This document shows positions 1 through 64,000 of a stretch of DNA of 64,000 nt, one piece after another. The stretch's first letter is position 1, and the number at the start of each line of letters is the position of its first letter. The notes beneath the pieces are model-generated. The model was given only the letters and a program-made list of their open reading frames with translations, did no database searches and was not told the DNA's origin. The translations under genes and the position numbers were made by a program. Origin of the DNA: Geomonas silvestris (GTDB taxonomy: Bacteria > Desulfobacterota > Desulfuromonadia > Geobacterales > Geobacteraceae); NCBI RefSeq assembly GCF_014193515.1, contig NZ_BLXX01000010.1, forward strand, positions 124,001-188,000, in the 5' to 3' direction.

Positions 1-254
1 TCCTCGCTGCCGGTGAGGACCACGATGGGAAGGTAGGGGTCGTAGACCCTGACCGCCCTGATGAACGCGGAAGCCTTGCCGAAGGCGCGGGAAACTCCCA
101 GCACGACGGCATCGAAGCGGCGCGCCAGGACGTCCTCCTCGGCGTTGGCCAGGTTGCTGGCCACGCTGACCGCAAAGCCCACTTCGGAGAGGGACCTGAC
201 GATGCCGAGGCGGTTGGAGGTGTCATCTTCGATCAGCAGGATCTTTTGCTTCAT
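1..254 (-). CDS. Response regulator receiver protein, atypical (partial, 3' end outside window)
   Basis: The visible 84 N-terminal residues form a CheY-like receiver fold. They start MKQKILLIEDD, with the acidic pair at residues 9-11, and continue through a VVLTG strand at the window edge. The ATG at 254 is preceded by a GGAG ribosome binding site. The position that normally holds the phospho-accepting aspartate in beta-3 reads FDAVVLGVS, so a glycine replaces it. This part of the protein therefore probably cannot be phosphorylated in the usual way. The output domain, if any, lies outside the window. The fold assignment is good; the loss of phosphorylation is inferred from one residue. Confidence 0.8.
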   Translation of the reverse strand, partial: MKQKILLIEDDTSNRLGIVRSLSEVGFAVSVASNLANAEEDVLARRFDAVVLGVSRAFGKASAFIRAVRVYDPYLPIVVLTGSE

Positions 255-776
255 GGTGCTCTCCACGTGCCGGCCCTGTTCGATTAAACTGGCCTCTGGC
301 CGGTGTTTCGGACGATCTGGTCCGCGTTGCAAGCTAAAGTGTAGCGGGTATTTCCTTATAGGCTAGGGGGAAAACACTATGATGCGGTATACACTTTGTT
401 TTGTTTTTAAAACTGCGGTGCTTCAACTCTTTAAATCTGTTTTTGTTGTGCTGAACCCCTGGCTAAACTCTCTTAAATTGAGGCCTGCATTAGCTCCTGA
501 TTTGAGTAGTGTCAGCCGGTCCTTGATGGCCAGTCAGTTAAACTCTTGCCTGGTCTCTCACTCGCCATTTTCCCGTCGCTCACTTGAGCAGCTGGAATAA
601 ATGAGATAGAATCTGGCGACTCGCGAGCCGCCTGCGCCAGGAGCCGGACCCGGGAAGCGCTCTCAAAATCCCGAAAAACCGTGCGCGTTAGCGGGGTTCT
701 GCTTGACGGCCTGCCGCCCTTCACTGTATGGTGTAAACAAATTTTATGTTTGGTTATATCAAACAGGAGGCGCGTC
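255..776. other. Intergenic region between divergent genes
   Basis: This gap of about 520 bp separates the leftward receiver gene from the rightward butyrate kinase operon. Its middle part (about 370-620) is clearly richer in A+T than its surroundings. Short open frames occur on both strands, but none has a convincing ribosome binding site or a recognisable product. I see no RNA gene here. The only support for function is the promoter-like pair near the right end. Confidence 0.5.
703..732 (+). promoter_or_regulatory. Candidate sigma-70 promoter for the butyrate kinase operon
   Basis: TTGACG at 703-708 and TATGGT at 727-732 are separated by 18 bp and lie 45 bp before the start codon. The -35 is near consensus and the -10 is weak. 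This is a pattern match only. Confidence 0.4.
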
Positions 777-1850
777 ATGAACATTCTGGCCATCGACCCT
801 GGCTCCACCTCGACCAAGGTCGGGGTGCTCTACGAGGGGCGGACCCTGAAGGCGAACCTGGAGCACCCGCGGGAGGAGATCGACCGTTTCGTGAGGATTG
901 GCGATCAGTTCGCGTTCCGTTTGGAGTGCATCGACAGGTACCTGGAGAGAGAGGGGCTTGCCGCTGTTGCCTTCGACGCCGTGGTCGGACGCGGCGGCCT
1001 GTTGCGGCCGGTCGAGGGGGGTGTCTATCTGGTCAACGAGGCCCTGGCCCACGACCTGAGCGTCGGGGTGAGCGGGGAACATGCCGCGAACCTCGGTGGT
1101 ATACTTGCGCGCAGCGTGGCCCAGCGCAGCGGCGCGCCGGCGTTCGTGGTCGATCCGCCGGTCTTGGATGAGCTCTGGCCGGTGGCCCGGGTCTCGGGAC
1201 TCGCCGGGATCAATCGGCGCAGCATGTTCCACGCGCTGAACCAGAAGGCAGCGGCCCGCGACGTGGCCCAGGAACTCGGCCGCCCCTACCAGGAGCTGAA
1301 CCTGATCGTGGTGCACATGGGGGGTGGCATTACCGCAGGCGCCCACTGCAAGGGTCGGGTGGTGGACGTGAACAACGGCCTGAACGGCGACGGGCCGCTC
1401 GCACCCGAGCGGACCGGCGGCCTCCCGGTGGTCGGGGTGCTGGAGCTTTTGGAGCGGGGCGTCTACACGATCCCGGAACTGAAGGCACTCGTCGCCCGCA
1501 AGGGGGGGATCTACTCGTACCTGGGGACCGTGGACCTGCGCGAGGTGGAAAGCCGGATGGCCGCAGGGGATGCCGAGGCGGCTTTGATCTTCGAGGCCAT
1601 GGCCTACCAGATCGCCAAGGAAGTAGGGGGGCTCGCGGCCGCCCTGGACGGGGCGGTGGACGGCATCGTCCTGACCGGCGGCCTCGCCCGCAGCCAGAGC
1701 TTGGTCGCGGCGCTCTCCGCCAAGGTCCGTTTCATCGCGCCGCTTTTTCTGCGCCCCGGCGAGTTCGAGCTCGAGGCGCTCATCGGCGGCGCACTGAGGG
1801 TCTTGACCCGGCTGGAAGAGGCGCGGGTCTACCCGGGGAGGGAGGCATGA
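777..1850 (+). CDS. buk: Butyrate kinase
   Basis: This ASKHA-family acyl kinase (357 residues) interconverts butyrate (or a similar short or branched acid) plus ATP and the acyl phosphate in the cytoplasm. The N-terminal phosphate loop DPGSTSTKVG, the HMGGGIT segment near residue 180 and the VLTGGLARS loop near the C-terminus are typical, and the length matches Buk (about 355). ATG 777 was chosen because CAGGAGG lies 5 bases before it; the frame stays open upstream but without a site. The stop overlaps the next start (ATGA), so the kinase is translationally coupled to the phosphotransacylase fusion. Together they would convert acyl-CoA to acid plus ATP, or activate acids. The exact acid is not readable from sequence. 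Confidence 0.9.
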   Translation: MNILAIDPGSTSTKVGVLYEGRTLKANLEHPREEIDRFVRIGDQFAFRLECIDRYLEREGLAAVAFDAVVGRGGLLRPVEGGVYLVNEALAHDLSVGVSGEHAANLGGILARSVAQRSGAPAFVVDPPVLDELWPVARVSGLAGINRRSMFHALNQKAAARDVAQELGRPYQELNLIVVHMGGGITAGAHCKGRVVDVNNGLNGDGPLAPERTGGLPVVGVLELLERGVYTIPELKALVARKGGIYSYLGTVDLREVESRMAAGDAEAALIFEAMAYQIAKEVGGLAAALDGAVDGIVLTGGLARSQSLVAALSAKVRFIAPLFLRPGEFELEALIGGALRVLTRLEEARVYPGREA

Positions 1851-3382
1851 AGATCGGTCGCCACCTCAAGGAGGTGCTTAAGCTAAAGGGGGTCTCCCTG
1901 GAGAGCGTGGCCCAGGCGCTCAACTGGAACCGCGGCACCCTGGAGAGTGTCCTCGCGGACCAGCTCGCCCCCTCCATCTCGGAGCTGCTCCGGCTGGCCA
2001 CCCTGCTCGGCGTCGGGATCTCCCGGCTCCTCTACGGCAAGGACCAGGTGGAGCAGAAGGCGCTCAAGACCAGCAAGAACGAGCGGGTCGGCGTCACCCG
2101 GCGCGACTTCCTGCACTACGAGAGCCTGGCCCCCGCCTTTGCCGGGCGGCACCTGGAGCCCTTCATCGTGGATATCTTCCAGGAGAGAAGCCAGGAGCTC
2201 GACGTAAGCCGCCACCCCGGCGAGGAGTTCCTCTTCGTGCTGGAAGGGGAGCTCGAGGTGACCGTGGGGGAAACCCCCTACCGGCTGGAGCCCGGCGACT
2301 CCTTCTACTTCGACTCGGTCCTGCCGCACACCCTGAGGGCCATCACCGAGAAGGCGCGCATGGTGGCGGTCATCTACAAGAGCGAGTCGATGCTGAACCT
2401 CACCCAGGGGCGCGGCATGAAGAGCCTCATCGAGGCGGCGCAGCTTTTGCCCCGGCAGAACGTGGTCCTGGTCTGCCCGGACCCGGTGTCGCTCTCGGCG
2501 GTGAACAAGGGGATCGAGGAGGGGATCATCGAGCGCGCCTTCCTGGTGGGGAGCGTCGAGCGCACCCGCAGTAAGTGCGCGAACGAGCTCCTCTACCTAA
2601 AGCGCTACGAGTACCTGGAGGTCGAGGCGGAGAGCGAGCGCTACGAGGAGGAGGCGGCGCGGGCCGGGGTCGGCCTGATCCGCGCGGGGAAGGGGGACAT
2701 GCTCATGAAGGGGAGCATCAACACCGCCCCCTTCATAAAGGCGGTCCTGAACCGGGAGCACGGCATCGGCACCGGGCGCCGGCTCTCCATCGTGAGCATC
2801 TTCGAGCTCCCCGGCGTGGACCGGCTGGTGTTTCTCACCGATCCCGGGATCAACCCCGAGCTCTTCCTGCACGACGACCCCGCCTCCGGGGTGGACATCA
2901 TCGAGAACGCGGTCGACGTGGCGCGCGCCCTCGGGGTGGAGCGCCCCAAGGTGGCGCTTTTGGAGGCAAACGAGGTCCCCTCGGCGAAGATCCCGACCAC
3001 CCTCATGGAAAGGAGCCTCTCGGAGCGGGAGTGGGCGCTCGCCGACGTGTACGGGCCGCTCTCCTACGACCTCGCGCTCTACCCGCAGGCGGTCGCCAAG
3101 AAGGGGCTCACCGGAAACCCGGTGGCAGGCCAGGCCGACATCCTGGTGGTGCCGCACATCTCGGGGGGGAACTTCCTGTACAAGAGCTGGGTGTTCACCA
3201 TGGGGGCCGAGGTGGCCAACGTGGTCCTGGGGGCCCGGGCACCCATCATCCTCACCTCGCGCAGCGACTCGGACCTCACCAAGTTTTTGACCATCAGCGC
3301 GAGCGCGCTCTACAGCCACTTCCTGAACCGAGGGGAGGGGGAGGGGAGCGCCGACGCCGCGCTGCCGGCGCCGGCACCCTAG
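1847..3382 (+). CDS. HTH-cupin regulator fused to a phosphate butyryl/acetyltransferase domain
   Basis: This 511-residue protein has three parts. Residues 1 to about 60 are an XRE-type helix-turn-helix (KEVLKLKGVSLESVAQAL). Residues about 95-185 are a cupin with the HPGEEFLFVLEGELEV strand pair. Residues about 195-490 are a phosphotransacylase of the Ptb/Pta family, with VLVCPDPVSL, GLIRAGKGDMLMKG and the C-terminal DILVVPHISGGNFLYKS typical of phosphotransbutyrylases. HTH-cupin proteins usually act alone as repressors of small-molecule pathways; here the sensor is joined to the enzyme that would act on the acyl-CoA. It starts inside the buk stop codon. The inferred role is moving acyl groups between CoA and phosphate while reporting pathway state to DNA. 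The C-terminal tail is Ala/Pro-rich. Domain calls are firm; autoregulation is inference. Confidence 0.87.
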   Translation: MKIGRHLKEVLKLKGVSLESVAQALNWNRGTLESVLADQLAPSISELLRLATLLGVGISRLLYGKDQVEQKALKTSKNERVGVTRRDFLHYESLAPAFAGRHLEPFIVDIFQERSQELDVSRHPGEEFLFVLEGELEVTVGETPYRLEPGDSFYFDSVLPHTLRAITEKARMVAVIYKSESMLNLTQGRGMKSLIEAAQLLPRQNVVLVCPDPVSLSAVNKGIEEGIIERAFLVGSVERTRSKCANELLYLKRYEYLEVEAESERYEEEAARAGVGLIRAGKGDMLMKGSINTAPFIKAVLNREHGIGTGRRLSIVSIFELPGVDRLVFLTDPGINPELFLHDDPASGVDIIENAVDVARALGVERPKVALLEANEVPSAKIPTTLMERSLSEREWALADVYGPLSYDLALYPQAVAKKGLTGNPVAGQADILVVPHISGGNFLYKSWVFTMGAEVANVVLGARAPIILTSRSDSDLTKFLTISASALYSHFLNRGEGEGSADAALPAPAP

Positions 3383-3392
3383 GAGGCGCGTG

Positions 3393-4139
3393 ATGTCGCA
3401 AAAGACCCTCATCATCGGGCACCGGGGCTCCCCGCGGGAGGCCCCGGAGAACACCTTGGGCTCCTTCCGGCTCGCCTTTGCCGAAGGGGCCGACGGGATC
3501 GAGACCGACTTCCGCCTCTCAAAAGACGGCGAGATCGTCTGCCTGCACGACGAACGCACCGCCCGGACCGCCGACGCCGACCTGGTGGTGGCGCGCTCCT
3601 CCTTCGGCGAATTGCGCCACCTGGACGCCGGCGCCTGGAAAGGGGAGCGCTGGCGCGGCGAGCGGATCCCGAGCCTCGCCGAGGTGCTGGAGGAGATCCC
3701 CGCGGGGAAGCTCTTTTTCATCGAGATAAAGTGCGGGACGGAGATCCTCCCGAGGCTGGAAAACACCCTTTTGGGATCCGGGTTCCCTGCCGATAAGGTG
3801 AGGATCCTTGCCTTCAGCGCCGAGTTGATCCGCGCCGTAAAGGAGCGTCTCCCCGGGTACCGGGCCTGCTGGCTCACCGACTACCGCTTTCGGGGGAGCT
3901 GGCACCCCGAGCCCCGGCAGGTGCTGGAGACCCTGAGAGCCTGCCGGGCCGACGGTCTGGCGAGCCGCGAGCGCAGCGTCCTGGACCGGGAGTTCGTGGC
4001 CGAGCTCAGGCGCGAGGGGGAGGAGATCCACGTCTGGACCGTGGACCGCGTCCGGCAGGCGCGCCGGCTCCTCGAACTCGGGGTGGATTCCATCATGACC
4101 AACCGGCCCGGGTGGCTGCGCCAGAACCTGGACCGCTAG
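3393..4139 (+). CDS. Glycerophosphodiester phosphodiesterase family protein
   Basis: This GDPD-type TIM-barrel protein (248 residues) is predicted to hydrolyse glycerophosphodiesters to glycerol-3-phosphate and an alcohol. The diagnostic first-strand motif GHRGSPREAPENT gives the catalytic His-Arg pair, followed by ETDFRLSKDG and the second histidine in VCLHDE; a metal-binding EIK follows near residue 113. There is no signal peptide, so it is cytoplasmic like UgpQ. A GTG at 3390 and ATG at 3393 are adjacent; the ATG is preferred because AGGAGG then lies 6 bases upstream. It follows the phosphotransacylase fusion by 10 bases and precedes a lipid acyltransferase, which suggests a lipid-turnover context. 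Confidence 0.88.
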   Translation: MSQKTLIIGHRGSPREAPENTLGSFRLAFAEGADGIETDFRLSKDGEIVCLHDERTARTADADLVVARSSFGELRHLDAGAWKGERWRGERIPSLAEVLEEIPAGKLFFIEIKCGTEILPRLENTLLGSGFPADKVRILAFSAELIRAVKERLPGYRACWLTDYRFRGSWHPEPRQVLETLRACRADGLASRERSVLDREFVAELRREGEEIHVWTVDRVRQARRLLELGVDSIMTNRPGWLRQNLDR

Positions 4140-4190
4140 GGGGTGCCGGACCCGCCCGGCAAACCTCACAACCGCAACCGGGATGAGCCC

Positions 4191-6365
4191 ATGAACCGCA
4201 ACGCCTACCTTGCCACCGGCCGGATGATCGCCTTAGCCGAGAGCTTCTCCAAGCTCAGGGTGCGCCTGCACGGCGAGGAGAACATCCCCAAGGGCTCCAT
4301 CATCTTCGTGGTGAACCACTTCACCCGCATCGAGACCCTGCTGCTCCCCTACCACATCTACCAGCTGACCCACACCCCGGTCTGGTCCCTGGCCGACGCT
4401 TCCCTCTTCGACAGTCCCCTGAAGGTCTTTCTCGACCTGATGGGTGCGGTCTCCACCAGGAACCCGCACCGCGACCGCACCATCGTGAAGTCCCTTTTGA
4501 CCGGCGAGGCCAACTGGGTCATCTTCCCCGAGGGGCGCATGGTGAAGGACAAGGGGGTCTTCCGCCGGCGCCTGTTGCTCAAGCCGCGCGGCGAGCGCCC
4601 CCACTCCGGCGCGGCGACCCTCGCCCTGCGTACCGAGTTCTACCGCCAGCGCCTGGGGTACCTGGCCCGGCAGAACCCGGCCGAGCTCGAGCGGCTGCGC
4701 GGCCTGTTCCAGATCGGCGACCTCGGGCCGGTGCTCGCCGGTGCCTGCTGGATCGTCCCGGTGAACCTCACCTACTACCCGATCCGGGCCCGCGAGAACG
4801 TGCTGAGCACCCTGGGAGACCTCTTCCTGAAGGACCTCTCCCCCCGCCTCAAGGAGGAGATGCTCACAGAGGGGAGCATGATCTTCTCGGGGGTGGACAT
4901 CGACATCCGCTTCGGGGAGCCGCTCGATCCGGGTACCTTCCTCTCAACCCCCGGCATCCGTGCCGACATCGGCTCGGCCGCCCCGATCGACTTCGACGAC
5001 GAGCTCCCCTCGCTCCCCGAGTTGAGGCGCGCCGCCAACCGGCTGATGCTGAGCTACATGAGTGCGATCTACGAGCTCACCACGGTGAACCACGACCACC
5101 TCTTCGCCTCGCTATTGCGCGCGCTCCCCTTGAAGACCATCCGCGAGGATGACTTCAGGCGCAAGGTCTTCCTTTTGGCCGCCGAGCACCTCAAGGCGAG
5201 CCAGGTCACCTGTCACGACAGCCTCGGGACCGGGCAGATCCCGCTTTTGACCGACGACCGCTACCACAAGTACCGCGACTTCGTGATGCTCGCCATCGAG
5301 ACCGGGGTGCTGACCCGGCACGGCGGGGTGCTCACCAAGGACCGCTCCAAGTTTTCGGCCCCCTTCGACCTGCAGCGGGTGCGCATCGAGAACCCGCTGG
5401 GGGTGATCGCCAACGAGGTGGTGCCGCTCACCCAGCTGCAGCGCGAGGTGCACCTGACCGCCTGGCAGCCCAACTGGCTGGTGAAGAGCCGGGTCGCCTC
5501 TCTCCTGGAGCGGCAGGCCCTGGACCAGTACGAGGCGGATTACCGGGAGTACTACCGGGCGGGGGAGTCCAAGGAGCGCTCGGTGGGAACGCCGGTTTTG
5601 CGCCGCGGGCGCACCCGGCGCCTCGGCGTCGTGCTGGTGCACGGGTTTTTGTCGGCCCCCCAGGAGGTGTCGGAGCTGGCAAGCTACCTGAACGCGCGGG
5701 GGCTGTGGGTCTACCAGGTGCGCCTTAAGGGGCACGGCACGGCGCCCGAGGACCTGGCCGGGCGCCACGGCCGGGAGTGGGCCGATTCGGTGGACCTGGG
5801 CTACGCGCTCATGAGCGCCATCTGCGACCGGGTGGTGCTCGGGGGGTTCTCCTTCGGAGGGGGGGTGGCCCTCGACTGTGCCAGCCGGGTGGAGGGGGTG
5901 GCCGGGGTCTTCGCGGTCTGTCCCCCTCTGCAGCTCATGGACATCTCCTCGCGTCTCACCCCGGCGGTCGCGGCCTGGAACCGGGTCATGGACCTGATCA
6001 GCTACCAGGACGCCAAGATGGAGTTCGTCCCGACGGTCCCCGAACGCCCGCAGATCAACTACTCCCGGCTGCCGGTGGCGGGGCTTAGGCAGATGGGGCG
6101 TTTCATGAAGGAACTCGAGGCGAAGCTGGGGCAGATCCAGGTGCCGGTCGAGGTGCTGCAGGCCGACCGGGACCCGGTGGTGGACCCGCGCGGGTCGGCA
6201 CGCCTGTTCAACCTCTTGGGGAGCAGCCAGAAGAAGTACCTGCGCTTTGCGCTGGATCGCCACGGCATCCTGGCCGGGCCCGGTGCGGAGGAGGTGCACG
6301 CCGCCATCGGCGCGTTTATCGGGAAACTGATGGGAGGGCTTCCCGAACCGGAACAAGGCTCCTGA
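4191..6365 (+). CDS. PlsC-like acyltransferase fused to an alpha/beta hydrolase
   Basis: This two-enzyme protein has 724 residues. The N-terminal half carries a lysophospholipid acyltransferase signature: NHFTRIE at residues 42-48 (an HX4E variant of HX4D) and FPEGRM near 112. The C-terminal 240 residues are an alpha/beta hydrolase with VHGF near 482, the nucleophile elbow GFSFGGG near 551, an acid in DRDPVVDP near 659 and a His in RHGI near 690. The middle resembles the helical C-terminal part of GPAT-type enzymes but is not assigned. One chain could thus both attach and remove acyl groups. ATG 4191 was chosen as the first codon before clear homology; an in-frame GTG at 4143 has no good site. 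It probably closes the operon begun by buk. Confidence 0.82.
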   Translation: MNRNAYLATGRMIALAESFSKLRVRLHGEENIPKGSIIFVVNHFTRIETLLLPYHIYQLTHTPVWSLADASLFDSPLKVFLDLMGAVSTRNPHRDRTIVKSLLTGEANWVIFPEGRMVKDKGVFRRRLLLKPRGERPHSGAATLALRTEFYRQRLGYLARQNPAELERLRGLFQIGDLGPVLAGACWIVPVNLTYYPIRARENVLSTLGDLFLKDLSPRLKEEMLTEGSMIFSGVDIDIRFGEPLDPGTFLSTPGIRADIGSAAPIDFDDELPSLPELRRAANRLMLSYMSAIYELTTVNHDHLFASLLRALPLKTIREDDFRRKVFLLAAEHLKASQVTCHDSLGTGQIPLLTDDRYHKYRDFVMLAIETGVLTRHGGVLTKDRSKFSAPFDLQRVRIENPLGVIANEVVPLTQLQREVHLTAWQPNWLVKSRVASLLERQALDQYEADYREYYRAGESKERSVGTPVLRRGRTRRLGVVLVHGFLSAPQEVSELASYLNARGLWVYQVRLKGHGTAPEDLAGRHGREWADSVDLGYALMSAICDRVVLGGFSFGGGVALDCASRVEGVAGVFAVCPPLQLMDISSRLTPAVAAWNRVMDLISYQDAKMEFVPTVPERPQINYSRLPVAGLRQMGRFMKELEAKLGQIQVPVEVLQADRDPVVDPRGSARLFNLLGSSQKKYLRFALDRHGILAGPGAEEVHAAIGAFIGKLMGGLPEPEQGS

Positions 6366-6465
6366 GGCGGACGCCGCCTCCCTCCGCACGGGAGGCAGGC
6401 TTACCGGAAGAACTGCTGAAGCCTAGGCATTTCCAAAACTGGCGGGATCTGCTACAACGGTGGCT

Positions 6466-7119
6466 ATGACTCTTTCGGGACGGCATGCGGACATTCTCAG
6501 GCGCGGTCACTGGATCTTCGATCTGGACGGGACCCTCACCGTGGCGATCCACGACTTCGCCAGCATCAGGAAGGCGCTCGGGGTGCCACCGGGCGGCGAC
6601 ATCCTGGAGCACCTGGAGGCGCTCCCCCTGGAACAGGCCCGGCTCATGCGGCAAAAGCTGGTGGCGATCGAAGAGGAGCTGGCGGGGCGTACCGAGGCGG
6701 CCTGCGGGGCCGTTGGGCTGGTGCAGAAGCTCCACGGGCGCGGCACCCGGCTCGGGGTGCTGACCCGGAACACCCGGGACAACGCGCTCGCCACCTTGCG
6801 GCGCATCGGATTGCAGAATTTTTTTGCGGAGCGGGATGTGCTGGGGCGTGAAGAGGCCCTGGCCAAGCCCGATCCGGACGGGATCTACCGGCTGGCCAGG
6901 GAGTGGGGAGTGCCCCCGTCCGCCCTGGTGATGGTGGGAGACTACGGATTCGATCTTGAGACGGGCCGGGCTGCGGGCGCCGCCACCATCCACGTCGATA
7001 CCAGCCGTGCCTTTCGCTGGCCCGAACTGACCGATATCGCGGTGGGGAGTCTGGCGGAGCTGGCGCTGGCCCTCCCGGAGTTGCCGGTCAGGCCATGCTC
7101 TCCAGTTCGTGCTCGGTGA
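6466..7119 (+). CDS. HAD-family hydrolase (phosphoglycolate phosphatase-like)
   Basis: This is a 217-residue haloacid-dehalogenase phosphatase. Motif I is DLDGTLT at residues 19-25 with the nucleophilic and acid aspartates, motif II is LTRNT near 98, the motif III lysine lies in ALAKPDPDG, and motif IV is GDYGFDLETG near 158. The small helical cap after motif I places it with Gph-like subclass I enzymes; the substrate cannot be read. An in-frame GTG six bases upstream (6460) is an alternative start. The last 32 bases overlap the end of the convergent membrane-protein gene, unusual but consistent with two intact frames. Confidence 0.85.
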   Translation: MTLSGRHADILRRGHWIFDLDGTLTVAIHDFASIRKALGVPPGGDILEHLEALPLEQARLMRQKLVAIEEELAGRTEAACGAVGLVQKLHGRGTRLGVLTRNTRDNALATLRRIGLQNFFAERDVLGREEALAKPDPDGIYRLAREWGVPPSALVMVGDYGFDLETGRAAGAATIHVDTSRAFRWPELTDIAVGSLAELALALPELPVRPCSPVRAR

Positions 7120-7525
7120 TCTGGACGATCTCGTCGTAGATGGCGACCATGACGTGCAGTTCGCACCACTTGGCCGCCACACGGCGCATCAGGTAGCAGG
7201 CGTTCACCATGACCCCCGACAAAAGCAGTATCCCCAGGGTGCGCTGCTCTTCCATGGAGATGAGCATGACGGCGTAGGCCGCGAGGCAGAGCATAGTGCC
7301 GAGCCAGGCGATCTCCGGACCCTTGAAGGGGTTGCGGGTAACCGTCGCGAGGTCGATGTAGTAGCGGGTCATGCCGCAGATGCGCTGCAGGTACTCGGCG
7401 ATTTCCCAGCGCTGCTGCTTTAGGTAGATGCAGGCCAGAAAGTGGCTGCTGGCGCTCTCCTTCCCACGTACCATCCGCTCGGTGACGTAGAGATCTATGG
7501 CTTCATCGACGGAGTCTTTTTTCAT
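7088..7525 (-). CDS. Hypothetical two-helix membrane protein
   Basis: I do not recognise a family for this 145-residue protein. Residues 1-70 are soluble and helical with several charged residues. Two hydrophobic helices follow (AWLGTMLCLAAYAVMLISM and TLGILLLSGVMVNACYLM), then a short acidic cytoplasmic tail. ATG 7525 is preferred over an upstream in-frame start because GGAGGGACTGATC precedes it. Its 3' end overlaps the HAD gene tail to tail. Function unknown; a small inner-membrane sensor or scaffold is possible but unsupported. Confidence 0.7.
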   Translation of the reverse strand: MKKDSVDEAIDLYVTERMVRGKESASSHFLACIYLKQQRWEIAEYLQRICGMTRYYIDLATVTRNPFKGPEIAWLGTMLCLAAYAVMLISMEEQRTLGILLLSGVMVNACYLMRRVAAKWCELHVMVAIYDEIVQITEHELESMA

Positions 7526-7922
7526 GATCAGTCCCTCCGGTCTCCCCGCCGCTTCCCGCCGGTACGCCGTCAACTAATGAAGCTCAGGAAGCGGGTAGCC
7601 CCGGCTCAAGCGCCGATCGCCATGGGCCGAAATCTATCCCTTATGACATCAATGGCTTAGCGGGCTAAACGGGCTCCGCCGCGGCGCTTGCCGGCTGCCG
7701 CAGCGAGGCGCTTTTCTGATTAAACTATGAAAGAAAAGAGTTACCCTGTCAACCGTCTGACGGGTAGCGGCACCCGGCGTGCTTTGCCGCAGCAACTCCG
7801 CCGGCCAAGCGATGTGTTGACAAGGCGCGAAGCCTGCCGTACCCTCGCAGCTGCTCTGGCCGGCAAGGGAGTGAACCGCAACGACAGAAGGGGTGGCTGG
7901 TGAAGAGAAGGGGAATGAACAG
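7526..7922. other. Intergenic region upstream of rsgA
   Basis: This 397-bp gap between divergent genes has no convincing reading frame. A short imperfect inverted repeat (ACCC-GTCA facing TGAC-GGGT) lies near 7744-7766. TTGACA at 7817-7822 with TACCCT at 7840-7845 (17-bp spacer) is a possible promoter for rsgA. Nothing else stands out. Confidence 0.45.
7817..7845 (+). promoter_or_regulatory. Candidate sigma-70 promoter for rsgA
   Basis: A perfect TTGACA (-35) is followed after 17 bp by TACCCT, a weak -10. The leader to the chosen start would be about 70 nt. Confidence 0.4.
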
Positions 7923-8813
7923 GTGAGGGTGCAAGGGGTCATCGTATCGCACTACGGGATCGCAGTCGAGGTGCTCTTCGGCGACGGCGCGCGCCGCATG
8001 GTGAAGGTGAAGCGCAACTCGGGGCACGTGGTTGGGGACCGGGTCGAGGTGACCGGCGAGGTGCTGGCACGCCTCCCCCGAAAGACCGAACTGCAGCGCC
8101 GGGATGCCCGGGGCGGCATTCACCTGGTTGCCGCCAACCTGGACGTCTTGGGGATCGTGGTGGCCCCTTCCTCTCCGGCCGGCTTCACCGACCGGGCCAT
8201 CGTGGCGGCCCGGGCTGCCGGACTGGAACCCTTCCTGGTGGTCAACAAGTTAGATCTTCCGGAGGGTGAGGAGGTCGCCGGAACGGTGGTCCCGCTCTAC
8301 CGGGAGCTGGTGCTGGTGTTCGCGCTCAGCGCCGCTACCGGCAGCGGACTCGAGCCGCTGCGCGAGTTCCTGCGCAACGGGCACCGCGGCGCCTTCGTCG
8401 GGAGCACCGGCGTCGGCAAGAGCTCGCTTTTGAACGCCCTAGTCCCCAACCTCGACCTGAAGGTGGCGGAGGTAAGTGAACACAAGTACCAGGGGCGCCA
8501 CACCACCACGGTCTCCTCGCTGCACGCGCTGCCGGGCGGAGGAGAGCTGGTCGACACCCCCGGCTTCCGCGACTTTGGCCTGGTGGACATCACCTGCGAG
8601 CAGCTGGCCGAGTTTTTCCCGGGGTTCGAGGCCCTGGAGCGGCAGGGGTGCCGGTTCCACAACTGCCGGCACCGCAGCGAGCCGGGGTGCGCAGTCTCAG
8701 TGCTCGCCGCCTCGGGCGCGCTGAATGCGGAGCGCTACCGGACCTACCTGGAGCTGCTCGACGAGGTCGAGGCCGCCGAGGAGGCCGCGCAGCGCCGCGG
8801 CTGGAAGAAGTAA
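7923..8813 (+). CDS. rsgA: Ribosome small-subunit-dependent GTPase A
   Basis: RsgA is a circularly permuted GTPase that assists late maturation of the 30S subunit. The protein (296 residues) has an N-terminal OB-fold. GTPase motifs come in permuted order: NKLDL (G4) near residue 108, GSTGVGKSS (G1) near 159, DTPGFRDF (G3) near 210. A zinc knuckle CRFHNCRHRSEPGC near 242 and a C-terminal helix follow. GTG 7923 is chosen because GAGAAGGGG lies 9 bases before it; an in-frame GTG at 7893 would add ten residues and has a poorly spaced site. It is followed after 51 bp by the methyltransferase-like gene. Confidence 0.93.
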   Translation: MRVQGVIVSHYGIAVEVLFGDGARRMVKVKRNSGHVVGDRVEVTGEVLARLPRKTELQRRDARGGIHLVAANLDVLGIVVAPSSPAGFTDRAIVAARAAGLEPFLVVNKLDLPEGEEVAGTVVPLYRELVLVFALSAATGSGLEPLREFLRNGHRGAFVGSTGVGKSSLLNALVPNLDLKVAEVSEHKYQGRHTTTVSSLHALPGGGELVDTPGFRDFGLVDITCEQLAEFFPGFEALERQGCRFHNCRHRSEPGCAVSVLAASGALNAERYRTYLELLDEVEAAEEAAQRRGWKK

Positions 8814-8864
8814 CCCGCACCAAGCGACAGATAACTGACTTTTTGCAACAAAGGGAACCGGAAG

Positions 8865-9584
8865 ATGGCACAACCGTGGAAAATACTGGACAGCGTGGCG
8901 ACCGCCGAGGGGAAACTTGAGCTCAGACAGCGCGGGGAACGCGACTTTTTGATCACCGTTAACTCACTGGTGCTCATGAACAGTTCGCTGCACCGCTCGG
9001 AGGTTGCCCTGGGGGCCGTTGCCTGCGGGCACCTCAAGGGTGAGCCGGCCGCACGCGTGCTTGTCGGGGGGCTGGGGATGGCCTTCACGCTGCGGGCGGT
9101 GCTGGACCAGCTCGGCGCTTCGGCGCAGGTGGTGGTGGCTGAGCTGAACCCGGTGGTGCTCGAGTGGTGCCGGGGGCCGCTTGCCTTTCTCACCGAAAAT
9201 GCTGCCAGCGATCCCCGGGTCTCGGTCGAAATCGCCAACGTGGCCGACGTCATCAGGCGCAGCGCCATGAACCGCACCCCCTTCGACGCCGTGGTCCTCG
9301 ACCTCTACACCGGTCCGCACGCCCGCTCGCACAAGGTCGAGGATCCGCTCTACGGCTCGATCGCCATCGAGATGACCCGTGCGGCACTGAAGCCCGGCGG
9401 GATGTTCGCGGTCTGGGGCGAGAACTACGACCAGGGGTTCGAAAAACGCCTCGCCTCCGCCGGTTTCTCGGTTACTACCGACCGCCCCGGGCACGGCGGC
9501 CTGCGCCACGTGGTCTACCTGGCCCGCAAGAAGGAGGCGCAGGCGGCTGCGCGCCCCCAGAAAAAGAAAGCAGCCCGACGCTAG
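8865..9584 (+). CDS. Spermidine-synthase-like Rossmann protein
   Basis: This 239-residue protein has the class I methyltransferase/aminopropyltransferase fold. The nucleotide-binding glycine loop is VGGLGMAFTL near residue 67, the acidic residue closing strand 2 is in AELNP near 92, and VLDLYTGPH near 143 matches the DxxDP-type region of SpeE proteins. Canonical polyamine-binding residues are not clear, so polyamine synthesis is not claimed; such SpeE-like proteins are often annotated generically. The C-terminal 20 residues are Lys/Arg/Ala-rich and could bind nucleic acid. ATG 8865 follows AAAGGGAACC. It is probably co-transcribed with rsgA. Confidence 0.75.
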   Translation: MAQPWKILDSVATAEGKLELRQRGERDFLITVNSLVLMNSSLHRSEVALGAVACGHLKGEPAARVLVGGLGMAFTLRAVLDQLGASAQVVVAELNPVVLEWCRGPLAFLTENAASDPRVSVEIANVADVIRRSAMNRTPFDAVVLDLYTGPHARSHKVEDPLYGSIAIEMTRAALKPGGMFAVWGENYDQGFEKRLASAGFSVTTDRPGHGGLRHVVYLARKKEAQAAARPQKKKAARR

Positions 9585-9670
9585 CCCCGGCCCGTGCCGG
9601 AAGGCGGCGCGAGCCGCAGGTGCTGTGATGCCCCGAAGCTTGGTGCGCCGGCTCCGGCCCCCCCCCCACA

Positions 9671-9946
9671 TCAGCGGCGGAAATCGGCTCCGGCAAACTG
9701 GACCGCACCGGGGTCGTTCGCCCGCGGCGGGCTCACCGCGTGCACCCCGCCACAGGCCGGGCAGTCCTGGACGAAGGTCCGCAGCACGAAGTCCTCGCCA
9801 CAGTCGTGACAGGCAAGTGCCAGGCCGCCGTTGGGAAGTTCCGAGTCCGCTACCGCCCCGCCGTGTGCCGCCAGTACGAACTCCACCAGTTCCCGGCCGG
9901 TCGCGTACGGCCCTCCAGATCTACTCCCCGATCCACAATCGCACAT
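9671..9946 (-). CDS. Small zinc-ribbon-like protein
   Basis: This 91-residue protein begins MCDCGSGSRSGG and carries CHDCGED and CPACGG, two CxxC pairs able to form one zinc site, with a further Cys pair at the N-terminus. The central ATGRELVEFVLAAHGG segment is helical. The family is not recognised. ATG 9946 is chosen because a perfect AGGAGG lies 5 bases upstream, whereas longer in-frame starts lack one. A perfect CRP/FNR-type palindrome lies about 75 bp upstream of the start, which suggests redox or nitrosative control. The gene converges on the SpeE-like gene. Confidence 0.7.
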   Translation of the reverse strand: MCDCGSGSRSGGPYATGRELVEFVLAAHGGAVADSELPNGGLALACHDCGEDFVLRTFVQDCPACGGVHAVSPPRANDPGAVQFAGADFRR

Positions 9947-10012
9947 TCCTGCCTCCTTACCTCGCTCGTTGTTTAGTTGCGCAAGAGAGTACCCCTTTCC
10001 CGCTGCCGCCGC

Positions 10013-10028
10013 CTTGACCTGGGTCAAG
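10013..10028. promoter_or_regulatory. CRP/FNR-superfamily operator palindrome
   Basis: CTTGACCTGGGTCAAG is a perfect inverted repeat with 7-bp arms and a 2-bp centre. This TTGAC-N4-GTCAA form is the kind bound by HcpR/DNR-type members of the CRP/FNR superfamily. It sits between divergent genes, about 75 bp upstream of the zinc-ribbon gene and 140 bp upstream of the MEDS kinase, so it could control either. The class is inferred from the motif alone. Confidence 0.6.
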
Positions 10029-10093
10029 AATCCCGCCATGCCGGCTTACCCGTCCCGCACGTTTCAGCAGGGTGCACAAAGTTCCAGGCGCTG

Positions 10094-10121
10094 TTGCATT
10101 GAACCGACTTTCCAGTATATT
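10094..10121 (+). promoter_or_regulatory. Candidate sigma-70 promoter for the MEDS kinase operon
   Basis: TTGCAT (10094-10099) and TATATT (10116-10121) are separated by 16 bp and lie 48 bp before the start codon. The -10 is near consensus. Confidence 0.5.
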
Positions 10122-10168
10122 GGTTAAGAATTTTCTAACCTTCATTGACGCGAGGCCGGGAGACGCGG

Positions 10169-12013
10169 ATGTCCGACAACAACGAGCCGATCGAACAGCT
10201 CAAGCTGGAACGCGACGAGGGGCCGGGCCACCTCTGCCTGCTCTACGAGTCCGAGGCTGAGCTGCTGGTGCCGGTAGTCCCCTTCATTCAGAAAGGGGTA
10301 CAACTGGGACAGCGCTGCATCTATCTCAACGCCGGCGAGGAGATGCTGGACTGCGTCCTTAAAAATGCCCTGGCGAGCCAGAAGAGTGACCTCGGCGCCC
10401 TGATGGTGCTCTCTTCCCGCGAGGTCTGGCTGCAGCTCGGGAGCTTCGATCCCCAACGGGTTCTGGGGCTTTTGCAGTCCCTTTGTGCCCGGGCGCTGGG
10501 GGACGGCTTCAAGGGGACCCGTATCATCTGCGACATGGGATGGGCGGGTGGGGGCGCGGTGCCGGGGCGGGTGCTGGCGGAGTTCGAGCTGGAGCTCACA
10601 CGGTTTGCGGAGCGAAACCAGGTTCGGCTGCTCTGCCTGTACCACCGGGGGAGTTTCCGCGCCGAACAGCTTCTGGAACTGGCGCGGCTGCACCGGCAAC
10701 TCCTGATCGGCGAGGCGCTCTGCAACAACCCTTTCTTCGTCCCCGGGGAGGACGAGGCCGGCATCACGGCTACCAGCGAGCTGGACCTGTTCCTGGCAGC
10801 GGTCCAGGCATCCTCGGGCGCCGCCAACGACCGGGAACGCCTGCGCCAGGAACTTGAGCAGGCCTACGCCGCGCTGGCCCGCAAGATCTACGAGAACTGG
10901 CAGGAGGAGGACACCCTGAGGGCCAACGAGCAAGAGCTCCAGGAAAAGGACGAGGCGATCCTCGAACACCGCAGAAGGCTGCAGACCGTTTTGCAGCACC
11001 TGCCGGTGGTCCTCATGGCCCTGGATCACGAGAACCGCCTGGCCTCCTGCAACCACCTCTTCGAGCACCTCACCGGCTACCGGGCCGAGGAGGTGATGGG
11101 GAAACAGCTACTCGAACTGCTCGAGGTTGACGAGGAGGAGCACCAGGAGGTGTTGCTGGCGCATCCCGGCGACGGGGGGGACTACCGGGACGAAGAGTGG
11201 CCGCTTCGGTGCAAGGACGGCAGCGTGAAGGCGATTCTTTGGTCTAACCTCTCCTGGTACGTCCCGATCCAGGGGTGGCCCAACTGGATCATCGGCATCG
11301 ACATCACGGCGACCCGCCACGCCGAGCGCGGGCTCTATGCTCTGGGCGATGAGCTCAAGGTGCGCGGCGCCGAACTCGAGGCCCTGGGGCACGCAGTCTC
11401 CCACGATCTGAGCGGCGAGCTCGCCCGGATCGAGCAGCAGTGCACCCTGCTGCGCCAACTGGGCGCCGCCTCGCTCGCCTCGGGGGGGGAGGAGGTGCTG
11501 GCCGAGATGCACCGTACCATCCGGGAGAGTGCCGGAAGGGTCCAGGCGCTGAAGCGGTTCACGGCGCTGGCGGCCGAGGGGTTGAGCCCCGAGCAGGTCG
11601 ACCTCAGCGCGATCGCGGCCGAGATCGCCGCCAAGCTGGGCGGGCGCAGCGGCGAGCACCGGGTGACCTTCAACATCGAGCAGGGGGTGACGGCGACCGG
11701 GGACCGGCAGCTTTTGCAGCTGGCCCTGGAGCAGCTCCTCGAGAATGCCTGGAACTCGACCTGCGGCGTCGCGCACCCGCTCATCCGTTTCGGCGCGACC
11801 GAGGTGGAAGGAAAACGGAGCTTCTTCGTCAGCGACAACGGGCCGCGCCGCCCGTCGAAACTCCCCTCCCAAAAGCTGCACAGCCGCAGCGGCAGCGGAC
11901 TGGGGGGCGGGCTCGGGCTGGTAACGGTACAGCGCATCATCTCCCTGCATCGAGGGCGCATCTGGGCAGCCCTCGAGGCGGAGCGGGGGGCCACCTTCTA
12001 TTTCAGGGTCTAG
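10169..12013 (+). CDS. MEDS-PAS hybrid sensor histidine kinase
   Basis: This soluble kinase has 614 residues. Residues about 15-175 match the MEDS sensory domain first described in DcmR: GPGHLCLLYES, then a long alpha/beta domain ending NNPFFVP. A coiled linker leads to a PAS domain (about 270-385; LPVVLMALDHENRLASCN). A HisKA helix follows with the phospho-acceptor in HAVSHDL (His near 412), then an HATPase domain with N box NAWNST. The G1 box reads DNGPRRPS rather than DxGxG, while the later GSGLGGGLGL loop is intact, so ATP binding may be altered. There are no membrane segments. It heads a compact cluster with a STAS protein and a second kinase. ATG 10169 is supported by GGGAG upstream. 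Confidence 0.82.
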   Translation: MSDNNEPIEQLKLERDEGPGHLCLLYESEAELLVPVVPFIQKGVQLGQRCIYLNAGEEMLDCVLKNALASQKSDLGALMVLSSREVWLQLGSFDPQRVLGLLQSLCARALGDGFKGTRIICDMGWAGGGAVPGRVLAEFELELTRFAERNQVRLLCLYHRGSFRAEQLLELARLHRQLLIGEALCNNPFFVPGEDEAGITATSELDLFLAAVQASSGAANDRERLRQELEQAYAALARKIYENWQEEDTLRANEQELQEKDEAILEHRRRLQTVLQHLPVVLMALDHENRLASCNHLFEHLTGYRAEEVMGKQLLELLEVDEEEHQEVLLAHPGDGGDYRDEEWPLRCKDGSVKAILWSNLSWYVPIQGWPNWIIGIDITATRHAERGLYALGDELKVRGAELEALGHAVSHDLSGELARIEQQCTLLRQLGAASLASGGEEVLAEMHRTIRESAGRVQALKRFTALAAEGLSPEQVDLSAIAAEIAAKLGGRSGEHRVTFNIEQGVTATGDRQLLQLALEQLLENAWNSTCGVAHPLIRFGATEVEGKRSFFVSDNGPRRPSKLPSQKLHSRSGSGLGGGLGLVTVQRIISLHRGRIWAALEAERGATFYFRV

Positions 12014-12056
12014 CCAAGGTCTGCCGCCAGGTGGCGGGGCGGCGAGGGAGCACGCC

Positions 12057-12413
12057 GTGGTGAGGTACAGGGAACTACCGGGGGAGCGCGCAGGCGAGCT
12101 GACCCTGGCATTACGGGGAGTCGCACAGTTCACCCAGGTAAGCGATCTGGAACGGGAGCTGCGCCGTCTCCTCGGCGGCTGTCAGGTCCTCACCCTGGAC
12201 CTCTCGGGGGTGGACCAGCTCGATGCCAGCTTTTCCGCCCTGTTGTGCCTGCTGCACCGGCAGGGGGAGCTGGCAGGCAAGGAGCTGAGGCTTTCGGGTC
12301 TGCCGCGTCGCGGGGGGGAGGCGCTGCGCTACCTCCGGGAGCGCGGTTGCCACCGCCAGCCGAACGAGGGGTGCCGGCTCTGGGGAGCGCCTGAGGGGCC
12401 CAAAGCTGAGTAG
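12057..12413 (+). CDS. STAS-domain protein (anti-sigma-factor-antagonist type)
   Basis: This is a 118-residue single STAS domain. The core LTLDLSGVDQLDASFSALL carries the conserved aspartate-x-serine-like turn where SpoIIAA-type antagonists are phosphorylated; here the residues are Asp-Ala-Ser. GTG 12057 follows GGGAG; a second GTG is adjacent. It lies 43 bp after the MEDS kinase and 44 bp before a second kinase. No RsbW-type anti-sigma kinase is in the window, so one of the two flanking HATPase proteins may be its partner. That pairing is inference. Confidence 0.75.
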   Translation: MVRYRELPGERAGELTLALRGVAQFTQVSDLERELRRLLGGCQVLTLDLSGVDQLDASFSALLCLLHRQGELAGKELRLSGLPRRGGEALRYLRERGCHRQPNEGCRLWGAPEGPKAE

Positions 12414-12457
12414 CTGCCGCACTGCCCCGCGCCGGGCAACAGGTACAAGGAGTCCGC

Positions 12458-13378
12458 ATGGCCAGCATCTTCAGGGAGAAACGGGGCAGCGCAGGAGGCA
12501 GATACTTGAACATCGACAAGGAAATCGCGTCGAGCATGCTCACCACGTCCTACGCGGTGGATCTGAAGACGGCGGTGCACACCTCCCTGAAGACCATCCG
12601 CAGCATGCTCCAGGAACGCCCGGAAAACGAGGAGATCAGCGAGCTGACCCAGCAGGTGGAGCGGCTTTTAACCGAGCAGACCGAGCGCCTGGAGACGATC
12701 AACCGGGACCTCGAGGCGTTCAACTACTCGGTAGCCCACGACCTCTGCGCGCCGCTCAAAAGGATCTGTGGCTTCACCCGCGAGCTGCAGCAGCAGTACG
12801 CCGGCCGGCTCGACCTGGAGGGGATGGACTACCTGGAGCGGATCTACAAGTCCTCCCAGCACATGAACGAGCTGATCGAGGCGCTCCTGCAGCTCTCCCA
12901 GCTCTCCTACCTCTCCCTCAAGCGCGAGGTGGTGGACCTCTCCCAGATTGCCGGCGAGACGGCGCAGGAACTCAGGCAGGGGGCCCCGGAGCGCAAGGTA
13001 GAGTTCACCATCCAGCCGCGCATCCGCACCTTCGGCGACGCGAACCTCCTGGAAATCGTCATGCGAAACCTTTTGCGCAACGCCTGGAAGTTCACCAGCC
13101 GGCGCGAACAGGCGCTCATCGAGTTCGGTGCCCGCGAGAACGGTGCCGAAAAGACCTGCTTTGTCCGCGACAACGGCATAGGCTTCGACATGGCCAACGC
13201 CGAGCGGATGTTCCACGCCTTCCAGCGCCTGCACAACAGCGCCGACTTCCCCGGCAACGGGATCGGCCTCACCACGGTACAGCGGATCATCACCCGCCAC
13301 GGCGGTCGGATCTGGGCCGAGGGGGAGGTCGACAGGGGAGCGACCTTCTACTTCACCCTGCAGTCCTGCATCACCTGA
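12458..13378 (+). CDS. Soluble sensor histidine kinase
   Basis: This 306-residue kinase has an N-terminal helical coiled coil (about 30-85) with no recognised sensor domain. The HisKA dimerisation domain follows, with the acceptor in FNYSVAHDL (His near 94), and then an HATPase domain with N box NLLRNAWKFTS, G1 DNGIGFD and G2 GNGIGLTTV, all intact. It belongs to the phytochrome-like HisKA group that often works with single-domain receivers. No response regulator is adjacent. ATG 12458 is preceded by AAGGAG. Its ATP site is canonical, unlike that of the MEDS kinase two genes upstream, so a functional heteropair is conceivable. Confidence 0.85.
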   Translation: MASIFREKRGSAGGRYLNIDKEIASSMLTTSYAVDLKTAVHTSLKTIRSMLQERPENEEISELTQQVERLLTEQTERLETINRDLEAFNYSVAHDLCAPLKRICGFTRELQQQYAGRLDLEGMDYLERIYKSSQHMNELIEALLQLSQLSYLSLKREVVDLSQIAGETAQELRQGAPERKVEFTIQPRIRTFGDANLLEIVMRNLLRNAWKFTSRREQALIEFGARENGAEKTCFVRDNGIGFDMANAERMFHAFQRLHNSADFPGNGIGLTTVQRIITRHGGRIWAEGEVDRGATFYFTLQSCIT

Positions 13379-13624
13379 CCCGTCCCAGCAAAAGCCTGAC
13401 GCCGAGGCCTGTCGGCGGCCGGCCTCCCTGCGACGCGGATTGCCGAGGGCCCCCACTGCCCATCTTTCCTGCCGTTGCTGCACCGCCTCCCGCGTCCCGT
13501 CTCAGGGCGCGCCTGCCGCACAGGGGCCGGGGCTGCGGCCGCAGCCTTGCCACGAAGCTTAGAGAACCCACTAAGGAGAGACCGCTGCCGGCCAGGCCAC
13601 CGGGCCAGCGGGCGAGGAGGGGAT

Positions 13625-13984
13625 ATGATCATTTCCGAGTACGAGCAGGGGGGGGCGCCATCGCGTGCGGGGACCGTCGAGAACCGCTGTTACACCCGGT
13701 ACCCGGTGAACGCGTCGGCCACCATCTGGCGCGAGGAGGCCACCATGCCGGCACAGGTCGTGAATATGAGCCTTGGGGGGGCCCTTTTGAAGATCTACCC
13801 GCGCCTGTCGCTCAACGAGGTGGTCACCGTCTGCATCCACGAGAGTGCCCGGGTTCCCGGCAACCTCACCGACCTCCCGGCCACCGTGGTGCGCACCACC
13901 GACACCGGCTGCGCGGTCCGCTTCGACAGGGTCTTGCTGCAGCGCGGCCTGGGTGACCTGCTGCCGCTCAACCGTCCCCGTTGA
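13625..13984 (+). CDS. PilZ-domain protein
   Basis: This 119-residue single-domain protein is predicted to bind c-di-GMP. It shows both binding motifs: RCYTR (RxxxR) near residue 24, followed about 30 residues later by NMSLGG ([D/N]xSxxG). ATG 13625 is preceded by GAGGAGG. A gap of 246 bp separates it from the kinase upstream, in which I see no gene, so it may have its own promoter. The output is unknown; small PilZ proteins act on motility, polysaccharide export or transcription. Confidence 0.85.
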   Translation: MIISEYEQGGAPSRAGTVENRCYTRYPVNASATIWREEATMPAQVVNMSLGGALLKIYPRLSLNEVVTVCIHESARVPGNLTDLPATVVRTTDTGCAVRFDRVLLQRGLGDLLPLNRPR

Positions 13985-14078
13985 GGGGCACGGAGACCAG
14001 GATTGGAAAAGCCCCTTTTGCCGCGCCCACCTTTCTGCTATCATCGCCAATCAATTACAGCTGCACGGAGTGGTGTTC

Positions 14079-14411
14079 ATGCATGAGATGTCGATTACGC
14101 AGAGTATGGTGGAGATCTGCCTGGCGAACGCCTCGGGGCGCCGGGTGACCGACGTGGTGCTGGAGATCGGGGAGCTCTCCGGGGTGGTCCCCGACAGTAT
14201 CGAGTTCTGCTTCGAGGCCTGCACCAAGGGGACCCTTCTGGAGGGGGCGAAGCTCACCATGGAGATCGTGCCGGCGCTTGCGCGCTGCGGCTCCTGCGGC
14301 AGGGAGGCCCCGGTGAAGACCCACTTCGATCCTTGTCCCCACTGCGGCGGTTTCGGGCTGGCCCTCTTGAAGGGGGAGGAACTTCGGGTCAAGGAGCTCG
14401 AACTGCTTTAA
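14079..14411 (+). CDS. hypA: Hydrogenase nickel-insertion protein HypA
   Basis: HypA (110 residues) delivers nickel to the [NiFe] hydrogenase large subunit together with HypB. The N-terminal MHEMSI gives the nickel-binding His2, and CGSCG with CPHCGG forms the structural zinc site. ATG 14079 follows GGAG at suitable spacing. It has its own strong terminator downstream, so it is transcribed apart from hybS although it opens the hydrogenase block. Confidence 0.95.
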   Translation: MHEMSITQSMVEICLANASGRRVTDVVLEIGELSGVVPDSIEFCFEACTKGTLLEGAKLTMEIVPALARCGSCGREAPVKTHFDPCPHCGGFGLALLKGEELRVKELELL

Positions 14412-14435
14412 AAGGGAGCAACTGTCCCAAAATCT

Positions 14436-14454
14436 ACGTGTCAAAATGACACGT
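14436..14454. promoter_or_regulatory. Candidate enhancer (upstream activating) palindrome for the hyb operon
   Basis: ACGTGTCAAAATGACACGT is a perfect inverted repeat with 8-bp arms and a 3-bp centre. It is flanked by a second, imperfect pair (TGTCC and GGACA) about 10 bp further out. It lies about 150 bp upstream of the predicted transcription start of hybS, the distance typical of enhancer sites for sigma-54 activators. The activator is unknown. Confidence 0.6.
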
Positions 14455-14481
14455 TTTGGACAAAAGGATACAAAAGGGTTG

Positions 14482-14522
14482 CGGCGCGCTCGGGAGAGGT
14501 TTCCCGGGCGCGCCGTTTTTTT
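14482..14522 (+). terminator. Rho-independent terminator after hypA
   Basis: A 14-bp GC-rich stem (14482-14495 with 14502-14515, one G-T pair) with a 6-base loop is followed by seven T residues. Confidence 0.9.
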
Positions 14523-14567
14523 GTAAACATTTCAGCACTTTGTTAAAAGTATTTTTGTTTACCGGAT

Positions 14568-14583
14568 TGGCATGGGAGTTGCC
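14568..14583 (+). promoter_or_regulatory. Sigma-54 (-24/-12) promoter of the hyb operon
   Basis: TGGCAT-GGGAG-TTGCC matches the RpoN consensus TGGCAC-N5-TTGCW in 9 of 11 defined positions, and the invariant GG (14569) and GC (14581) are 12 bp apart. It lies 35 bp upstream of hybS, predicting a leader of about 25 nt. The palindrome at 14436-14454 would be the activator site. Confidence 0.82.
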
Positions 14584-14618
14584 GTATACGCGGGACGTGA
14601 TTTTTCTCGGGAGGTATT

Positions 14619-15728
14619 ATGAAAGAAGAGACTGAAATGTTCTGTGAAGGGGTAACCCGCAGGAGCTTCATGAAGGCTGCCGTCACCGCTACGGCCATGA
14701 TGGGGCTTCCCTTTGCCATGCACACCCAGGTTGCCGAAGCGATGGAGAAAAACGGCAATCCGGCAGTGATCTGGCTGCACTTCCAGGAGTGCACCGGCTG
14801 CTCCGAGTCGCTCCTGCGCTCGACGCACCCGACCATCTCCAGCCTGATCCTGGACATGATATCGCTCGACTACCACGAAACGTTGATGGTCGGCTCCGGG
14901 GCGCAGGCGGAAAAATCGCTGCACGACTCGATGAAGGCCAACCACGGCAAGTACATCCTGGTAGTGGAAGGGGCCATCCCGACCAAGCAGAACGGTATCT
15001 TCTGCAAGGTCTCCGGCAAGACCGCGCTGGAGAGCATGCAGCACGCCGCTGAAGGCGCCGCCGCCATCATCTGCATCGGTACCTGCGCCTCCTACGGCGG
15101 GATCCAGTCCGTTTCCCCGAACCCGACCGGCGCGGTGGGCGTACGCGACATCGTGAAGGACAAGCCGATCATCAACATCCCGGGCTGCCCGCCGAGCCCC
15201 TACAACTTCCTCTCCACCGTCCTCTACTACCTCACCTTCAAGAAGGTGCCCGAGCTCGACGAGATGGGACGTCCCAAGTTCGCTTACGGCCGTCGCATCC
15301 ACGAGCACTGCGAGCGTCGTCCGCACTTCGACGCCGGCCGCTTCGCGAAGGCTTACGGCGACCCGACCCACGCCCAGGGCTTCTGCCTCTACAAACTGGG
15401 GTGCAAGGGGCCGGCGACCTACGCAAACTGCTCCGTACAGCGTTTCAACGACGTGGGCGCCTGGCCGGTATCCATCGGTCACCCCTGCATCGGCTGCACC
15501 GAGCCGGACATCCTCTTCAAAAAAGCGATCGCCGAGAAGGTGCAGATCCACGAGCCGACTCCGTTCGACAGCTATGCCCCGGTGGACCTGAAAGAGAAAG
15601 GGAAGGGTCCGGATCCGCTGACCACCGGCTTCGTGGGGCTCGCCGCAGGCGCTGCCCTGGGCGCCGGCGCCATGATGGCCAAGAAGCTGCCCGCCGGAGA
15701 GGAGGGTGTCGATGAAAAAACAAAGTAG
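14619..15728 (+). CDS. hybS: Uptake [NiFe] hydrogenase small subunit
   Basis: This is the electron-transferring small subunit of a group 1 periplasm-facing [NiFe] hydrogenase (369 residues). A twin-arginine signal TRRSFMKAA at residues 13-21 directs export of the folded dimer. Cysteine ligands for the Fe-S clusters are visible in CTGCSES near 58, CIGTCASYGG, GCPPSP and the C-terminal CLYKLGCKGP with HPCIGC. The C-terminus ends with a hydrophobic segment rich in Gly/Ala (LAAGAALGAGAMM) that may contact the membrane. ATG 14619 follows GGGAGGTATT. It opens hybS-A-B-L, the order known for the Hyb hydrogenase of Geobacter sulfurreducens, and is driven by the -24/-12 promoter upstream. Confidence 0.95.
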   Translation: MKEETEMFCEGVTRRSFMKAAVTATAMMGLPFAMHTQVAEAMEKNGNPAVIWLHFQECTGCSESLLRSTHPTISSLILDMISLDYHETLMVGSGAQAEKSLHDSMKANHGKYILVVEGAIPTKQNGIFCKVSGKTALESMQHAAEGAAAIICIGTCASYGGIQSVSPNPTGAVGVRDIVKDKPIINIPGCPPSPYNFLSTVLYYLTFKKVPELDEMGRPKFAYGRRIHEHCERRPHFDAGRFAKAYGDPTHAQGFCLYKLGCKGPATYANCSVQRFNDVGAWPVSIGHPCIGCTEPDILFKKAIAEKVQIHEPTPFDSYAPVDLKEKGKGPDPLTTGFVGLAAGAALGAGAMMAKKLPAGEEGVDEKTK

Positions 15729-16641
15729 AAGGGACTTTCTGAAGCTGGTCGGCGCCACCGGCGCCGGGCTGGTGGCGGCAGGTAGCGCCACCTGCGAGGC
15801 CAACGAGGCCCTCAAGGTGAACAACGAAGAGTTGGGGATGCTCTACGACGCCACCAAGTGCGTCGGCTGCAAGGCCTGCATGTCGGCCTGCAAGAGGGTG
15901 AACGCCGACTACGGCAGCCTCTCCTACGAGAAGGCCCGCTTCGACACGGACGGCCTGTGGGACGCCCCGAGCGACCTCTCCGGCTCGACCCGTACCCTGA
16001 TCAAGCTGTTCAAGGAGTCCAACAAGCAGTGGAGCTACGTGAAGTACTCCTGCATGCACTGCCAGAAGCCTTCCTGCGTCTCGGTCTGCCCGGTTTCGGC
16101 CATGACCAAGGAGCCGGTGACCGGCATCGTGGACTACAACAAGAACACCTGCATCGGCTGCCGCTACTGCCAGGTCGCCTGCCCCTACAACATCCCGAAG
16201 TTCCAGTGGGAGAAGGCGCTGCCGCAGATCGTCAAGTGCGACCTGTGCAAGAACACCAACCTGCGCGAGAAGGGGATTTCGGCCTGCGCCGAGGTCTGCC
16301 CGGCCGGCGCCATCAAGTTCGGCAAGCGTAAGGACCTGCTCGAAGAGGCCCAGACCCGCTTGAAGGACAACCCGGACAAGTACATCGCCCACATCTACGG
16401 CGAGCACGAGGGGGGCGGCACCAACCACATCTACCTCGCCTCCATGCCGTTCAACAAGCTGGGGCTCCCGGACATCAAGCCGGAGGCACCGGCCGAGTTC
16501 TCCGAGAAGATCCAGCACACCATCTACAAGGGGTTCATCGCCCCGGTGGCCCTGTACTCGACCTTGTGCTTCATCGCTGTGAAGAACATGAAAAAACACG
16601 GCCACGGCGAGGACGACTCCCATAAGAAGGAGGAGAAGTAA
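15712..16641 (+). CDS. hybA: Hydrogenase Fe-S electron-transfer subunit
   Basis: This ferredoxin-like HybA subunit (309 residues) carries electrons from the hydrogenase small subunit to the membrane subunit. It has its own twin-arginine signal SRRDFLKLVG. Four cysteine clusters are visible: CVGCKACMSAC, CMHCQKPSCVSVC, CIGCRYCQVAC and CDLCKN...CAEVC, enough for four [4Fe-4S] centres. A C-terminal anchor APVALYSTLCFIAV is followed by a His/Lys-rich tail. ATG 15712 is chosen over GTG 15706 because GGAGG then has proper spacing. It overlaps hybS by 17 bases. Confidence 0.93.
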   Translation: MKKQSRRDFLKLVGATGAGLVAAGSATCEANEALKVNNEELGMLYDATKCVGCKACMSACKRVNADYGSLSYEKARFDTDGLWDAPSDLSGSTRTLIKLFKESNKQWSYVKYSCMHCQKPSCVSVCPVSAMTKEPVTGIVDYNKNTCIGCRYCQVACPYNIPKFQWEKALPQIVKCDLCKNTNLREKGISACAEVCPAGAIKFGKRKDLLEEAQTRLKDNPDKYIAHIYGEHEGGGTNHIYLASMPFNKLGLPDIKPEAPAEFSEKIQHTIYKGFIAPVALYSTLCFIAVKNMKKHGHGEDDSHKKEEK

Positions 16642-17972
16642 TGGCACACAGTGAAGAGTTTCAGAAGCTGGAGGGGAGGATCTTCACCAAATCCTTCTTC
16701 ATCCTGCTCGCCGTGGTCCTTACCGGCTTCTTCTTCGTCGGCGTCCGCTTCGTGAAAGGGATCGGCGCGGTCTCCAACATGAGCGACGGCTACCCCTGGG
16801 GTATCTGGATCACCTACGACGTCGCCACCGGCACCGCCATCGCCTGCGGCGGCTACGCGGTCGCCATCCTGGTCTACATCAGGAACCGGATGCAGTACCA
16901 CCCGATCATCCGCTCGGCGATCCTCACCTCCATGTTCGGCTACGGCCTGGCCGGCTTCTCGGTCATGGTCGACTTGGGCCGCCCCTGGAACGCCTACAAC
17001 TTCTTCGTGCCGCGCCAGTGGCAGGCCAACTCCGCCATGTTCGAAGTGGCGCTGTGCGTTATGGCCTACTCGACCGTGCTCATGATCGAGTTCATCCCGG
17101 CCATCCTCACCTCCATCGAGAACTCGAAGTGGACCAGGATGAACGCGATCCGCAACTGGCTGCACCCGCGCATCGCCCCGGACCAGAAGACCATGGAGGA
17201 CAAGCTCGAGATGGTGCGCCTGGGCGCCGCCTGGCTCAACCCGCGCCTCAACAAGGTCCTCATCTTCTTCATCGTCCTGGGTATCACGCTCCCGACCATG
17301 CACCAGTCCTCGCTGGGGAGCCTGCTCTTGATCGCCTCCACGAAGCTGCACCCCCTGTGGCACACCGGCTTCCTGCCGCTGTTGTTCCTTTTGAACTGCA
17401 TCTTCATCGGCTACTCGATCGCCATCCTCGAGTCGCTCATCTCGAGCTACGCCTTCAAGCGCCCCTTCGAGATCAAAGAACTCTCCGGCCTGGCCGGCCT
17501 TATCCCCTACGTCACCGTCATCTGGTTCAGCGTGATGGTGGGCGACCTGATCTACCGCGGCCAGCTGGCGGCGGCCTTCAAGTTCGACTTCTACTCCCGG
17601 TACTTCCTGTCGGACTTTCTCTTGGTCGCGATCGGCAGCCTCTTCATGTTCTCCGGGAAGCTGCGCCGTTCGCCGCGCTGGCTCTTCATCTCCGCCGCCA
17701 TGATCGTCTTCGGCGGGGCGCTGTACCGTTTCAACGTCTACCTGATCGGCTTCAACCCCGGCAAGGGGTGGAGGTACTTCCCGTCCTTTGCCGAGGTGAT
17801 GATCACCGTCGGGATCGTGGCGCTCGAGATCCTCGCCTACAAGGTGTTCGTGGCACTGTTCCCGGTGCTCCCCAACACCTCCCACGGCAAGTCACATGGC
17901 CATGCTCCGGCGGCAGAGCCCGTCAAGGAAGCCGGCTACGCTGGCGCTGCGGCGCTCAATACCCATAACTAA
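16641..17972 (+). CDS. hybB: Hydrogenase membrane subunit, NrfD/PsrC family
   Basis: This 443-residue integral membrane protein has about ten hydrophobic helices and belongs to the HybB/NrfD/PsrC family, which passes electrons to the quinone pool without haem. Helices start at residue about 15 (FFILLAVVLTGFFFVG). The conserved YPWGIWITYDV segment near residue 50 is typical of the family. The C-terminal tail is soluble and His/Ala-rich. Its ATG overlaps the hybA stop codon (TAATG), so translation is coupled. In context it would link periplasmic H2 oxidation to menaquinone. Confidence 0.93.
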   Translation: MAHSEEFQKLEGRIFTKSFFILLAVVLTGFFFVGVRFVKGIGAVSNMSDGYPWGIWITYDVATGTAIACGGYAVAILVYIRNRMQYHPIIRSAILTSMFGYGLAGFSVMVDLGRPWNAYNFFVPRQWQANSAMFEVALCVMAYSTVLMIEFIPAILTSIENSKWTRMNAIRNWLHPRIAPDQKTMEDKLEMVRLGAAWLNPRLNKVLIFFIVLGITLPTMHQSSLGSLLLIASTKLHPLWHTGFLPLLFLLNCIFIGYSIAILESLISSYAFKRPFEIKELSGLAGLIPYVTVIWFSVMVGDLIYRGQLAAAFKFDFYSRYFLSDFLLVAIGSLFMFSGKLRRSPRWLFISAAMIVFGGALYRFNVYLIGFNPGKGWRYFPSFAEVMITVGIVALEILAYKVFVALFPVLPNTSHGKSHGHAPAAEPVKEAGYAGAAALNTHN

Positions 17973-17993
17973 CAAGCTTCTTGGAGGAAATAC

Positions 17994-19676
17994 ATGTCTA
18001 CCAGAATCACTCTTGACCCGATTACCCGCATTGAAGGACATCTGCGCATCGATGTCGAAGCAAACGGCGGCAAAGTAACCAACGCCTGGTCCTCGGCACA
18101 GATGTGGCGCGGTATCGAGGTCATCCTCAAGGGCCGCGAGCCCCAGGACGCCTGGAGCTTCGTACAGCGCTTCTGCGGCGTCTGCACCACCGTGCACGCC
18201 ATCTCCTCGATCCGCGCCGTGGAACACGCCCTCGACGTCGAGGTGCCGCTGAACGCCCAGTACATCCGTAACATCATGATCGCCCAGCACTCGGTGCAGG
18301 ACCACATCGTGCACTTCTACCATCTCTCCGCGCTCGACTGGGTCGACATCGTCTCGGCTCTCCAGGCCGATCCGAAGAAGACCGCCTCCATCGCCCAGAG
18401 CATCTCCGACTGGCCGGGCAACTCCGAGAAGGAGTTCAAGGCGGTGCAGGACAAGCTGAAGGCCTTCGTGGCCGGCGGCAAACTGGGGATCTTCGCCTCG
18501 GGTTACTGGGGTCACCCGGCCATGAGGCTCTCCCCCGAGGTTAACCTGATGGCGGTCACCCACTACCTGAAGGCCCTCGACTACCAGAGAAAGGCAAGCC
18601 AGGCCACCGCGATCCTGGGCGGCAAGAACCCGCACATCCAGAACCTGGTGGTGGGCGGCGTGGCCACCGCGATCAACATGGAAAACATCGCGACCCTGAA
18701 CGTGGAGCGTCTGGCCTACCTCAGAAGCCTCATGGAAGAGACCCGCGACTTCGTGCAGAAGGTCTACTACCCGGACCTCCTCGCCGTGGCCGGCGCCTAC
18801 AAGGACTGGTTCAAGTACGGCGCAGGCGTCACCAACTACATGGCGGTGCCGGAGTTCCCGGAAGACACCAAGAACTCGAAGTTCACCCTCCCGGGCGGCG
18901 TGATCATGGGCGGCAACGTGGGCGGCATCAAGATGGTGAAGGACCACCGCGACGACTACCTGATCAAGAACATCAAGGAGAACGTCACCCACGCCTGGTA
19001 CGAAGGAAACGGTACCCTGCACCCCTGGGACGGCGAGACCAAGCCGAACTACACCGATTTCCAGGAAAACGGCAAGTACTCCTGGTGCAAGGCCCCGACC
19101 CTCGACGGCAAGCCGGTCCAGGTCGGCCCGCCGGCCCAGATCCTGGCTGCCTACGCAGCCGGCAACCCGAAGGTCAAGAAGCTCGTGGACGGCGCCGTGT
19201 CGACCCTGGGGATCTCCCTGAACGACATCCACTCCACCATGGGCCGTCTCTACGCCCGCGGTGCGCGTGCCCACCTCATGGCTGACATCGCGCTGGACAA
19301 CCTGGACAAGCTGATCGCCAACGTCGCTTCCGGCGACAAGGCGTACGCGAACCCGACCGAGATTCCCAAGGGCGAGTACCGCGGCGTCGGCTTCCACGAG
19401 GCTCCGCGCGGCACCCTGAGCCACTGGATCGTGATCAAGAACAAGAAGATCGAGAACTACCAGGCCGTGGTTCCCTCCACCTGGAACGCCGCTCCGAAGA
19501 ACGACAAGGGCGAGCACGGGCCGTACGAGGCATCGCTGATCGGCAACCCGATCGCCGACAGCTCCCGTCCGCTCGAGGTCTTGAGGACCATCCACTCCTT
19601 CGACCCCTGCATCGCCTGCGCGGTGCACACCATCGATCCGGAAGGTAAAGAGATCACCAAGGTCAAGGTACTGTAG
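17994..19676 (+). CDS. hybL: Uptake [NiFe] hydrogenase large subunit
   Basis: This is the catalytic subunit (560 residues) with the Ni-Fe(CN)2CO site. The N-terminal ligand motif RFCGVCTTVHA gives Cys61 and Cys64, and the C-terminal motif DPCIACAVH gives Cys539 and Cys542. Fifteen residues follow His545 and would be removed by HybP after nickel insertion, so the gene encodes the precursor form. There is no signal peptide; it is co-exported with HybS. ATG 17994 follows TTGGAGG. A stem-forming repeat follows the stop, which may reduce expression of hybP relative to the structural genes. Confidence 0.96.
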   Translation: MSTRITLDPITRIEGHLRIDVEANGGKVTNAWSSAQMWRGIEVILKGREPQDAWSFVQRFCGVCTTVHAISSIRAVEHALDVEVPLNAQYIRNIMIAQHSVQDHIVHFYHLSALDWVDIVSALQADPKKTASIAQSISDWPGNSEKEFKAVQDKLKAFVAGGKLGIFASGYWGHPAMRLSPEVNLMAVTHYLKALDYQRKASQATAILGGKNPHIQNLVVGGVATAINMENIATLNVERLAYLRSLMEETRDFVQKVYYPDLLAVAGAYKDWFKYGAGVTNYMAVPEFPEDTKNSKFTLPGGVIMGGNVGGIKMVKDHRDDYLIKNIKENVTHAWYEGNGTLHPWDGETKPNYTDFQENGKYSWCKAPTLDGKPVQVGPPAQILAAYAAGNPKVKKLVDGAVSTLGISLNDIHSTMGRLYARGARAHLMADIALDNLDKLIANVASGDKAYANPTEIPKGEYRGVGFHEAPRGTLSHWIVIKNKKIENYQAVVPSTWNAAPKNDKGEHGPYEASLIGNPIADSSRPLEVLRTIHSFDPCIACAVHTIDPEGKEITKVKVL

Positions 19677-19687
19677 GAATAACCGTA

Positions 19688-19924
19688 GGGGCTAGAGGCC
19701 AGGGGCTGGGGGCTAGCCAAGGAGATATTCCTTGAGCCCTCAGCCCCTTTGCTTTATCATGAGGCGCTCGGTCCAGAGAACCAGGTTGAGGTTAAGGCTG
19801 AGAAATGCTCCGGTGTTCTCTGGGGTATGCCCAGCCTGCTCCCGGCTAAGCGATAGGTGGCGACCCGGGCTGGCCGATCCAGGGGCCCCGTTTTCCTAGC
19901 CCCTAGTCCCCAGTCCCTAGCCCC
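19688..19924. repeat. Paired inverted arrays of 7-bp repeats between hybL and hybP
   Basis: Four tandem heptads of the type GGGGCTA (19688-19715) face four heptads of the complementary type TAGCCCC/TAGTCCC (19897-19924), about 180 bp apart. The left array is also followed at once by a hairpin-forming stretch (AAGGA-N5-TCCTT flanked by GGGCTAG and GAGCCC, ending AGCCCC then TTTG at about 19750) that could act as a terminator or RNA-stabilising stem. The repeats are degenerate at one or two positions per unit. The middle has no open frame with a start site. Confidence 0.8.
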
Positions 19925-19945
19925 TGTTTTTTTAAGGAGATTTAC

Positions 19946-20431
19946 ATGCAGATTCTGATTTACGGTGCCGGCAACCTGATCCTCTCCGATGAGGGTTTCG
20001 GGGTCCATTTCGTGCGGCACCTGGAGAAAAACTACGAGGTCCCGGAGAACGTCGAGCTCTACGACGGCGGGACGCTCGGGATCATGGTGCACTTCAAGTT
20101 CGAGGAGGCCGACAAGGTCATCCTGGTGGACGTGGTGGCAACCCAAGGGGAGCCCGGTGACATCTTCCGCTACGAGCGCGAGGACATCATGCTCAAGAAG
20201 ATCCCGGTGAAGATGTCGCCGCACCAGATCGGCCTGCAGGAGATGCTGCTCTTGTCCGAGATGCGCGACGCCCCCAAACCGGACCTCACCTTCTACGGCA
20301 TCATCGCCCAAAGCCTCGATCCGGGGGACCAGCTCACACCGCCGCTTGAGGCGGGACTCGAGAAGGTGGCCGGCCTGGTCGTCGAGGAGCTTAAGTCGGT
20401 AGGCGTGGAACTGAAGAGGAAAAACGCCTAG
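19946..20431 (+). CDS. hybP: Hydrogenase maturation endopeptidase
   Basis: This HyaD/HybD-type protease (161 residues) removes the C-terminal tail of the large subunit once nickel is bound. GAGNLILSDEGFG at the N-terminus contains the nickel-sensing acidic residue (Asp15/Glu16), with further ligands in LVDVV (Asp near 62) and SPHQIG (His near 93). ATG 19946 follows AAGGAGATTTAC. It lies 269 bp after hybL, beyond the facing heptad arrays, so its transcript may be partly separate. The small size and single domain are normal for the family. Confidence 0.93.
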   Translation: MQILIYGAGNLILSDEGFGVHFVRHLEKNYEVPENVELYDGGTLGIMVHFKFEEADKVILVDVVATQGEPGDIFRYEREDIMLKKIPVKMSPHQIGLQEMLLLSEMRDAPKPDLTFYGIIAQSLDPGDQLTPPLEAGLEKVAGLVVEELKSVGVELKRKNA

Positions 20432-20533
20432 GGGCTTCCGGCGCTGCAGCAGTACGTAGTGATTTTCGAGCATCGGGCCCGCGGCGCACATCGCGCCACC
20501 GGGCACCCGGTGCACCAGGTAAGGAGACAGTTC

Positions 20534-20713
20534 ATGTTTGGTTTCGGTTTGCCCGAGTTGTGCATCGTGTTGGTCATCATCCTGCTGGTCGCCGGTCCCA
20601 GCAAGCTGCCGCAGTTCGGCCAGGCGCTGGGAAGCAGCATCAGAGGCTTCAAGAAGGCCATCGCCGGCGACGAGGCGGAGAAGATCGCCGAGAAGAAGCA
20701 GGACCAGGCCTAA
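20534..20713 (+). CDS. tatA: TatA/E-type twin-arginine translocase subunit
   Basis: This 59-residue protein begins MFGFGLPELCIVLVIILLVAG-type sequence: one short transmembrane helix, then the hinge GPSKLPQFGQALG, an amphipathic helix (SIRGFKKAIAG) and a charged tail, all diagnostic of TatA/TatE. ATG 20534 is placed by AAGGAG 8 bases upstream. The position inside the hydrogenase block fits export of HybS and HybA, both of which carry twin-arginine signals. No tatB or tatC is in the window, so it would work with components encoded elsewhere. Confidence 0.92.
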   Translation: MFGFGLPELCIVLVIILLVAGPSKLPQFGQALGSSIRGFKKAIAGDEAEKIAEKKQDQA

Positions 20714-20871
20714 CGAGGGGCTCCGGAAGGCCCTGTCTTGGGCCGGTTCGGAAAACCCCGCTGTTTTTGCGGCACCCGCGTGGGTGGCTATGCGGCTAGC
20801 CGCCCGTCAATCTGATTTTCCTCTTCGGGGCAGGTCTTTCGCTGCCGGCCCCAAGACCACGGAGGTACACC

Positions 20872-21897
20872 ATGTGCGTCGACTGCGGTTGCGCTCCCCC
20901 TGACAACCATCACGATCATGACCATGACCACCACCACGGTCACGAGCATCGCCATGGCCACAAACACGATCATGGCGATGGTCACAGCCACGATCATGGC
21001 GATGGTCACAGCCACGATCACGAACACAGCCACTACCATAAGCACGACCATGACCATGGGCAGGGTGAGGATCACGACCACGCTCATGAACATCATAAAG
21101 AGAAGCACGGTCATGGCCACGATCACCACCAGGGCGATCATGAGCACGACCACAAGCACCACCATGACGGCAAGCACCACCACCATCACGAGGGGAAGCA
21201 CCACCATCACGAGGCGCCGGCGGCTCAGCCCGAGGCCCCCAGGAAAGTGGTTATCGAGACCGACATCCTGGCCAAGAACAACCGGATGGCCCAGGCGAAC
21301 CGTGCCCTGTTCCAGTCCAAGGGGCTCTTCGTGTTGAACCTGGTGAGCTCTCCGGGGTCGGGGAAGACCACCATCCTGGAAAGGACCCTGAAGGACCTGG
21401 CCGGTACCTGCCGCGCCGCGGTCGTCGAAGGGGACCAGCAGACCGACAACGACGCGGTCAGGATCGCCGCCACGGGAGTTCCGGTGAAGCAGGTGAACAC
21501 CGGCCAGGGGTGCCACCTGGACGCCCACATGGTGCTGCACGCCACCGACACCTTCGATCTCGACAACCTGGACCTCCTGCTCATCGAGAACGTCGGGAAC
21601 CTGGTCTGCCCGGCCTCCTTCGACCTTGGCGAGCACCACAAGGTGGTGGTCTTGAGCGTGACCGAAGGCGAGGACAAGCCGCTCAAGTACCCGCAGATGT
21701 TCCACGCGGCAGACATCATGCTGCTCAACAAGGTGGACCTTCTGCCGCACCTCGACTTCGACGTCGAGGCCTGCAAGGAGATGGCGCGCCGGGTCTCCCC
21801 CGGGATCACCATCTTCGAGGTCTCCAGTCGGACCGGAGAAGGGATGGACGCCTGGTATACCTGGCTTAAGGACGGCATCGGTAAGGCGCGCGGCTAG
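20872..21897 (+). CDS. hypB: Hydrogenase nickel-incorporation GTPase HypB with very long His-rich domain
   Basis: This 341-residue metallochaperone GTPase powers nickel insertion with HypA. The N-terminal MCVDCGC is the high-affinity CxxCGC nickel site. Residues about 12-113 are an extraordinarily His-rich store containing about 50 histidines alternating with Asp, Gly, Lys and Glu. The GTPase domain follows: SSPGSGKTT near 160, EGDQQTDND, and NKVDLLPHLDF. The second metal site is in NLVCPASFDLGEHH. The DNA of the His-rich part contains a perfect 24-bp tandem duplication (20968-21015) coding DHGDGHSH twice, showing how the store has grown. It precedes hypF by 15 bp. Confidence 0.95.
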   Translation: MCVDCGCAPPDNHHDHDHDHHHGHEHRHGHKHDHGDGHSHDHGDGHSHDHEHSHYHKHDHDHGQGEDHDHAHEHHKEKHGHGHDHHQGDHEHDHKHHHDGKHHHHHEGKHHHHEAPAAQPEAPRKVVIETDILAKNNRMAQANRALFQSKGLFVLNLVSSPGSGKTTILERTLKDLAGTCRAAVVEGDQQTDNDAVRIAATGVPVKQVNTGQGCHLDAHMVLHATDTFDLDNLDLLLIENVGNLVCPASFDLGEHHKVVVLSVTEGEDKPLKYPQMFHAADIMLLNKVDLLPHLDFDVEACKEMARRVSPGITIFEVSSRTGEGMDAWYTWLKDGIGKARG

Positions 21898-21912
21898 CGC
21901 CGAGGGACGCTC

Positions 21913-24198
21913 ATGAACCGCAAGCGCGCCAGCATCGAGATCGAGGGAATCGTACAGGGGGTGGGTTTCCGCCCCTTCGTCTACCGGCTTGCGGGGCGCT
22001 TCGGTCTCTGCGGCTGGGTGCGCAACACCGGGCGCGGCGTGCAGATCGAGGCGGAGGGCGCCGGCGAGGATCTGGACGCCTTCTGCCAGGCCCTCAAAAT
22101 CGAGGCGCCGCCGCTTGCCGTGATAAGCGCCTTCAGGGTGGTTCCCGCCATTCCCCAGGGAGGGGAGGGATTCACCATCGAGCAGAGCGCCAAGGTGAAA
22201 AGCGGAGGGCAGGTCTCGCCGGACTGCGAGGTCTGCGACGACTGCCTTGCCGAGATGTCGGATCCCGCCAACCGCCGCTACCGCTACCCCTTCATCAACT
22301 GCACCAACTGCGGTCCACGCTACTCGATCATCACCGGCATCCCCTACGACCGCCCCGCCACCACCATGGCGAGCTTCCCCATGTGCCCTGAGTGCCTCGC
22401 CGAGTACCACGATCCCCTGAACCGGCGCTTCCACGCCCAACCCAACGCCTGCCCGGTCTGCGGCCCGCAGCTGGCCCTCCTTGATGCGGCGGGCGAACCG
22501 GTTGCCGGCGATCCCCTCGACGAGACGCTCGCGGCGCTTGCGGCGGGGAAGATCGTCGCAGTGAAAGGGGTAGGGGGGTACCACCTGGCGGTGGACGCCG
22601 CAAACGAAGAGGCGATGGCAAGGTTGCGGCAGCGCAAGAAGCGCGACGAGAAACCCTTCGCCCTTTTGGTGGCGGACCTCGAAGCGGTCCAGCGGCTGGT
22701 GCACTGCTCCGAGCTTGAGGGGCGGCTTTTGACCGGGGTCGAGCGCCCCATCGTCCTCATGCGCAAGCGGGAAGGGAACCCGGTGAGCCCCTTGGTTGCG
22801 CCCAGTAACGGCTGGCTCGGGATCATGCTCCCGGGGAACCCCCTGCAGCACCTTTTGATCCAGGGGGCCGGCGGGCCGTTGGTGATGACCAGCGGCAACC
22901 TGACCGACGAGCCGATCGCCCACCTGGACACGGACGCCCTGGAGCGGCTGGGGGGGATCGCCGACCTCTTCCTCACCCACAACCGCGAGATCCACACCCG
23001 CACCGACGACTCCGTGCTACGCCTGAGCCTGGGGGAGCCGCTCTTCTTTCGCCGTTCGCGGGGCTTCGTGCCGCGCAGCGTGGCGCTGCAGCAGGCCGAG
23101 GCGAGCGTGCTGGCGGTGGGAGCGGAACTGAAGGGGACCATCTGCCTGACCCGGGACGGCCGCGGCTTTTTGAGCCAGCACATCGGGGACCTGAAGAACG
23201 CTGCGACCCTGCAGTCTCTCGAGGAGACGGTGCAGCACCTGGGCCGGCTTTTGGAGGTGACACCCGAGGTGGTGGTCCACGACCTGCACCCGGATTACCT
23301 CTCCACCGGTTTTGCCGAAGGCCTCAACCTGCCGCGGATCGGGGTACAGCACCACCACGCGCATCTAGCCTCCTGCATGGCGGAAAACCACCTGGAAGGG
23401 GAGCTGATCGGGGTGATCCTGGACGGCACCGGCTACGGGGAAGACGGCGCCATCTGGGGCGGGGAGTTTCTGCTGGGGGGCTACGAGCGCTTCGAGCGGC
23501 GCGGGCACTTCAAGTACCTGCGGCTCCCCGGCGGCGACGCGGCCGTTAAGGAGCCCTTCCGCATGGCGCTCTCGGTGCTCTACGACTGCTACGGTGCGGC
23601 GCTCTTCGACCGGATGCCGGCCCACCTCCCCGAGCTGGGCGCGATGGAGCGCTCCCTGTTTTTGAAGATGCTGGAGCGCGGCGTCAACTCGCCGGTCACC
23701 TCGAGCTGCGGCCGACTCTTCGATGCGGTGGCGGCACTCATCGGGGTACGTAACCGGATCAGCTACGAAGGGCAGGCGGCCATCGAACTGGAGGCCCTGG
23801 CGGAGACCAGTGCGCCGGTCAAGGGGTATCCGTTCCAGGTGGCCGGCGTCGAGGGGCACCACCTCGACTTCGCGCCGATGATCCGGGCGCTGTGCGAGGA
23901 TCTGGCCGCCGGCAGGGATAGGGCCGAGCTGGCCCGCGCCTTCCACCGCACCGTGGCCGAGGCCGTCGTCGAGGTCTGCAGCCGGATCCGCCGGGAAAGC
24001 TGCCGGGACCGCGTGGTGCTCTCCGGCGGCGTCTTCCAGAACCGGCTTTTGACCGAGGAGACCGCGACCCTGTTGAACCAGGCCGGCTTTACCACCTACT
24101 GCCATCGGCTGGTGCCGCCCAACGACGGCGGTCTCGCCCTGGGGCAGGCGGCCATCGCTGCGAGGCGCTGGCGACCCGATCCGCCCGAGGCGGCCTGA
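21913..24198 (+). CDS. hypF: Carbamoyltransferase HypF
   Basis: HypF (761 residues) converts carbamoyl phosphate and ATP to carbamoyl-AMP and transfers the carbamoyl group to HypE, the source of the cyanide ligands. Domains in order: acylphosphatase (GIVQGVGFRPFVYRLAG), two zinc fingers (CDDCLAEM...CTNCGPRYS and CPECLAEY...CPVCGPQ), a YrdC-like domain from about 200, and a Kae1-like carbamoyltransferase with HHHAHLASCMAENHL near 482. The length is normal. The start ATG follows GAGGGACGCTC. It sits in hypB-F-C-D order. Confidence 0.96.
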   Translation: MNRKRASIEIEGIVQGVGFRPFVYRLAGRFGLCGWVRNTGRGVQIEAEGAGEDLDAFCQALKIEAPPLAVISAFRVVPAIPQGGEGFTIEQSAKVKSGGQVSPDCEVCDDCLAEMSDPANRRYRYPFINCTNCGPRYSIITGIPYDRPATTMASFPMCPECLAEYHDPLNRRFHAQPNACPVCGPQLALLDAAGEPVAGDPLDETLAALAAGKIVAVKGVGGYHLAVDAANEEAMARLRQRKKRDEKPFALLVADLEAVQRLVHCSELEGRLLTGVERPIVLMRKREGNPVSPLVAPSNGWLGIMLPGNPLQHLLIQGAGGPLVMTSGNLTDEPIAHLDTDALERLGGIADLFLTHNREIHTRTDDSVLRLSLGEPLFFRRSRGFVPRSVALQQAEASVLAVGAELKGTICLTRDGRGFLSQHIGDLKNAATLQSLEETVQHLGRLLEVTPEVVVHDLHPDYLSTGFAEGLNLPRIGVQHHHAHLASCMAENHLEGELIGVILDGTGYGEDGAIWGGEFLLGGYERFERRGHFKYLRLPGGDAAVKEPFRMALSVLYDCYGAALFDRMPAHLPELGAMERSLFLKMLERGVNSPVTSSCGRLFDAVAALIGVRNRISYEGQAAIELEALAETSAPVKGYPFQVAGVEGHHLDFAPMIRALCEDLAAGRDRAELARAFHRTVAEAVVEVCSRIRRESCRDRVVLSGGVFQNRLLTEETATLLNQAGFTTYCHRLVPPNDGGLALGQAAIAARRWRPDPPEAA

Positions 24199-24277
24199 TC
24201 CGCCCGAGGCGGGTCTTCAGCAGCAACCCATTTTCACTTTCCACGCGTGCCGCAGGGCGCGAACCAAGGAGTCAGCT

Positions 24278-24508
24278 ATGTGTGTTGGTGTACCGATGCA
24301 GATTATCAGTGTCGACGGCGATCAGGCGGTGGCCGAGGTCGACGGCGTGAAGCGCGAGGCGAGCCTCATGCTCTTAAACGATGAGGTGGCGGTGGGGGAT
24401 TTCGTGATCGTCCACGCCGGGTTTGCCATCTCCAAGCTGGACGAGGAAGATGCCCGGGAGACCCTGGCCTTGATGCGCGAGGTGTTCACGCCGGAGAGCA
24501 TGGGATGA
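24278..24508 (+). CDS. hypC: Hydrogenase assembly chaperone HypC
   Basis: This 76-residue chaperone starts MCVGVPMQI, whose Cys2 (exposed after Met removal) binds the Fe(CN)2CO unit passed from HypD to the large subunit. The beta-barrel core and C-terminal helix match HypC/HupF. ATG 24278 is preceded by AAGGAG. Its stop overlaps the hypD start (ATGA), coupling the two partners that form the HypCD complex. Confidence 0.95.
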   Translation: MCVGVPMQIISVDGDQAVAEVDGVKREASLMLLNDEVAVGDFVIVHAGFAISKLDEEDARETLALMREVFTPESMG

Positions 24509-25596
24509 ACTACCTCGACCAGTTTCGCGACAAGGAGATCGTCAAGGGGCTGGCCCGGCGTATCACCGAGCTGACCGCCGGGCTGAGCGAGCCGCTCACC
24601 TTCATGGAAGTCTGCGGCACCCACACCATGGCGATCTACCAGTTCGGGCTGCGCACCCTCCTTCCCCCCCAGGTGCGGCTCATCTCGGGCCCGGGGTGTC
24701 CGGTCTGCGTCACCCCCAACGGGTACCTGGACCGCGCGCTCGCGTTGAGCCGGCTCCCCGACGTGATCATCACCACCTTCGGCGACATGCTGAGGGTGCC
24801 CGGTTCCAGCTCCTCGCTCATGGAGGAGCGCGCCAAGGGCGCCGACGTGCGCATCGTCTATTCGCCGCTTGATGCCGTGCAGATCGCAGTCAAAAACCCC
24901 GCCAGGCGGGTGATCTTCCTCGGTGTCGGTTTCGAGACCACGGCGCCCACCATTGCCGGGAGCATCGTGAGCGCACAGAAGCTTGGGCTCAAGAACTACT
25001 TCGTGCTCGCCTCGCACAAGACCATGCCCCAGCCGATGGGGATCCTCTCGGCAGATCCGGAGCTCTCCGTTGACGGCTACCTCTGCCCCGCCCACGTAAG
25101 CGCCATCATCGGCGGCAACGCGTACCGGTTCCTGTGCGAGGAGTACGGGGTCCCCTGCGTGGTCACCGGGTTCGAGCCGGCCGACGTGCTGCAGGGTGTG
25201 GAGATGCTGGTCAAGCAGCGTCTGGCCGGCGAGGCCAAGGTGGAGATCCAGTATTCGCGGGTGGTGAGCTGGGAGGGGAACGCCAAGGCGCAGGCGCTGC
25301 TGGCGGAGGTGTTCACGCCGTTTGACGCCGACTGGCGCGGGATCGGCGTGCTTCCCGGTTCGGGGCTGAGGATCGCCGAGCCCTATGCCGCCTTCGACGC
25401 CGAGCGGGCCATTCCGGTCGAGGTCGAGCCGCTCAAGGAGCACCGCGGCTGTCTGTGCGGCGAGATCCTGAAAGGGAAGGTGTCGCCCTTTGACTGCCCG
25501 CTCTTTGGCAAGGCTTGCACCCCGGAGTCGCCGGTCGGGGCCTGCATGGTTTCCTCCGAGGGGACCTGCGCCGCGGCGCACAAGTACGGCAGGTGA
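24505..25596 (+). CDS. hypD: Hydrogenase maturation factor HypD
   Basis: HypD (363 residues) is the [4Fe-4S] scaffold on which the Fe(CN)2CO unit is built. Conserved motifs are visible: CGTHTMAIY near residue 38, GPGCPVCVTP near 66, and the C-terminal cluster-binding cysteines CLCGEILKG, DCPLFGKAC and GACMVSSEGTC. The start overlaps the hypC stop. The gene is followed by a heptad-repeat inverted element before hypE. Confidence 0.96.
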   Translation: MNYLDQFRDKEIVKGLARRITELTAGLSEPLTFMEVCGTHTMAIYQFGLRTLLPPQVRLISGPGCPVCVTPNGYLDRALALSRLPDVIITTFGDMLRVPGSSSSLMEERAKGADVRIVYSPLDAVQIAVKNPARRVIFLGVGFETTAPTIAGSIVSAQKLGLKNYFVLASHKTMPQPMGILSADPELSVDGYLCPAHVSAIIGGNAYRFLCEEYGVPCVVTGFEPADVLQGVEMLVKQRLAGEAKVEIQYSRVVSWEGNAKAQALLAEVFTPFDADWRGIGVLPGSGLRIAEPYAAFDAERAIPVEVEPLKEHRGCLCGEILKGKVSPFDCPLFGKACTPESPVGACMVSSEGTCAAAHKYGR

Positions 25597-25605
25597 ATTA
25601 AACAA

Positions 25606-25735
25606 GTTCTAGGTTCTATGTTCTACGTTCTAGGTTACAAACCCAGACGGCAAAACACGGCAGCCAAGGCCAGAACTTCGATTCTGGAACGTAGAACTTA
25701 GAACGTAGAACTTAGAACGTAGAACTTAGAACGTA
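25606..25735. repeat. Paired inverted arrays of 7-bp repeats between hypD and hypE
   Basis: Four heptads of type GTTCTAG/T/C (25606-25633) face seven heptads alternating GAACGTA and GAACTTA (25687-25735), which are their complement. About 50 bp separate the arrays and include a smaller perfect hairpin (CCAGAA facing TTCTGG). A transcript through here could fold into a long AU-rich stem just before the hypE ribosome binding site. Confidence 0.85.
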
Positions 25736-25757
25736 GAATATCTTTAAGGAGCACCGC

Positions 25758-26768
25758 TTGAACAACGACCTCATTCTTCTGGGCCACGGCAGCGGTGGCA
25801 AGCTGTCGCACCAGCTGTTGGACGACCTGATCATCGCGAAACTCTCGCGCATTCCGGCGCGCGGCCAAAACGACGCCGCCCTGGTGGAACTTGCCGGCGC
25901 CAAGCTCGCCTTCACCACCGACTCTTACGTGGTCGACCCGATCTTCTTCCCCGGCGGCAATATCGGCGACCTCGCGGTGAACGGTACGGTGAACGACCTC
26001 GCCATGATGGGCGCGCGCCCCCGCTTCCTAAGCGTCGGGCTCATCCTCGAGGAGGGGTTTTCCAAGGCAGAACTCTCCAGCATTCTCGATTCGATGGCCG
26101 CCGCGGCCGAGACCGCCGGGGTGGCAATCGTCACCGGCGACACCAAGGTCGTCCCGAAAGGGAAGGGGGACCGCATCTTCATCAATACCTCGGGGATCGG
26201 CGTCATAGAGCACACCCTCACCATCGACGGCGCCTCGGCAAAGGCCGGCGACCTGGTGCTGGTTAACGGCAGCATCGGCGACCACGGCATCGCGGTGCTC
26301 TCGGCTCGGGAAGGGCTGGAGATCGACAGCGGCATCGTCACCGACTCAGCCGCGCTCAACGGTCTGGTCCAGGAACTTATCACCCTGGGCGAGGCGCTGC
26401 ACGTCCTGCGCGATCCCACGCGCGGCGGCGTGGCAACGACGCTCAAAGAGATCGCCGCCCAGTCGGGGGTGAACATCGTCCTCGACGAGGAGAGCCTTCC
26501 CATCAGCACGGGGGTAAAAGGGGTCTGCTCGATTCTCGGGTTGGATCCGCTCTACGTGGCGAACGAAGGGAAACTTCTGGCAATCGTGGCACCGGAGCGT
26601 GCCGGGGAAGCTTTGGAGATCATGCGGCGCCACCCGCTGGGGAAAGACGCCGCTGTCATCGGGGAAGTGACCGGGGCCGCCGACGGGCGGGTGCAGATGC
26701 GAACCTCGGTGGGCGGCCTGCGGGGGGTCGAGATGCTGGCCGGCGAACAACTACCGCGCATCTGCTGA
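25758..26768 (+). CDS. hypE: Carbamoyl dehydratase HypE
   Basis: HypE (336 residues, AIR-synthase fold) dehydrates its own carbamoylated C-terminal cysteine to a thiocyanate. GHGSGGKLS near the N-terminus, TTDSYVVDP and FPGGNIGDLAVNG are typical, and the protein ends PRIC, with the essential terminal Cys. The start is TTG at 25758, preceded by AAGGAG; no ATG fits. It completes the six-gene hyp set in this window. Confidence 0.95.
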   Translation: MNNDLILLGHGSGGKLSHQLLDDLIIAKLSRIPARGQNDAALVELAGAKLAFTTDSYVVDPIFFPGGNIGDLAVNGTVNDLAMMGARPRFLSVGLILEEGFSKAELSSILDSMAAAAETAGVAIVTGDTKVVPKGKGDRIFINTSGIGVIEHTLTIDGASAKAGDLVLVNGSIGDHGIAVLSAREGLEIDSGIVTDSAALNGLVQELITLGEALHVLRDPTRGGVATTLKEIAAQSGVNIVLDEESLPISTGVKGVCSILGLDPLYVANEGKLLAIVAPERAGEALEIMRRHPLGKDAAVIGEVTGAADGRVQMRTSVGGLRGVEMLAGEQLPRIC

Positions 26769-26792
26769 CCCCCGACGGACCGGAAAGGCTGG

Positions 26793-26814
26793 ACCCTCCT
26801 CAATCGAGGAGGGT
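26793..26814. terminator. Hairpin between convergent hypE and pilZ genes
   Basis: A perfect 9-bp stem ACCCTCCTC/GAGGAGGGT with a 4-base loop lies between the two stops and overlaps the stop codon of the PilZ gene. A T-run is weak on both strands, so it may be a stabilising stem rather than an efficient terminator. Confidence 0.5.
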
Positions 26815-27072
26815 CTTCTCGAACTGCAGACCCATGCCGCGGTCGGTTACCCGCACCACCTTCGCCTTCAGGTCACAGAGGATCTGCGGCGTCAGGGTGT
26901 GGTAGATGGTGACCGAGACCTTGTCCTCGATCTCCATCTTGCGAGCCGAGGTCACAAACACCCCCTTCATGCTGAGGTTCTCCACTTCGGCCTCGACCAT
27001 TTCGTCATCCACATGAATGTTCGCCTTCGCATGCAGTGCCAGCCTGGCAAAATTCCGTTTCTCCTTGTACAT
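26800..27072 (-). CDS. PilZ-domain protein
   Basis: This 90-residue protein consists of one PilZ domain. KRNFAR supplies the RxxxR motif near residue 5 and ENLSMKG the [D/N]xSxxG motif near 38, both needed to bind c-di-GMP. ATG 27072 follows GGGAGG; the longer in-frame GTG at 27084 overlaps that site. A perfect 11-bp inverted repeat lies 49 bp upstream and may be its operator. It is the second stand-alone PilZ protein in the window. Confidence 0.85.
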   Translation of the reverse strand: MYKEKRNFARLALHAKANIHVDDEMVEAEVENLSMKGVFVTSARKMEIEDKVSVTIYHTLTPQILCDLKAKVVRVTDRGMGLQFEKTLLD

Positions 27073-27377
27073 CGGCCCTCCCACGTGACGGCAAAAGTAA
27101 GGTTGAGTGACGCCAAAATGGCTTTGATTAGTCTAGTCTAATCAAAGCGGAATGCAAGCGGCCGAGCCCGAAAAGATAAAGCTGCGCGGTTACTGGTTCA
27201 AGCGGCTCCGGTCTTCGCATGAATTCGCGTGTTCCTTCGGGTTAATCTTTCTCTCATGGGGACGTTCGTGCTGGGGGGGTTGGGGGGCTGTGTCCTGCCG
27301 ATGCCGGCCGGTAATGGGGAAGGGACCGGAAGTGGTACGGCGGTTTGCGCGGAGCAGATCCCGGGGAGCCCGACACC
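27073..27377. other. Intergenic region between two leftward genes
   Basis: The gap of 305 bp contains the perfect inverted repeat at 27121-27148. The remainder shows a G-rich stretch near 27268-27290 and no credible gene; an open frame on the plus strand runs into the antisense of the MshEN-receiver gene and has no family resemblance. Confidence 0.5.
27121..27148. promoter_or_regulatory. Perfect inverted repeat upstream of pilZ
   Basis: GCTTTGATTAG at 27121-27131 and CTAATCAAAGC at 27138-27148 form a perfect 11-bp inverted repeat around a 6-bp centre. There is no T-run, so a dimeric regulator site is more likely than a terminator. It lies 49 bp upstream of the leftward PilZ start. Confidence 0.55.
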
Positions 27378-28247
27378 TCAGGCACCTTGGGCGCTGCGTC
27401 CCAGGGTTGCCGCGCCGCGGGAGCGCAACTGCTGCACCAGGTCGAAGGCGCGCTTGACGCGCGCCACCATCCGCACCGTGGTCATCGGCTTGCCGATGAA
27501 GTCGTGGAACCCGGACTTGAGAGCGCGGTGCTCCTCTTCCGGGGAGGCCTTTGCACTTAACAGGATCATCGGGATGTGCGCCGAGGCGGGGTTCGCCTTG
27601 ATGGCCCGCATCAGACCGTAGCCGTCTAACTTGGGCATGGCCGAGTCGCACAGGATCAGGTCCGGGCGCTCGGCAAAGGTCGCGCGCAACCCTTCGACAC
27701 CGTCGCCCGCGGTGAGCACCTGGTACCCCTCGCTGCGCAGGGCCGCGCTGATGAGGTCGGTGATTTCCGGGGAATCGTCGACGACCAGTACCGTTAGCTG
27801 GCAGTTTTCGGCGCTCTCGCCACGCAGGTAGTGCTCGCGCACCGCCGCCAGGATGGCTCCCCGGGTGGCGAGGACCGGGACGATGCTCAGGGCGGTCTTT
27901 TGCTCCAAATATTCGATGGTGTCGCGGTCGAAGGGGTCGGCGATGGCCAGGGAGAGCTTGCCGTTTTCCCGGCTCAGCGGAAATACCAGCTTTTGCAGGG
28001 CGACCTCTTGAGGTATAAGCGCGAGAAGGGCCTCGGGTATCTCCCGGCGTACCGTCTCGCCGAGGGTCTGGAATCCGAACTGGCGCGCCAGTGCCTCCAC
28101 CAACTCTTCCTGGTAGATGACCCCCATCTCGTCGAGTACCGCTCCTAATTTTTTACCGGTTCCCCGCTGTCTGATGAGAGCGCGCTCCAGGGTCTTCACC
28201 GTTATGATGCCGGATTGAACCAACAATTCGCCGAGGTGCATTTTCAT
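27378..28247 (-). CDS. MshEN (PilB/GspE N-terminal) domain fused to a response-regulator receiver
   Basis: This protein has 289 residues. Residues 1 to about 145 match the N-terminal domain of type II secretion/pilus ATPases, with both repeats of the MshEN c-di-GMP motif visible: HLGELLVQSG...LERALIRQ and KLGAVLDEMG...LVEALARQ. The ATPase itself is absent. Residues about 150-275 are a CheY-type receiver: VVDDS, phospho-acceptor in LCDSAMP, and the conserved Lys in FIGKP. It would couple a c-di-GMP input to a phospho-relay or protein partner. It lies alone on the minus strand between pilZ and amt. The start ATG 28247 has only a weak AGGAAAAGG site. Confidence 0.82.
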   Translation of the reverse strand: MKMHLGELLVQSGIITVKTLERALIRQRGTGKKLGAVLDEMGVIYQEELVEALARQFGFQTLGETVRREIPEALLALIPQEVALQKLVFPLSRENGKLSLAIADPFDRDTIEYLEQKTALSIVPVLATRGAILAAVREHYLRGESAENCQLTVLVVDDSPEITDLISAALRSEGYQVLTAGDGVEGLRATFAERPDLILCDSAMPKLDGYGLMRAIKANPASAHIPMILLSAKASPEEEHRALKSGFHDFIGKPMTTVRMVARVKRAFDLVQQLRSRGAATLGRSAQGA

Positions 28248-28320
28248 TATTGACCGGACCTTTTCCTGTAATTAGAATTAGCTCACCAGGAATATATCCT
28301 CTTTCCCAAAAATAGCAAAA

Positions 28321-28346
28321 TAAAAAAGGCCCGTTTCCGGGCCTTT
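28321..28346 (-). terminator. Rho-independent terminator of amt
   Basis: On the minus strand a 9-bp stem AAAGGCCCG/CGGGCCTTT with a GAAA loop runs into TTTTTTATTTT. It lies about 27 bp after the amt stop. Confidence 0.9.
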
Positions 28347-28372
28347 CGGGGTTGCTGTTGCTGGAGTTAGCC

Positions 28373-29593
28373 TTAGCGGATGCTGTCTTCCGGGTAGGCG
28401 CCAATGCTGTGGATGGAAAGGTCGGCGCCGTTGAACTCGGCCTCCGGGTCGAGACGGATCCCCACGGTCTTGGAGAGTACCCCGTAGACCAGGAAACCGT
28501 TGACCAGTGCAAAGACGATCGCTGCCAAGGTTCCCAGGAGCTGCGAGACGAAGCTGACCCCGCCCAGGCCGCCCAGCGCCTCACCGCCGAAGAGACCCGC
28601 GGCGATACCGCCCCAGGAGCCGATGATACCGTGCAGCGGCCAAACGCCCAGGACGTCATCGATCTTCAGTTTCTCCTGCTCGATGTGGAAGCCGTAGACG
28701 AAGATGATCGAGGCGATGGCGCCGGTCACGAAGGCGGCCAGGGGGTGCATGATGTCGCTGCCGGCGCAGACCGCGATGAGGCCGGCCAGGGCGCCGTTGT
28801 GCACGAAGCCGGGGTCGTTTTTGCTGGCGATGAGGGCCGCGAGCACCCCGCCTACCATGGCCATGAGCGAGTTCACCGCCACGATGCCGGAGATCTTCTC
28901 CAGGTGTCCGGCGCTCATCACGTTGAAGCCGAACCACCCCACCGCGAGGATCCAGGAACCCAGGGCCAGGAAGGGGATGTTGCTGATCGGCAGCGGGTGC
29001 GACTTGCCGCGAACGTAGCGCCCCATGCGGGGGCCGAGGATCAGGACGGCGGGGAGGGCGAGCCAGCCGCCGATGGAGTGCACCACCACGGAACCTGCGT
29101 AATCGTGGAACTCGGCGCCACCCAGCGACTTGAAGAGGTCCTGCAGAAGCGACATGTTCTTCCCCCAGATGAGCGACTCGAAGAGGGGGTAGCTCAGGCC
29201 CGCGAAGATGGCACCCGCGGTTACCTGCGGCCAGAACTTGGCGCGCTCGGCGATGCCGCCGGAGATGATGGCGGGGATGCAGGCGGCGAAGCAGAGCAGG
29301 AAGAAGTAGTGGGTGATGTCGTAGCCCTGGTTGTCGCCCAGGATCTGCTTCACCGGCTTCAGGAAGCTGATGCCGTAGGCGATCGGGAAACCGACCAGGA
29401 AGTAGACCACCGTGGAGACCGACCAGTCGGTGAGGATCTTGACGAAGGCGTTGACCTGGTTCTTCTTGCGAACCGTCCCCACCTCGAGAAAGGCGAAGCC
29501 CGCGTGCATGGCGAATACCATGACCGCGCCGAGCATGAGAAAGAGCACATCGCTGCTGCTGCCCAGTGGGGTCGTCATTGACATCCCGTTCAT
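28373..29593 (-). CDS. amt: Ammonium transporter
   Basis: This Amt/MEP/Rh-family channel (406 residues) has eleven expected membrane helices with the N-terminus outside. Typical motifs are visible: GFAFLEVGTVRKKNQVN in helix 1-2, DYAGSVVVHSIGG with the first pore histidine, and HGIIGSWGGIAAG with the second. ATG 29593 follows GGAGGTACC. No glnK/glnB gene is adjacent, which is unusual since PII is commonly paired with amt. Upstream lie a -24/-12 promoter and three 21-bp-spaced enhancer-like sites, so nitrogen control by an NtrC-type activator is likely. Confidence 0.95.
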   Translation of the reverse strand: MNGMSMTTPLGSSSDVLFLMLGAVMVFAMHAGFAFLEVGTVRKKNQVNAFVKILTDWSVSTVVYFLVGFPIAYGISFLKPVKQILGDNQGYDITHYFFLLCFAACIPAIISGGIAERAKFWPQVTAGAIFAGLSYPLFESLIWGKNMSLLQDLFKSLGGAEFHDYAGSVVVHSIGGWLALPAVLILGPRMGRYVRGKSHPLPISNIPFLALGSWILAVGWFGFNVMSAGHLEKISGIVAVNSLMAMVGGVLAALIASKNDPGFVHNGALAGLIAVCAGSDIMHPLAAFVTGAIASIIFVYGFHIEQEKLKIDDVLGVWPLHGIIGSWGGIAAGLFGGEALGGLGGVSFVSQLLGTLAAIVFALVNGFLVYGVLSKTVGIRLDPEAEFNGADLSIHSIGAYPEDSIR

Positions 29594-29651
29594 TGAAGGT
29601 ACCTCCGTTGGTAAGTGGCCCGGTCTGCGCTGACCGAGGTCGCCCTGCAAC

Positions 29652-29667
29652 AGCAAGCTTCCTGCCA
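29652..29667 (-). promoter_or_regulatory. Sigma-54 (-24/-12) promoter of amt
   Basis: On the minus strand TGGCAG-GAAGC-TTGCT fits the RpoN consensus TGGCAC-N5-TTGCW in all but one defined position, with GG and GC 12 bp apart. Transcription would start near 29640, about 47 bp before the start codon. Confidence 0.85.
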
Positions 29668-29710
29668 ATTTGCTAACCCCCCGGAAACCCATGAGGGGGT
29701 GAACGGCAGA

Positions 29711-29769
29711 TGCCTAATTAAGGTGCAGCTCTGCCTAATTGCTGGGCGCAGCTGCCTAATGAATGTGCA
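29711..29769. promoter_or_regulatory. Three phased enhancer-like sites upstream of amt
   Basis: Three copies of a TGCCTAAT...GCA site begin at 29711, 29732 and 29753, exactly 21 bp (two helical turns) apart. Copies 1 and 3 fit TGC-N11-GCA, the general form of NtrC sites (copy 1: TGCCTAATTAAGGTGCA); copy 2 has two extra bases. They centre about 80, 100 and 120 bp upstream of the predicted start of amt transcription. Confidence 0.7.
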
Positions 29770-29833
29770 GGAATAGGGGTTGACCTCCCCTGCGGCACGG
29801 GGTACATTCAACCGGTTCGAGCGAGGGGGAGCC

Positions 29834-30988
29834 GTGTCGCGCAAGACAGCACTCATCAGTTGCACCGATCTGGGCGGGTACAGCTACGGGGAGGCGCATC
29901 CCTTCAAGGTACAGCGCTTTCGCCTGGCGCACGACCTGATGGGGGCCTACGGGCTCTTGCAGCTCCCGGGGATGGAGCTGCGCCGGCCCCGCCCGGTGAC
30001 TCACCAGGAACTCCTTACCGGTCACAGCGCGGAATACCTGGAGCGCCTGCGCGAGTTCAGCGCCGCGAGCGAGCCGCGGGCCGATTTCCGTTTCGGCTTG
30101 GGCGACCTGGAGAACCCGGTGTTCCCCGGCGTCTACGACTGGGCCTGCCTGGGGGTCTCGGGGACCCTGGAGGCGGCCCGGCTGGTGAGTGAAGAGGGGT
30201 TCGCCGCCGCCTTCAACCCGCTGGGGGGGTGGCACCACGCCCAGAAAAGCCGCGCCTCGGGCTTTTCCTACCTAAACGACGCGGTGGTCGCCATCAACTA
30301 CCTGGTGGCTCAGGGGAAGCGGGTGGTCTACCTGGACCTCGACGCCCACCACGGCGACGGGGTGCAAAACGCCTTCTACGACACCGACCGGGTGCTCACC
30401 ATCTCGCTGCACGAAAGCGGCAGGTACTTCTTCCCGGGGACCGGGTTCGAGGACGAGACCGGCACCGGGGCGGGGGAGGGGTACTGCGTGAACGTCCCGC
30501 TGCAGGCCCACACCGACGACGCACTCTTCATGAAGGCCTTCGACGAGGTCGCCTTCCCGCTCATCGCGGCCTACGATCCGGACCTGCTCGTTACCCAGTT
30601 GGGGGCCGACACCTTCCGCACCGACCCCCTGACCCGGCTCGAGGTCACCACCCACGCCTACGCCTACATCATGAAGAAGCTGAGGGCCCTCGCCATCCCC
30701 TGGGTCGCCGTGGGGGGCGGGGGGTACGACCTCATGAACGTGGCACGCGCCTGGACCCTCGCCTGGGCCATCATGAACGACCGCGAGATTTCGCCCAGGC
30801 TCCCCCAGTCCTTCCTGAAGTTAAGCGGAGCCCTGGGCTTTCCGCACCGCATGCTCCTGGACGCCATGCACTGGGCCCAGGAGGACGACCGCAACGTGGC
30901 GCTCGACGCCGTGCAAAAGAGCATCGCCCTGGTACGGGCCCGGGTCTTCCCTGTACTGATCGGTCCCTATGGCAGCGACCGGCGCTGA
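29834..30988 (+). CDS. Histone-deacetylase-family protein (AcuC-like)
   Basis: This is a 384-residue zinc-dependent class I-type deacetylase. The catalytic tract is visible: GGWHHAQ (paired histidines), GFSYLNDAVVAI, DLDAHHGDGVQ with the Asp-His zinc ligands, and TQLGAD with the second Asp. A glycine-rich loop GGGGYD follows near residue 300. In other bacteria AcuC deacetylates acetyl-CoA synthetase. GTG 29834 follows GGGGGAG. The gene runs divergently from amt and overlaps the next gene by 20 bases, implying joint function. Confidence 0.88.
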   Translation: MSRKTALISCTDLGGYSYGEAHPFKVQRFRLAHDLMGAYGLLQLPGMELRRPRPVTHQELLTGHSAEYLERLREFSAASEPRADFRFGLGDLENPVFPGVYDWACLGVSGTLEAARLVSEEGFAAAFNPLGGWHHAQKSRASGFSYLNDAVVAINYLVAQGKRVVYLDLDAHHGDGVQNAFYDTDRVLTISLHESGRYFFPGTGFEDETGTGAGEGYCVNVPLQAHTDDALFMKAFDEVAFPLIAAYDPDLLVTQLGADTFRTDPLTRLEVTTHAYAYIMKKLRALAIPWVAVGGGGYDLMNVARAWTLAWAIMNDREISPRLPQSFLKLSGALGFPHRMLLDAMHWAQEDDRNVALDAVQKSIALVRARVFPVLIGPYGSDRR

Positions 30989-31784
30989 AGAGATCCTCAA
31001 GGATGCGCGCGGGCGCGAGCTCTACTCGCTCCACGACATCAACCGGCTCGAGCCGGCGGAAAAGGAGGCGATCTACCGCGTCCTGCTGCCGGCGCGGCTG
31101 GTCGAGCTCCTGGAACGGTCGGGGGGCTCGGTCCGCTTCGTCGCTCCCGACGGGCTGCGCCTGGTGCGCATCGAGGCGCGCCTTAAGCCCGAGGACCGGG
31201 ACCTGGTCTTCTTCGTGGAGCTCTGCGACACTCAGCACCGGCAGATGGAGCTCTCCTTCTGCATCATCACGGACCCCAGGGCCCCGCGCTTCAACGTGGA
31301 CCAGGACGAACAGGGGCGTGACAACTGTTTCGCCACCCAAGGGAGAAACCTCCCCGAGGAGGAGCGCGCCATGGCGGCCGGGCTCTTCCCGAACCAGACC
31401 CGGCACGGGCTGCGCATGTTCCGCGAGTTCCTGCCGCTTCTGGAGCGCTTCACCGCGAGCCTCGACATGCAGTTCATCGTCGCGGAGCCGCTTACCTACG
31501 ACAACGCCATCCGCTACGAGCACTACGGCTTCGATTACCTGGTGGGGAAGAGGCTCATGCAGGAGATCGACGCCGGCTTCGCCCCGGGAGGGGTGCTGAC
31601 CCGCCGCCTGGACGGCTCCACCCCCTTTCGCCGGCCCGGCGCCGAGAAGAGCGTCCTGGGGCGCAGCTGGGCGATCCACGACGGGATCCTCGACGAGCCA
31701 TGGGACGGCGTGCGCATCTACAAGACCGTCGGCGTCGATGCCGGCGTGGATACCTTCCCCGCGCGGGAACGCAAGGAGATCTAG
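30969..31784 (+). CDS. Uncharacterised protein, possibly GNAT-like
   Basis: I do not recognise this 271-residue protein with certainty. The segment AEPLTYDNAIRYEHYGFDYL near residue 177 resembles the last helix-strand unit of GNAT acyltransferases (Asn-x-x-x-x-Arg-x-Tyr-Glu-x-x-Gly-Phe), and the flanking strands are compatible. The classic acetyl-CoA loop (Q/RxxGxG/A) is not evident, so this stays tentative. Its ATG lies inside the deacetylase gene (20-base overlap), and the TPR gene follows directly. An acetyltransferase beside an AcuC-like deacetylase would recall the acuA-acuC pairing of Bacillus, but this is inference. Confidence 0.6.
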   Translation: MAATGAEEILKDARGRELYSLHDINRLEPAEKEAIYRVLLPARLVELLERSGGSVRFVAPDGLRLVRIEARLKPEDRDLVFFVELCDTQHRQMELSFCIITDPRAPRFNVDQDEQGRDNCFATQGRNLPEEERAMAAGLFPNQTRHGLRMFREFLPLLERFTASLDMQFIVAEPLTYDNAIRYEHYGFDYLVGKRLMQEIDAGFAPGGVLTRRLDGSTPFRRPGAEKSVLGRSWAIHDGILDEPWDGVRIYKTVGVDAGVDTFPARERKEI

Positions 31785-31785
31785 C

Positions 31786-32730
31786 ATGGAGAGGAAAACC
31801 ACCCCGCTTCCCGGGATCGTCTACTTCACCCCCCCGCCCGAGGCCGTGGTCACCGGGCTGGACGGCAAGGTCGAGCTTAAGGTCGGGAACCTGCCGCTAC
31901 CGCTTCTGGAGCAGGACTTCCTGGCCCTTTCCGGCGAGCTCGGCTACGACGCCTTGGGGCGCGGCATCTACCAGGCGCTGCGCAGCGACCCGGGGTGCCT
32001 GAACGCCCAGGAGTACGCGAGGCTTCTCAAGGAGGGGTACCCGCACTACCTCTCCGAGCTGGCGAGCCACATCCTCATGCTGGGGGAGAAGGAGGTCGAG
32101 GTCCCCTACCTGGACCGCCGGGTGAACCTTTTGCGCATCTTCGCCCTGATGGAGCCGGAGAACGCCCACTTCCCGCTGGAGATCGGCGCGACGCTTTTGG
32201 ACAAGGGGTGCCGCTTCTCGGCGCTGCACCTCTCCACGATGACGCTGTACCGCGCCGAGGAGTACCTGGAGCGGGCCTTCAGGCTCTCTCCCGACAACCC
32301 CAAGGTGCTCTCCACCCTGGCGGAGGTCTGTTTCCTGCTCGGCAAGTACCCGCGCGCGGCCGAGCTGTGGCAGGGGCTTTTGCCGGGGCTCGCCCCGGAG
32401 GCAGCTGAGGTGGTGCGCACCCGCCTGGAGAAGATCGAGAAGGGCGAGCTCCCCCGGGTGCCGGCGGTCGACTACCTCGAGGCGGTGGCGGTGGCCCTTT
32501 CCCTGCAGCAAGGCGGGGCGAGCGACGAGGCGGCGGCCGTCTTCGGTGACATCATGGCCGACGAGCAGTTCGCCGGGGAGTTCCCGATGGCGGAGATCCC
32601 CTACCTGTGCGCACTCTGCTGCAGCGACCTGGGGCGCGGCCGGGACGCCCGCCTCTTGCTGCGCCAGGCGCTGAAACTCAACCCGGACTTCGCCGAGGCG
32701 CGCGAGGCCCTGGAAAAACTTTCCGAGTAG
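31786..32730 (+). CDS. TPR-repeat protein
   Basis: This 314-residue soluble protein has tetratricopeptide-type helical pairs: AEEYLERAFRLSPDNPKVLSTLAEVC...KYPRAAELW near 160, and a C-terminal ARLLLRQALKLNPDFAEAREAL. The first 100 residues are not assigned. It starts one base after the preceding stop, with AAGGAG inside the end of that gene, so the three genes form one operon. The likely role is a scaffold for protein contacts. The client is unknown. Confidence 0.75.
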   Translation: MERKTTPLPGIVYFTPPPEAVVTGLDGKVELKVGNLPLPLLEQDFLALSGELGYDALGRGIYQALRSDPGCLNAQEYARLLKEGYPHYLSELASHILMLGEKEVEVPYLDRRVNLLRIFALMEPENAHFPLEIGATLLDKGCRFSALHLSTMTLYRAEEYLERAFRLSPDNPKVLSTLAEVCFLLGKYPRAAELWQGLLPGLAPEAAEVVRTRLEKIEKGELPRVPAVDYLEAVAVALSLQQGGASDEAAAVFGDIMADEQFAGEFPMAEIPYLCALCCSDLGRGRDARLLLRQALKLNPDFAEAREALEKLSE

Positions 32731-32739
32731 GAGGAGCGA

Positions 32740-32835
32740 ATGTTTGGCTTTAGTCCCGCAGACTGGATCTTCATAGCCGGCGTGATGGGCGTGATTTTTT
32801 TCTTTGTTGCCATAAGCGGCATGAGGAAGAGATGA
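32740..32835 (+). CDS. Small single-helix membrane protein (31 residues)
   Basis: ATG 32740 is preceded by GGAGGAGCGA, an optimal site, and lies 9 bp after the TPR gene. The peptide starts MFGFSPADW, has one hydrophobic helix (IFIAGVMGVIFFFVAISG), and ends with a basic tail MRKR, consistent with an N-out/C-in membrane peptide. The start site quality, coding close behind the operon and sensible topology argue that it is real. No family is recognised. Confidence 0.65.
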   Translation: MFGFSPADWIFIAGVMGVIFFFVAISGMRKR

Positions 32836-32849
32836 TATCCTGTAGGTGC

Positions 32850-32984
32850 TAAAACCGTGAACGACGTTGAGTAGTTGAGTCGGGGAAAAACGGGGAGGCG
32901 GGGCTGGTTCACTGGCTCCTGGGCCGCTCATCCAGTAAAAGGGAGCTTTTGACCACTCAACGACTCGACCGCCCAACGGTTTTA
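32850..32984. repeat. Inverted repeat element with heptad-like arms
   Basis: TAAAACCGT at 32850-32858 faces ACGGTTTTA at 32976-32984, a perfect 9-bp match. Inside each arm are degenerate 7-bp units of the form GTTGAGT (left, 32866-32880) and ACTCAAC/GACTCGA (right, 32955-32968). The centre (about 70 bp) has no open frame. The architecture matches the facing arrays at 19.7 and 25.6 kb. Confidence 0.7.
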
Positions 32985-33004
32985 CCCAAAAAAGGAGGTT
33001 CGCC

Positions 33005-33412
33005 ATGAGTAACCCGATCGAGCAGATCATCACCAGCTACAAAACCATCGCGGTGGTGGGGCTCTCCCCCGACCCCGGCAAGCCGAGCTACGAGGTGGCC
33101 TCCTACCTGAAAAAGGCCGGCTACCGGATCATCCCGGTGAACCCGGCCTGCCGGGAGGTCCTGGGCGAGCGCTGCTACCCGAGCATCTCCGAGATACCGG
33201 AAGAGGTCGAGGTGGTGGATATCTTTCGCCGCTCCGAGTTCGTCCCGGAGGTGGTGGTACAGGCCATCCAGAAGGGGGTGAAGGCCATCTGGATGCAGGA
33301 AGGTGTGGTGCACGAGGCGGCGGCGGCCCGTGCCGCAGCGGCCGGCCTTTTGGTCGTGATGGACCACTGCATGCTCAAGGAGCACTACAAGCTGCACAAG
33401 AACACCCGGTGA
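33005..33412 (+). CDS. CoA-binding domain protein (YccU-like)
   Basis: This 135-residue Rossmann protein has the CoA-binding fold of the YccU family. The nucleotide loop is VVGLSPDPGKPSY near residue 18, then IIPVNPACREVLGERCYPS and the IWMQEGVVHEAAA segment, all well conserved in the family. The biochemical role of stand-alone YccU proteins is not established; CoA or acyl-CoA binding is the best guess. ATG 33005 follows AAAGGAGG. Confidence 0.88.
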   Translation: MSNPIEQIITSYKTIAVVGLSPDPGKPSYEVASYLKKAGYRIIPVNPACREVLGERCYPSISEIPEEVEVVDIFRRSEFVPEVVVQAIQKGVKAIWMQEGVVHEAAAARAAAAGLLVVMDHCMLKEHYKLHKNTR

Positions 33413-33452
33413 ACCGGGTCGGGTGTTTCAGCCAACCCTAAGGAAGACACGC

Positions 33453-33887
33453 ATGTCGTACCAACCCGAAAGCCGCCCCTGGGGCCTCTCAGCCCTTTCG
33501 GCGGCTTATTTCCTGTTCCTCATCCTCACCATGTCGAGTTACGGTTACCCCTTCCCGCTCTGGGGGAGGTTTTACACCGGGTCCGCCGCCCAGTGGCTGG
33601 TCTTTGCCGACAGCATGATCTCGCTCTACCTGTGGCTCGGCATCCTGAAACGGCAGCAGCTCACCGTCTGGCTCCTCATCGGCTACAACCTCTTCGACAT
33701 CCTGAACGCCTGCGTGAACCTGGCCCGCATTCCCGCCTCCGAGTACGCCCGTCTGGCAGAATCCGCCATCCCCGAAGACGACCTGCGCCTGAACACCCTG
33801 GTCGCCGCGGTGGTGCTCATGCTGCTCAACCTCTACGTGTTCCGCAACCGGCGCCACTTTTACAACCGCTCGCTGTACCTCTTCTAA
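33453..33887 (+). CDS. Small multi-pass membrane protein
   Basis: This 144-residue protein has about four predicted hydrophobic helices (ALSAAYFLFLILTMSSYGYP, WLVFADSMISLYLWLGIL, LTVWLLIGYNLFDILNACV and LVAAVVLMLLNLYVF) and a basic/aromatic tail. No family is recognised. ATG 33453 follows AAGGAAG at normal spacing. It lies 41 bp after the CoA-binding gene and may be co-transcribed. Confidence 0.7.
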   Translation: MSYQPESRPWGLSALSAAYFLFLILTMSSYGYPFPLWGRFYTGSAAQWLVFADSMISLYLWLGILKRQQLTVWLLIGYNLFDILNACVNLARIPASEYARLAESAIPEDDLRLNTLVAAVVLMLLNLYVFRNRRHFYNRSLYLF

Positions 33888-34376
33888 GCTTAAGCGCTGC
33901 AGCACTGCGCTGTCTCCTTTCAGTTTCCAGGGCTCGTGCCGATTAGTCCTTTACCACCCTTCGACTCAAAGGGTACTTGGCCCAGCTACCAAGGAGAGTG
34001 CTGCGGTTCATCTTCGCTGCTGCGACAGCTGGTTTTGCCGTCCCCGCCGCGCCGAAATGCGGCCGGGATGCATGGGGGCGCAGGCGTATGAAGAGTACCC
34101 GAAAGGGCGGAACACAGTCGCTCGTCTGCTTAGTTCACGGGGCGATTCGAGTAGGTAGTGTAGGACATTGTCCGTGTTATTGATCCAGATTTAGAAAATA
34201 TCAGCCAAACCGCACCCTGGTTAGTGTCAACCAAGAATCTTCTCTTGCCAGGTGACTGTAATCTCTGCTAGTATGTGCGCCGTTTAAGGCTTTCTGGAAC
34301 CCGCGCTAGCTACCGGCCCGGTTCGAGCTTACAGCACCTTTTCCGACACCAACCATTGCGCCGACGAGGAACTATA
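33888..34376. other. Long intergenic region before the conduit operon
   Basis: This is a 489-bp gap. A 68-codon open frame at 33977-34183 has no suitable start site and no family resemblance. I looked for riboswitch cores (c-di-GMP, cobalamin, SAM) and tRNA arms and found none that hold. The region around 34180-34280 is AT-rich and carries a good -35/-10 pair. The rest is unexplained and long enough for a leader RNA or a small RNA. Confidence 0.45.
34245..34274 (+). promoter_or_regulatory. Candidate sigma-70 promoter of the conduit operon
   Basis: TTGCCA (34245-34250) and TAGTAT (34269-34274) are separated by 18 bp. The leader to the GTG start would be about 95 nt. Confidence 0.5.
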
Positions 34377-35210
34377 GTGTTTGCCAAGCTCAAACATGGT
34401 CTGACCGGCTCCTTCTTTCATGCCGACAACGCGGATCGCCCGATCAACCTGGAGGATACCCGCGGCGTCGGTATCCGCATCGAAGCGCTCAACAAGTACT
34501 TCGACGGGCACCACGTCCTGAAGGACATCAACCTGGAGATCAAATCCGGCGAGACCTTCAGCATCATCGGCCCCTCCGGCACCGGCAAGAGCGTCCTTTT
34601 AAAGCACATCGTCAAGCTGGAGTCCCCCGATTCCGGCGAGATCTACATCGACGACATCCCGATCTTCAACGAGGCGCGCGGCCAAGAGCAGCGCGACTAC
34701 CGCTACTCGATGGTGTTCCAGTCCTCGGCGCTCTTCAACTCGCTCACCGTGGGGGAGAACGTGGGGCTGTGGCTCAGGGAAAAGCGGGTCTGCAAGGAAC
34801 AGAGGATCCGGGAGATCATCCGCGAGAAGCTCGAGATGGTGGGGCTGGTGGGCAAGGAACAGCTGCGCACCTCGGAACTCTCCGGCGGGATGAAAAAACG
34901 CGTGGCGATCGCCCGCTCGCTCGCCATGAACCCGGACCTGATCCTCTACGACGAGCCGACCGCGGAGCTCGACCCGGTCACCACCGACGAGCTCGCCAAC
35001 ACGATCCTGAAGCTCAAGGAGAGCACCAAGAACACCACGGTGATCGTGACCCACGACCTCAACTTCGCGCTCTACATCTCGGACCGGATCGCCATGATGC
35101 ACGGCGGCACCATCGTCGAGGTGGGGACGCCGCGCGAGATCAAGAAGAGCGAGAACCCCATCGTGCGCGGCTTCATCTACACCACCACCAAGGGGATCAG
35201 GGGAGACTAA
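34377..35210 (+). CDS. ABC transporter ATP-binding protein, MlaF/Ttg2A-like
   Basis: This 277-residue ATPase has Walker A GPSGTGKS near residue 62, Q-loop FQSSALF, signature LSGGMKKRVAIARSL and Walker B LILYDEPTAELDP. The TGKSVLLKHI and LSGGMKKR versions are typical of the Mla/Mce phospholipid-trafficking group. No MlaE permease, MlaD or MlaC gene is adjacent. The GTG start at 34377 is chosen because GAGGA lies 6 bases upstream; longer in-frame starts lack a site. Only one base separates its stop from the cytochrome start, so translation is coupled. Confidence 0.85.
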   Translation: MFAKLKHGLTGSFFHADNADRPINLEDTRGVGIRIEALNKYFDGHHVLKDINLEIKSGETFSIIGPSGTGKSVLLKHIVKLESPDSGEIYIDDIPIFNEARGQEQRDYRYSMVFQSSALFNSLTVGENVGLWLREKRVCKEQRIREIIREKLEMVGLVGKEQLRTSELSGGMKKRVAIARSLAMNPDLILYDEPTAELDPVTTDELANTILKLKESTKNTTVIVTHDLNFALYISDRIAMMHGGTIVEVGTPREIKKSENPIVRGFIYTTTKGIRGD

Positions 35211-35211
35211 G

Positions 35212-36213
35212 ATGGCACTGCCGGGCACCGTGCGCCAGAAACGAGCCTTCCTTGTAGCGCTGAGCTTTGCGCTTTTGCTGGTCTCGTGCGCCTCGCTCAA
35301 GCAGTCAAAGCCCATCCTCCCGGTGCGCGAGTACGAGAGGATGATCGTGGGGCGCCTGGACGCCGAGTACGTCGGCACCAACAACTGCGTCTCCAAGTGC
35401 CACGCCCACGATAGAATCACCAGCGATTTCAGCCATTCGGTGCACGGCGAGCAGATCAAGCCCGAGACCGGGCTCCCCCTGGTGAACTGCGAATCCTGCC
35501 ACGGTCCGGGAAGCCTCGCCATCGCCCACCTGGACGACGACCGCGAGAAGAACACCCAGCTGCAAAAGAAGTGCGACACCTCGAAGTTCCTGGACATCAT
35601 GCACCTCCCCCCCCAGGCCCAGTCCCTCATCTGCCTCAAGTGCCACTCCGCAGCATCGATCCCCGCCCTGGCCCACTGGAACGCCTCGGCCCACGCGGTG
35701 AACGACGTGAGCTGCTTTGACTGCCACAAGCTCCACAAAGGTCCCCAGCAGAAGGTGAGCCGCGAGGAGATGGCCGAGATGTGCTTCGGCTGCCACCCTG
35801 AGGTGCGTGCCGAGAACGCGCTCTACTCGCACCACCCGCTGCGCGAGAAGAAGATGGTCTGCGTGGACTGTCACGAGGTGCACGGCTCCACCCAGGAGAA
35901 GCTTTTGAAGGGGAACACCCCCAAGGAGACCTGCACCCGCTGCCACATGGAGAAACAGGGTCCCTTCGCCTATGAGCACGGCGATGTCACCGAGAACTGC
36001 TCCACCTGCCACACCCCGCACGGCTCGGTGAACAACCACCTGTTGAACGCGGCGCTCCCCTTTCTCTGCCTGCAGTGCCACACCGGGCACCTGATCAGCA
36101 ACGCCAACGTAAAGCAGCTCTTCACCAACCGCTGCACGGACTGCCACTCGCAGATCCACGGCAGCGATACCCCCTCCCAAGGCGTCACCGGAAGGGGCAC
36201 CCTGCGTCAGTAA
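35212..36213 (+). CDS. DmsE/MtrA-family decahaem c-type cytochrome (lipoprotein)
   Basis: This is a 333-residue multihaem cytochrome. A signal peptide ends in a lipobox-like LLVSC, so it may be lipid-anchored. Nine CXXCH motifs are present (CESCH, CLKCH, CFDCH, CFGCH, CVDCH, CTRCH, CSTCH, CLQCH, CTDCH), and a tenth site near residue 60 reads CVSKCH, a CX3CH variant. Ten haems and this length fit DmsE/MtrA/PioA proteins, which plug an outer-membrane barrel to carry electrons between periplasm and cell surface. The barrel gene follows. ATG 35212 is preceded by GGGGAG. It starts two bases after the ATPase stop codon. Confidence 0.9.
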   Translation: MALPGTVRQKRAFLVALSFALLLVSCASLKQSKPILPVREYERMIVGRLDAEYVGTNNCVSKCHAHDRITSDFSHSVHGEQIKPETGLPLVNCESCHGPGSLAIAHLDDDREKNTQLQKKCDTSKFLDIMHLPPQAQSLICLKCHSAASIPALAHWNASAHAVNDVSCFDCHKLHKGPQQKVSREEMAEMCFGCHPEVRAENALYSHHPLREKKMVCVDCHEVHGSTQEKLLKGNTPKETCTRCHMEKQGPFAYEHGDVTENCSTCHTPHGSVNNHLLNAALPFLCLQCHTGHLISNANVKQLFTNRCTDCHSQIHGSDTPSQGVTGRGTLRQ

Positions 36214-36237
36214 CGGCAAAGGAGCCTTAAGGACGAG

Positions 36238-38358
36238 ATGAAAACCCTGCATCCTGCATACGGCGCCCCCTCACTGCTGCTGCTTTTGCTGCTCAGTGCC
36301 GGCAACGCCCAGGCCGAGGCCGAGCCGCGCGACGCCGCGCCCGAGGCCGAGCGGGTGGCCCTCGCCGAGGAGGGGAAGGTCTACGGCGGCGACGAGCGGG
36401 TGGTGGAGACCCTGGAGCAAAAGGGGGGGCAGATCGGCTACAGCTTCGTCGACGGGCGCGGCTACGGCGGGCGGGCGGCTCCCTACGGCTTTTTGCACTC
36501 CTCGCGCTCGGGGGGGCTCTTCTACCGGACCCTGGAGAAAGACGGCAACTTCGAGCTGGAAGGGAACTTCCTAAACGAGAACGACTACCACGGCGACCTC
36601 CTCATCGACTACAAGGGGGACTACCGGCTGCACCTGCGCACCGAGGCGCTCTTTCACAACCTGGACCGCGAGCTGTTGTTCTCCCAGTCCTTCACCTCGG
36701 CACGGGTGGATCCCCCCTTGCTCGGCCAGCCGGCCAGCTACACCTCGTTCCAAGATCCCGCCACCGACTACGGCATCACGGTATCCCAGGACATCGCCGA
36801 GTTCCGCTACCGGCTGCACAACTTCCCGCTGCACGTAAACCTCGGCTACTGGCGCCTGGTGCGCGAGGGGACCGTGCAGCAGCGCTACGCCGACACCGGT
36901 TTCGAGGGAGACACCAACCGGATCATCGCGGAGGCGCGCCAGATCCGCCAGGTGACCCAGGAAGGGCGCCTCGGGGTGGATGCGCATCTTGGCTGGGTCG
37001 ACCTCATCTACGACTTCAAGGTCCGGACCTTCGAGGACCAGCCGGCCATCCCCACTGCGAACTACCTGGCCCGCAACACCGGCTTCGGGACCGTCGCGGC
37101 CCCCGAAAGCGTCGGAGGGGTCCGGCAGCACAACGAAAACCCGGACAGTATCTTCTTCTCCAACACCGTGAAGCTCCACACCTCGCTCACCGGCGGCATC
37201 GTCGGGAGCGCTTCCTACAGCATCGACCAGCGCGAGAACCTCTCCCGGCTCAGCGACACCGTGGGGATCAAGCACGCCCAGGTGAACCTGCAAAACGCCG
37301 CCGGCGACTTCGTCTACACCCCGTGCAAGGAGTTCTCGCTGGCGGTCAAGTACCGCCGCCAGGAGCTCGAGCACGACAACCGCGACCCGCTGGTCAGCTC
37401 CAACTTCGTCGACCCGCAACAGAGCGTGAAACCGCCGGTGGACAGCTCGAAGGACGTGGTGCTGGTCAACCTCGCCTTCAAGCCGATGGCGGGGCTCACC
37501 CTCAATGCCGAGTACCGCGGCGAGATGGTGCACCGCGACCACGTCTCCGACCTCCCCGGCGCCAGCACCTGGGCCCTGCCGGCCAATTCGGCGACCCAGA
37601 AGGGGTCCCTCGCGCTGCTCTACCACCCGATCAAGGGGGTGCGGCTCACGGCGAAGTACGCCTATGCGACCACCGACCACCCCGCCTACGGCAACTCCTA
37701 CGAACAGCGTCACGAAGGGGAGCTTTTGGCTACCTACACCTCGGGCCGTTGGGGGGCGACTGCCAACGTCCGGGCGCGCCGCGAGTGGAACGACAGCATC
37801 GAGCACTTCATCGTGAACTCGCCCCCCTTCAGCGATCCGGTGGGGTGGAGCGCCTCGAGCCCCCTGTCGCGCACCCGCGCGGCCGAGGACGCGAACCTGG
37901 GGGTCTGGGTCAATCCCGTGAAGCGCCTGACCCTTTCGGCGAACTACGCCTGGCTCAGCAATTCGGTGGACCAGGCGGTGCTCTTCACCGGTGTCGGTGC
38001 GGGGAGCGAGGCTGCCAGCAACTACCTAAGCCGCGCCCACGTCTACGGGATCACCGCGAACCTGGCGGCCACCGAGGAACTGGACCTGGCGCTTGCCCTG
38101 CAGCAGATCCGCTCGGAGTCGGCGTTCACGCCGCAACTGGTGACCTTTGGCAGCGCAGACACCTCCGGCATCCGGGAGATCACCCGGCAGGACACCGTGA
38201 TAAGCTCCGCCGCCTGGCGCGGCGAGTACCGTTTCACCAAGCAGTTTTCCGGCAAGCTCGAGTACACCCTGCAGGATTACCACGAGAGAAACAAGGCCTA
38301 TAGCGACCAAAACGGCACCGTGCACGCCGTGGTCGCCTACCTTACGGCCAGGTGGTGA
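36238..38358 (+). CDS. MtrB/PioB-family outer-membrane beta-barrel
   Basis: This 706-residue protein has a cleavable signal peptide (LLLLLLLSAGNAQA, cut about residue 26). It continues as a long series of amphipathic strands ending in an aromatic residue (VVAYLTARW), as expected of an outer-membrane barrel. Length, the early GQIGYSFVDGRGYG strand and the alternating aromatic pattern match the MtrB/PioB decahaem-associated family. I do not see the N-terminal CXXC of Shewanella MtrB. With the preceding cytochrome it would form a transmembrane electron conduit. No extracellular MtrC/OmcA-type cytochrome is encoded nearby. AAGGACGAG precedes the ATG. Confidence 0.87.
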   Translation: MKTLHPAYGAPSLLLLLLLSAGNAQAEAEPRDAAPEAERVALAEEGKVYGGDERVVETLEQKGGQIGYSFVDGRGYGGRAAPYGFLHSSRSGGLFYRTLEKDGNFELEGNFLNENDYHGDLLIDYKGDYRLHLRTEALFHNLDRELLFSQSFTSARVDPPLLGQPASYTSFQDPATDYGITVSQDIAEFRYRLHNFPLHVNLGYWRLVREGTVQQRYADTGFEGDTNRIIAEARQIRQVTQEGRLGVDAHLGWVDLIYDFKVRTFEDQPAIPTANYLARNTGFGTVAAPESVGGVRQHNENPDSIFFSNTVKLHTSLTGGIVGSASYSIDQRENLSRLSDTVGIKHAQVNLQNAAGDFVYTPCKEFSLAVKYRRQELEHDNRDPLVSSNFVDPQQSVKPPVDSSKDVVLVNLAFKPMAGLTLNAEYRGEMVHRDHVSDLPGASTWALPANSATQKGSLALLYHPIKGVRLTAKYAYATTDHPAYGNSYEQRHEGELLATYTSGRWGATANVRARREWNDSIEHFIVNSPPFSDPVGWSASSPLSRTRAAEDANLGVWVNPVKRLTLSANYAWLSNSVDQAVLFTGVGAGSEAASNYLSRAHVYGITANLAATEELDLALALQQIRSESAFTPQLVTFGSADTSGIREITRQDTVISSAAWRGEYRFTKQFSGKLEYTLQDYHERNKAYSDQNGTVHAVVAYLTARW

Positions 38359-38372
38359 CAAAGAGGTAGCCC

Positions 38373-39335
38373 CTGAAACTGATCCGTACTATACTGCTGC
38401 TGTTGGTCATGACAGCCCTGTTTCCGGCGGCGGATTCCCGTGCGGCCGGCAAGCTCGTGGCTGCCATATTGACCTGTGACATCCCGCGCTACCGGGAGGC
38501 GCATCGCGCTTTTGTCAAGGCACTGGTACAGAAAGGGTACGATCAGAGCAACGTCGAAGTCATCACCCAGACCCCCAACCCCGACCCCATCTCCTGGGCC
38601 AACAGCATCCGGAAATTCAACGCCATCGGCGCGGACCTGATCGTCACCTACGGGGCGCCGGCCACCATGACCGCCCTGCGCGAGGCAGGCGACATCCCCG
38701 TGGTGTTTGCCGACGTCTACGGACCGGTGGAAACCGGCGTGGCGCGCAGCCTCTCCGGGACCGGCCACAACATGGCGGGGGTGAGCAGCAAGGTGCCGCT
38801 GGTCACCCTGGTGAAGACGGCACTCGAGGTCAAGCCGATCAAGGTGCTCGGGGTGGTCTACACGGGGCGCGAGGAAGGGTCGATGGTGCAGCTCAAGGAG
38901 ATGCGCAAGATCGGCGCCCAGTACGGGGTGATCCTGGTGGAGGTGAACCTGGCCGGGACCAGCGGCATCGACGCCGCGCTCGCCACCATGTTCAACGCGC
39001 GGGTCGAGGGGATCTACGTCACCGAGTGCACTGCCGGGTCGCGGGGCTTCGAGAAGATCGTGCACCGCGCCGGGGAGTCGAAGATCCCGGTCTTCTCCCA
39101 GATGCCGGGAGCGGCCCAAAAGGGTGCCGTGCTCTCCTTGGAGGCCGATCCGGCCGAGCAGGGGCAGGTGGCGGCCGACTACGCCGCGCGGATCCTCGGG
39201 GGCAAGAAGGCCGGCAGCCTGCCCGTGGCCACGCCCAAGAAGGTCGAGCTGGTGGTCAACATGAAGGTGGCCAGGGCGTTGGACCTGCACGTGCCGTTCC
39301 CGGTGCTTTCGGCAGCGACCCGAGTGCTTAAGTAA
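38373..39335 (+). CDS. ABC-type substrate-binding protein (PF04392-like), CTG start
   Basis: This 320-residue periplasmic binding protein of the TrpX-like group shows LVAAILTCDIPRYREAHRAF, the repeated Rossmann lobes (LIVTYGAPATMTALREA; VLGVVYTGREEG) and GSLPVATPKK at the C-terminus. A normal signal peptide (KLIRTILLLLVMTALFP, cut after SRAA) is only complete if translation starts at CTG 38373, which has GAGG 6 bases upstream; the frame closes at a TAG two codons before, and the next start-like codon (TTG 38403) would remove the charged n-region. No permease gene is adjacent. It could present a ligand to the ATPase complex or to a sensor. The start is inferred. Confidence 0.8.
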   Translation: MKLIRTILLLLVMTALFPAADSRAAGKLVAAILTCDIPRYREAHRAFVKALVQKGYDQSNVEVITQTPNPDPISWANSIRKFNAIGADLIVTYGAPATMTALREAGDIPVVFADVYGPVETGVARSLSGTGHNMAGVSSKVPLVTLVKTALEVKPIKVLGVVYTGREEGSMVQLKEMRKIGAQYGVILVEVNLAGTSGIDAALATMFNARVEGIYVTECTAGSRGFEKIVHRAGESKIPVFSQMPGAAQKGAVLSLEADPAEQGQVAADYAARILGGKKAGSLPVATPKKVELVVNMKVARALDLHVPFPVLSAATRVLK

Positions 39336-39351
39336 CCGGTTTGAGGTGGTA

Positions 39352-39738
39352 ATGAGAAAAATTTTGATCGTGGACGACGATGCTCCGTTCCTGGATGCCC
39401 TGAGGGAGCAGATCCGTTCGCTCTACCCGCTGCTTGCGGTGGTGACCTGTACCGATCCCGTCCAGGCCCTGGCCGTGCTCAAGCAGGAGCCGGTGGACCT
39501 GTTGCTGGTCGATCTGGAGATGCCGGTCATGGACGGCACCAAGATCTTCAACTTCGCGGTGTCGCTTGGGATGGACAAGAACCGGATCGTCATCCTCTCC
39601 GGGCGGGACTCCGACTACCTGCACGAGCAGTTCCCGATGGGGACCTGCCTCGCCGTGCTCAACAAGTACGAAGCCAAGCAGAAGGCGGTCCTGGACATGA
39701 TCTTCAGCTCGATGCAGCGCAAGGCGGCAGGCGGCTAG
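39352..39738 (+). CDS. Single-domain response regulator
   Basis: This 128-residue CheY-like receiver has all core residues: acidic pair in VDDDAPF, phospho-acceptor in LLVDLEMPVMDG (near 53), Ser/Thr in ILSGRDS and the lysine in LNKYE. There is no output domain. ATG 39352 is preferred over GTG 39346 because GAGGTGG then has usable spacing. It closes the conduit operon 16 bp after the binding protein and may signal to a kinase elsewhere; none is adjacent. Confidence 0.88.
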   Translation: MRKILIVDDDAPFLDALREQIRSLYPLLAVVTCTDPVQALAVLKQEPVDLLLVDLEMPVMDGTKIFNFAVSLGMDKNRIVILSGRDSDYLHEQFPMGTCLAVLNKYEAKQKAVLDMIFSSMQRKAAGG

Positions 39739-39812
39739 GGCGTAAAAGGCACCGGTTCACGGGGTTTCGTCTCCCGACGCGGGAGCCCTTACCTCACATG
39801 ATGGCGCGGTCC

Positions 39813-39841
39813 AAGCTCCCCGGTCTCCCGGGGGCTTTCAT
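39813..39841 (+). terminator. Possible terminator of the conduit operon
   Basis: AAGCTCCC faces GGGGGCTT (8 bp with one G-T pair) around a 9-base loop and is followed by TTTCATTT. The T-run is short, so efficiency is uncertain. Confidence 0.45.
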
Positions 39842-39909
39842 TTCTGACCCGTAAAAGGTTTGCTCTTTTGAGATATGGCAAGTCTGGTGGTCGTGCTGGA
39901 GGAGTTTAG

Positions 39910-40299
39910 ATGGGAAAGATGATGCGCTTGACCTGCTACGAGCAGAAACACCTGAGGCCGGAGTGGCAGGAGAGCCTCTCGGGTATCGGGTTTGAGCTCT
40001 TCTTCGCCGAACTGGTGCAGGACCTAGCCGGTTTCGGGATCACCCTGGAGCGCGGGGACGGCTCGGGACAGGTGATCGAGGTGAAAAGTTACGCCGACCT
40101 CTTAAACGCCGTGCGCATCGCCTCTCCCTCGGACGGGATCGCCAACGTCTGTGTCGGGCACGTCATCGGCAAGAGTCCGCACCTTGACCCCCAGGAAGAC
40201 ATTAAGCGTGCCGTGAACCGGATCGCCTTCGCTCCGGAGACTGTCCCCCCCGACGACGAGAACCGCCGGACCTGCCACAACTGCGGCTGCGGCTGTTAG
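39910..40299 (+). CDS. Hypothetical protein with C-terminal Cys cluster
   Basis: I do not recognise this 129-residue protein. It is mainly mixed alpha/beta with an acidic middle (FELFFAELVQDLAGFGITLERGDGSGQ) and ends ENRRTCHNCGCGC, four cysteines and a histidine in eight residues, suited to a metal or Fe-S site. ATG 39910 has a good GGAGGAG site. It stands alone between the conduit operon and a leftward phosphodiesterase. A redox or metal role is possible but not shown. Confidence 0.65.
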   Translation: MGKMMRLTCYEQKHLRPEWQESLSGIGFELFFAELVQDLAGFGITLERGDGSGQVIEVKSYADLLNAVRIASPSDGIANVCVGHVIGKSPHLDPQEDIKRAVNRIAFAPETVPPDDENRRTCHNCGCGC

Positions 40300-40345
40300 G
40301 GGCGGGGAGGCCGTGCTGCAGGGAAACGGCGTCGGTGTCGCCTGG

Positions 40346-40810
40346 CTAGATCTTGAAGAGCTCGGCCTTGGGCTCACCGTGCTGTACGGTTAGGATGGCG
40401 TAGCTTCCCGCGAATCCCTGCTTCAGCGTCCCCGGATTTATCAAAAGCATCCCCGAATCCCTTAGAACCGCCGGAAGGTGCGTGTGACCGTAGAGCACCA
40501 CGCCGGCTCCCACCTCGATCCCTCTTTCGATCAAAAGGCTGAGCCCCGACTTTACCGCCTGCCGGTTGCCATGGGTGGCGAAGACCCGGCAGGAGCCGAT
40601 CTCCAGGGTCAGCTCCCGGGGGAGGCTCGCGTCGAAGTCGCAGTTGCCGGCAACCCGCAGCACGGGAACCTCCAGAACTTCCTGTAAAAGCTCCGCGTCG
40701 TCGGCACCGTCGCCCAGGTGGATGATGTGGTCCACCGGACCCGCCAGTTCATGAGCCTTGAGCGCCAGGGGGTAGTTGCCGTGACTGTCGGAGATGACCA
40801 GAATCCTCAT
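40346..40810 (-). CDS. YfcE/MJ0936-family metallophosphoesterase
   Basis: This 154-residue calcineurin-like phosphoesterase has the metal motifs in order: ISDSHGN (residues 6-12), LGDGADD, GNCDFD (conserved GNCD, near 59), FATHGNR and YGHTHLP. This small subtype hydrolyses phosphodiesters in vitro; the cellular substrate is unknown. ATG 40810 follows AGAGGACATC on the minus strand. It is divergent from sppA. Confidence 0.92.
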   Translation of the reverse strand: MRILVISDSHGNYPLALKAHELAGPVDHIIHLGDGADDAELLQEVLEVPVLRVAGNCDFDASLPRELTLEIGSCRVFATHGNRQAVKSGLSLLIERGIEVGAGVVLYGHTHLPAVLRDSGMLLINPGTLKQGFAGSYAILTVQHGEPKAELFKI

Positions 40811-40859
40811 GATGTCCTCTGCTTCAATAAATAACCGGCTGCGCCTTGAGCCGAAATGG

Positions 40860-40927
40860 TGCTAGAATGCCTGGTGGTCCTCGCTACTTCGGCCGGTCGC
40901 CGTGCGCTGTGGCGCGGCCGGCTTTTT
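40860..40927 (+). promoter_or_regulatory. Extended -10 promoter and leader hairpin upstream of sppA
   Basis: TGCTAGAAT (40860-40868) is an extended -10 without a good -35. About 25 bp downstream an imperfect GC-rich hairpin (40892-40922) is followed by TTTTT, so the sppA leader of about 120 nt contains what looks like an early terminator. It may act as an attenuator or end a short RNA. Confidence 0.4.
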
Positions 40928-40998
40928 CATGAACGGCCGGTCCACCTGATATAGGACAGGTGTGCGGCTGGTGACAAGTAAAATTTTCTGGAGGTGTC

Positions 40999-41874
40999 AT
41001 GAAGAACAGGTGGCTGATCTGGACCGCCTTCGGGACAGGCGGGATCCTCTTGCTTTTCGGAGTCTGCGTGCTGGTCGCTACCGCCCTCATAGGTGACAAC
41101 GAGGGGGGGAGCGGCGACGGGGTCGGGCTGGTCGAGGTGAAAGGGGTGATCGTCGACGGTCAGGACACGGTGCGCCAGTTGCGGGCTCTGAAAAAGGACA
41201 AGCGGGTCAAGGCGGTGGTCTTGCGGGTGGACTCTCCCGGCGGTGTGGTCGGCCCCTCCCAGGAGATCTGCGCCCAGGTGCGCGAGGTCGCCAAGGTGAA
41301 GAATGTGGTGGTCTCCATGGGGAGCGTGGCCGCCTCGGGCGGGTACTATATCTCCGCCCCGGCCACCAAGATCTTCGCCAACCCCGGCACCATCACCGGC
41401 TCCATCGGCGTACTTATGAAGTTCTCGAACCTGGAAGGGCTCATGGACAAGGTGGGGATGAAGGCCTACACCATCAAAAGCGGCCAGTTCAAGGATGTGG
41501 GCTCCCCCGGCCGCGAGATGACCGCCGAGGAGCGGGCCATGCTGCAGGGGGTGATCGACAGCACCCACAGCCAGTTCGTGCGTGCCGTCGCCGAGGGGAG
41601 AAAGCTTCCCGTCGCCACGGTGGGCGCCATAGCCGACGGCAGGATCTTCTCGGGCGAGCAGGCCCTCGCTTTGAAACTGGTGGACCGGTTGGGGACCATG
41701 CAGGATGCCATCGACGAGGCTGCGCGCCTGGGCGGGGTGACCGGCGAACCTTCCATCATCAAGCCGCCCAAGAAACGGACCTCGGCCTGGGACTTCCTGG
41801 TGGAGAGTGCCGCCGGACAGTTGGGACTTTTGAAGGGCGCCGGCGACGGGGTCAGTGTCGATTACCGGATGTGA
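40999..41874 (+). CDS. sppA: Signal peptide peptidase SppA (short form)
   Basis: This membrane-bound serine protease (291 residues) degrades cleaved signal peptides. One N-terminal helix (LIWTAFGTGGILLLFGVCVLVA) anchors a single peptidase-S49 domain. The nucleophile is Ser113 in SVAASGGYYIS, and the general base is the Lys in SGQFKDVGSP (residue 165). The single-domain length matches the Bacillus-type short SppA, not the 67-kDa E. coli form. ATG 40999 follows TGGAGGTGTC. The gene is followed by a tandem repeat. Confidence 0.93.
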   Translation: MKNRWLIWTAFGTGGILLLFGVCVLVATALIGDNEGGSGDGVGLVEVKGVIVDGQDTVRQLRALKKDKRVKAVVLRVDSPGGVVGPSQEICAQVREVAKVKNVVVSMGSVAASGGYYISAPATKIFANPGTITGSIGVLMKFSNLEGLMDKVGMKAYTIKSGQFKDVGSPGREMTAEERAMLQGVIDSTHSQFVRAVAEGRKLPVATVGAIADGRIFSGEQALALKLVDRLGTMQDAIDEAARLGGVTGEPSIIKPPKKRTSAWDFLVESAAGQLGLLKGAGDGVSVDYRM

Positions 41875-41877
41875 AGA

Positions 41878-41961
41878 GGCAGGGGTTAGGGGCTAGGGAC
41901 TAGAAAAACGTAAGACCGAGGCAGGGGCAAGGGACTAGGGACTAGGGAAAAGCAAGACCAA
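41878..41961. repeat. 42-bp tandem repeat built from 7-bp units, two copies
   Basis: Two direct copies of exactly 42 bp (41878-41919 and 41920-41961) share GGCAGGGG...GGGACTAG...AAGACC; a third copy begins at 41962 but decays. Forty-two is six heptads, and the core GGGRCTA unit is the one seen at 19.7 and 51.4 kb. Confidence 0.8.
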
Positions 41962-42148
41962 GGCAGGAACTGAGACACAAAGCTCTCTGAGAACAGCAGG
42001 GACTGGGGCTTGGACGACTGCGCACTGGCTCTAGGACAGGCTTTCTCACTGGATTGTCTTTTTGGTCCAGTCGACGCTGTCAGAAGCCTGGTCACGAAAG
42101 GTTTTCCCTCGTCCCCAGCCGCTCGTGCCTCGTTCCTGCATTTATACC

Positions 42149-42176
42149 TTGACAAAAATGCTAGCGTATATATACT
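42149..42176 (+). promoter_or_regulatory. Sigma-70 promoter of the DUF177-rpmF-plsX-fab operon
   Basis: A perfect TTGACA (42149-42154) and TATACT (42171-42176) are separated by 16 bp, 30 bp before the TTG start. The AT-rich context fits a strong housekeeping promoter. Confidence 0.75.
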
Positions 42177-42206
42177 CAGTTGCTTCCAAAAAGGGGGGCT
42201 ACGTCC

Positions 42207-42743
42207 TTGAAGATACGTGTCGATGAGGTTAAGAAGAAGCGGGTAGACCTCAACGAAGAGGAACCAGCGGCCCACTATCCGAATCTGGTTGAAATGGAAC
42301 AAGCCGGCGAGTGCAGCTTCATTGCGCCGGTTCATACGGAACTTTCGGCGGTCTGGGAGTACGACCACGTACGCGCCGCCGGCAAGGTGAACACTGCGGC
42401 GAAGCTTACCTGCTCCCGCTGCCTGGCCGAGTACGAGATCCCGGTCAGTTCCGACTTCACAATTTTCTACACCCAGTCGTCGGGGGAACAACTTGACGAA
42501 GAGGTGGAGCTCAGCGACGAAGACCTCATCTCGGTCTCCTTCCAGGGGGACGAGATCAATTTTGACTTCGAGATCGCCGAGCAAGTAATGATGGAAATAC
42601 CCTTCAAGCCGCTGTGCAGCGAGGATTGCAAGGGGCTGTGCACCGAGTGCGGCGCAGACCTGAACCAGGGCGACTGCGGTTGCGATCGCGGCACGGTGAA
42701 TTTGAAGATGAGTGCCCTGAAGAAGTTAAGCATAGACAAGTAA
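42207..42743 (+). CDS. DUF177 (YceD-like) protein
   Basis: This 178-residue protein belongs to the YceD/DUF177 family nearly always encoded before rpmF and implicated in 23S rRNA or large-subunit metabolism. A central CSRCLAEY and a C-terminal CTECGADLNQGDCGC provide likely zinc ligands. The start is TTG 42207, preceded by a G-rich site; an earlier in-frame TTG overlaps the promoter and is unlikely. It heads the rpmF-plsX-fab operon as in many bacteria. Confidence 0.88.
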   Translation: MKIRVDEVKKKRVDLNEEEPAAHYPNLVEMEQAGECSFIAPVHTELSAVWEYDHVRAAGKVNTAAKLTCSRCLAEYEIPVSSDFTIFYTQSSGEQLDEEVELSDEDLISVSFQGDEINFDFEIAEQVMMEIPFKPLCSEDCKGLCTECGADLNQGDCGCDRGTVNLKMSALKKLSIDK

Positions 42744-42755
42744 AAGGAGAAACCG

Positions 42756-42938
42756 ATGGCTGTACCTAAGAAGAAAACCTCCAAATCGCGTAAAAACATG
42801 AGGCGTGCTCATGACTTCCTGACCCCTCCCACCGTCTCGACCTGCCCCCAGTGCAAGGCTCCCAAGCTGCCGCACTGCGTCTGCCCCTCCTGCGGCACCT
42901 ACAAGGGTCGCCAGGTGCTGAAAGCCGAAGAAGTATAA
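42756..42938 (+). CDS. rpmF: 50S ribosomal protein L32
   Basis: This 60-residue protein starts [20 protein letters not shown] and has two Cys pairs ([17 protein letters not shown]), the zinc-binding form of L32. It lies between DUF177 and plsX, the classical arrangement linking ribosome and lipid synthesis. Confidence 0.97.
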
Positions 42939-42989
42939 CGTCGGGTTGAACCTGCCGTGACTGTTCGGAATCCGCTCCGTAGGGGAAAT

Positions 42990-44048
42990 ATGAGAGTTGC
43001 AGTGGATGTGATGGGGGGCGATAACGCCCCTCATGTCGAAGTTGAAGGTGCGGTGGCTGCGGCGCGCGAATTTGGCGTGCCGCTCACCCTGGTCGGTGAC
43101 CGCGAGCGTGTCGAGGCCGAACTGGCCCGCCACGACTGCACTGGACTTGATATCGAGATCTGGCATGCCTCCGAAGTGGTAGGCATGCACGACTCGGCCT
43201 CCGACGCGGTACGCAAGAAGAAGGACTCCTCGATCCGCGTCGCCTTCGAGCTGGTCAAAGGGGGCGAGGCCGCCGCGGTCGTCAGCGCGGGTAACTCGGG
43301 CGCCACCATGGCGGCCGGGATGTTCGTGCTGAAACGGATGCGGGGGATCGACCGCCCTGCCATTGCCCAGTTGCTCCCCACCCTCACCGGTTCCACGCTG
43401 GTGCTCGACGTGGGGGGGAACGTGGACTGCAAGCCGGACCACCTGGTACAGTTCGCCGTAATGGGCGAGGTGTACGCGCGCTTCGTCATGGGGCTTCAGT
43501 CTCCCAGGGTCGGCATACTCTCCAACGGCGAGGAAGCCAGCAAGGGGAACGAGCTCACCCGGGAAACCAGCGCGCTGTTACGCGAGAAGCCGCTCAACTA
43601 CATAGGCTACGTGGAAGGGCGCGACGTCTTCAACGGCTCGGTCGACGTGGTGGTGTGCGACGGCTTCGTCGGCAACGTAGTCTTAAAGCTCTCCGAAGGG
43701 CTTGCCGAGACCGTCGGCAAGATGCTCAAGGCCGAGATCAAATCGAGCCTCCTGTCCCAGATCGGTTACCTCCTCTGCCGCAAGGCTTTCAATAACTTCA
43801 GAAAAACCGTAGATTACGCGGAGTACGGCGGCGCACCGCTGTTGGGTATCAACGGCGTGGGGATGATTTGCCACGGCGGCTCCAATCCCAAGGCGATCAA
43901 GAACGCGATCCGCTTCGCCTATGACTATGCGCTCAAGGGGGTGAACTCCCGGATGGCTGAAAAGCTGGACGAGAGCTTCCCCAAAAGCGTGCGCGAAAGC
44001 GAGGCCAACGAGGCCCCCGCCGACGCGAAGGAGAGGGTAGTCTCATGA
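42990..44048 (+). CDS. plsX: Phosphate acyltransferase PlsX
   Basis: PlsX (352 residues) converts acyl-ACP to acyl phosphate for phospholipid synthesis. The N-terminal [14 protein letters not shown] is diagnostic, with [12 protein letters not shown] and [11 protein letters not shown] further on. ATG 42990 follows TAGGGGAAAT; a GTG at 42957 in frame has no site and would add unrelated residues. Its last bases overlap the fabH start (ATGA). Confidence 0.96.
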
Positions 44049-45028
44049 TTCGAGCAAGGATCACCGGAACGGGATCGGCACTTCCCGAGAAGGTACTCAG
44101 CAATTTCGACCTGGAGAAGATGGTCGACACTACCGACGAGTGGATCGTCGCCCGCACCGGCATCAGCCAGCGCCGCATCGCCTCGGAAGGGGAGTACACC
44201 TCCACCTTCGCCACCCTGGCAGCCCAGCGCGCCCTCGAGGCCGCCGGCGTCTCCGCCGATGAGATCGACCTGATCATCCTCGGCACGCTCACCCCTGATT
44301 TCCCGTTCCCCGCAACTGCCTGCCTGGTCCAGCAGAACCTGGGCGCCAAGAACGCCTTCTGCTTCGACCTCTCCGCAGCCTGCTCCGGTTTCGTCTTCGC
44401 CCTGGCCACCGCCGAGAAGTACCTCCTATCCGGGACCCACAAGAAGGCGCTGGTGATCGGTGCCGAGGTGCTCTCGCGCATCATCGACTGGAAGGACCGC
44501 AACACCTGCCTGCTCTTCGGCGACGGTGCCGGCGCGGTGGTGCTCGAGGCCGTCGAGGGTGGCGATAACGGCCTGCTGTCGACCCACATGTACTCCGACG
44601 GCAACTTCTGGGAGATCCTCTACCAGACCGGGTCCGGCAACCGCAATCCGGCCACCCAGGCGAACCTGGACGCAGGCCTTGTGTACCTGACCATGCAGGG
44701 TAACGAGGTGTTCAAGTACGCGGTGCGCGCGATGGCGGAGGTCTCTCTCGAGGCCCTGGAGAAAAACGGGATAACCGGCGAGGACCTGACGCTCTTCATC
44801 GCGCACCAGGCGAACCAGCGCATCATCGATGCGGTCGGCAAACGCCTGAACCTGACCGGCGAGCGCGTCTTCGTGAACCTGGACCGCTACGGCAACACCT
44901 CGGCTGCGTCGATTCCCATCGCGCTGGACGAGGCGGTGCGCGGCGGGCGCGTCAAGGAGGGGGACCTGGTGCTCCTCTCCGCGTTCGGCGGCGGGCTCAC
45001 CTGGGGCTCGGCGCTCTTACGCTGGTAG
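44045..45028 (+). CDS. fabH: 3-oxoacyl-ACP synthase III
   Basis: FabH (327 residues) starts fatty-acid synthesis by condensing an acyl-CoA with malonyl-ACP. The thiolase-fold triad is visible: Cys113 in SAACSGF, His254 in AHQAN and Asn284 in GNTSAAS. The primer preference cannot be read. A hairpin with a short T-run follows, so some transcripts may end before fabD. Confidence 0.97.
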
Positions 45029-45063
45029 CCGGACCGACAACTTACTCTTTAAAAAGCTTTGGG

Positions 45064-45088
45064 GGCGGGTCTTAGATCCGCCTTCTTT
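45064..45088 (+). terminator. Possible internal terminator between fabH and fabD
   Basis: GGCGGGTC faces GATCCGCC (8 bp with one G-T pair) around a TTA loop and is followed by TTCTTT. It would make the downstream genes partly independent of plsX-fabH. Confidence 0.6.
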
Positions 45089-45194
45089 GCGCCGTACAAC
45101 CGGCTGCCGCTTACGTAAAACGCGTGCGGCGAGCCGAGGCCTGCGGCTTGACATCTCCCGGTGCGGTACCGGCCGGAAACAACGAGGTATCGAC

Positions 45195-46124
45195 ATGAGT
45201 CATGCATTCATCTTTCCCGGCCAGGGGTCGCAGCACCCCGGCATGGGACGCGAGCTTGCCGAGAACTTCAAGATCGCCAAGGAGAGCTTCGAAGAGGCCG
45301 ACGACGCCCTCGGATTCAAACTCTCCACCATGTGCTTCGAGGGTCCCGAGGAGGACCTGAAGCTCACCGCCAACACCCAGCCGGCCATCCTGGCCGCAAG
45401 CGTTGCCGCCTACCGCGTGCTCAAAACCGAGTCGCCGCTCTCCGCCAGCTTCGTGGCCGGCCACTCGCTGGGCGAGTACTCCGCGCTGGTAGCCGCCGGC
45501 GCTCTCGACTTCGCCGACGCCCTGCGCACCGTGCGCGCCCGCGGCAGCTTCATGCAGGACGCGGTTCCGGTCGGCGTGGGCGCCATGGCCGCCATCCTCG
45601 GCGTTGAGAACGAGGTGCTCGCCGAGATCTGCCAGGAAGCGGCGCAGGGCGAGGTGGTCTCTCCCGCCAACTTCAACTCGCCGGGCCAGATCGTGGTCGC
45701 AGGCCACACCGGCGCCGTGAATCGCGCCATCGAGATCGCCAAGGCCCGCGGCTTTAGAAAGGCGATGCTGCTGCCGGTAAGCGCACCCTTCCACTGCGCC
45801 CTGATGCAGCCGGCCGCCGAGCGCCTGGCTGGCGTCCTGGAAAAAGTCGCTGTTTCCGGCATTGTCATCCCGGTTGTTTCCAACGTGGAAGCCAAGCCGA
45901 ACTCCGACGCCGCCCGCGTCAAGGGGCTTTTGGTGGACCAGGTCTGCTCCCCGGTGCGCTGGGACGAGTCGGTCCGCTTCATGGTGGCCCAGGGTGTGAC
46001 GAACTTCGTGGAGATCGGCCCGGGCAAGGTGCTCGCCGGTCTCGTGAAGCGCATCGAGAAAGAGGTGCAGACCCTTAACGTTCAGGACGCAGCCGGGATC
46101 AAAGCCCTGGCGGAGGTGGCATAA
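45195..46124 (+). CDS. fabD: Malonyl-CoA:ACP transacylase
   Basis: FabD (309 residues) loads malonyl groups onto ACP. FPGQGSQHPGMG at the N-terminus, the nucleophile Ser91 in GHSLGEYSAL and His200 in APFHCALM are all in place. ATG 45195 follows AACGAGG; the frame is open upstream but without similarity. It ends one base before fabG. Confidence 0.97.
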   Translation: MSHAFIFPGQGSQHPGMGRELAENFKIAKESFEEADDALGFKLSTMCFEGPEEDLKLTANTQPAILAASVAAYRVLKTESPLSASFVAGHSLGEYSALVAAGALDFADALRTVRARGSFMQDAVPVGVGAMAAILGVENEVLAEICQEAAQGEVVSPANFNSPGQIVVAGHTGAVNRAIEIAKARGFRKAMLLPVSAPFHCALMQPAAERLAGVLEKVAVSGIVIPVVSNVEAKPNSDAARVKGLLVDQVCSPVRWDESVRFMVAQGVTNFVEIGPGKVLAGLVKRIEKEVQTLNVQDAAGIKALAEVA

Positions 46125-46125
46125 C

Positions 46126-46866
46126 ATGAGTCTTAACGGACAGGTAGCCGTAGTAACCGGAGCTTCCCGCGGCATCGGCCGCGCCATAGCCCTGAAACTT
46201 GCCGCCGAAGGGGCCACCGTGGTGGTCACCGCAACGAGCGTCGAGGGGGCCCAGAAGACCGCCGACGAGATCGTCGCAGCCGGCGGCAAGTCGCTCGCCG
46301 TCAAGGTGGACGTCTCCCAGGTGGCAGAGGTTGAGGAGCTCTTCAAGAAGACCGCTGACAGCTTCGGGCGCCTGGACATCCTGGTCAATAACGCCGGGAT
46401 CACCAAGGACGGCCTCTTGCTCCGCATGAAGGAGTCCGACTGGGATGCCGTCATGGACGTGAACCTCAAAGGCGCCTTCAACTGCACCCGCGAGGCGGCC
46501 AAGGTGATGAGCAAGGCCCGCTACGGGCGCATCGTCAACGTCTCCTCGGTGGTGGGCGAGATGGGGAACCCCGGCCAGGCCAACTACTGCGCCTCCAAGG
46601 CCGGCATGATCGGCCTCACCAAGTCGGTGGCGAAGGAACTCGCGCGCCGCAACGTCACCGTGAACGCGGTCACCCCCGGCTTCATCGAGACCGACATGAC
46701 CAGCGAGCTCTCCGAGAAGACCCGCGAGTCCTTGCAGGAACAGATCCCGATGGGGCGCCTGGGGGGCTCGGAAGATATCGCCGCGGCGGTAGTTTTCCTG
46801 GTTTCCGAGGGGGCTTCTTACATCACCGGGCACGTCCTTTCGGTCAATGGCGGGATGTACATGTAG
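46126..46866 (+). CDS. fabG: 3-oxoacyl-ACP reductase
   Basis: FabG (246 residues) is the NADPH-dependent short-chain dehydrogenase of the elongation cycle. It has the cofactor loop TGASRGIGRAIA, NNAGIT, and the catalytic Tyr154/Lys158 in NYCASKAGM with a serine in NVSSVVG. The single-base gap after fabD implies tight coupling. Confidence 0.97.
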   Translation: MSLNGQVAVVTGASRGIGRAIALKLAAEGATVVVTATSVEGAQKTADEIVAAGGKSLAVKVDVSQVAEVEELFKKTADSFGRLDILVNNAGITKDGLLLRMKESDWDAVMDVNLKGAFNCTREAAKVMSKARYGRIVNVSSVVGEMGNPGQANYCASKAGMIGLTKSVAKELARRNVTVNAVTPGFIETDMTSELSEKTRESLQEQIPMGRLGGSEDIAAAVVFLVSEGASYITGHVLSVNGGMYM

Positions 46867-46914
46867 GGTAGGGAAGGGGCCGAAAATTTTACCTTGCAGG
46901 CCCTAAAATACCTT

Positions 46915-46943
46915 TTGCAAATTCGCTTTGTGCATGCTATGAA
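46915..46943 (+). promoter_or_regulatory. Candidate promoter of acpP
   Basis: TTGCAA (46915-46920) and TATGAA (46938-46943) are separated by 17 bp, with a TG extension before the -10. A dedicated promoter fits the high demand for acyl carrier protein. Confidence 0.6.
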
Positions 46944-47001
46944 ACTAGGCGTGCTTTTTCCCAACTAAATTGTCTGAACAAAATCAACTGGAGGTGTATA
47001 G

Positions 47002-47235
47002 ATGGCTTCGATCGAAAAACGTATTAAAGAGATAGTGGCAGAGCAGCTTGGGGTGGACGAGGCGCAGGTGACCAACGAGTCTTCCTTCATGGACGACCTG
47101 GGCGCAGACTCCCTGGACACCGTAGAACTGGTGATGGCTCTCGAGGAAGAGTTCGAAATCGAAATCTCCGACGAAGACGCCGAGAAGATCCAGTCCGTCC
47201 AGGACGCCATCGACTACATTACTGATCACACCTAG
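47002..47235 (+). CDS. acpP: Acyl carrier protein
   Basis: This 77-residue acidic protein carries the 4'-phosphopantetheine group on Ser37 in [31 protein letters not shown] provides the site before ATG 47002. It has its own upstream promoter and a strong terminator before fabF. Confidence 0.98.
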
Positions 47236-47242
47236 TAGACAG

Positions 47243-47267
47243 AGGGGAAGTTGACTTCCCCTTTTTT
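47243..47267 (+). terminator. Rho-independent terminator after acpP
   Basis: A perfect 8-bp stem AGGGGAAG/CTTCCCCT with a TTGA loop is followed by six T residues. Confidence 0.92.
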
Positions 47268-47317
47268 CATGGCGCCTCAAGCGGCATGATCGATCAGAGA
47301 ATAAGGAGTTCCGAAAT

Positions 47318-48550
47318 ATGAGAAGAGTTGTTGTCACGGGGATCGGCGTGGTCTCCCCCCTGGGGACCGGGAACGCCAAGAACTGGGAAAACCTGATCGC
47401 GGGCACCTCCGGGATCGCTCCCATCACCCGTTTCGATGCCAGCGAGCTGCCGGTCAGGATCGCCGGCGAAGTGAAGGATTTCGTCGCCGAAGACTTCATC
47501 GACAAGAAAGAGATCAAGAAGATGGATCTCTTCATCCAGTACGCACTGGGTGCCGCTCACTACGCCATGGAAGACTCGGGGCTGGTGATCAACGAGGAGA
47601 ACGCCGAGCGTGTTGGGGTTCTGGTGGGTGCCGGCCTTGGTGGCCTCCCCGCCATCGAGCGCTACCATTCCGCTCTTGCCGAAGGTGGCTACAAGAAGAT
47701 CTCCCCGTTCTTCATCCCGATGCTGATCATCAACCTGGCTCCGGGCCACATCTCCATCAAGTACGGCGCGAAAGGGCCGAACCTTTCTTCGGTTTCCGCC
47801 TGCGCGACCGGCACTCACTCCATCGGTGACGCCTACCACATGATCAAGCGCGGCGATGCCGACGCCATGATCGCCGGCGGCACCGAGTCGACCGTGACCC
47901 CCTTGGGGATCGGCGGCTTCTCCGTCATGAAGGCGCTCTCCACCAACAACGACGACCCGACCGCCGCCTCGCGCCCCTTCGACAAGGGGAGGGACGGCTT
48001 CGTGCTCGCCGAGGGTGCCGGTATCGTGGTGCTCGAGGAGTACGAGGCAGCCAAGGCCCGCGGCGCCAAGATCTACGGCGAGGTCGTGGGTTACGGCATG
48101 TCCGGCGACGCCTACCACCTGACCAGCCCGGCTCCGGGCGGCGAGGGTGCCGCGCGCTGCATGAAGATGGCGCTCAGGACCGCCGGTGTGAACCCCGAGC
48201 AGGTCGACTACATCAACGCCCATGGCACTTCCACCCCGTTTGGCGACGTGGGCGAGACCATGGCCATCCGCTCCGTGTTCGGCACCCATGCCGACAAGCT
48301 GATGGTATCTTCGACCAAGTCGATGACCGGGCACCTCTTGGGTGCGGCAGGCGGCGTCGAGGCGGTCTTCTCGCTCATGGCGATGCAGAACCAGGTGGTA
48401 CCGCCGACCATCAACTACACCGAGCCCGATCCGGAATGCGATCTGGACTACGTCCCGAACACCGCGCGCGAGGCGAAAGTCGAGTACGCCATGTCTAACT
48501 CGTTCGGCTTTGGCGGCACCAACGCGTCGCTGCTTTTCAAGAGGGTGTAG
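47318..48550 (+). CDS. fabF: 3-oxoacyl-ACP synthase II
   Basis: FabF (410 residues) elongates acyl-ACP. The condensing-enzyme triad is present: Cys162 in SACATGTHS, His302 in NAHGTSTP and His339 in [10 protein letters not shown]. The stop directly precedes rpiB (ATG follows at once). It belongs to the standard fabD-G-acpP-fabF order. Confidence 0.97.
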
Positions 48551-49006
48551 ATGATAGTCATTGCCAGTGATCACGGCGGTTTGAACCTGAAGGATGAGAT
48601 CAAGGCTCTCTTGAGCGAGCGCGGGGTAGCCTGCGAAGATCTCGGCACCAACAACGGCGACTCGGTCGACTACCCCGACTTCGGCGCAAAAGTGGCGCAG
48701 CGCGTCTCGCAGGGGAGTGCCGATCTCGGCATCCTGGTCTGCGGCACCGGCATCGGGATGTCCATCGTGGCCAACAAGTTCCCGGGTATCCGGGCGGCCC
48801 TGGCCACGGACGTCTTCATGGCGACCATGGCCAAGGAGCACAACAACGCCAACATCCTGGTTCTCGGGGGGCGCGTCATCGACCCGGCCACCGCCCGGGC
48901 CATGGTGGCGGCCTGGCTGGACACCGAGTTTGCCGCGGGGCGCCACCAGGCGCGTCTCGACAAGATCGCCGCGCTGGAGAAGGACCTCCGGGTCCAGGCA
49001 CCCTAA
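48551..49006 (+). CDS. rpiB: Ribose-5-phosphate isomerase B
   Basis: RpiB (151 residues) interconverts ribose-5-phosphate and ribulose-5-phosphate. SDHGG near the N-terminus and the catalytic Cys in VCGTGIGMS are diagnostic; DYPDFG and [14 protein letters not shown] also match. It begins immediately after fabF and ends before a terminator, so it is the last gene of that unit. Confidence 0.96.
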
Positions 49007-49033
49007 GGGCCCGGCAGCATTTAAGCAAAGCAC

Positions 49034-49057
49034 AAACGGGACCCTCGGTCCCGTTTT
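49034..49057 (+). terminator. Rho-independent terminator after rpiB
   Basis: A perfect 10-bp stem AAACGGGACC/GGTCCCGTTT with a CTC loop is followed by TTTTCATTT. It lies 36 bp before glyA. Confidence 0.85.
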
Positions 49058-49092
49058 CATTTCCACCAACGTACAAATTCAGGAGAACAGAC

Positions 49093-50340
49093 ATGTCAGT
49101 ACTGGAGAATTTCGATCCGGCCATCGCGCAGATCATCAAGGCCGAGACCGAGCGTCAGGAGTACAACCTCGAACTGATCGCCTCCGAAAACTTCGTCTCC
49201 CCGGCGGTCCTGGAAGCGCAGGGCTCGGTGCTCACCAACAAGTACGCCGAAGGGTATCCCGGCAAGCGCTACTACGGTGGCTGCCACTGCGTGGACCAGG
49301 CCGAAAACCTGGCGATCGAGCGCGCCAAGGAGCTCTTCGGCGCCGATCACGTCAACGTGCAGCCGCACTCCGGTTCCCAGGCCAACATGGCGGTCTACTT
49401 CACCGTGCTGAAGCCGGGCGACACCGTGCTGGGGATGAACCTGGCCCACGGCGGTCACCTGACCCACGGTTCCCCGGTCAACTTCTCCGGCCGCTTCTTC
49501 AACATCGTTCCCTACGGCGTCTCGAAAGAGAGCCAGACCATCGACTACGAAGAGGTCGAGCGTCTGGCCCTCGAGCACAAGCCGAAGATGATTGTGGTGG
49601 GTGCTTCCGCTTACCCGCGCATCATCGATTTCGAGGCCTTCCGCCGTGTGGCGGACAAGGTGGGCGCCGTGGTCATGGTGGACATGGCCCACATCGCAGG
49701 TCTCGTGGCCGCCGGTCTGCACCCGAACCCGGTTCCCTACGCCGAGTTCGTGACCACCACCACCCACAAGACCCTCCGGGGACCGCGCGGCGGCATGATC
49801 ATGTGCCGCGAGGAGTTCGCCAAGACCCTCAACTCCAACATCTTCCCGGGGATCCAGGGCGGACCGCTCATGCACGTGATCGCCGCCAAGGCCGTCGCCT
49901 TCAAGGAAGCCCTCTCTCCGGAGTTCAAGACTTACCAGGCGCAGATCGTGAAGAACGCCCAGGCGCTCGCCGCTGGCCTCATGAAGCGCGGTTTCAAGCT
50001 CACCTCCGGCGGCACCGACAACCACCTGATGCTGGTCGACCTGACCGAAACCGGCCTTACCGGCAAGGTGGCCGAAGAGGCGCTCGACAAGGCCGGCATC
50101 ACCGTGAACAAGAACGGCATTCCGTTTGACACCCGTTCGCCGTTCGTCACCTCCGGCATCCGCATCGGCACCCCGGCCGCGACCACCCACGGCCTGAAAG
50201 AGGCCGAGATGGAGCAGGTCGCCGCCCTCATCGCCGAGGTGCTCGCCAACGTCGAGGACGAGGCTGTCCTGGCCAAGGTAAAGGGCGAGGTCAATACCCT
50301 CATGAAGCGCTTCCCGCTCTACGCCGACCGTCTGGCCTAG
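49093..50340 (+). CDS. glyA: Serine hydroxymethyltransferase
   Basis: GlyA (415 residues) interconverts serine and glycine with transfer of a one-carbon unit to tetrahydrofolate. The PLP lysine is Lys226 in [24 protein letters not shown] and GKRYYGGC near the N-terminus also match. ATG 49093 follows AGGAG. A strong terminator on each side isolates it, so its promoter probably overlaps the preceding terminator. Confidence 0.97.
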
Positions 50341-50369
50341 GTGCGGCGGTAACAGGCAATAAACAAGAG

Positions 50370-50396
50370 GGGGGCGCCTAGGGCGCCCCCTTTTTT
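50370..50396 (+). terminator. Rho-independent terminator after glyA
   Basis: A perfect 9-bp GC stem GGGGGCGCC/GGCGCCCCC with a TAG loop is followed by six T residues. Confidence 0.93.
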
Positions 50397-50537
50397 GTTG
50401 AGTCAGCTCTCGCTCGCCCTCCGGGAGAGGGTCGAGGTGAGGGGGCTGCGGGCTCGTTTGTTTCAGCCCCATTGGCCGTTTCCCCCTGACCGACTGGTCG
50501 GTCCGAAAAAGTGCAGCTGGCGCACCCAGGAGGCCTC

Positions 50538-51431
50538 ATGATTTTCAACCGCATCCGCTACGAAGAGCCGCTCTTTCGCCCGCCCTCCGAGGCGAACAGT
50601 CTTATTTTCCAGGCCACCATCGGCTGCTCGCAGAACACCTGTCGTTTTTGCGGCATGTACAAGATGAAGACCTTCCGCATCCGCCCGGTCTCCGAGATGC
50701 TCGCCGAGATCCACTCGGTCCCCGAGTCGGTGCGCCCCCACGTGCAGCGCGTCTTCATCGCCGACGGCGACGCGCTGGTCTATCCGCAGGCCGGGCTGGT
50801 GGAACTGCTTGACGCTTTCTCGGCCACCTTTCCCCGCCTCACCCGGGTGGGCGCCTACGCCTCGCCCAACAGCCTCACCACGAAGACCGAAGAGGAACTC
50901 GCGCTCCTGCAGCAGAAGAAACTGCGCATCCTCTACTTCGGCCTGGAAAGCGGCGATGCCGACACCCTCAAGCTGGTGCGCAAGGGGTTTGAGCCCGCGC
51001 AGATGCTCGAGCTCTGCAGAAAAGCCCAAAGGGCGGGGATGAAGCTTTCGGTGACGGCTATTCTCGGCCTGGCCGGCAAGGCGCGCAGCGCGGAACACGC
51101 CAAGGCTACCGCCCAGTGGATCAACGAACTCTCGCCCGAGTACTTTTCGCTGCTCACCATGTTCCGGCGCCACAACGACGATTACTTCAAGGAAATCGAG
51201 CCGCTCAGTTACGGGGGGATCCTCGAGGAGGCGCTTTCGATGCTGCAGGAACTCAATCCGCAACGCACCATCCTGCGCTCCAACCACGTCTCCAACTTCC
51301 TGAACCTGGCGGGGAGTTACCCCAAGGACCGCGAGCGGCTCATCGAAACCGCGCAGCGGGCCCTGGCCGAAGCCCGCCGGCAGCCGAGATGGTTCAACGA
51401 GGTTCCGGATTACCAGGAGGAGTATTATTAG
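50538..51431 (+). CDS. Radical SAM protein with CX4CX2C motif
   Basis: This 297-residue radical S-adenosylmethionine enzyme has a cluster motif near residue 30 that reads CSQNTCRFC, i.e. CX4CX2C, rather than the classical CX3CX2C; this variant is typical of a COG1032-like subgroup with the following GMYKMKTFRIR. The glycine-rich SAM segment ADGDAL and the LYFGLESGD strand are present. The substrate is unknown. ATG 50538 is set by AGGAGG. It is a single gene followed directly by a heptad repeat that overlaps its stop codon. Confidence 0.85.
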   Translation: MIFNRIRYEEPLFRPPSEANSLIFQATIGCSQNTCRFCGMYKMKTFRIRPVSEMLAEIHSVPESVRPHVQRVFIADGDALVYPQAGLVELLDAFSATFPRLTRVGAYASPNSLTTKTEEELALLQQKKLRILYFGLESGDADTLKLVRKGFEPAQMLELCRKAQRAGMKLSVTAILGLAGKARSAEHAKATAQWINELSPEYFSLLTMFRRHNDDYFKEIEPLSYGGILEEALSMLQELNPQRTILRSNHVSNFLNLAGSYPKDRERLIETAQRALAEARRQPRWFNEVPDYQEEYY

Positions 51432-51479
51432 GGGCTAGGGGCTGGAGAGTGAGGACTAGAGAGTGGGGACTGGGGCGAG
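51431..51479. repeat. Array of seven degenerate 7-bp repeats
   Basis: Seven consecutive heptads run from the radical SAM stop codon: GGGGCTA, GGGGCTG, GAGAGTG, AGGACTA, GAGAGTG, GGGACTG, GGGCGAG. The consensus matches the GGGGCTA arrays at 19.7 and 41.9 kb. No facing array is seen here. Confidence 0.75.
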
Positions 51480-51532
51480 GGGCGGAGGGGGGATCCATTT
51501 CACGAAGATTTGTGGCCGAACTCAGGTTCCCC

Positions 51533-51555
51533 CCTTCGCAAAGGGGAGGACGTGA
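51533..51555. repeat. 23-bp dispersed repeat, copy 1
   Basis: This 23-bp stretch (CCTTCGCAAAGGGGAGGACG plus TGA) occurs again, exact and inverted, at 56485-56507. The two copies bracket the HTH, comEC and diguanylate cyclase genes. Confidence 0.8.
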
Positions 51556-51601
51556 CGCCAGCTGCTTTGCCTAAATTTAGGGAAGTCGCTCCCGAACAAC
51601 A

Positions 51602-51631
51602 AAAAGCCACTCCGAAACCGGAGTGGCTTTT
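51602..51631. terminator. Bidirectional terminator
   Basis: A perfect 13-bp stem AAAAGCCACTCCG/CGGAGTGGCTTTT with an AAAC loop has T-runs on both strands. It can end rightward transcripts from the radical SAM gene and leftward ones from the HTH gene. Confidence 0.88.
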
Positions 51632-51804
51632 CCGTGTTGCCAAGGGGGTGTACGACGGTCCCGCTTCTCTCCCAACCCGCCCCGTTCCGGTGCCTGCACC
51701 GAAACGGCCACCGTCCTGGCAAGGGCGTCGCTGGGCCGAGCTCTTAAACATCTGATAATAGACCGGAGAACTGCTCGGGAGCTGCATCCGGTCCGTGTGG
51801 GACG

Positions 51805-52263
51805 CTAGCGCGCCACTCCGCAGAGCTGAAGCTCCGTATCGAGCTTCTCCCGCGAAATCCCGAGCACTCGGCACGCTTTGTCCCTGTCGCTCTGGTAACG
51901 CTCCATCACCATGAGGAGCAGCGCCTTTTTGAGCGACGCCGAAAGTTTGTCCATCACACCCTGACCATTGCTGGCCGCCAACGAAGAGACCAACGGCTCC
52001 AGGTTCCTCTGGAACAGGGCGGCGCTCTCGTTCACCCCCTTGGTTTCCCGCTCCTGCAGTCTCTTCAGCTTCACGATGTTGCCGACACACTCCTCCATGT
52101 GATCCTGCACCCAGCGCAGCGTGTCCCAATGATTGTCGACCGTCATCAGGCGCAGATCGTCCCTGGTCCCCGCCGCCGCGCCCCTCCGCTTCAGCCGCAC
52201 TTCCATGATGCTATACTCGAAGGCCCCAGATTTCTCAGCAGTGCTACGATCCCGGTATGCCAT
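51805..52263 (-). CDS. Hypothetical protein with C-terminal Fis-type HTH
   Basis: This 152-residue protein has a helical, charged body. The last 40 residues (LLLMVMERYQSDRDKACRVL, then GISREKLDTELQ) resemble the Fis-family helix-turn-helix that ends NtrC-type activators, here without an AAA+ or receiver domain. A DNA-binding or nucleoid role is a reasonable guess. ATG 52263 follows AGGGGGGACATC; an internal ATG at MEVRLKRRG is an alternative. The family of the N-terminal part is not recognised. Confidence 0.65.
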   Translation of the reverse strand: MAYRDRSTAEKSGAFEYSIMEVRLKRRGAAAGTRDDLRLMTVDNHWDTLRWVQDHMEECVGNIVKLKRLQERETKGVNESAALFQRNLEPLVSSLAASNGQGVMDKLSASLKKALLLMVMERYQSDRDKACRVLGISREKLDTELQLCGVAR

Positions 52264-52580
52264 GATGTCCCCCCTTGCAGCTGCGGTTTTTCCCTTACCT
52301 GTTCAACGGTCGTACCAACTTCGCCGGAATGGGTCTCGCGTCACTAACCAGCCGAATTCACAAAGGAAAACGACTTCATTTTTGGGCGCGGACACCGGCG
52401 CCTGAGAGCCGCGGTCTGTTTCAAGCCTGCACAGGGACCTGTTCGGAAGATGGTAATCTAGGTAAAAACAAGAACTTATGGCGATGTCGATTCGTGAACA
52501 GTCCGGGAGGCGGGCTGCACACACAGCTGCCGGTGCTGCTGGACATGATATAAATTGGGGTGACTTAATGGAGGTGGATC
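52264..52580. other. Intergenic region upstream of comEC
   Basis: This 317-bp gap between divergent genes has no credible gene. A TGATATAAA extended -10 at 52546-52554, without a clear -35, is a possible comEC promoter about 27 bp before its start. Confidence 0.45.
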
Positions 52581-54956
52581 CTGGAAAGGCCGCTGCTCAT
52601 ACCGCTAACCGCGCTCATCGCCGGGCTTTTTACTGCCGATGCCACCGGCTGCCTTCCACCGTCCTGGAGCGTCGGCGCCCTCGTGGTACTGCTCATTATC
52701 TCCTCCTGCCGCACCGCAAGCCTTGGTTTCACCTGTTCCTTGGCCGCGTTTTTCTTCTGTTACGGCCAGCTCTCCCTGTCTCCGTTTTTGAACCCTCCGA
52801 AAGAAATAGCCGCCTGGAGCAGCGCCGAGCAGCACGTCGTGGAGGGGGTACTGCAGCGTCGTGCCGAGGGACTCCCCGATGGCGGGGGACGGCTGGTCCT
52901 GGGTGATCTGCTGCTGCACGAGGGGCCGGGGACGCGCCGGCTACCGGGCAGACTGCTGGTGCACCTCAAGCAGGGGAGAGTTCAGCTTGGCACCGGAGAC
53001 CGGATCCTGTTCTCCTCGAAGCTGCGCCGGCCGCGTCTATTGGGGCTCCCCGGGGAATCCGATTACCCGCGCCGGCTCGCCTACCAGGGGATATTCCTGA
53101 CCGGATTTCTGAAAGATCCCGGTGAGCTGGTACTGCTGCAGAGCGGGATCGGCTGGCGGCACGACATCGATTACCTGGCTGCCCGGTTGGGGAACTTCCT
53201 CATGGCGAGCGCGCCGCCTGCCGAGGCCGGGGTTCTCAAGGCGCTGCTCATCGGCGACACCGGCGATGTTCCCGCCGAACTCAACACCGCCTACGCACTC
53301 AGCGGCGTCAACCACATCCTCTCCATCTCCGGATTCCATGTTGGCATCGTTTTCATCTGCCTGTTTCAGCTGCTCTTTTTGCTGGCACGCCAGCTGGAGA
53401 CGCTAACCCGCCACTGCAACCTGCGGCGCACCTTGCTGCTCGTCGCCCTGCCGGCGGTCGTGTTCTATCTCTTTCTCTCGGGAACCCAGGCGGCGACCCT
53501 GCGCAGCGTGCTGATGATCGTGGCGGTCCTGCTGGCACTCTACCTGAAGCGCGAGCTCGATCCGGTGAATTGCATCGTCCTGGCCGCCTTCGCGATCCTC
53601 AGCGGCGCTCCGGAGACCATGTTCGATCTCTCCTTCCAGCTCTCCTTCCTGGCCATTTGGGGGCTCGTGGTGCTTTCCTCCGAACTTGCCGCACCCGTTC
53701 GCGGGATCAAGGGGGTACCCGGGTGGTTTCTCCTTCTTCTCGCGGCTTCGGCGGCGGCCATCCTGGCGACGCTGGTTCCGGTTGCCTACTATTTTCAGCG
53801 CGTGTCCTTTACCGGGCTCCTTGCCAATGTGGCGGTGGTGCCGCTCATGGGCTACGGGGCGGTCGTGGTCGGCTTCGCCTCGCTGCCGATCTGCCTGCTG
53901 GCTCCGGGAGCGGCCCAGCCTCTGGTGCAGCTGGCAGCAGCACTGGTGCGGGCCTCTGATTACCTGGTTGCCTACCTGGCCCGGTTGCCGGTATGGAGCG
54001 GGTACTACCCGACCCAGACGGACCTGGCGCTGTCGGTGGCGGCGCTGGGGGCTCTCACCTTGGTCCGTCCGGTCCGGTTGGCGCGGATCGTCGTCCTTTT
54101 GCCGGTGCTGGTACTGACGGCGCGCGGGGTGCCGGCGGGACGGCAGGCTGACGGGCGGCTCGAGGTGATCTTCCTGAGCGTCGGCCAAGGGGATGCTGCG
54201 CTGGTGCGTCTGCCGGACGGCAAGCGGATGTTGGTGGACGGCGGCGGGGACTACGGCGACCTCGAACTGAGGGTAGGGGAGCGACTGCTGGGGCCGGCGC
54301 TGCACGCGCTCAAGGTGGACCGGCTGGACTACCTGGTACTGTCCCATCCCCATCCCGACCACCTGCAGGGTGTCCTCTGGGCTGCCGCCTATCTCGAGGT
54401 GGGCGAGTTCTGGGAAAGCGGCATTCCCGGCACTTCGCAGGAGTACCGGAAACTGAAGTGGGTGCTGGCGAGTCGCGCGGTCCCGGTCCGCACCATCAAC
54501 GCGGCAAGTGCGCCTTTTGCCGCGGGTGGCGTCCAGGTAGAGCCGCTCTGGCCGGAGCGCAGCGTGCCGCTTACCGGGGACGAGAACGACGACTCCCTGG
54601 TGTTCAGGTTGCGTCACGGGCGAAGTTCCGTGCTCTTCACCGGGGATCTTGGTGGCCAGTCGGAGGCCGAGCTCCTGGCGAGCGGCACATCCCTCAACAC
54701 TTCGCTTTTGAAGGTGCCACACCACGGGAGCAAGTACTCCTCAAGCGCCGAGTTCCTCAAGGCGGTTGCCCCGAAATTTGCGGTGATCTCTGCGGGGTTC
54801 GGGAACAACTTCCACCTGCCGGCACCGGCCACGCTCCGGAGGCTGCAACACCGGGGAACCAGGGTGTACCGGACCGATTTGGAAGGCTCGATCCAGGCTA
54901 TCTGTCAGGCCGATGGAACTGTTATAATAGGGGCACCTTGGGGGCATTTTAATTGA
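52581..54956 (+). CDS. comEC: DNA internalization protein ComEC/Rec2, CTG start
   Basis: ComEC (791 residues) forms the inner-membrane channel for single-stranded DNA uptake. An N-terminal soluble domain (DUF4131-type, about 55-170) lies between membrane helices. The Competence domain follows with many helices (NHILSISGFHVGIVF near 255). The C-terminal metallo-beta-lactamase domain (from about 530: VGQGDAALVRLPDG, then SHPHPDH near 590, HHGSKYSS) may degrade the other strand. The start is inferred to be CTG 52581: GGAGG lies 6 bases upstream, the first helix (LLIPLTALIAGLF) is then complete, and a TAA closes the frame five codons before. The first canonical codon, GTG 52683, would delete that helix. 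Confidence 0.87.
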   Translation: MERPLLIPLTALIAGLFTADATGCLPPSWSVGALVVLLIISSCRTASLGFTCSLAAFFFCYGQLSLSPFLNPPKEIAAWSSAEQHVVEGVLQRRAEGLPDGGGRLVLGDLLLHEGPGTRRLPGRLLVHLKQGRVQLGTGDRILFSSKLRRPRLLGLPGESDYPRRLAYQGIFLTGFLKDPGELVLLQSGIGWRHDIDYLAARLGNFLMASAPPAEAGVLKALLIGDTGDVPAELNTAYALSGVNHILSISGFHVGIVFICLFQLLFLLARQLETLTRHCNLRRTLLLVALPAVVFYLFLSGTQAATLRSVLMIVAVLLALYLKRELDPVNCIVLAAFAILSGAPETMFDLSFQLSFLAIWGLVVLSSELAAPVRGIKGVPGWFLLLLAASAAAILATLVPVAYYFQRVSFTGLLANVAVVPLMGYGAVVVGFASLPICLLAPGAAQPLVQLAAALVRASDYLVAYLARLPVWSGYYPTQTDLALSVAALGALTLVRPVRLARIVVLLPVLVLTARGVPAGRQADGRLEVIFLSVGQGDAALVRLPDGKRMLVDGGGDYGDLELRVGERLLGPALHALKVDRLDYLVLSHPHPDHLQGVLWAAAYLEVGEFWESGIPGTSQEYRKLKWVLASRAVPVRTINAASAPFAAGGVQVEPLWPERSVPLTGDENDDSLVFRLRHGRSSVLFTGDLGGQSEAELLASGTSLNTSLLKVPHHGSKYSSSAEFLKAVAPKFAVISAGFGNNFHLPAPATLRRLQHRGTRVYRTDLEGSIQAICQADGTVIIGAPWGHFN

Positions 54957-55026
54957 CACTTCAAAGATGTATCTGCTAGTTTAGGCTGGAATTGGTCTAT
55001 CTTTGTGTCAGTAGGAGAGCCGCTTC

Positions 55027-56409
55027 ATGGAACGGATACTCATAGTCGAGGACGACAGCTTCTTCCGTGAGGTCTTCACCGACCTGCTCCAAGAAGACGG
55101 TTACAGTGTCGATGTTGCCGCCTCCGGCGAAGAAGCGCTCGATTTGATATCGAATCGCGAATATCAGTTGGTGGTGACCGACCTGGTCATGCGCGATGTG
55201 AGCGGCCTCGACATCCTTTCGGCGGTAAAAAGGCTCGACCCTGCTGTCGACGTCATCATGGTGACCGGCCACGCCAATGTGGAGACGGCGATCTTCGCCC
55301 TGAAAAACGGCGCCACCGATTACCTGGTGAAACCGATCAACCACGACGAGTTCCGGCACATCGTGGCGCAGTGCATGGACCAGCGGCGTCTGCTGGACGA
55401 GAACCTGGAGCTCAAGGGACTTTTACACCTGTTCCAGGTGAGCCAGACCATCGCCAACTGCCTGGAACTCGACCGCATCTACCAGCTCCTCATGGACGCG
55501 CTCTCCAAGGAAGTGGGGGTGACCCGCGGCCTCGGCTACTTCAGCGACAGCGGCAACCTCGTGCTTCACGAAGTGAAAGGGATCGACCCGGAGCACGCCT
55601 CGCTGCTCGGCCAAGCCGTGATCTCCGAGTGCGAGCTGATGGACGATGGCGGAGCGCTCGTTACCCTCAAGGATTTTCTCCCCGACGACGCCGAATACGG
55701 TGCAGGTGTCACCGAGGCTATGTGCCTCTACATCCGGCACAAGTCGACGCTCCAGGGGGTGGTCGTGCTGGTTAACGACCCCGGACAGCCGCTCCCCCGC
55801 CCGGTTAACCGCAAGAACCTCAGTTTCCTCCTGGATCAGGCCTCGCTTGCCCTCGATAACGCCGCCCGCTACAACTTCGCCAAGGATCTCCTCTACATCG
55901 ACGAGCTGACCGGCCTGTACAACTACCGCTACCTCGACGTGGTGCTCGAGCGCGAGCTGAAGCGTTGCGAGCGCTACGGATCGAACCTCTCGGTCCTCTT
56001 CCTCGACATCGACCTCTTCAAGATGGTGAACGACAACTTCGGGCACCTGATCGGCAGCCGCGTGTTGCGCGAGGTCGGCTCCCTGCTCAGGAAAGGGGTG
56101 CGTGACGTCGACGCGGTGATCCGCTACGGCGGCGACGAGTACACCATCGTCCTGGTGGAAACCGGGGTCGAGGGTGCAACCGTGGTAGCCGAGCGTATCC
56201 GGCGCACCATCGAGCAGCACACCTTCAGCCGCGCCGACGGCCTGGCCATCAAGCTCACCGTGAGCCTCGGCTACGCCTGCGCCCCTGCCGACTGCAACAC
56301 CAAGGGCGAGCTTCTCGAGATGGCCGACCAGGCCATGTACCGCGGCAAGGCCGGCGGCAAGAACATGGCCTTCCACGCCCTCCCCGCCACCCCGCCGCCG
56401 GCCGGGTAA
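55027..56409 (+). CDS. Response regulator diguanylate cyclase (receiver-GAF-GGDEF)
   Basis: This 460-residue cytoplasmic enzyme makes c-di-GMP from two GTP. The receiver (1-120) has VEDDS, the acceptor in VVTDL (near 52) and KP. Residues about 140-285 form a GAF-like domain (SQTIANCLELDRIYQLLMDA, then DQASLALDNA). The GGDEF domain (about 290-455) has the active site RYGGDEY at 368-372. An intact RxxD inhibitory site (RDVD) lies five residues before it, so product feedback is expected. Phosphorylation of the receiver probably activates it. It follows comEC by 70 bp. Its cognate kinase is not in the window. Confidence 0.92.
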   Translation: MERILIVEDDSFFREVFTDLLQEDGYSVDVAASGEEALDLISNREYQLVVTDLVMRDVSGLDILSAVKRLDPAVDVIMVTGHANVETAIFALKNGATDYLVKPINHDEFRHIVAQCMDQRRLLDENLELKGLLHLFQVSQTIANCLELDRIYQLLMDALSKEVGVTRGLGYFSDSGNLVLHEVKGIDPEHASLLGQAVISECELMDDGGALVTLKDFLPDDAEYGAGVTEAMCLYIRHKSTLQGVVVLVNDPGQPLPRPVNRKNLSFLLDQASLALDNAARYNFAKDLLYIDELTGLYNYRYLDVVLERELKRCERYGSNLSVLFLDIDLFKMVNDNFGHLIGSRVLREVGSLLRKGVRDVDAVIRYGGDEYTIVLVETGVEGATVVAERIRRTIEQHTFSRADGLAIKLTVSLGYACAPADCNTKGELLEMADQAMYRGKAGGKNMAFHALPATPPPAG

Positions 56410-56907
56410 CGCTTCCTCGCCGCCTTGGCTGTCGCCCCTTTTTCCCAGGTAAAGACGTTCGTGTTCACGCAGCGGCAGGTGGCCTCACGTCCTCCCCTTT
56501 GCGAAGGAAAGACAGAGGGGATTTAGCCCAGGCAGCCACCGCGCCGATGTTTGCCGCAACGCTAAATCCCCCTTCGCACAGGGGGACTTTCTGCCTGCCC
56601 TGTCGATACAACCTGCCCCTTTTTCCCATGGTAACTGCGACCGGTATTCCCCCTACGGACCCTCCAACGCCCCGAGCTCTCGTTCTTTCAGCTACCTGCA
56701 AAACCTTCCGTTCACGGAGACTTTTTTATGGTCGTACCGGGGAGAAAATGCTATCCTCTGCGCTTGCTCTTAGGCTGTAAAATTTTGCTATCTGCGGTCG
56801 CCAGCTTGCTTCCTCATCAAGGAGAGCGGCCGATGTAACGCTGGCAACACTGCTACTATTCCAGCCGTTTTGAGGCTGACACTGATTGTGCAAGGAGAGC
56901 GTGACTC
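56410..56907. other. Intergenic region between the diguanylate cyclase and hisS
   Basis: This 498-bp gap holds an inverted-repeat element at 56485-56590. A possible extended -10 for hisS (TGCTATCCT at 56749-56757, no good -35) lies about 150 bp before the start. I see no T-box features and no gene. Confidence 0.5.
56485..56590. repeat. Inverted-repeat element with 23-bp dispersed copy
   Basis: The segment begins with the inverted copy of the 23-bp sequence at 51533-51555. GGGGATTTAGC (56517-56527) faces GCTAAATCCCC (56561-56571), a perfect 11-bp arm, and the flanks (CCCCTTTGCGAAGG and CCTTCGCACAGGGGG) are also roughly complementary. The structure resembles a small non-autonomous palindromic element; no gene is inside. 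Confidence 0.7.
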
Positions 56908-58155
56908 GTGGCTATCAACGGAATCAAAGGCTTTAACGACATCCTTCCCGGCGACGTAGAGAAATGGCAGCACATCGAGGCGACGGCGCGCCGGGTCTTC
57001 GAACTCTACGGCTTCTCCGAGATCCGCACCCCCATCCTGGAAAAGACCGAGCTCTTCTGCCGTTCCATCGGTGATGCCACCGACATCGTCGAGAAAGAGA
57101 TGTACTCCTTCGTGGACAAGGGGGAGAACAAGGTCACCATGCGTCCGGAGGGGACCGCGGCGGTGATGCGCGCGTTCATCGAGCACAAGATGCAGGCGCT
57201 CGACCCGGTGGCCAGGCTCTACTACATGGGGCCCATGTTCCGCTACGAGCGTCCCCAGAAGGGGCGTTACCGCCAGTTTCACCAGATCGGCGCCGAGGTG
57301 ACCGGGGTGAGCGCCCCGACCGTCGATGCGCAGGTCCTCACCATGCTGACCCACTTCTTCGCGGAGTTGGGCCTCGACGAGCCGTCGCTGCAGATCAACT
57401 CGCTTGGTTGCCCGAAGTGTCGCCCGGTGTACCGCGAGGCGCTGAAGAGCTTCCTCTTGAGCAAGATCGAGCTCTTGTGCGAGGACTGCAACCGCCGCTA
57501 CGAGACGAACCCGCTGCGCGCCCTCGACTGCAAGTCCCCCGGCTGCCAGGAGGCGACCAAGGGAGCCCCGGCGATGCTGGAGTACCTCTGCCCCGAGTGT
57601 GCCGAGCACTTCGAGGCCACCAAGAAGTACCTCGAACTGGTGGGGACCACGTACCAGATCAACGAGCGCATGGTGCGCGGGCTCGACTACTACACCCGCA
57701 CCACCTTCGAGCTCGTGACCGGGCTTCTGGGCTCGCAGAGCGCAGTCGCCGCCGGCGGGCGCTACGACGGCCTGATCAGCGACCTGGGCGGTCCGGCACT
57801 CCCCGGCATCGGTTTCGCGATCGGCGTCGAGCGCGTGGCGCTCCTCTTGGCCGAGAAGGATTTCTCGCGTCGTCCCGACCTCTTCATCGCGGCGTTGGGT
57901 GACGAGGCGCACGCCGAGGCCTTCAAGATCATGAGCGCGCTGCAGCGGCTGGGAGCGGCGGTGGAGATAGACTACGAAGGGAAGAGCCTGAAGAGCCAGA
58001 TGCGGCGTGCCGACAAGTTCAAGTCGCGTTTCACCCTCATCATCGGCGGCGACGAGCTCGCCCGCGGCACGGCCCCGCTCAAGGACATGGACGGCGGCAC
58101 CCAGAGCGATGTGGCTCTCAACGCCGACGCCATCGTGAAGGTCATTAAAGGCTAA
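56908..58155 (+). CDS. hisS: Histidine--tRNA ligase
   Basis: HisRS (415 residues) is a class II synthetase. Motif 1 lies near FELYGFSEIRTPIL, motif 2 in MFRYERPQKGRYRQFHQ, the histidine-specific RGLDYYTRTTFE near residue 254 and motif 3 in GIGFAIGVERV. The GTG start at 56908 follows AAGGAGAGCGTGACTC; a GTG nine bases earlier is out of frame. A CxxC-containing loop (CPKC..CEDC..CPEC) in the middle is a zinc-like insertion seen in some bacterial HisRS. Confidence 0.96.
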   Translation: MAINGIKGFNDILPGDVEKWQHIEATARRVFELYGFSEIRTPILEKTELFCRSIGDATDIVEKEMYSFVDKGENKVTMRPEGTAAVMRAFIEHKMQALDPVARLYYMGPMFRYERPQKGRYRQFHQIGAEVTGVSAPTVDAQVLTMLTHFFAELGLDEPSLQINSLGCPKCRPVYREALKSFLLSKIELLCEDCNRRYETNPLRALDCKSPGCQEATKGAPAMLEYLCPECAEHFEATKKYLELVGTTYQINERMVRGLDYYTRTTFELVTGLLGSQSAVAAGGRYDGLISDLGGPALPGIGFAIGVERVALLLAEKDFSRRPDLFIAALGDEAHAEAFKIMSALQRLGAAVEIDYEGKSLKSQMRRADKFKSRFTLIIGGDELARGTAPLKDMDGGTQSDVALNADAIVKVIKG

Positions 58156-58170
58156 CCCCCAAAGCGTGGA

Positions 58171-58299
58171 CGCGGATCAGGCGGAAACCGCACGGGGCTC
58201 TGCGGATACACCAAAACGATCAGCCTGCGAGCATGCGCAGCACGCATATAAAAGGTGAACCTGTTTTTTCCGGTTCGCCTCTCATCCGCACAATCCGCG
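58171..58299. repeat. Inverted repeat between hisS and dnaE
   Basis: CGCGGATCAGGCGGA (58171-58185) faces TCCGCACAATCCGCG (58285-58299), 12 of 15 positions complementary. Inside it, AGGTGAACC and GGTTCGCCT form a second stem. The GCGGAT units are reminiscent of the heptad elements. Confidence 0.6.
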
Positions 58300-58360
58300 T
58301 GCAAAGCCTTCGACGTAGATTTGCCTTTTTTGCCGTTGTTTTTTTGTTTAGAGGGACTTA

Positions 58361-61300
58361 GTGGAACCAGGTAATTTCGTACATCTGCATCTGCACTCGC
58401 AGTACTCGCTTCTGGACGGTGCTATCCGCATCGGCGACCTGCTCGGCAAGGTGAAATCGACCGGCATGCATGCCGTCGCCATGACCGACCACGGCAACAT
58501 GTTCGGCACGCTCGAGTTCTTCCTCAAGTGCAAGGACAAGGGGATCAAGCCGATCCTCGGCGCCGAGGTCTACATCGCCCCGCAGTCGCGCCACCTGAAG
58601 CAGGCGCCCACCGCAGGCGAAGCCTCGAGCTACCACCTGATCCTCCTCTGCGAGAACATGAAGGGGTTCAAAAACCTCTCCTACCTCACCTCGGCAGCCT
58701 TCAAGGAAGGCTTCTACCGCCGCCCCCGCATCGACAAGGAGATCCTCGCCGCCCACAGCGAAGGTCTCATCGTGCTCTCGGCCTGCCTGCAGGGCGAAGT
58801 CGCCTACCTCGCCGGGCGCAACAAGATGGAAGAGGCCCGCGCGGTCGCCAAGTGGTACTCGGAGCTCTTCCCGGACCGCTACTACATCGAGCTGCAGGAG
58901 AATACCCTCCCCGAACAGGACGTGGCCAACCGCCGGCTCATGGAGATCGCGAGCGAGCTGAACCTGCCGCTGGTCGCCACCAACGACTGCCACTACCTGA
59001 ACAAGGAAGACGCGCGCGCCCACGAGATCCTGCTCTGCATCCAGACCGGCAAGACCATGAGCGACCCCTCGCGCATGCACTTCACCGCGGACGAGTTCTA
59101 CGTGAAGACGCCGGATGAGATGGCCAAGGCCTTCCACTACGCTCCGGAAGCTCTGGCCAACACGGTCAAGATCGCCGAGCGCTGCAACCTCGAGTTCGAC
59201 TTCAAGACCTACCACTTCCCGGCCTACTCCGCCCCTGAGGGGCAGACGCTCGACGAGCAGTTGGCCCAGGAGGCACGCGACGGCCTCAAGCTCAGGCTCG
59301 AGAAGATCCGCGTCAAGTACCCCGACATCACCGCCGAGGGAGAAAAGGCCTACTGGCACCGCCTGGAGATCGAACTCGCCTGCATCAAGCAGATGGGCTT
59401 CCCGGGCTACTTCCTCATCGTTGCGGACTTCATCAACTGGGCCAAAGACCACGGTATCCCGGTAGGGCCGGGCAGGGGCTCGGCGGCGGGTAGTCTCGTC
59501 GCCTTCTGCATCCGGATCACCGACATCGACCCGATGCCCTACAACCTGCTGTTCGAGCGTTTCCTCAACCCCGAACGTATCTCGATGCCTGATATCGACG
59601 TCGACTTCTGCCAGGACCGCCGCGAAGAGGTGATCCAGTACATGGTCGAGAAGTACGGCCGCGAGAAGGTCTGCCAGATCATCACGTTTGGTACCATGGC
59701 GGCCAGGGGCGTTATCCGCGACGTGGGGCGCGCGCTCGACCTCCCCTTCGGCGACGTCGACAAGATCGCCAAGCTGGTCCCCGAGGTGCTCGGCATCACG
59801 CTGGAAAAGGCGCTGCAGCAGGAACCGAAGCTGAACGAACTGGCCGCGCAGGACGCCCGTGTTAAGGAAGTCCTCTCGGTCGCCTTGAGGCTCGAAGGTC
59901 TCGCGCGCCACGCCTCCACCCACGCCGCCGGCCTCGTGGTCGCGCCCAAGCAGATGGAGGAGTTCTGCCCGGTCTACATGGATCAGAAGTCGGGATCCCT
60001 GACCACGCAGTATTCCATGAAGTACGTCGAGAAGATCGGCCTCGTTAAGTTCGACTTCCTGGGCCTTAAGAACCTGACGGTCATCGACAACGCGGTGAAG
60101 CACATCCGCGCGGGCAAGGACCCCAACTTCGACATCACCCTCCTCAGGGACGACGACGCGGAGTCCTATAAGCTCCTGCAGGCCGGCAACACGACCGGCG
60201 TCTTCCAGCTCGAGTCCAGCGGCATGAAGGAGCTCCTGGTCAAGCTGAAGCCCTCCTGCTTCGAGGACATCATCGCAGTCTGCGCCCTCTACCGCCCGGG
60301 CCCGCTCGGTTCCGGCATGGTGGACGCCTTCATCGAGTGCAAGCACGGCCGCCGCGACGTCGTCTACGAACTCCCCCAGCTCGAGCCGATCCTGAAGGAC
60401 ACCTACGGCGTCATCGTCTACCAGGAACAGGTCATGCAGATCGCCCGAAGCCTGGCAGGCTACTCGCTGGGCGGCGCGGACCTCCTGCGTCGCGCCATGG
60501 GTAAGAAAGATGCCGAGCAGATGGCCAAGGAGCGCGACAAGTTCCTCATCGGCGCCAAAGAACTCGGACTCGACCTCACCAAGGCGGCTGCGATCTTCGA
60601 CCTGATGGCGAAATTCGCCGAGTACGGCTTCAACAAGTCGCACTCCGCAGCCTACGCCCTGGTCGCCTACCAGACCGCGTTCTTGAAGGCGCACTACCCG
60701 GTCGAGTTCATGGCGGCGCTCCTCACCGAGGACATGGGGAATACCGACAAGGTCATCAAGAGCATCAGCGATTGCCGCGAGATGGGGATCGACGTGCTCC
60801 CGCCGGACATCAACGAGTCCAACCGCTCCTTCCGCGTCTTGGACAAGGCGATGCGCTTCGGTCTCGGTGCGGTGAAAAACGTCGGCGAGGGTGCCATCGA
60901 GGCGATCATCGAGGGGCGCGGCAACGAGCCCTTCAAGGACATCTTCGACTTCTGCGAGCGGGTGGACCTGCGGCGCGTCAACAAGCGCGTCATCGAGGCG
61001 CTCATCAAGTGCGGCGCCTTCGACTGCACCGGCGCCAAGCGCTCCCAGCTTATGGCGGTCCTCGACGAGGCGGCGGCTCTGGGGCAGAAGGTGCGCGAGG
61101 AGCGCGAGAGCGCCCAGGTCTCTCTTTTCGGCGCCGCGGACATCGTGCGCGGCTCAAACGGTGGCGGCAACCGGCTCCCCGATATCCCGGAGTGGGACGA
61201 GAAGTACCGCCTGGGGTGCGAGAAGGAGGCCTTGGGCTTCTTCGTCACCGGGCACCCGCTGGACCGCTGGGTCGGCGACATGAAGCGCTTCTCCAACGTG

Positions 61301-61831
61301 GATACCTTCACCATCCTGGAGGCCAAGGAGAAGAGCGAGGTGAAGCTCTGCGGCGTCTCCACCACCTTGAAGGAGATCATGACCAAGAAGGGCGACCGCA
61401 TGGGGTTCATCGCCCTGGAGGACCTGGTGGGGAACGTCGAGGTGGTGATCTTCTCCGACGTCTACGCGCGCTGCTCCCAGCACCTGAAAAACGACGACCC
61501 GCTGCTCGTTACCGGCACGGTCGAGTTGGGGGAGAAGGGGGCCAAGGTCATGGCGAGCGACATCGTCCTCTTGCGCGACATGATCGAGACGCACACCCGC
61601 AGGGTGAACGTCACCATCGAGGCCACAGAGACTGACTCGAGCAAGCTTCCCGCTCTCAAGAACATCTTCGCGCGCTATCAGGGGGCCTGCCGCACCTTCC
61701 TGCATCTGAACATGGAGAACAAATCCCGCGTCACCATCAAGCTTTCCGACGTATACAAAGTATCGGCTACCGAAGAATTAACAGTGGAAGTCAGCAACCT
61801 CTTGGGCTATAATGCCGTCTCATTCGAGTAG
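58361..61831 (+). CDS. dnaE: DNA polymerase III alpha subunit
   Basis: DnaE (1156 residues) is the replicative polymerase. The PHP domain starts at once (FVHLHLHSQYSLLDGA), the catalytic aspartates lie in PDIDVDFC (410-416), and the tandem HhH and OB-fold (EVKLCGVSTTLKEI, VEVVIFSDVYARC) follow in the normal order. The start is GTG 58361 with GAGGGACTTA upstream. The length is typical of DnaE1. Confidence 0.97.
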   Translation: MEPGNFVHLHLHSQYSLLDGAIRIGDLLGKVKSTGMHAVAMTDHGNMFGTLEFFLKCKDKGIKPILGAEVYIAPQSRHLKQAPTAGEASSYHLILLCENMKGFKNLSYLTSAAFKEGFYRRPRIDKEILAAHSEGLIVLSACLQGEVAYLAGRNKMEEARAVAKWYSELFPDRYYIELQENTLPEQDVANRRLMEIASELNLPLVATNDCHYLNKEDARAHEILLCIQTGKTMSDPSRMHFTADEFYVKTPDEMAKAFHYAPEALANTVKIAERCNLEFDFKTYHFPAYSAPEGQTLDEQLAQEARDGLKLRLEKIRVKYPDITAEGEKAYWHRLEIELACIKQMGFPGYFLIVADFINWAKDHGIPVGPGRGSAAGSLVAFCIRITDIDPMPYNLLFERFLNPERISMPDIDVDFCQDRREEVIQYMVEKYGREKVCQIITFGTMAARGVIRDVGRALDLPFGDVDKIAKLVPEVLGITLEKALQQEPKLNELAAQDARVKEVLSVALRLEGLARHASTHAAGLVVAPKQMEEFCPVYMDQKSGSLTTQYSMKYVEKIGLVKFDFLGLKNLTVIDNAVKHIRAGKDPNFDITLLRDDDAESYKLLQAGNTTGVFQLESSGMKELLVKLKPSCFEDIIAVCALYRPGPLGSGMVDAFIECKHGRRDVVYELPQLEPILKDTYGVIVYQEQVMQIARSLAGYSLGGADLLRRAMGKKDAEQMAKERDKFLIGAKELGLDLTKAAAIFDLMAKFAEYGFNKSHSAAYALVAYQTAFLKAHYPVEFMAALLTEDMGNTDKVIKSISDCREMGIDVLPPDINESNRSFRVLDKAMRFGLGAVKNVGEGAIEAIIEGRGNEPFKDIFDFCERVDLRRVNKRVIEALIKCGAFDCTGAKRSQLMAVLDEAAALGQKVREERESAQVSLFGAADIVRGSNGGGNRLPDIPEWDEKYRLGCEKEALGFFVTGHPLDRWVGDMKRFSNVDTFTILEAKEKSEVKLCGVSTTLKEIMTKKGDRMGFIALEDLVGNVEVVIFSDVYARCSQHLKNDDPLLVTGTVELGEKGAKVMASDIVLLRDMIETHTRRVNVTIEATETDSSKLPALKNIFARYQGACRTFLHLNMENKSRVTIKLSDVYKVSATEELTVEVSNLLGYNAVSFE

Positions 61832-61851
61832 CCGGTAGGAAAATCCGGTTG

Positions 61852-61962
61852 ACCGCAAAGACGCAAAGCACGCAAAGATAACCTAAAGCAGGTTTGAGTT
61901 CAGGTGGTTATGCTGTCGTTACGCCCACCTGATTTTCTTTGCGCCCTTTGCGTCTTTGCGGT
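61852..61962. repeat. Inverted repeat of CGCAAAG units between dnaE and accA
   Basis: Three CGCAAAG units (61854-61878) face three CTTTGCG units (61936-61960). The arms ACCGCAAAGACGCAAAG and CTTTGCGTCTTTGCGGT are perfectly complementary over 17 bp, and the third unit pairs after a two-base offset. The loop is about 55 bp and has no open frame. Confidence 0.85.
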
Positions 61963-62011
61963 GAGCTGAACCCGCAGTCATTTCATTTTAGTGAACAGGA
62001 GACACCCATAT

Positions 62012-62971
62012 ATGGCAGTCACCCAGACCTACATGGATTTCGAGAAACCTCTGGCAGAGCTGGAGAAGAAGATTCAGGAACTCTCTTCCTTTGCATCCGA
62101 GGGGGTCGATCTGACCCAGGAGGTGGCCAAGTTGGAACAGAAAGCCGAGCAGATGCGCGAGGAGATGTTCAACAATCTGAGCCGCTGGCAGACCGCCCAG
62201 GTGGCGCGCCACATCAACCGCCCCTTCACCCTTGACTACCTGAACCTGATCTTCACCGAATTCGTCGAGCTGCACGGCGACCGCAACTTCGGCGACGACC
62301 ACGCCATCGTGGGTGGCTTGGCCCGCCTGGACGGCGAGCCGGTCATGGTGATCGGCCACCAGAAGGGGCGCGACACCAAGGAGAAGGTGTTCCGCAACTT
62401 CGGCATGCCCAACCCCGAAGGGTACCGCAAGGCGCTGCGCCTGATGCAGATGGCCGAGCGCTTCAAGCTCCCCATCATCACCTTCGTGGACACCCCGGGC
62501 GCCTTTCCCGGCATCGGTGCCGAGGAGCGCGGCCAGGCCGAGGCGATCGCCCGCAACCTGCGCGAGATGTCCCGCCTCACCGTACCCATCATCGTGGTGA
62601 TCACCGGTGAGGGCGGCTCCGGCGGCGCGCTCGCCATCGCCGTTGGCGACCGGATCCTCATGTTGCAGCACTCGGTCTACGCCGTCATTTCGCCGGAAGG
62701 GTGCGCCGCCATCCTCTGGTCCGACGGCACCAAGGGTGCCCAGGCCGCCGAGGCGCTGAAGCTCGTGGCGACTGACATCAAGGAGCTCGAGGTCATCGAC
62801 GAGATCGTCAAGGAGCCGGCCGGCGGTGCACACCGCGACCACGCCGAAATGGCGAAGAACCTGCACGAGGCGCTCTCCAGGAACCTGCAGGAGCTCAAAG
62901 AAGTCACCCCCGACCAGCTCATCGAGCTGCGCTACCAGAAGTTCAGGAAGATGTCGCGGTTTATGGAGTAA
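62012..62971 (+). CDS. accA: Acetyl-CoA carboxylase carboxyltransferase alpha subunit
   Basis: AccA (319 residues) forms the malonyl-CoA-making transferase with AccD. Motifs [21 protein letters not shown] and [15 protein letters not shown] near residues 115-215 match. ATG 62012 follows CAGGAGA; an upstream in-frame GTG overlaps that site. No accD is in the window. A strong terminator follows. Confidence 0.96.
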
Positions 62972-63000
62972 GATCCGAGCTGCTTCTTGAAATGATTTAA

Positions 63001-63034
63001 AAAGGCCCAAGGCGAAAACCTTGGGCCTTTTTTT
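63001..63034 (+). terminator. Rho-independent terminator after accA
   Basis: A perfect 12-bp stem AAAGGCCCAAGG/CCTTGGGCCTTT with a CGAAAA loop runs into seven T residues. Confidence 0.95.
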
Positions 63035-63131
63035 ATCGAGGCTTCTGACATAGCAGGATTGAGTTGTTGGTATTTGCTAATATGTCGATAGGTTTAAATG
63101 TGTAAAAAACTTAGGATTCCGGTCTTGAGTC

Positions 63132-63160
63132 TTGACAGTAGTTGGTAACGGTGCTATTTA
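63132..63160 (+). promoter_or_regulatory. Sigma-70 promoter of the outer-membrane barrel gene
   Basis: A perfect TTGACA (63132-63137) and TATTTA (63155-63160) with a 17-bp spacer and a TG extension lie in AT-rich DNA, about 75 bp before the start codon. Confidence 0.72.
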
Positions 63161-63233
63161 TTTCAGTGTTTACATCGGGTAATGTGTATTCTGTAATTTC
63201 TGCAATCGACAACGAAGTAAAAGGAGAACGACT

Positions 63234-63827
63234 ATGAAACTGAGAATGCTGCTAGTAGTCTTCATTGTTGCTGTACTTGCCACTCCGGCAATGGCTGCCG
63301 GCCCGTACATGGGTGGCTCGCTTGGAGTCGCTATTTTTCACGACAGCGACCTTAGTGCAGGTGGTAACACTGCAAATGCTGAGTACGACCCTGGCTTTAC
63401 TTTTAACATCAATGGCGGATACAACTTTGACCCCGTGCGCTTAGAGGCAGAATTCGGGTACAAGAATGCGGATCTTGACAAGATCACTGTAGGTGGATCG
63501 ACTTTCAGTGGTAGTGGCAGTGACGTGACGGTTCTAAGCTACATGTTAAACGGCTACTACGACTTCAAAATTTCGAGTCCGTTTACGCCTTATGTTGGCG
63601 CAGGACTCGGTATTTTGCACGGAGAGTTAGATGATGCCGGCGTCAAATCCGATGACACCACTTTCGGGTATCAGTTCATGGTCGGTGCTGGGTATAAAAT
63701 CAATAAGCACATAACCTTGGATCTCTCCTATCGCTTCCAGGGGGCAGCCTCTGACTTCAGCGAGAATGGTTTGAGCATCTCCTACCACAGCAGCAACATC
63801 CTCGCCGGGGTGCGCTACAACTTCTAG
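63234..63827 (+). CDS. Small outer-membrane beta-barrel protein
   Basis: This 197-residue protein has a signal peptide (LRMLLVVFIVAVLATPAMA, cut after AMA). Eight amphipathic strands follow, from GPYMGGSLGVAIFHD to the last strand ILAGVRYNF with its terminal Phe, the mark of OmpX/Ail-OmpA-like barrels. The G-x-G pattern VGAGLG / VGAGYK supports this. The gene and its promoter region are visibly poorer in G+C than the rest of the window (codons such as TTA and ATA appear), which may mean recent acquisition. AAAAGGAG precedes ATG 63234. The role (porin-like, adhesion or stress) is unknown. Confidence 0.85.
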   Translation: MKLRMLLVVFIVAVLATPAMAAGPYMGGSLGVAIFHDSDLSAGGNTANAEYDPGFTFNINGGYNFDPVRLEAEFGYKNADLDKITVGGSTFSGSGSDVTVLSYMLNGYYDFKISSPFTPYVGAGLGILHGELDDAGVKSDDTTFGYQFMVGAGYKINKHITLDLSYRFQGAASDFSENGLSISYHSSNILAGVRYNF

Positions 63828-63853
63828 TACGTCACGCCCTAGCGACGAAACAA

Positions 63854-63898
63854 AAAGGCGCTTGCTGTCCATCACGTGATGAGACAACAAGCGCCTTT
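63854..63898 (+). terminator. Terminator-like long hairpin after the barrel gene
   Basis: AAAGGCGCTTG faces CAAGCGCCTTT (11 bp). Inside, TGTC and GACA pair and ATCACGTGAT is itself a palindrome, giving one long stem. A short T-run follows on the plus strand and AAAAAG precedes it. Confidence 0.7.
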
Positions 63899-63935
63899 GT
63901 TATGGTTGTGCTGGTATTTCGGGGAAAACGGTCCC

Positions 63936-63977
63936 GATGGGTCCCCTCTCCCCTTGCGGGAGAGGGGCAGGGTTAGG
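63936..63977. repeat. REP-like GC-rich palindromic repeat
   Basis: CCTCTCCCC faces GGGAGAGGGG and is followed by CAGGGTTAGGGGGA. This form of intergenic hairpin is common in proteobacterial genomes; a shorter related stem (CCTCCGGGAGAGGG) lies at about 50419-50432. Confidence 0.6.
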
Positions 63978-64000
63978 GGGACGGCGCCACTGCATCGTTG

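Follow-up and report, generated by a model that had tools for sequence, protein, structure and literature searches.

The operon considered here raises the question of why an ABC transporter ATPase and a periplasmic binding protein, with no permease gene beside them, are encoded together with an outer-membrane electron conduit and a response-regulator receiver. The analysed window, a stretch of 64,000 nucleotides of the Geomonas silvestris genome, contains all five genes in tightly spaced, co-directional order on the plus strand, and the ORF coordinates bear out the close packing that an earlier note had read from the DNA. The gene of an MlaF-type ATPase (34377–35210, GTG start, PF00005) is followed after 1 bp by that of a lipoprotein DmsE/MtrA-type cytochrome c (35212–36213, ATG start, TIGR03508), after 24 bp by that of an outer-membrane beta-barrel with a predicted MtrB fold (36238–38358), and after a further 14 bp by that of a TrpX-like periplasmic binding protein of the PF04392 family (38373–39335, probable CTG start). 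The last gene encodes a single-domain receiver (39352–39738, PF00072) that starts at ATG 39352 or GTG 39346.

The five genes are presumably cotranscribed. A sigma-70-like promoter site (TTGCCA-18-TAGTAT, 34245–34274, plus strand), identified by consensus match, and a weak terminator-like hairpin 3' of the receiver gene (39817–39834, plus strand) may tentatively frame the unit; two sigma-70-like sites were found against 1.0 expected in shuffled sequences, and seven hairpins against 5.1 expected, both weak excesses. Both hexamers of the promoter-like site are identical in Geomonas limicola, with a slightly different spacer. An upstream ATPase start at GTG 34275 is improbable, given the 1–2 bp indels in that stretch of the Geomonas limicola copy. 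The Rfam scan of the window gave no family above its gathering score. An upstream riboswitch or small RNA was rejected, the two matches being far under these scores, as was a repeat element in the intergenic stretch upstream of the ATPase gene, positions 33880–34380 of the window having no second match in the genome.

Conservation of the gene order, proposed earlier as a check, was analysed in Geobacterales. Both ATPase and cytochrome are present in 35 copies (the window plus 34 out of 60 loci retrieved from this order), and 32 of these, window included, keep all five genes in the same order, so the arrangement is not due to chance. As for the three exceptions, the gene picker missed the cytochrome ORF in L118, although a similarity search finds a cytochrome there, and did not pick the binding-protein ORF in L127 or the receiver in L131. 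In one five-gene copy (L108) the cytochrome is split into two ORFs. By the picked starts, the gaps between the MlaF and cytochrome genes in the order are mostly 0–128 bp, with two overlaps.

The earlier description of the ATPase as MlaF-like proved right, according to both PDB matches and genomic context. Its domain scores 116.8 bits with PF00005 (cut-off 25), and its nearest solved relatives are Mla/MCE ATPases: chains 7d06_B, 6z5u_K and 6ic4_I, titled just "ABC transporter ATP-binding protein" and which we take to be Acinetobacter Mla, are at ranks 1, 2 and 4, and the ELSGGM motif is common to the ATPase and the PDB match in the alignment. Chains named MlaF (7ch8_I, 6xbd_I) come lower, with non-MCE ATPases ranked in between. 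The NCBIfam model of E. coli-type MlaF (NF008809) gives 165.7 bits, far under its cut-off of 441, and is outscored by other ATPase models; the name MlaF therefore rests on context and structure-database matches, and the protein is not filed as an equivalog of the E. coli one.

The absence of a permease, as claimed earlier, holds for the five-gene unit but not for the genome, which encodes a single MlaE match (PF02405) with an adjacent MlaD match (PF02470) on another contig. That contig carries none of the genome's 62 ABC hits, and no ATPase gene was found around MlaE and MlaD. Three more MlaD-domain matches sit within one 581-aa frame on contig C1. In the order, 117 genomes were compared: 74 have the ATPase and 72 an ortholog of this MlaE; both are present in 70 and neither in 41, giving 111 concordant and six discordant genomes, the latter all 69–88% complete. 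For ATPase and cytochrome, 51 genomes have both, 39 have neither and 27 are discordant, for of the 74 genomes with the ATPase 23 lack the cytochrome, and of the 55 with the cytochrome 4 lack the ATPase. Thus the ATPase tracks the distant MlaE better than the cytochrome. Since presence and absence are inherited by descent, these genomes do not amount to 117 independent events, and only this particular MlaE ortholog is informative because MlaE of whatever type occurs in 116 of 117. The cytochrome count of 55 omits the hits in G029, G045, G080 and G086, presumed paralogs (39–48% identity, E 3e-41 to 8e-55), with which it would be 59 of 117.

None of the 20 loci examined in the order for this MlaE (L140, L201–L218, L220) has an ATPase gene beside that of MlaE. 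MlaE adjoins leuCD in the window genome and in 12 of the 19 other loci; in the remaining seven (L201–L206, L216) leuCD was not seen in the stretch examined, and six of these, from one family (L201–L206), also gave no MlaD match next to MlaE. In L213, a 33%-identical ATPase is encoded on the opposite strand about 3 kb away; L219 contains a different type of MlaE with an adjacent ATPase. Outside the order, MlaE, MlaF and MlaD are contiguous in all 50 ATPase loci. The ATPase is thus encoded with MlaE and MlaD there and co-inherited with MlaE in Geobacterales.

The suggestion that the ATPase is an orphan recruited by the conduit does not hold, because of its better co-occurrence with the distant MlaE. 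That it could be a conduit-specific factor without any transporter partner is suggested by its position 1 bp before the cytochrome gene, yet the same co-occurrence and the contiguous MlaEFD operons outside the order make this very improbable. The earlier note had named, as the opposite of its own reading, an ATPase serving an mla locus separate from the cytochrome genes; as to inheritance the co-occurrence largely agrees with this, and as to function it is a prediction from sequence. Most likely, the ATPase would belong, as MlaF, to a phospholipid transporter of the MCE/Mla type with an operon split in Geobacterales, the contiguous arrangement being presumably the ancestral state. In Geobacterales, mlaF would have been left with the conduit while mlaE, usually with mlaD, lies elsewhere; the window MlaF would assemble with the distant MlaE–MlaD and move phospholipid between the two membranes. 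Its linkage to the conduit is conserved, yet it probably powers a pump encoded elsewhere.

The binding protein starts at CTG 38373 by sequence reading and at TTG 38403 according to the ORF tool. It scores 137.6 bits with PF04392 (cut-off 25.9), and its model (pLDDT 95.4) matches 3lkv, 3lft and 6hni in Foldseek with query TM-scores of 0.84–0.88. It could in principle form a single importer with the ATPase that has lost its permease gene, both being encoded in one operon without a permease and the binding protein following MlaD, with no cytochrome, in 17 of the 50 loci outside the order. Such an importer can hardly be credited, since in all 50 of those loci MlaE and MlaD directly flank the ATPase, and the binding protein accompanies the cytochrome and barrel in Nitrospirota and in many Desulfuromonadales cassettes without an ATPase ortholog in the flanks examined; the two proteins are unlikely to be halves of one transporter. 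The binding protein would rather detect a small periplasmic ligand, possibly aromatic.

The cytochrome belongs to the MtrA/DmsE family by its TIGR03508 score of 270.3 bits (cut-off 192.2), and its profile matches 6r2q_A, a chain of the Mtr complex that bears a wrong label in the profile-search output. All 22 aligned copies, that of the window among them, keep the lipobox cysteine C26. The term decahaem counts ten motifs, of which nine are CXXCH and one, at residue 59, is an atypical CX3CH; haem binding at CX3-4CH sites is stated in a passage of PMC4245776. The barrel has no Pfam match at E 0.001, and a PDB search with a profile of 20 relatives brought up no MtrB chain even at E values as high as 10. 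Its AlphaFold2 model (pLDDT 84.8, pTM 0.76) gave 6r2q_B of the Mtr complex as the top Foldseek match (E 9.5e-21, TM 0.68/0.74; runner-up 1.6e-9). The identification with MtrB is thus based on predicted fold; the fold part of the earlier MtrB/PioB assignment is retained, and membership of the MtrB_PioB family by sequence was dropped. Given the family of the cytochrome and the fold of the barrel, the unit was rightly read as an MtrA/MtrB-type conduit, in which a lipid-anchored, putative ten-haem cytochrome inside an MtrB-like barrel would carry electrons across the outer membrane.

Building on the computed gene identities, folds, split arrangement and co-occurrence, the conduit operon was very probably assembled from two inherited pieces: mlaF from the split MCE/Mla operon and a cassette of cytochrome, barrel and binding-protein genes. 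The earlier interpretation is thereby kept in part, namely in the conduit, the MlaF-like ATPase, the unit without a permease and the gene order, and abandoned as to the orphan ATPase. Outside the order, the cytochrome gene lies directly 3' of MlaD in 15 of the 50 loci, and the barrel and binding-protein genes trail it in 14 of these, L302 being cut. The adjacency survives in Geobacterales as MlaF–cytochrome, so one may ask if transporter and conduit cooperate, MlaEFD supplying or removing phospholipid where the wide barrel and the lipoprotein are inserted, with selection keeping the genes together. The guess of energised lipid handling gains genomic support from these 15 loci, although the ATPase is not the conduit's own orphan. 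Passive synteny may suffice, however, because implausibly linked genes (deacetylase-like, TPR) are conserved in the same stretch. The genomes having only MlaF or only the cytochrome, together with the Nitrospirota loci, where no ATPase ortholog was found in the flanks examined, also make such cooperation unlikely.

The second inherited piece was followed in other taxa: Nitrospirota and further Desulfuromonadales have it without the ATPase. The best 80 of 129 relatives were split by gene neighbourhood into 45 Geobacterales loci (with a tree for 16 of them) and 35 others (L265, L267–L300); L265, L267, L278, L279 and L291 were taken as the same genomes as L317, L334, L339, L303 and L330 and counted once. 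Among these best 80 of 129, the cassette adjoins a methyl-accepting chemotaxis protein (MCP) gene in 20 of the 35 non-Geobacterales loci, where it follows the binding protein in 14, follows the barrel in four and precedes the cytochrome in two; of the 14, only the MCP start is present in L284, the MCP of L295 is not one ORF and that of L300 is a weak match. The other 15 of the 35 comprise five loci with MlaEFD upstream and no MCP, two with an adjoining phosphonate-type binding protein (L285, L294), four where none of these three kinds of neighbour was found (L270, L276, L280, L286), and four whose contig ends inside or just past the cassette (L281, L282, L287, L288). Six downstream ORFs in five loci have MCP and HAMP domains, and the binding-protein stop overlaps the MCP start by 4 bp in L289, L292, L296, L297 and L298. 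Sensor domains above cut-off are sCache3 in L289 (Nitrospirota) and CHASE4 in L268 (Desulfuromonadales); matches in L272, L283 and L297 were under cut-off. The differing domains suggest that MCPs may have been recruited separately, the alternative being an old linkage with losses.

In Geobacterales the nearest signalling gene encodes the one-domain receiver. It scores 50.2 bits with PF00072 and has the residues of a receiver domain: all 58 aligned copies, that of the window among them, have D10, D12, D56, S85 and K107 (numbered from GTG 39346), and 57 have D11. We take these to be the acid cluster, phospho-Asp, Ser/Thr and Lys. The ATPase without the cytochrome occurs in 23 genomes; 20 loci were taken from 19 of them, two being from G097, and in 19 of the 20 the receiver follows the ATPase. 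The receiver thus stays beside mlaF once the cassette is gone, and its membership of the cassette, which had been considered, is not supported. G012 and G037 were left out of this set; G100 and G108, without a cytochrome ortholog, were added as L123 and L124 and contain ATPase, binding protein and receiver. The further 40 fetched loci are a chosen sample, not every genome. In L085 a 71-aa ORF separates ATPase and receiver; in L088, where the contig stops 655 bp further on, no receiver was picked. L098, a cytochrome-less ATPase–receiver locus, belongs to the genus of the window.

The adjoining MCP genes in other taxa, with their domains and overlaps, lend support to the earlier guess of acceptor sensing: a ligand tied to extracellular electron acceptors would load the binding protein, which would signal to the MCP or, in Geobacterales, through a histidine kinase to the receiver. 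This is possible but doubtful, as the receiver follows MlaF even without cassette and binding protein, an MCP was found in 6 of the 45 Geobacterales loci (from the best 80 of 129 relatives), where it lies over 4 kb upstream of the cytochrome, and no MCP hit was found in the 50 MlaEFD loci outside the order, including the 15 with the cytochrome. Extending this speculatively, the cassette might be a self-contained sensing conduit that evolved as a unit and reports acceptor availability to chemosensory proteins, with sCache-type MCPs recruited in Nitrospirota, CHASE4-type ones independently in Desulfuromonadales and the receiver instead in Geobacterales; in Desulfuromonadia a phospholipid pump would also have been added to it, conditioning the part of the outer membrane that surrounds the barrel.

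The likely partner resolves the puzzle of the ATPase and leaves two testable questions. A conduit repeatedly set beside a chemoreceptor and a ligand-binding protein provides candidate genes for locating insoluble electron acceptors, and a phospholipid pump beside an electron barrel in several families of one class raises the question of whether conduits need special lipid handling. As a caution for annotation, an ATPase encoded next to cytochromes may stem from a split operon. In a partial literature search (titles, abstract starts and passages), no linkage of a conduit with an ATPase, binding protein or MCP was found.

Like MtrAB, MtoAB and PioAB, the unit pairs a putative ten-haem cytochrome with an MtrB-fold barrel, both matching 6r2q; unlike them, it has a lipid-anchored cytochrome, one CX3CH site, a PF04392 protein as third gene and no MtrC, no further cytochrome being found among the five genes and scanned neighbours. 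Clustering of mtrAB in Desulfobacterota is reported in PMC12133095, and neither "chemotaxis" nor "ABC transporter" appears in the main text of that paper. With the Pcc conduit of Geobacter (OmbB-OmaB-OmcB), which has 8- and 12-haem cytochromes and is called unrelated to Mtr proteins in a passage of PMC4245776, the unit shares a porin and a periplasmic cytochrome spanning the outer membrane, but its single ten-motif cytochrome and MtrB fold set it apart. NCBIfam models of GSU2203 (OmcK) and GSU2204 of G. sulfurreducens match with 249.5 and 101.2 bits; because both scores are under the cut-offs (325 and 350), the window proteins are cousins and not members of the same families. According to PMC5585712, MCP-type signalling by EsnABCD is needed for electrode growth, no putative periplasmic domain is present in EsnA and esnA lies in a different cluster from esnBC, whereas the cassette MCPs of other taxa carry predicted sensor domains and abut the conduit. 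The binding protein shares fold and PF04392 family with TrpX, VC_1101 and CD0873 but scores 126 bits against the TrpX equivalog cut-off of 390, and at the two selectivity positions that a passage of PMC6816091 names for aromatic amino-acid binding proteins (Ala/Glu and Tyr/Gln) it would have Met244 and Pro260, as mapped by alignment and residue spacing. Finally, as in MlaFEDB and other MCE systems, the genome encodes all three of an MlaF-type ATPase, MlaE (PF02405) and MlaD (PF02470), and outside the order the three form an operon; Geobacterales differ in that the ATPase gene sits with the conduit or what is left of it, and the MlaE gene elsewhere.

The earlier note had proposed five co-directional genes at positions 34377–39738 of the window (+ strand), and this was borne out: they lie head to tail with small gaps, in the order ABC ATPase, multihaem lipoprotein cytochrome, large barrel, PF04392 binding protein and receiver. 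In the family scan, the ATPase matched PF00005, the binding protein PF04392 and the receiver PF00072; the cytochrome matched TIGR03508 with a score over the cut-off, and the barrel matched no Pfam family. The cytochrome carries nine CXXCH motifs and one CX3CH motif, so that the "decahaem" description counts this atypical site. Its lipobox cysteine is invariant across 22 aligned copies. Comparison of the barrel profile with the PDB found no MtrB chain. When the barrel was modelled with AlphaFold2 on an alignment of 40 copies, the Mtr-complex barrel 6r2q_B was by far the best match of the model. The proposed MtrA/MtrB-type pair is upheld, the cytochrome by its TIGR03508 score and the barrel by its predicted fold. 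The barrel (36238–38358) also scores weakly (101.2 bits, cut-off 350) against the model for GSU2204, a family of CXXCH-containing (seleno)proteins. By homology, the pair is expected to carry electrons through the outer membrane. The unit contains no MtrC-like partner; MtrAB or MtoA/MtrB reportedly can function alone (PMC4245776).

The binding protein shares its fold with three Phe-, Trp- or Tyr-binding proteins (TrpX, VC_1101 and CD0873). In our alignment, its Met244 and Pro260 occupy the positions of two selectivity residues named in PMC6816091, so its ligand probably differs from that of these aromatic-binding relatives.

The window is part of contig C10, and the genome totals 5.1 Mb; dense multihaem cytochrome matches occur at ~35200–48600 of this contig, 75–89 kb upstream of the window start. 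Among 117 genomes of the Geobacterales, a clear ortholog of the ATPase was found in 74 and a strong match to the cytochrome in 59, of which 55 were counted as orthologs. Conservation of the five-gene order was checked in 60 Geobacterales loci of our choice. The common neighbourhood consists of a deacetylase-like gene, a 271-aa gene, a TPR gene, a 154-aa gene, the ATPase, the cytochrome–barrel–binding protein cassette, the receiver and a 129-aa gene, single members sometimes missing. The deacetylase-like gene of the window (29780–30988) belongs to the histone-deacetylase family (PF00850) and recurs in this neighbourhood at many loci, both in the Geobacterales and beyond. In the window, the conserved 154-aa protein upstream of the ATPase gene (33423–33887) has several hydrophobic stretches, and the conserved 129-aa protein after the receiver (39910–40299) ends in a cysteine-rich tail, CHNCGCGC.

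The receiver follows the ATPase, with the cassette absent, in 19 of the 20 examined Geobacterales loci without cytochrome; in one of the 19, L085, a 71-aa ORF lies between the two, and in L088 no receiver was picked after the ATPase, the contig ending 655 bp further. The ATPase–receiver gap is 12 bp in L098, a cassette-less locus from the window's own genus. L123 and L124 retain just the binding protein between the ATPase and the receiver; L119, L120 and L122 have cassette and receiver and lack the ATPase; in L121 the cytochrome was the sole unit gene picked. In L108 (7786–8828) the cytochrome is split into two ORFs in an otherwise intact locus. Canonical residues of the receiver are kept in 58 of 58 aligned copies. 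Since it remains with the ATPase after cassette loss, it cannot be counted as part of the conduit.

The ATPase had been regarded as an orphan; its likely partner is MlaE–MlaD, encoded on contig C12 of the same genome. The MlaE permease has one match in this genome, on C12, with an MlaD match adjoining; three other MlaD-domain matches all fall within one 581-aa frame on contig C1. Along C12 come leuC and leuD, an unnamed 527-aa gene, then MlaE with MlaD, and a carotenoid-type gene. No ATPase was found in this neighbourhood, and none of the 62 ABC matches of the genome falls on C12. MlaE of any type is present in 116 of the 117 genomes and an ortholog of the C12 type in 72. The ATPase and C12-type MlaE are concordant in 111 genomes (both in 70, neither in 41), the six discordant genomes being 69–88% complete, and the ATPase and cytochrome in 90 (both in 51, neither in 39); as these genomes share ancestry, the counts are not independent trials. 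In all four genomes that have the cytochrome and lack the ATPase (G021, G026, G053 and G116), C12-type MlaE is absent as well. At 20 Geobacterales loci of C12-type MlaE, no ATPase was adjacent, leuCD adjoined in 13, and MlaD was not detected beside MlaE in six (L201–L206).

Of 277 Desulfuromonadia genomes searched, 130 have the ATPase, 50 of them outside the Geobacterales, and all 50 of these loci were compared. MlaE, ATPase and MlaD are contiguous in that order in every one, evidence that we consider decisive; the simplest reading is therefore that the ATPase is MlaF and that in the Geobacterales the MlaEFD operon has been split. The 527-aa gene lies upstream in 49 of the 50 loci; its product, which also precedes MlaE on C12 (L140, 8613–10193), matches no Pfam family and is possibly an unrecognised Mla partner. 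The cytochrome directly follows MlaD in 15 loci; in 14 of these the barrel and binding protein come next, L302 being cut. At 17 other loci MlaD is followed by the binding protein alone, and in 18, some at contig ends, neither cytochrome nor binding protein was detected. In the binding-protein tree, 16 of these 17 form one clade of one family (L304, L305, L307, L312, L314, L315, L316, L325, L327, L328, L329, L333, L340, L342, L343 and L347), consistent with a single loss of cytochrome and barrel in that family. Retention of the binding protein there hints at a role apart from the conduit.

The closest named relative among the best 80 of 129 is Geomonas limicola (cytochrome 97% identical), on which the assignment of the window to the Geobacterales is based. 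In G. limicola, the hexamers of the sigma-70-like site (34245–34274) and the ATPase start region are identical to those of the window, and the DNA further upstream is less similar, which is consistent with transcription beginning at mlaF. For this unit, co-transcription, transport, electron transfer and sensing are all predictions. The MlaF–conduit adjacency could be conserved through function, or passively, because unrelated neighbours are also conserved in the same stretch.

The cassette also leads an existence independent of the ATPase: among the best 80 of 129 relatives, 35 loci that we placed outside the Geobacterales (Desulfuromonadales, Nitrospirota and further genomes) mostly carry it without ATPase. 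A methyl-accepting chemotaxis protein (MCP) follows the binding protein in 14 of them, follows the barrel in four and precedes the cytochrome in two; weaker cases among the 14 are L284 (cut), L295 (not one ORF) and L300 (weak match), and in L271 the gap is ~200 bp. By Pfam, six ORFs from five loci carry domains of MCP signalling and HAMP type (one each in L289, L268, L272 and L283, two in L297). Two Nitrospirota loci have a phosphonate-type binding protein in place of the MCP, behind which one of them has a histidine kinase plus a sigma-54 regulator. The window's genome has 48 matches to one cassette-linked MCP, none beside the conduit, so an MCP would be rare as a chance neighbour, an argument limited by the relatedness of the MCP-linked loci. 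The cytochrome tree, midpoint-rooted for drawing only, places the Nitrospirota and L286 on one side; on the other, the Geobacterales (100/99) have a sister clade that mixes MlaEFD-linked with MCP-linked sequences. Within that sister clade, a sub-clade (99/99) unites 10 MCP-linked sequences and five without MCP in the examined stretch; L271 stands apart from it. MCP linkage may be old and later lost in some lineages; its occurrence in two phyla with unlike sensor domains suggests separate recruitment.

In the titles and abstract openings of a partial literature set, no association of this conduit with MlaEFD or with an MCP was mentioned. MtrAB itself has already been reported in Desulfobacterota (PMC12133095), and for G. 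sulfurreducens PMC5585712 indicates, through EsnABCD, that MCP-type signalling matters for growth on electrodes.
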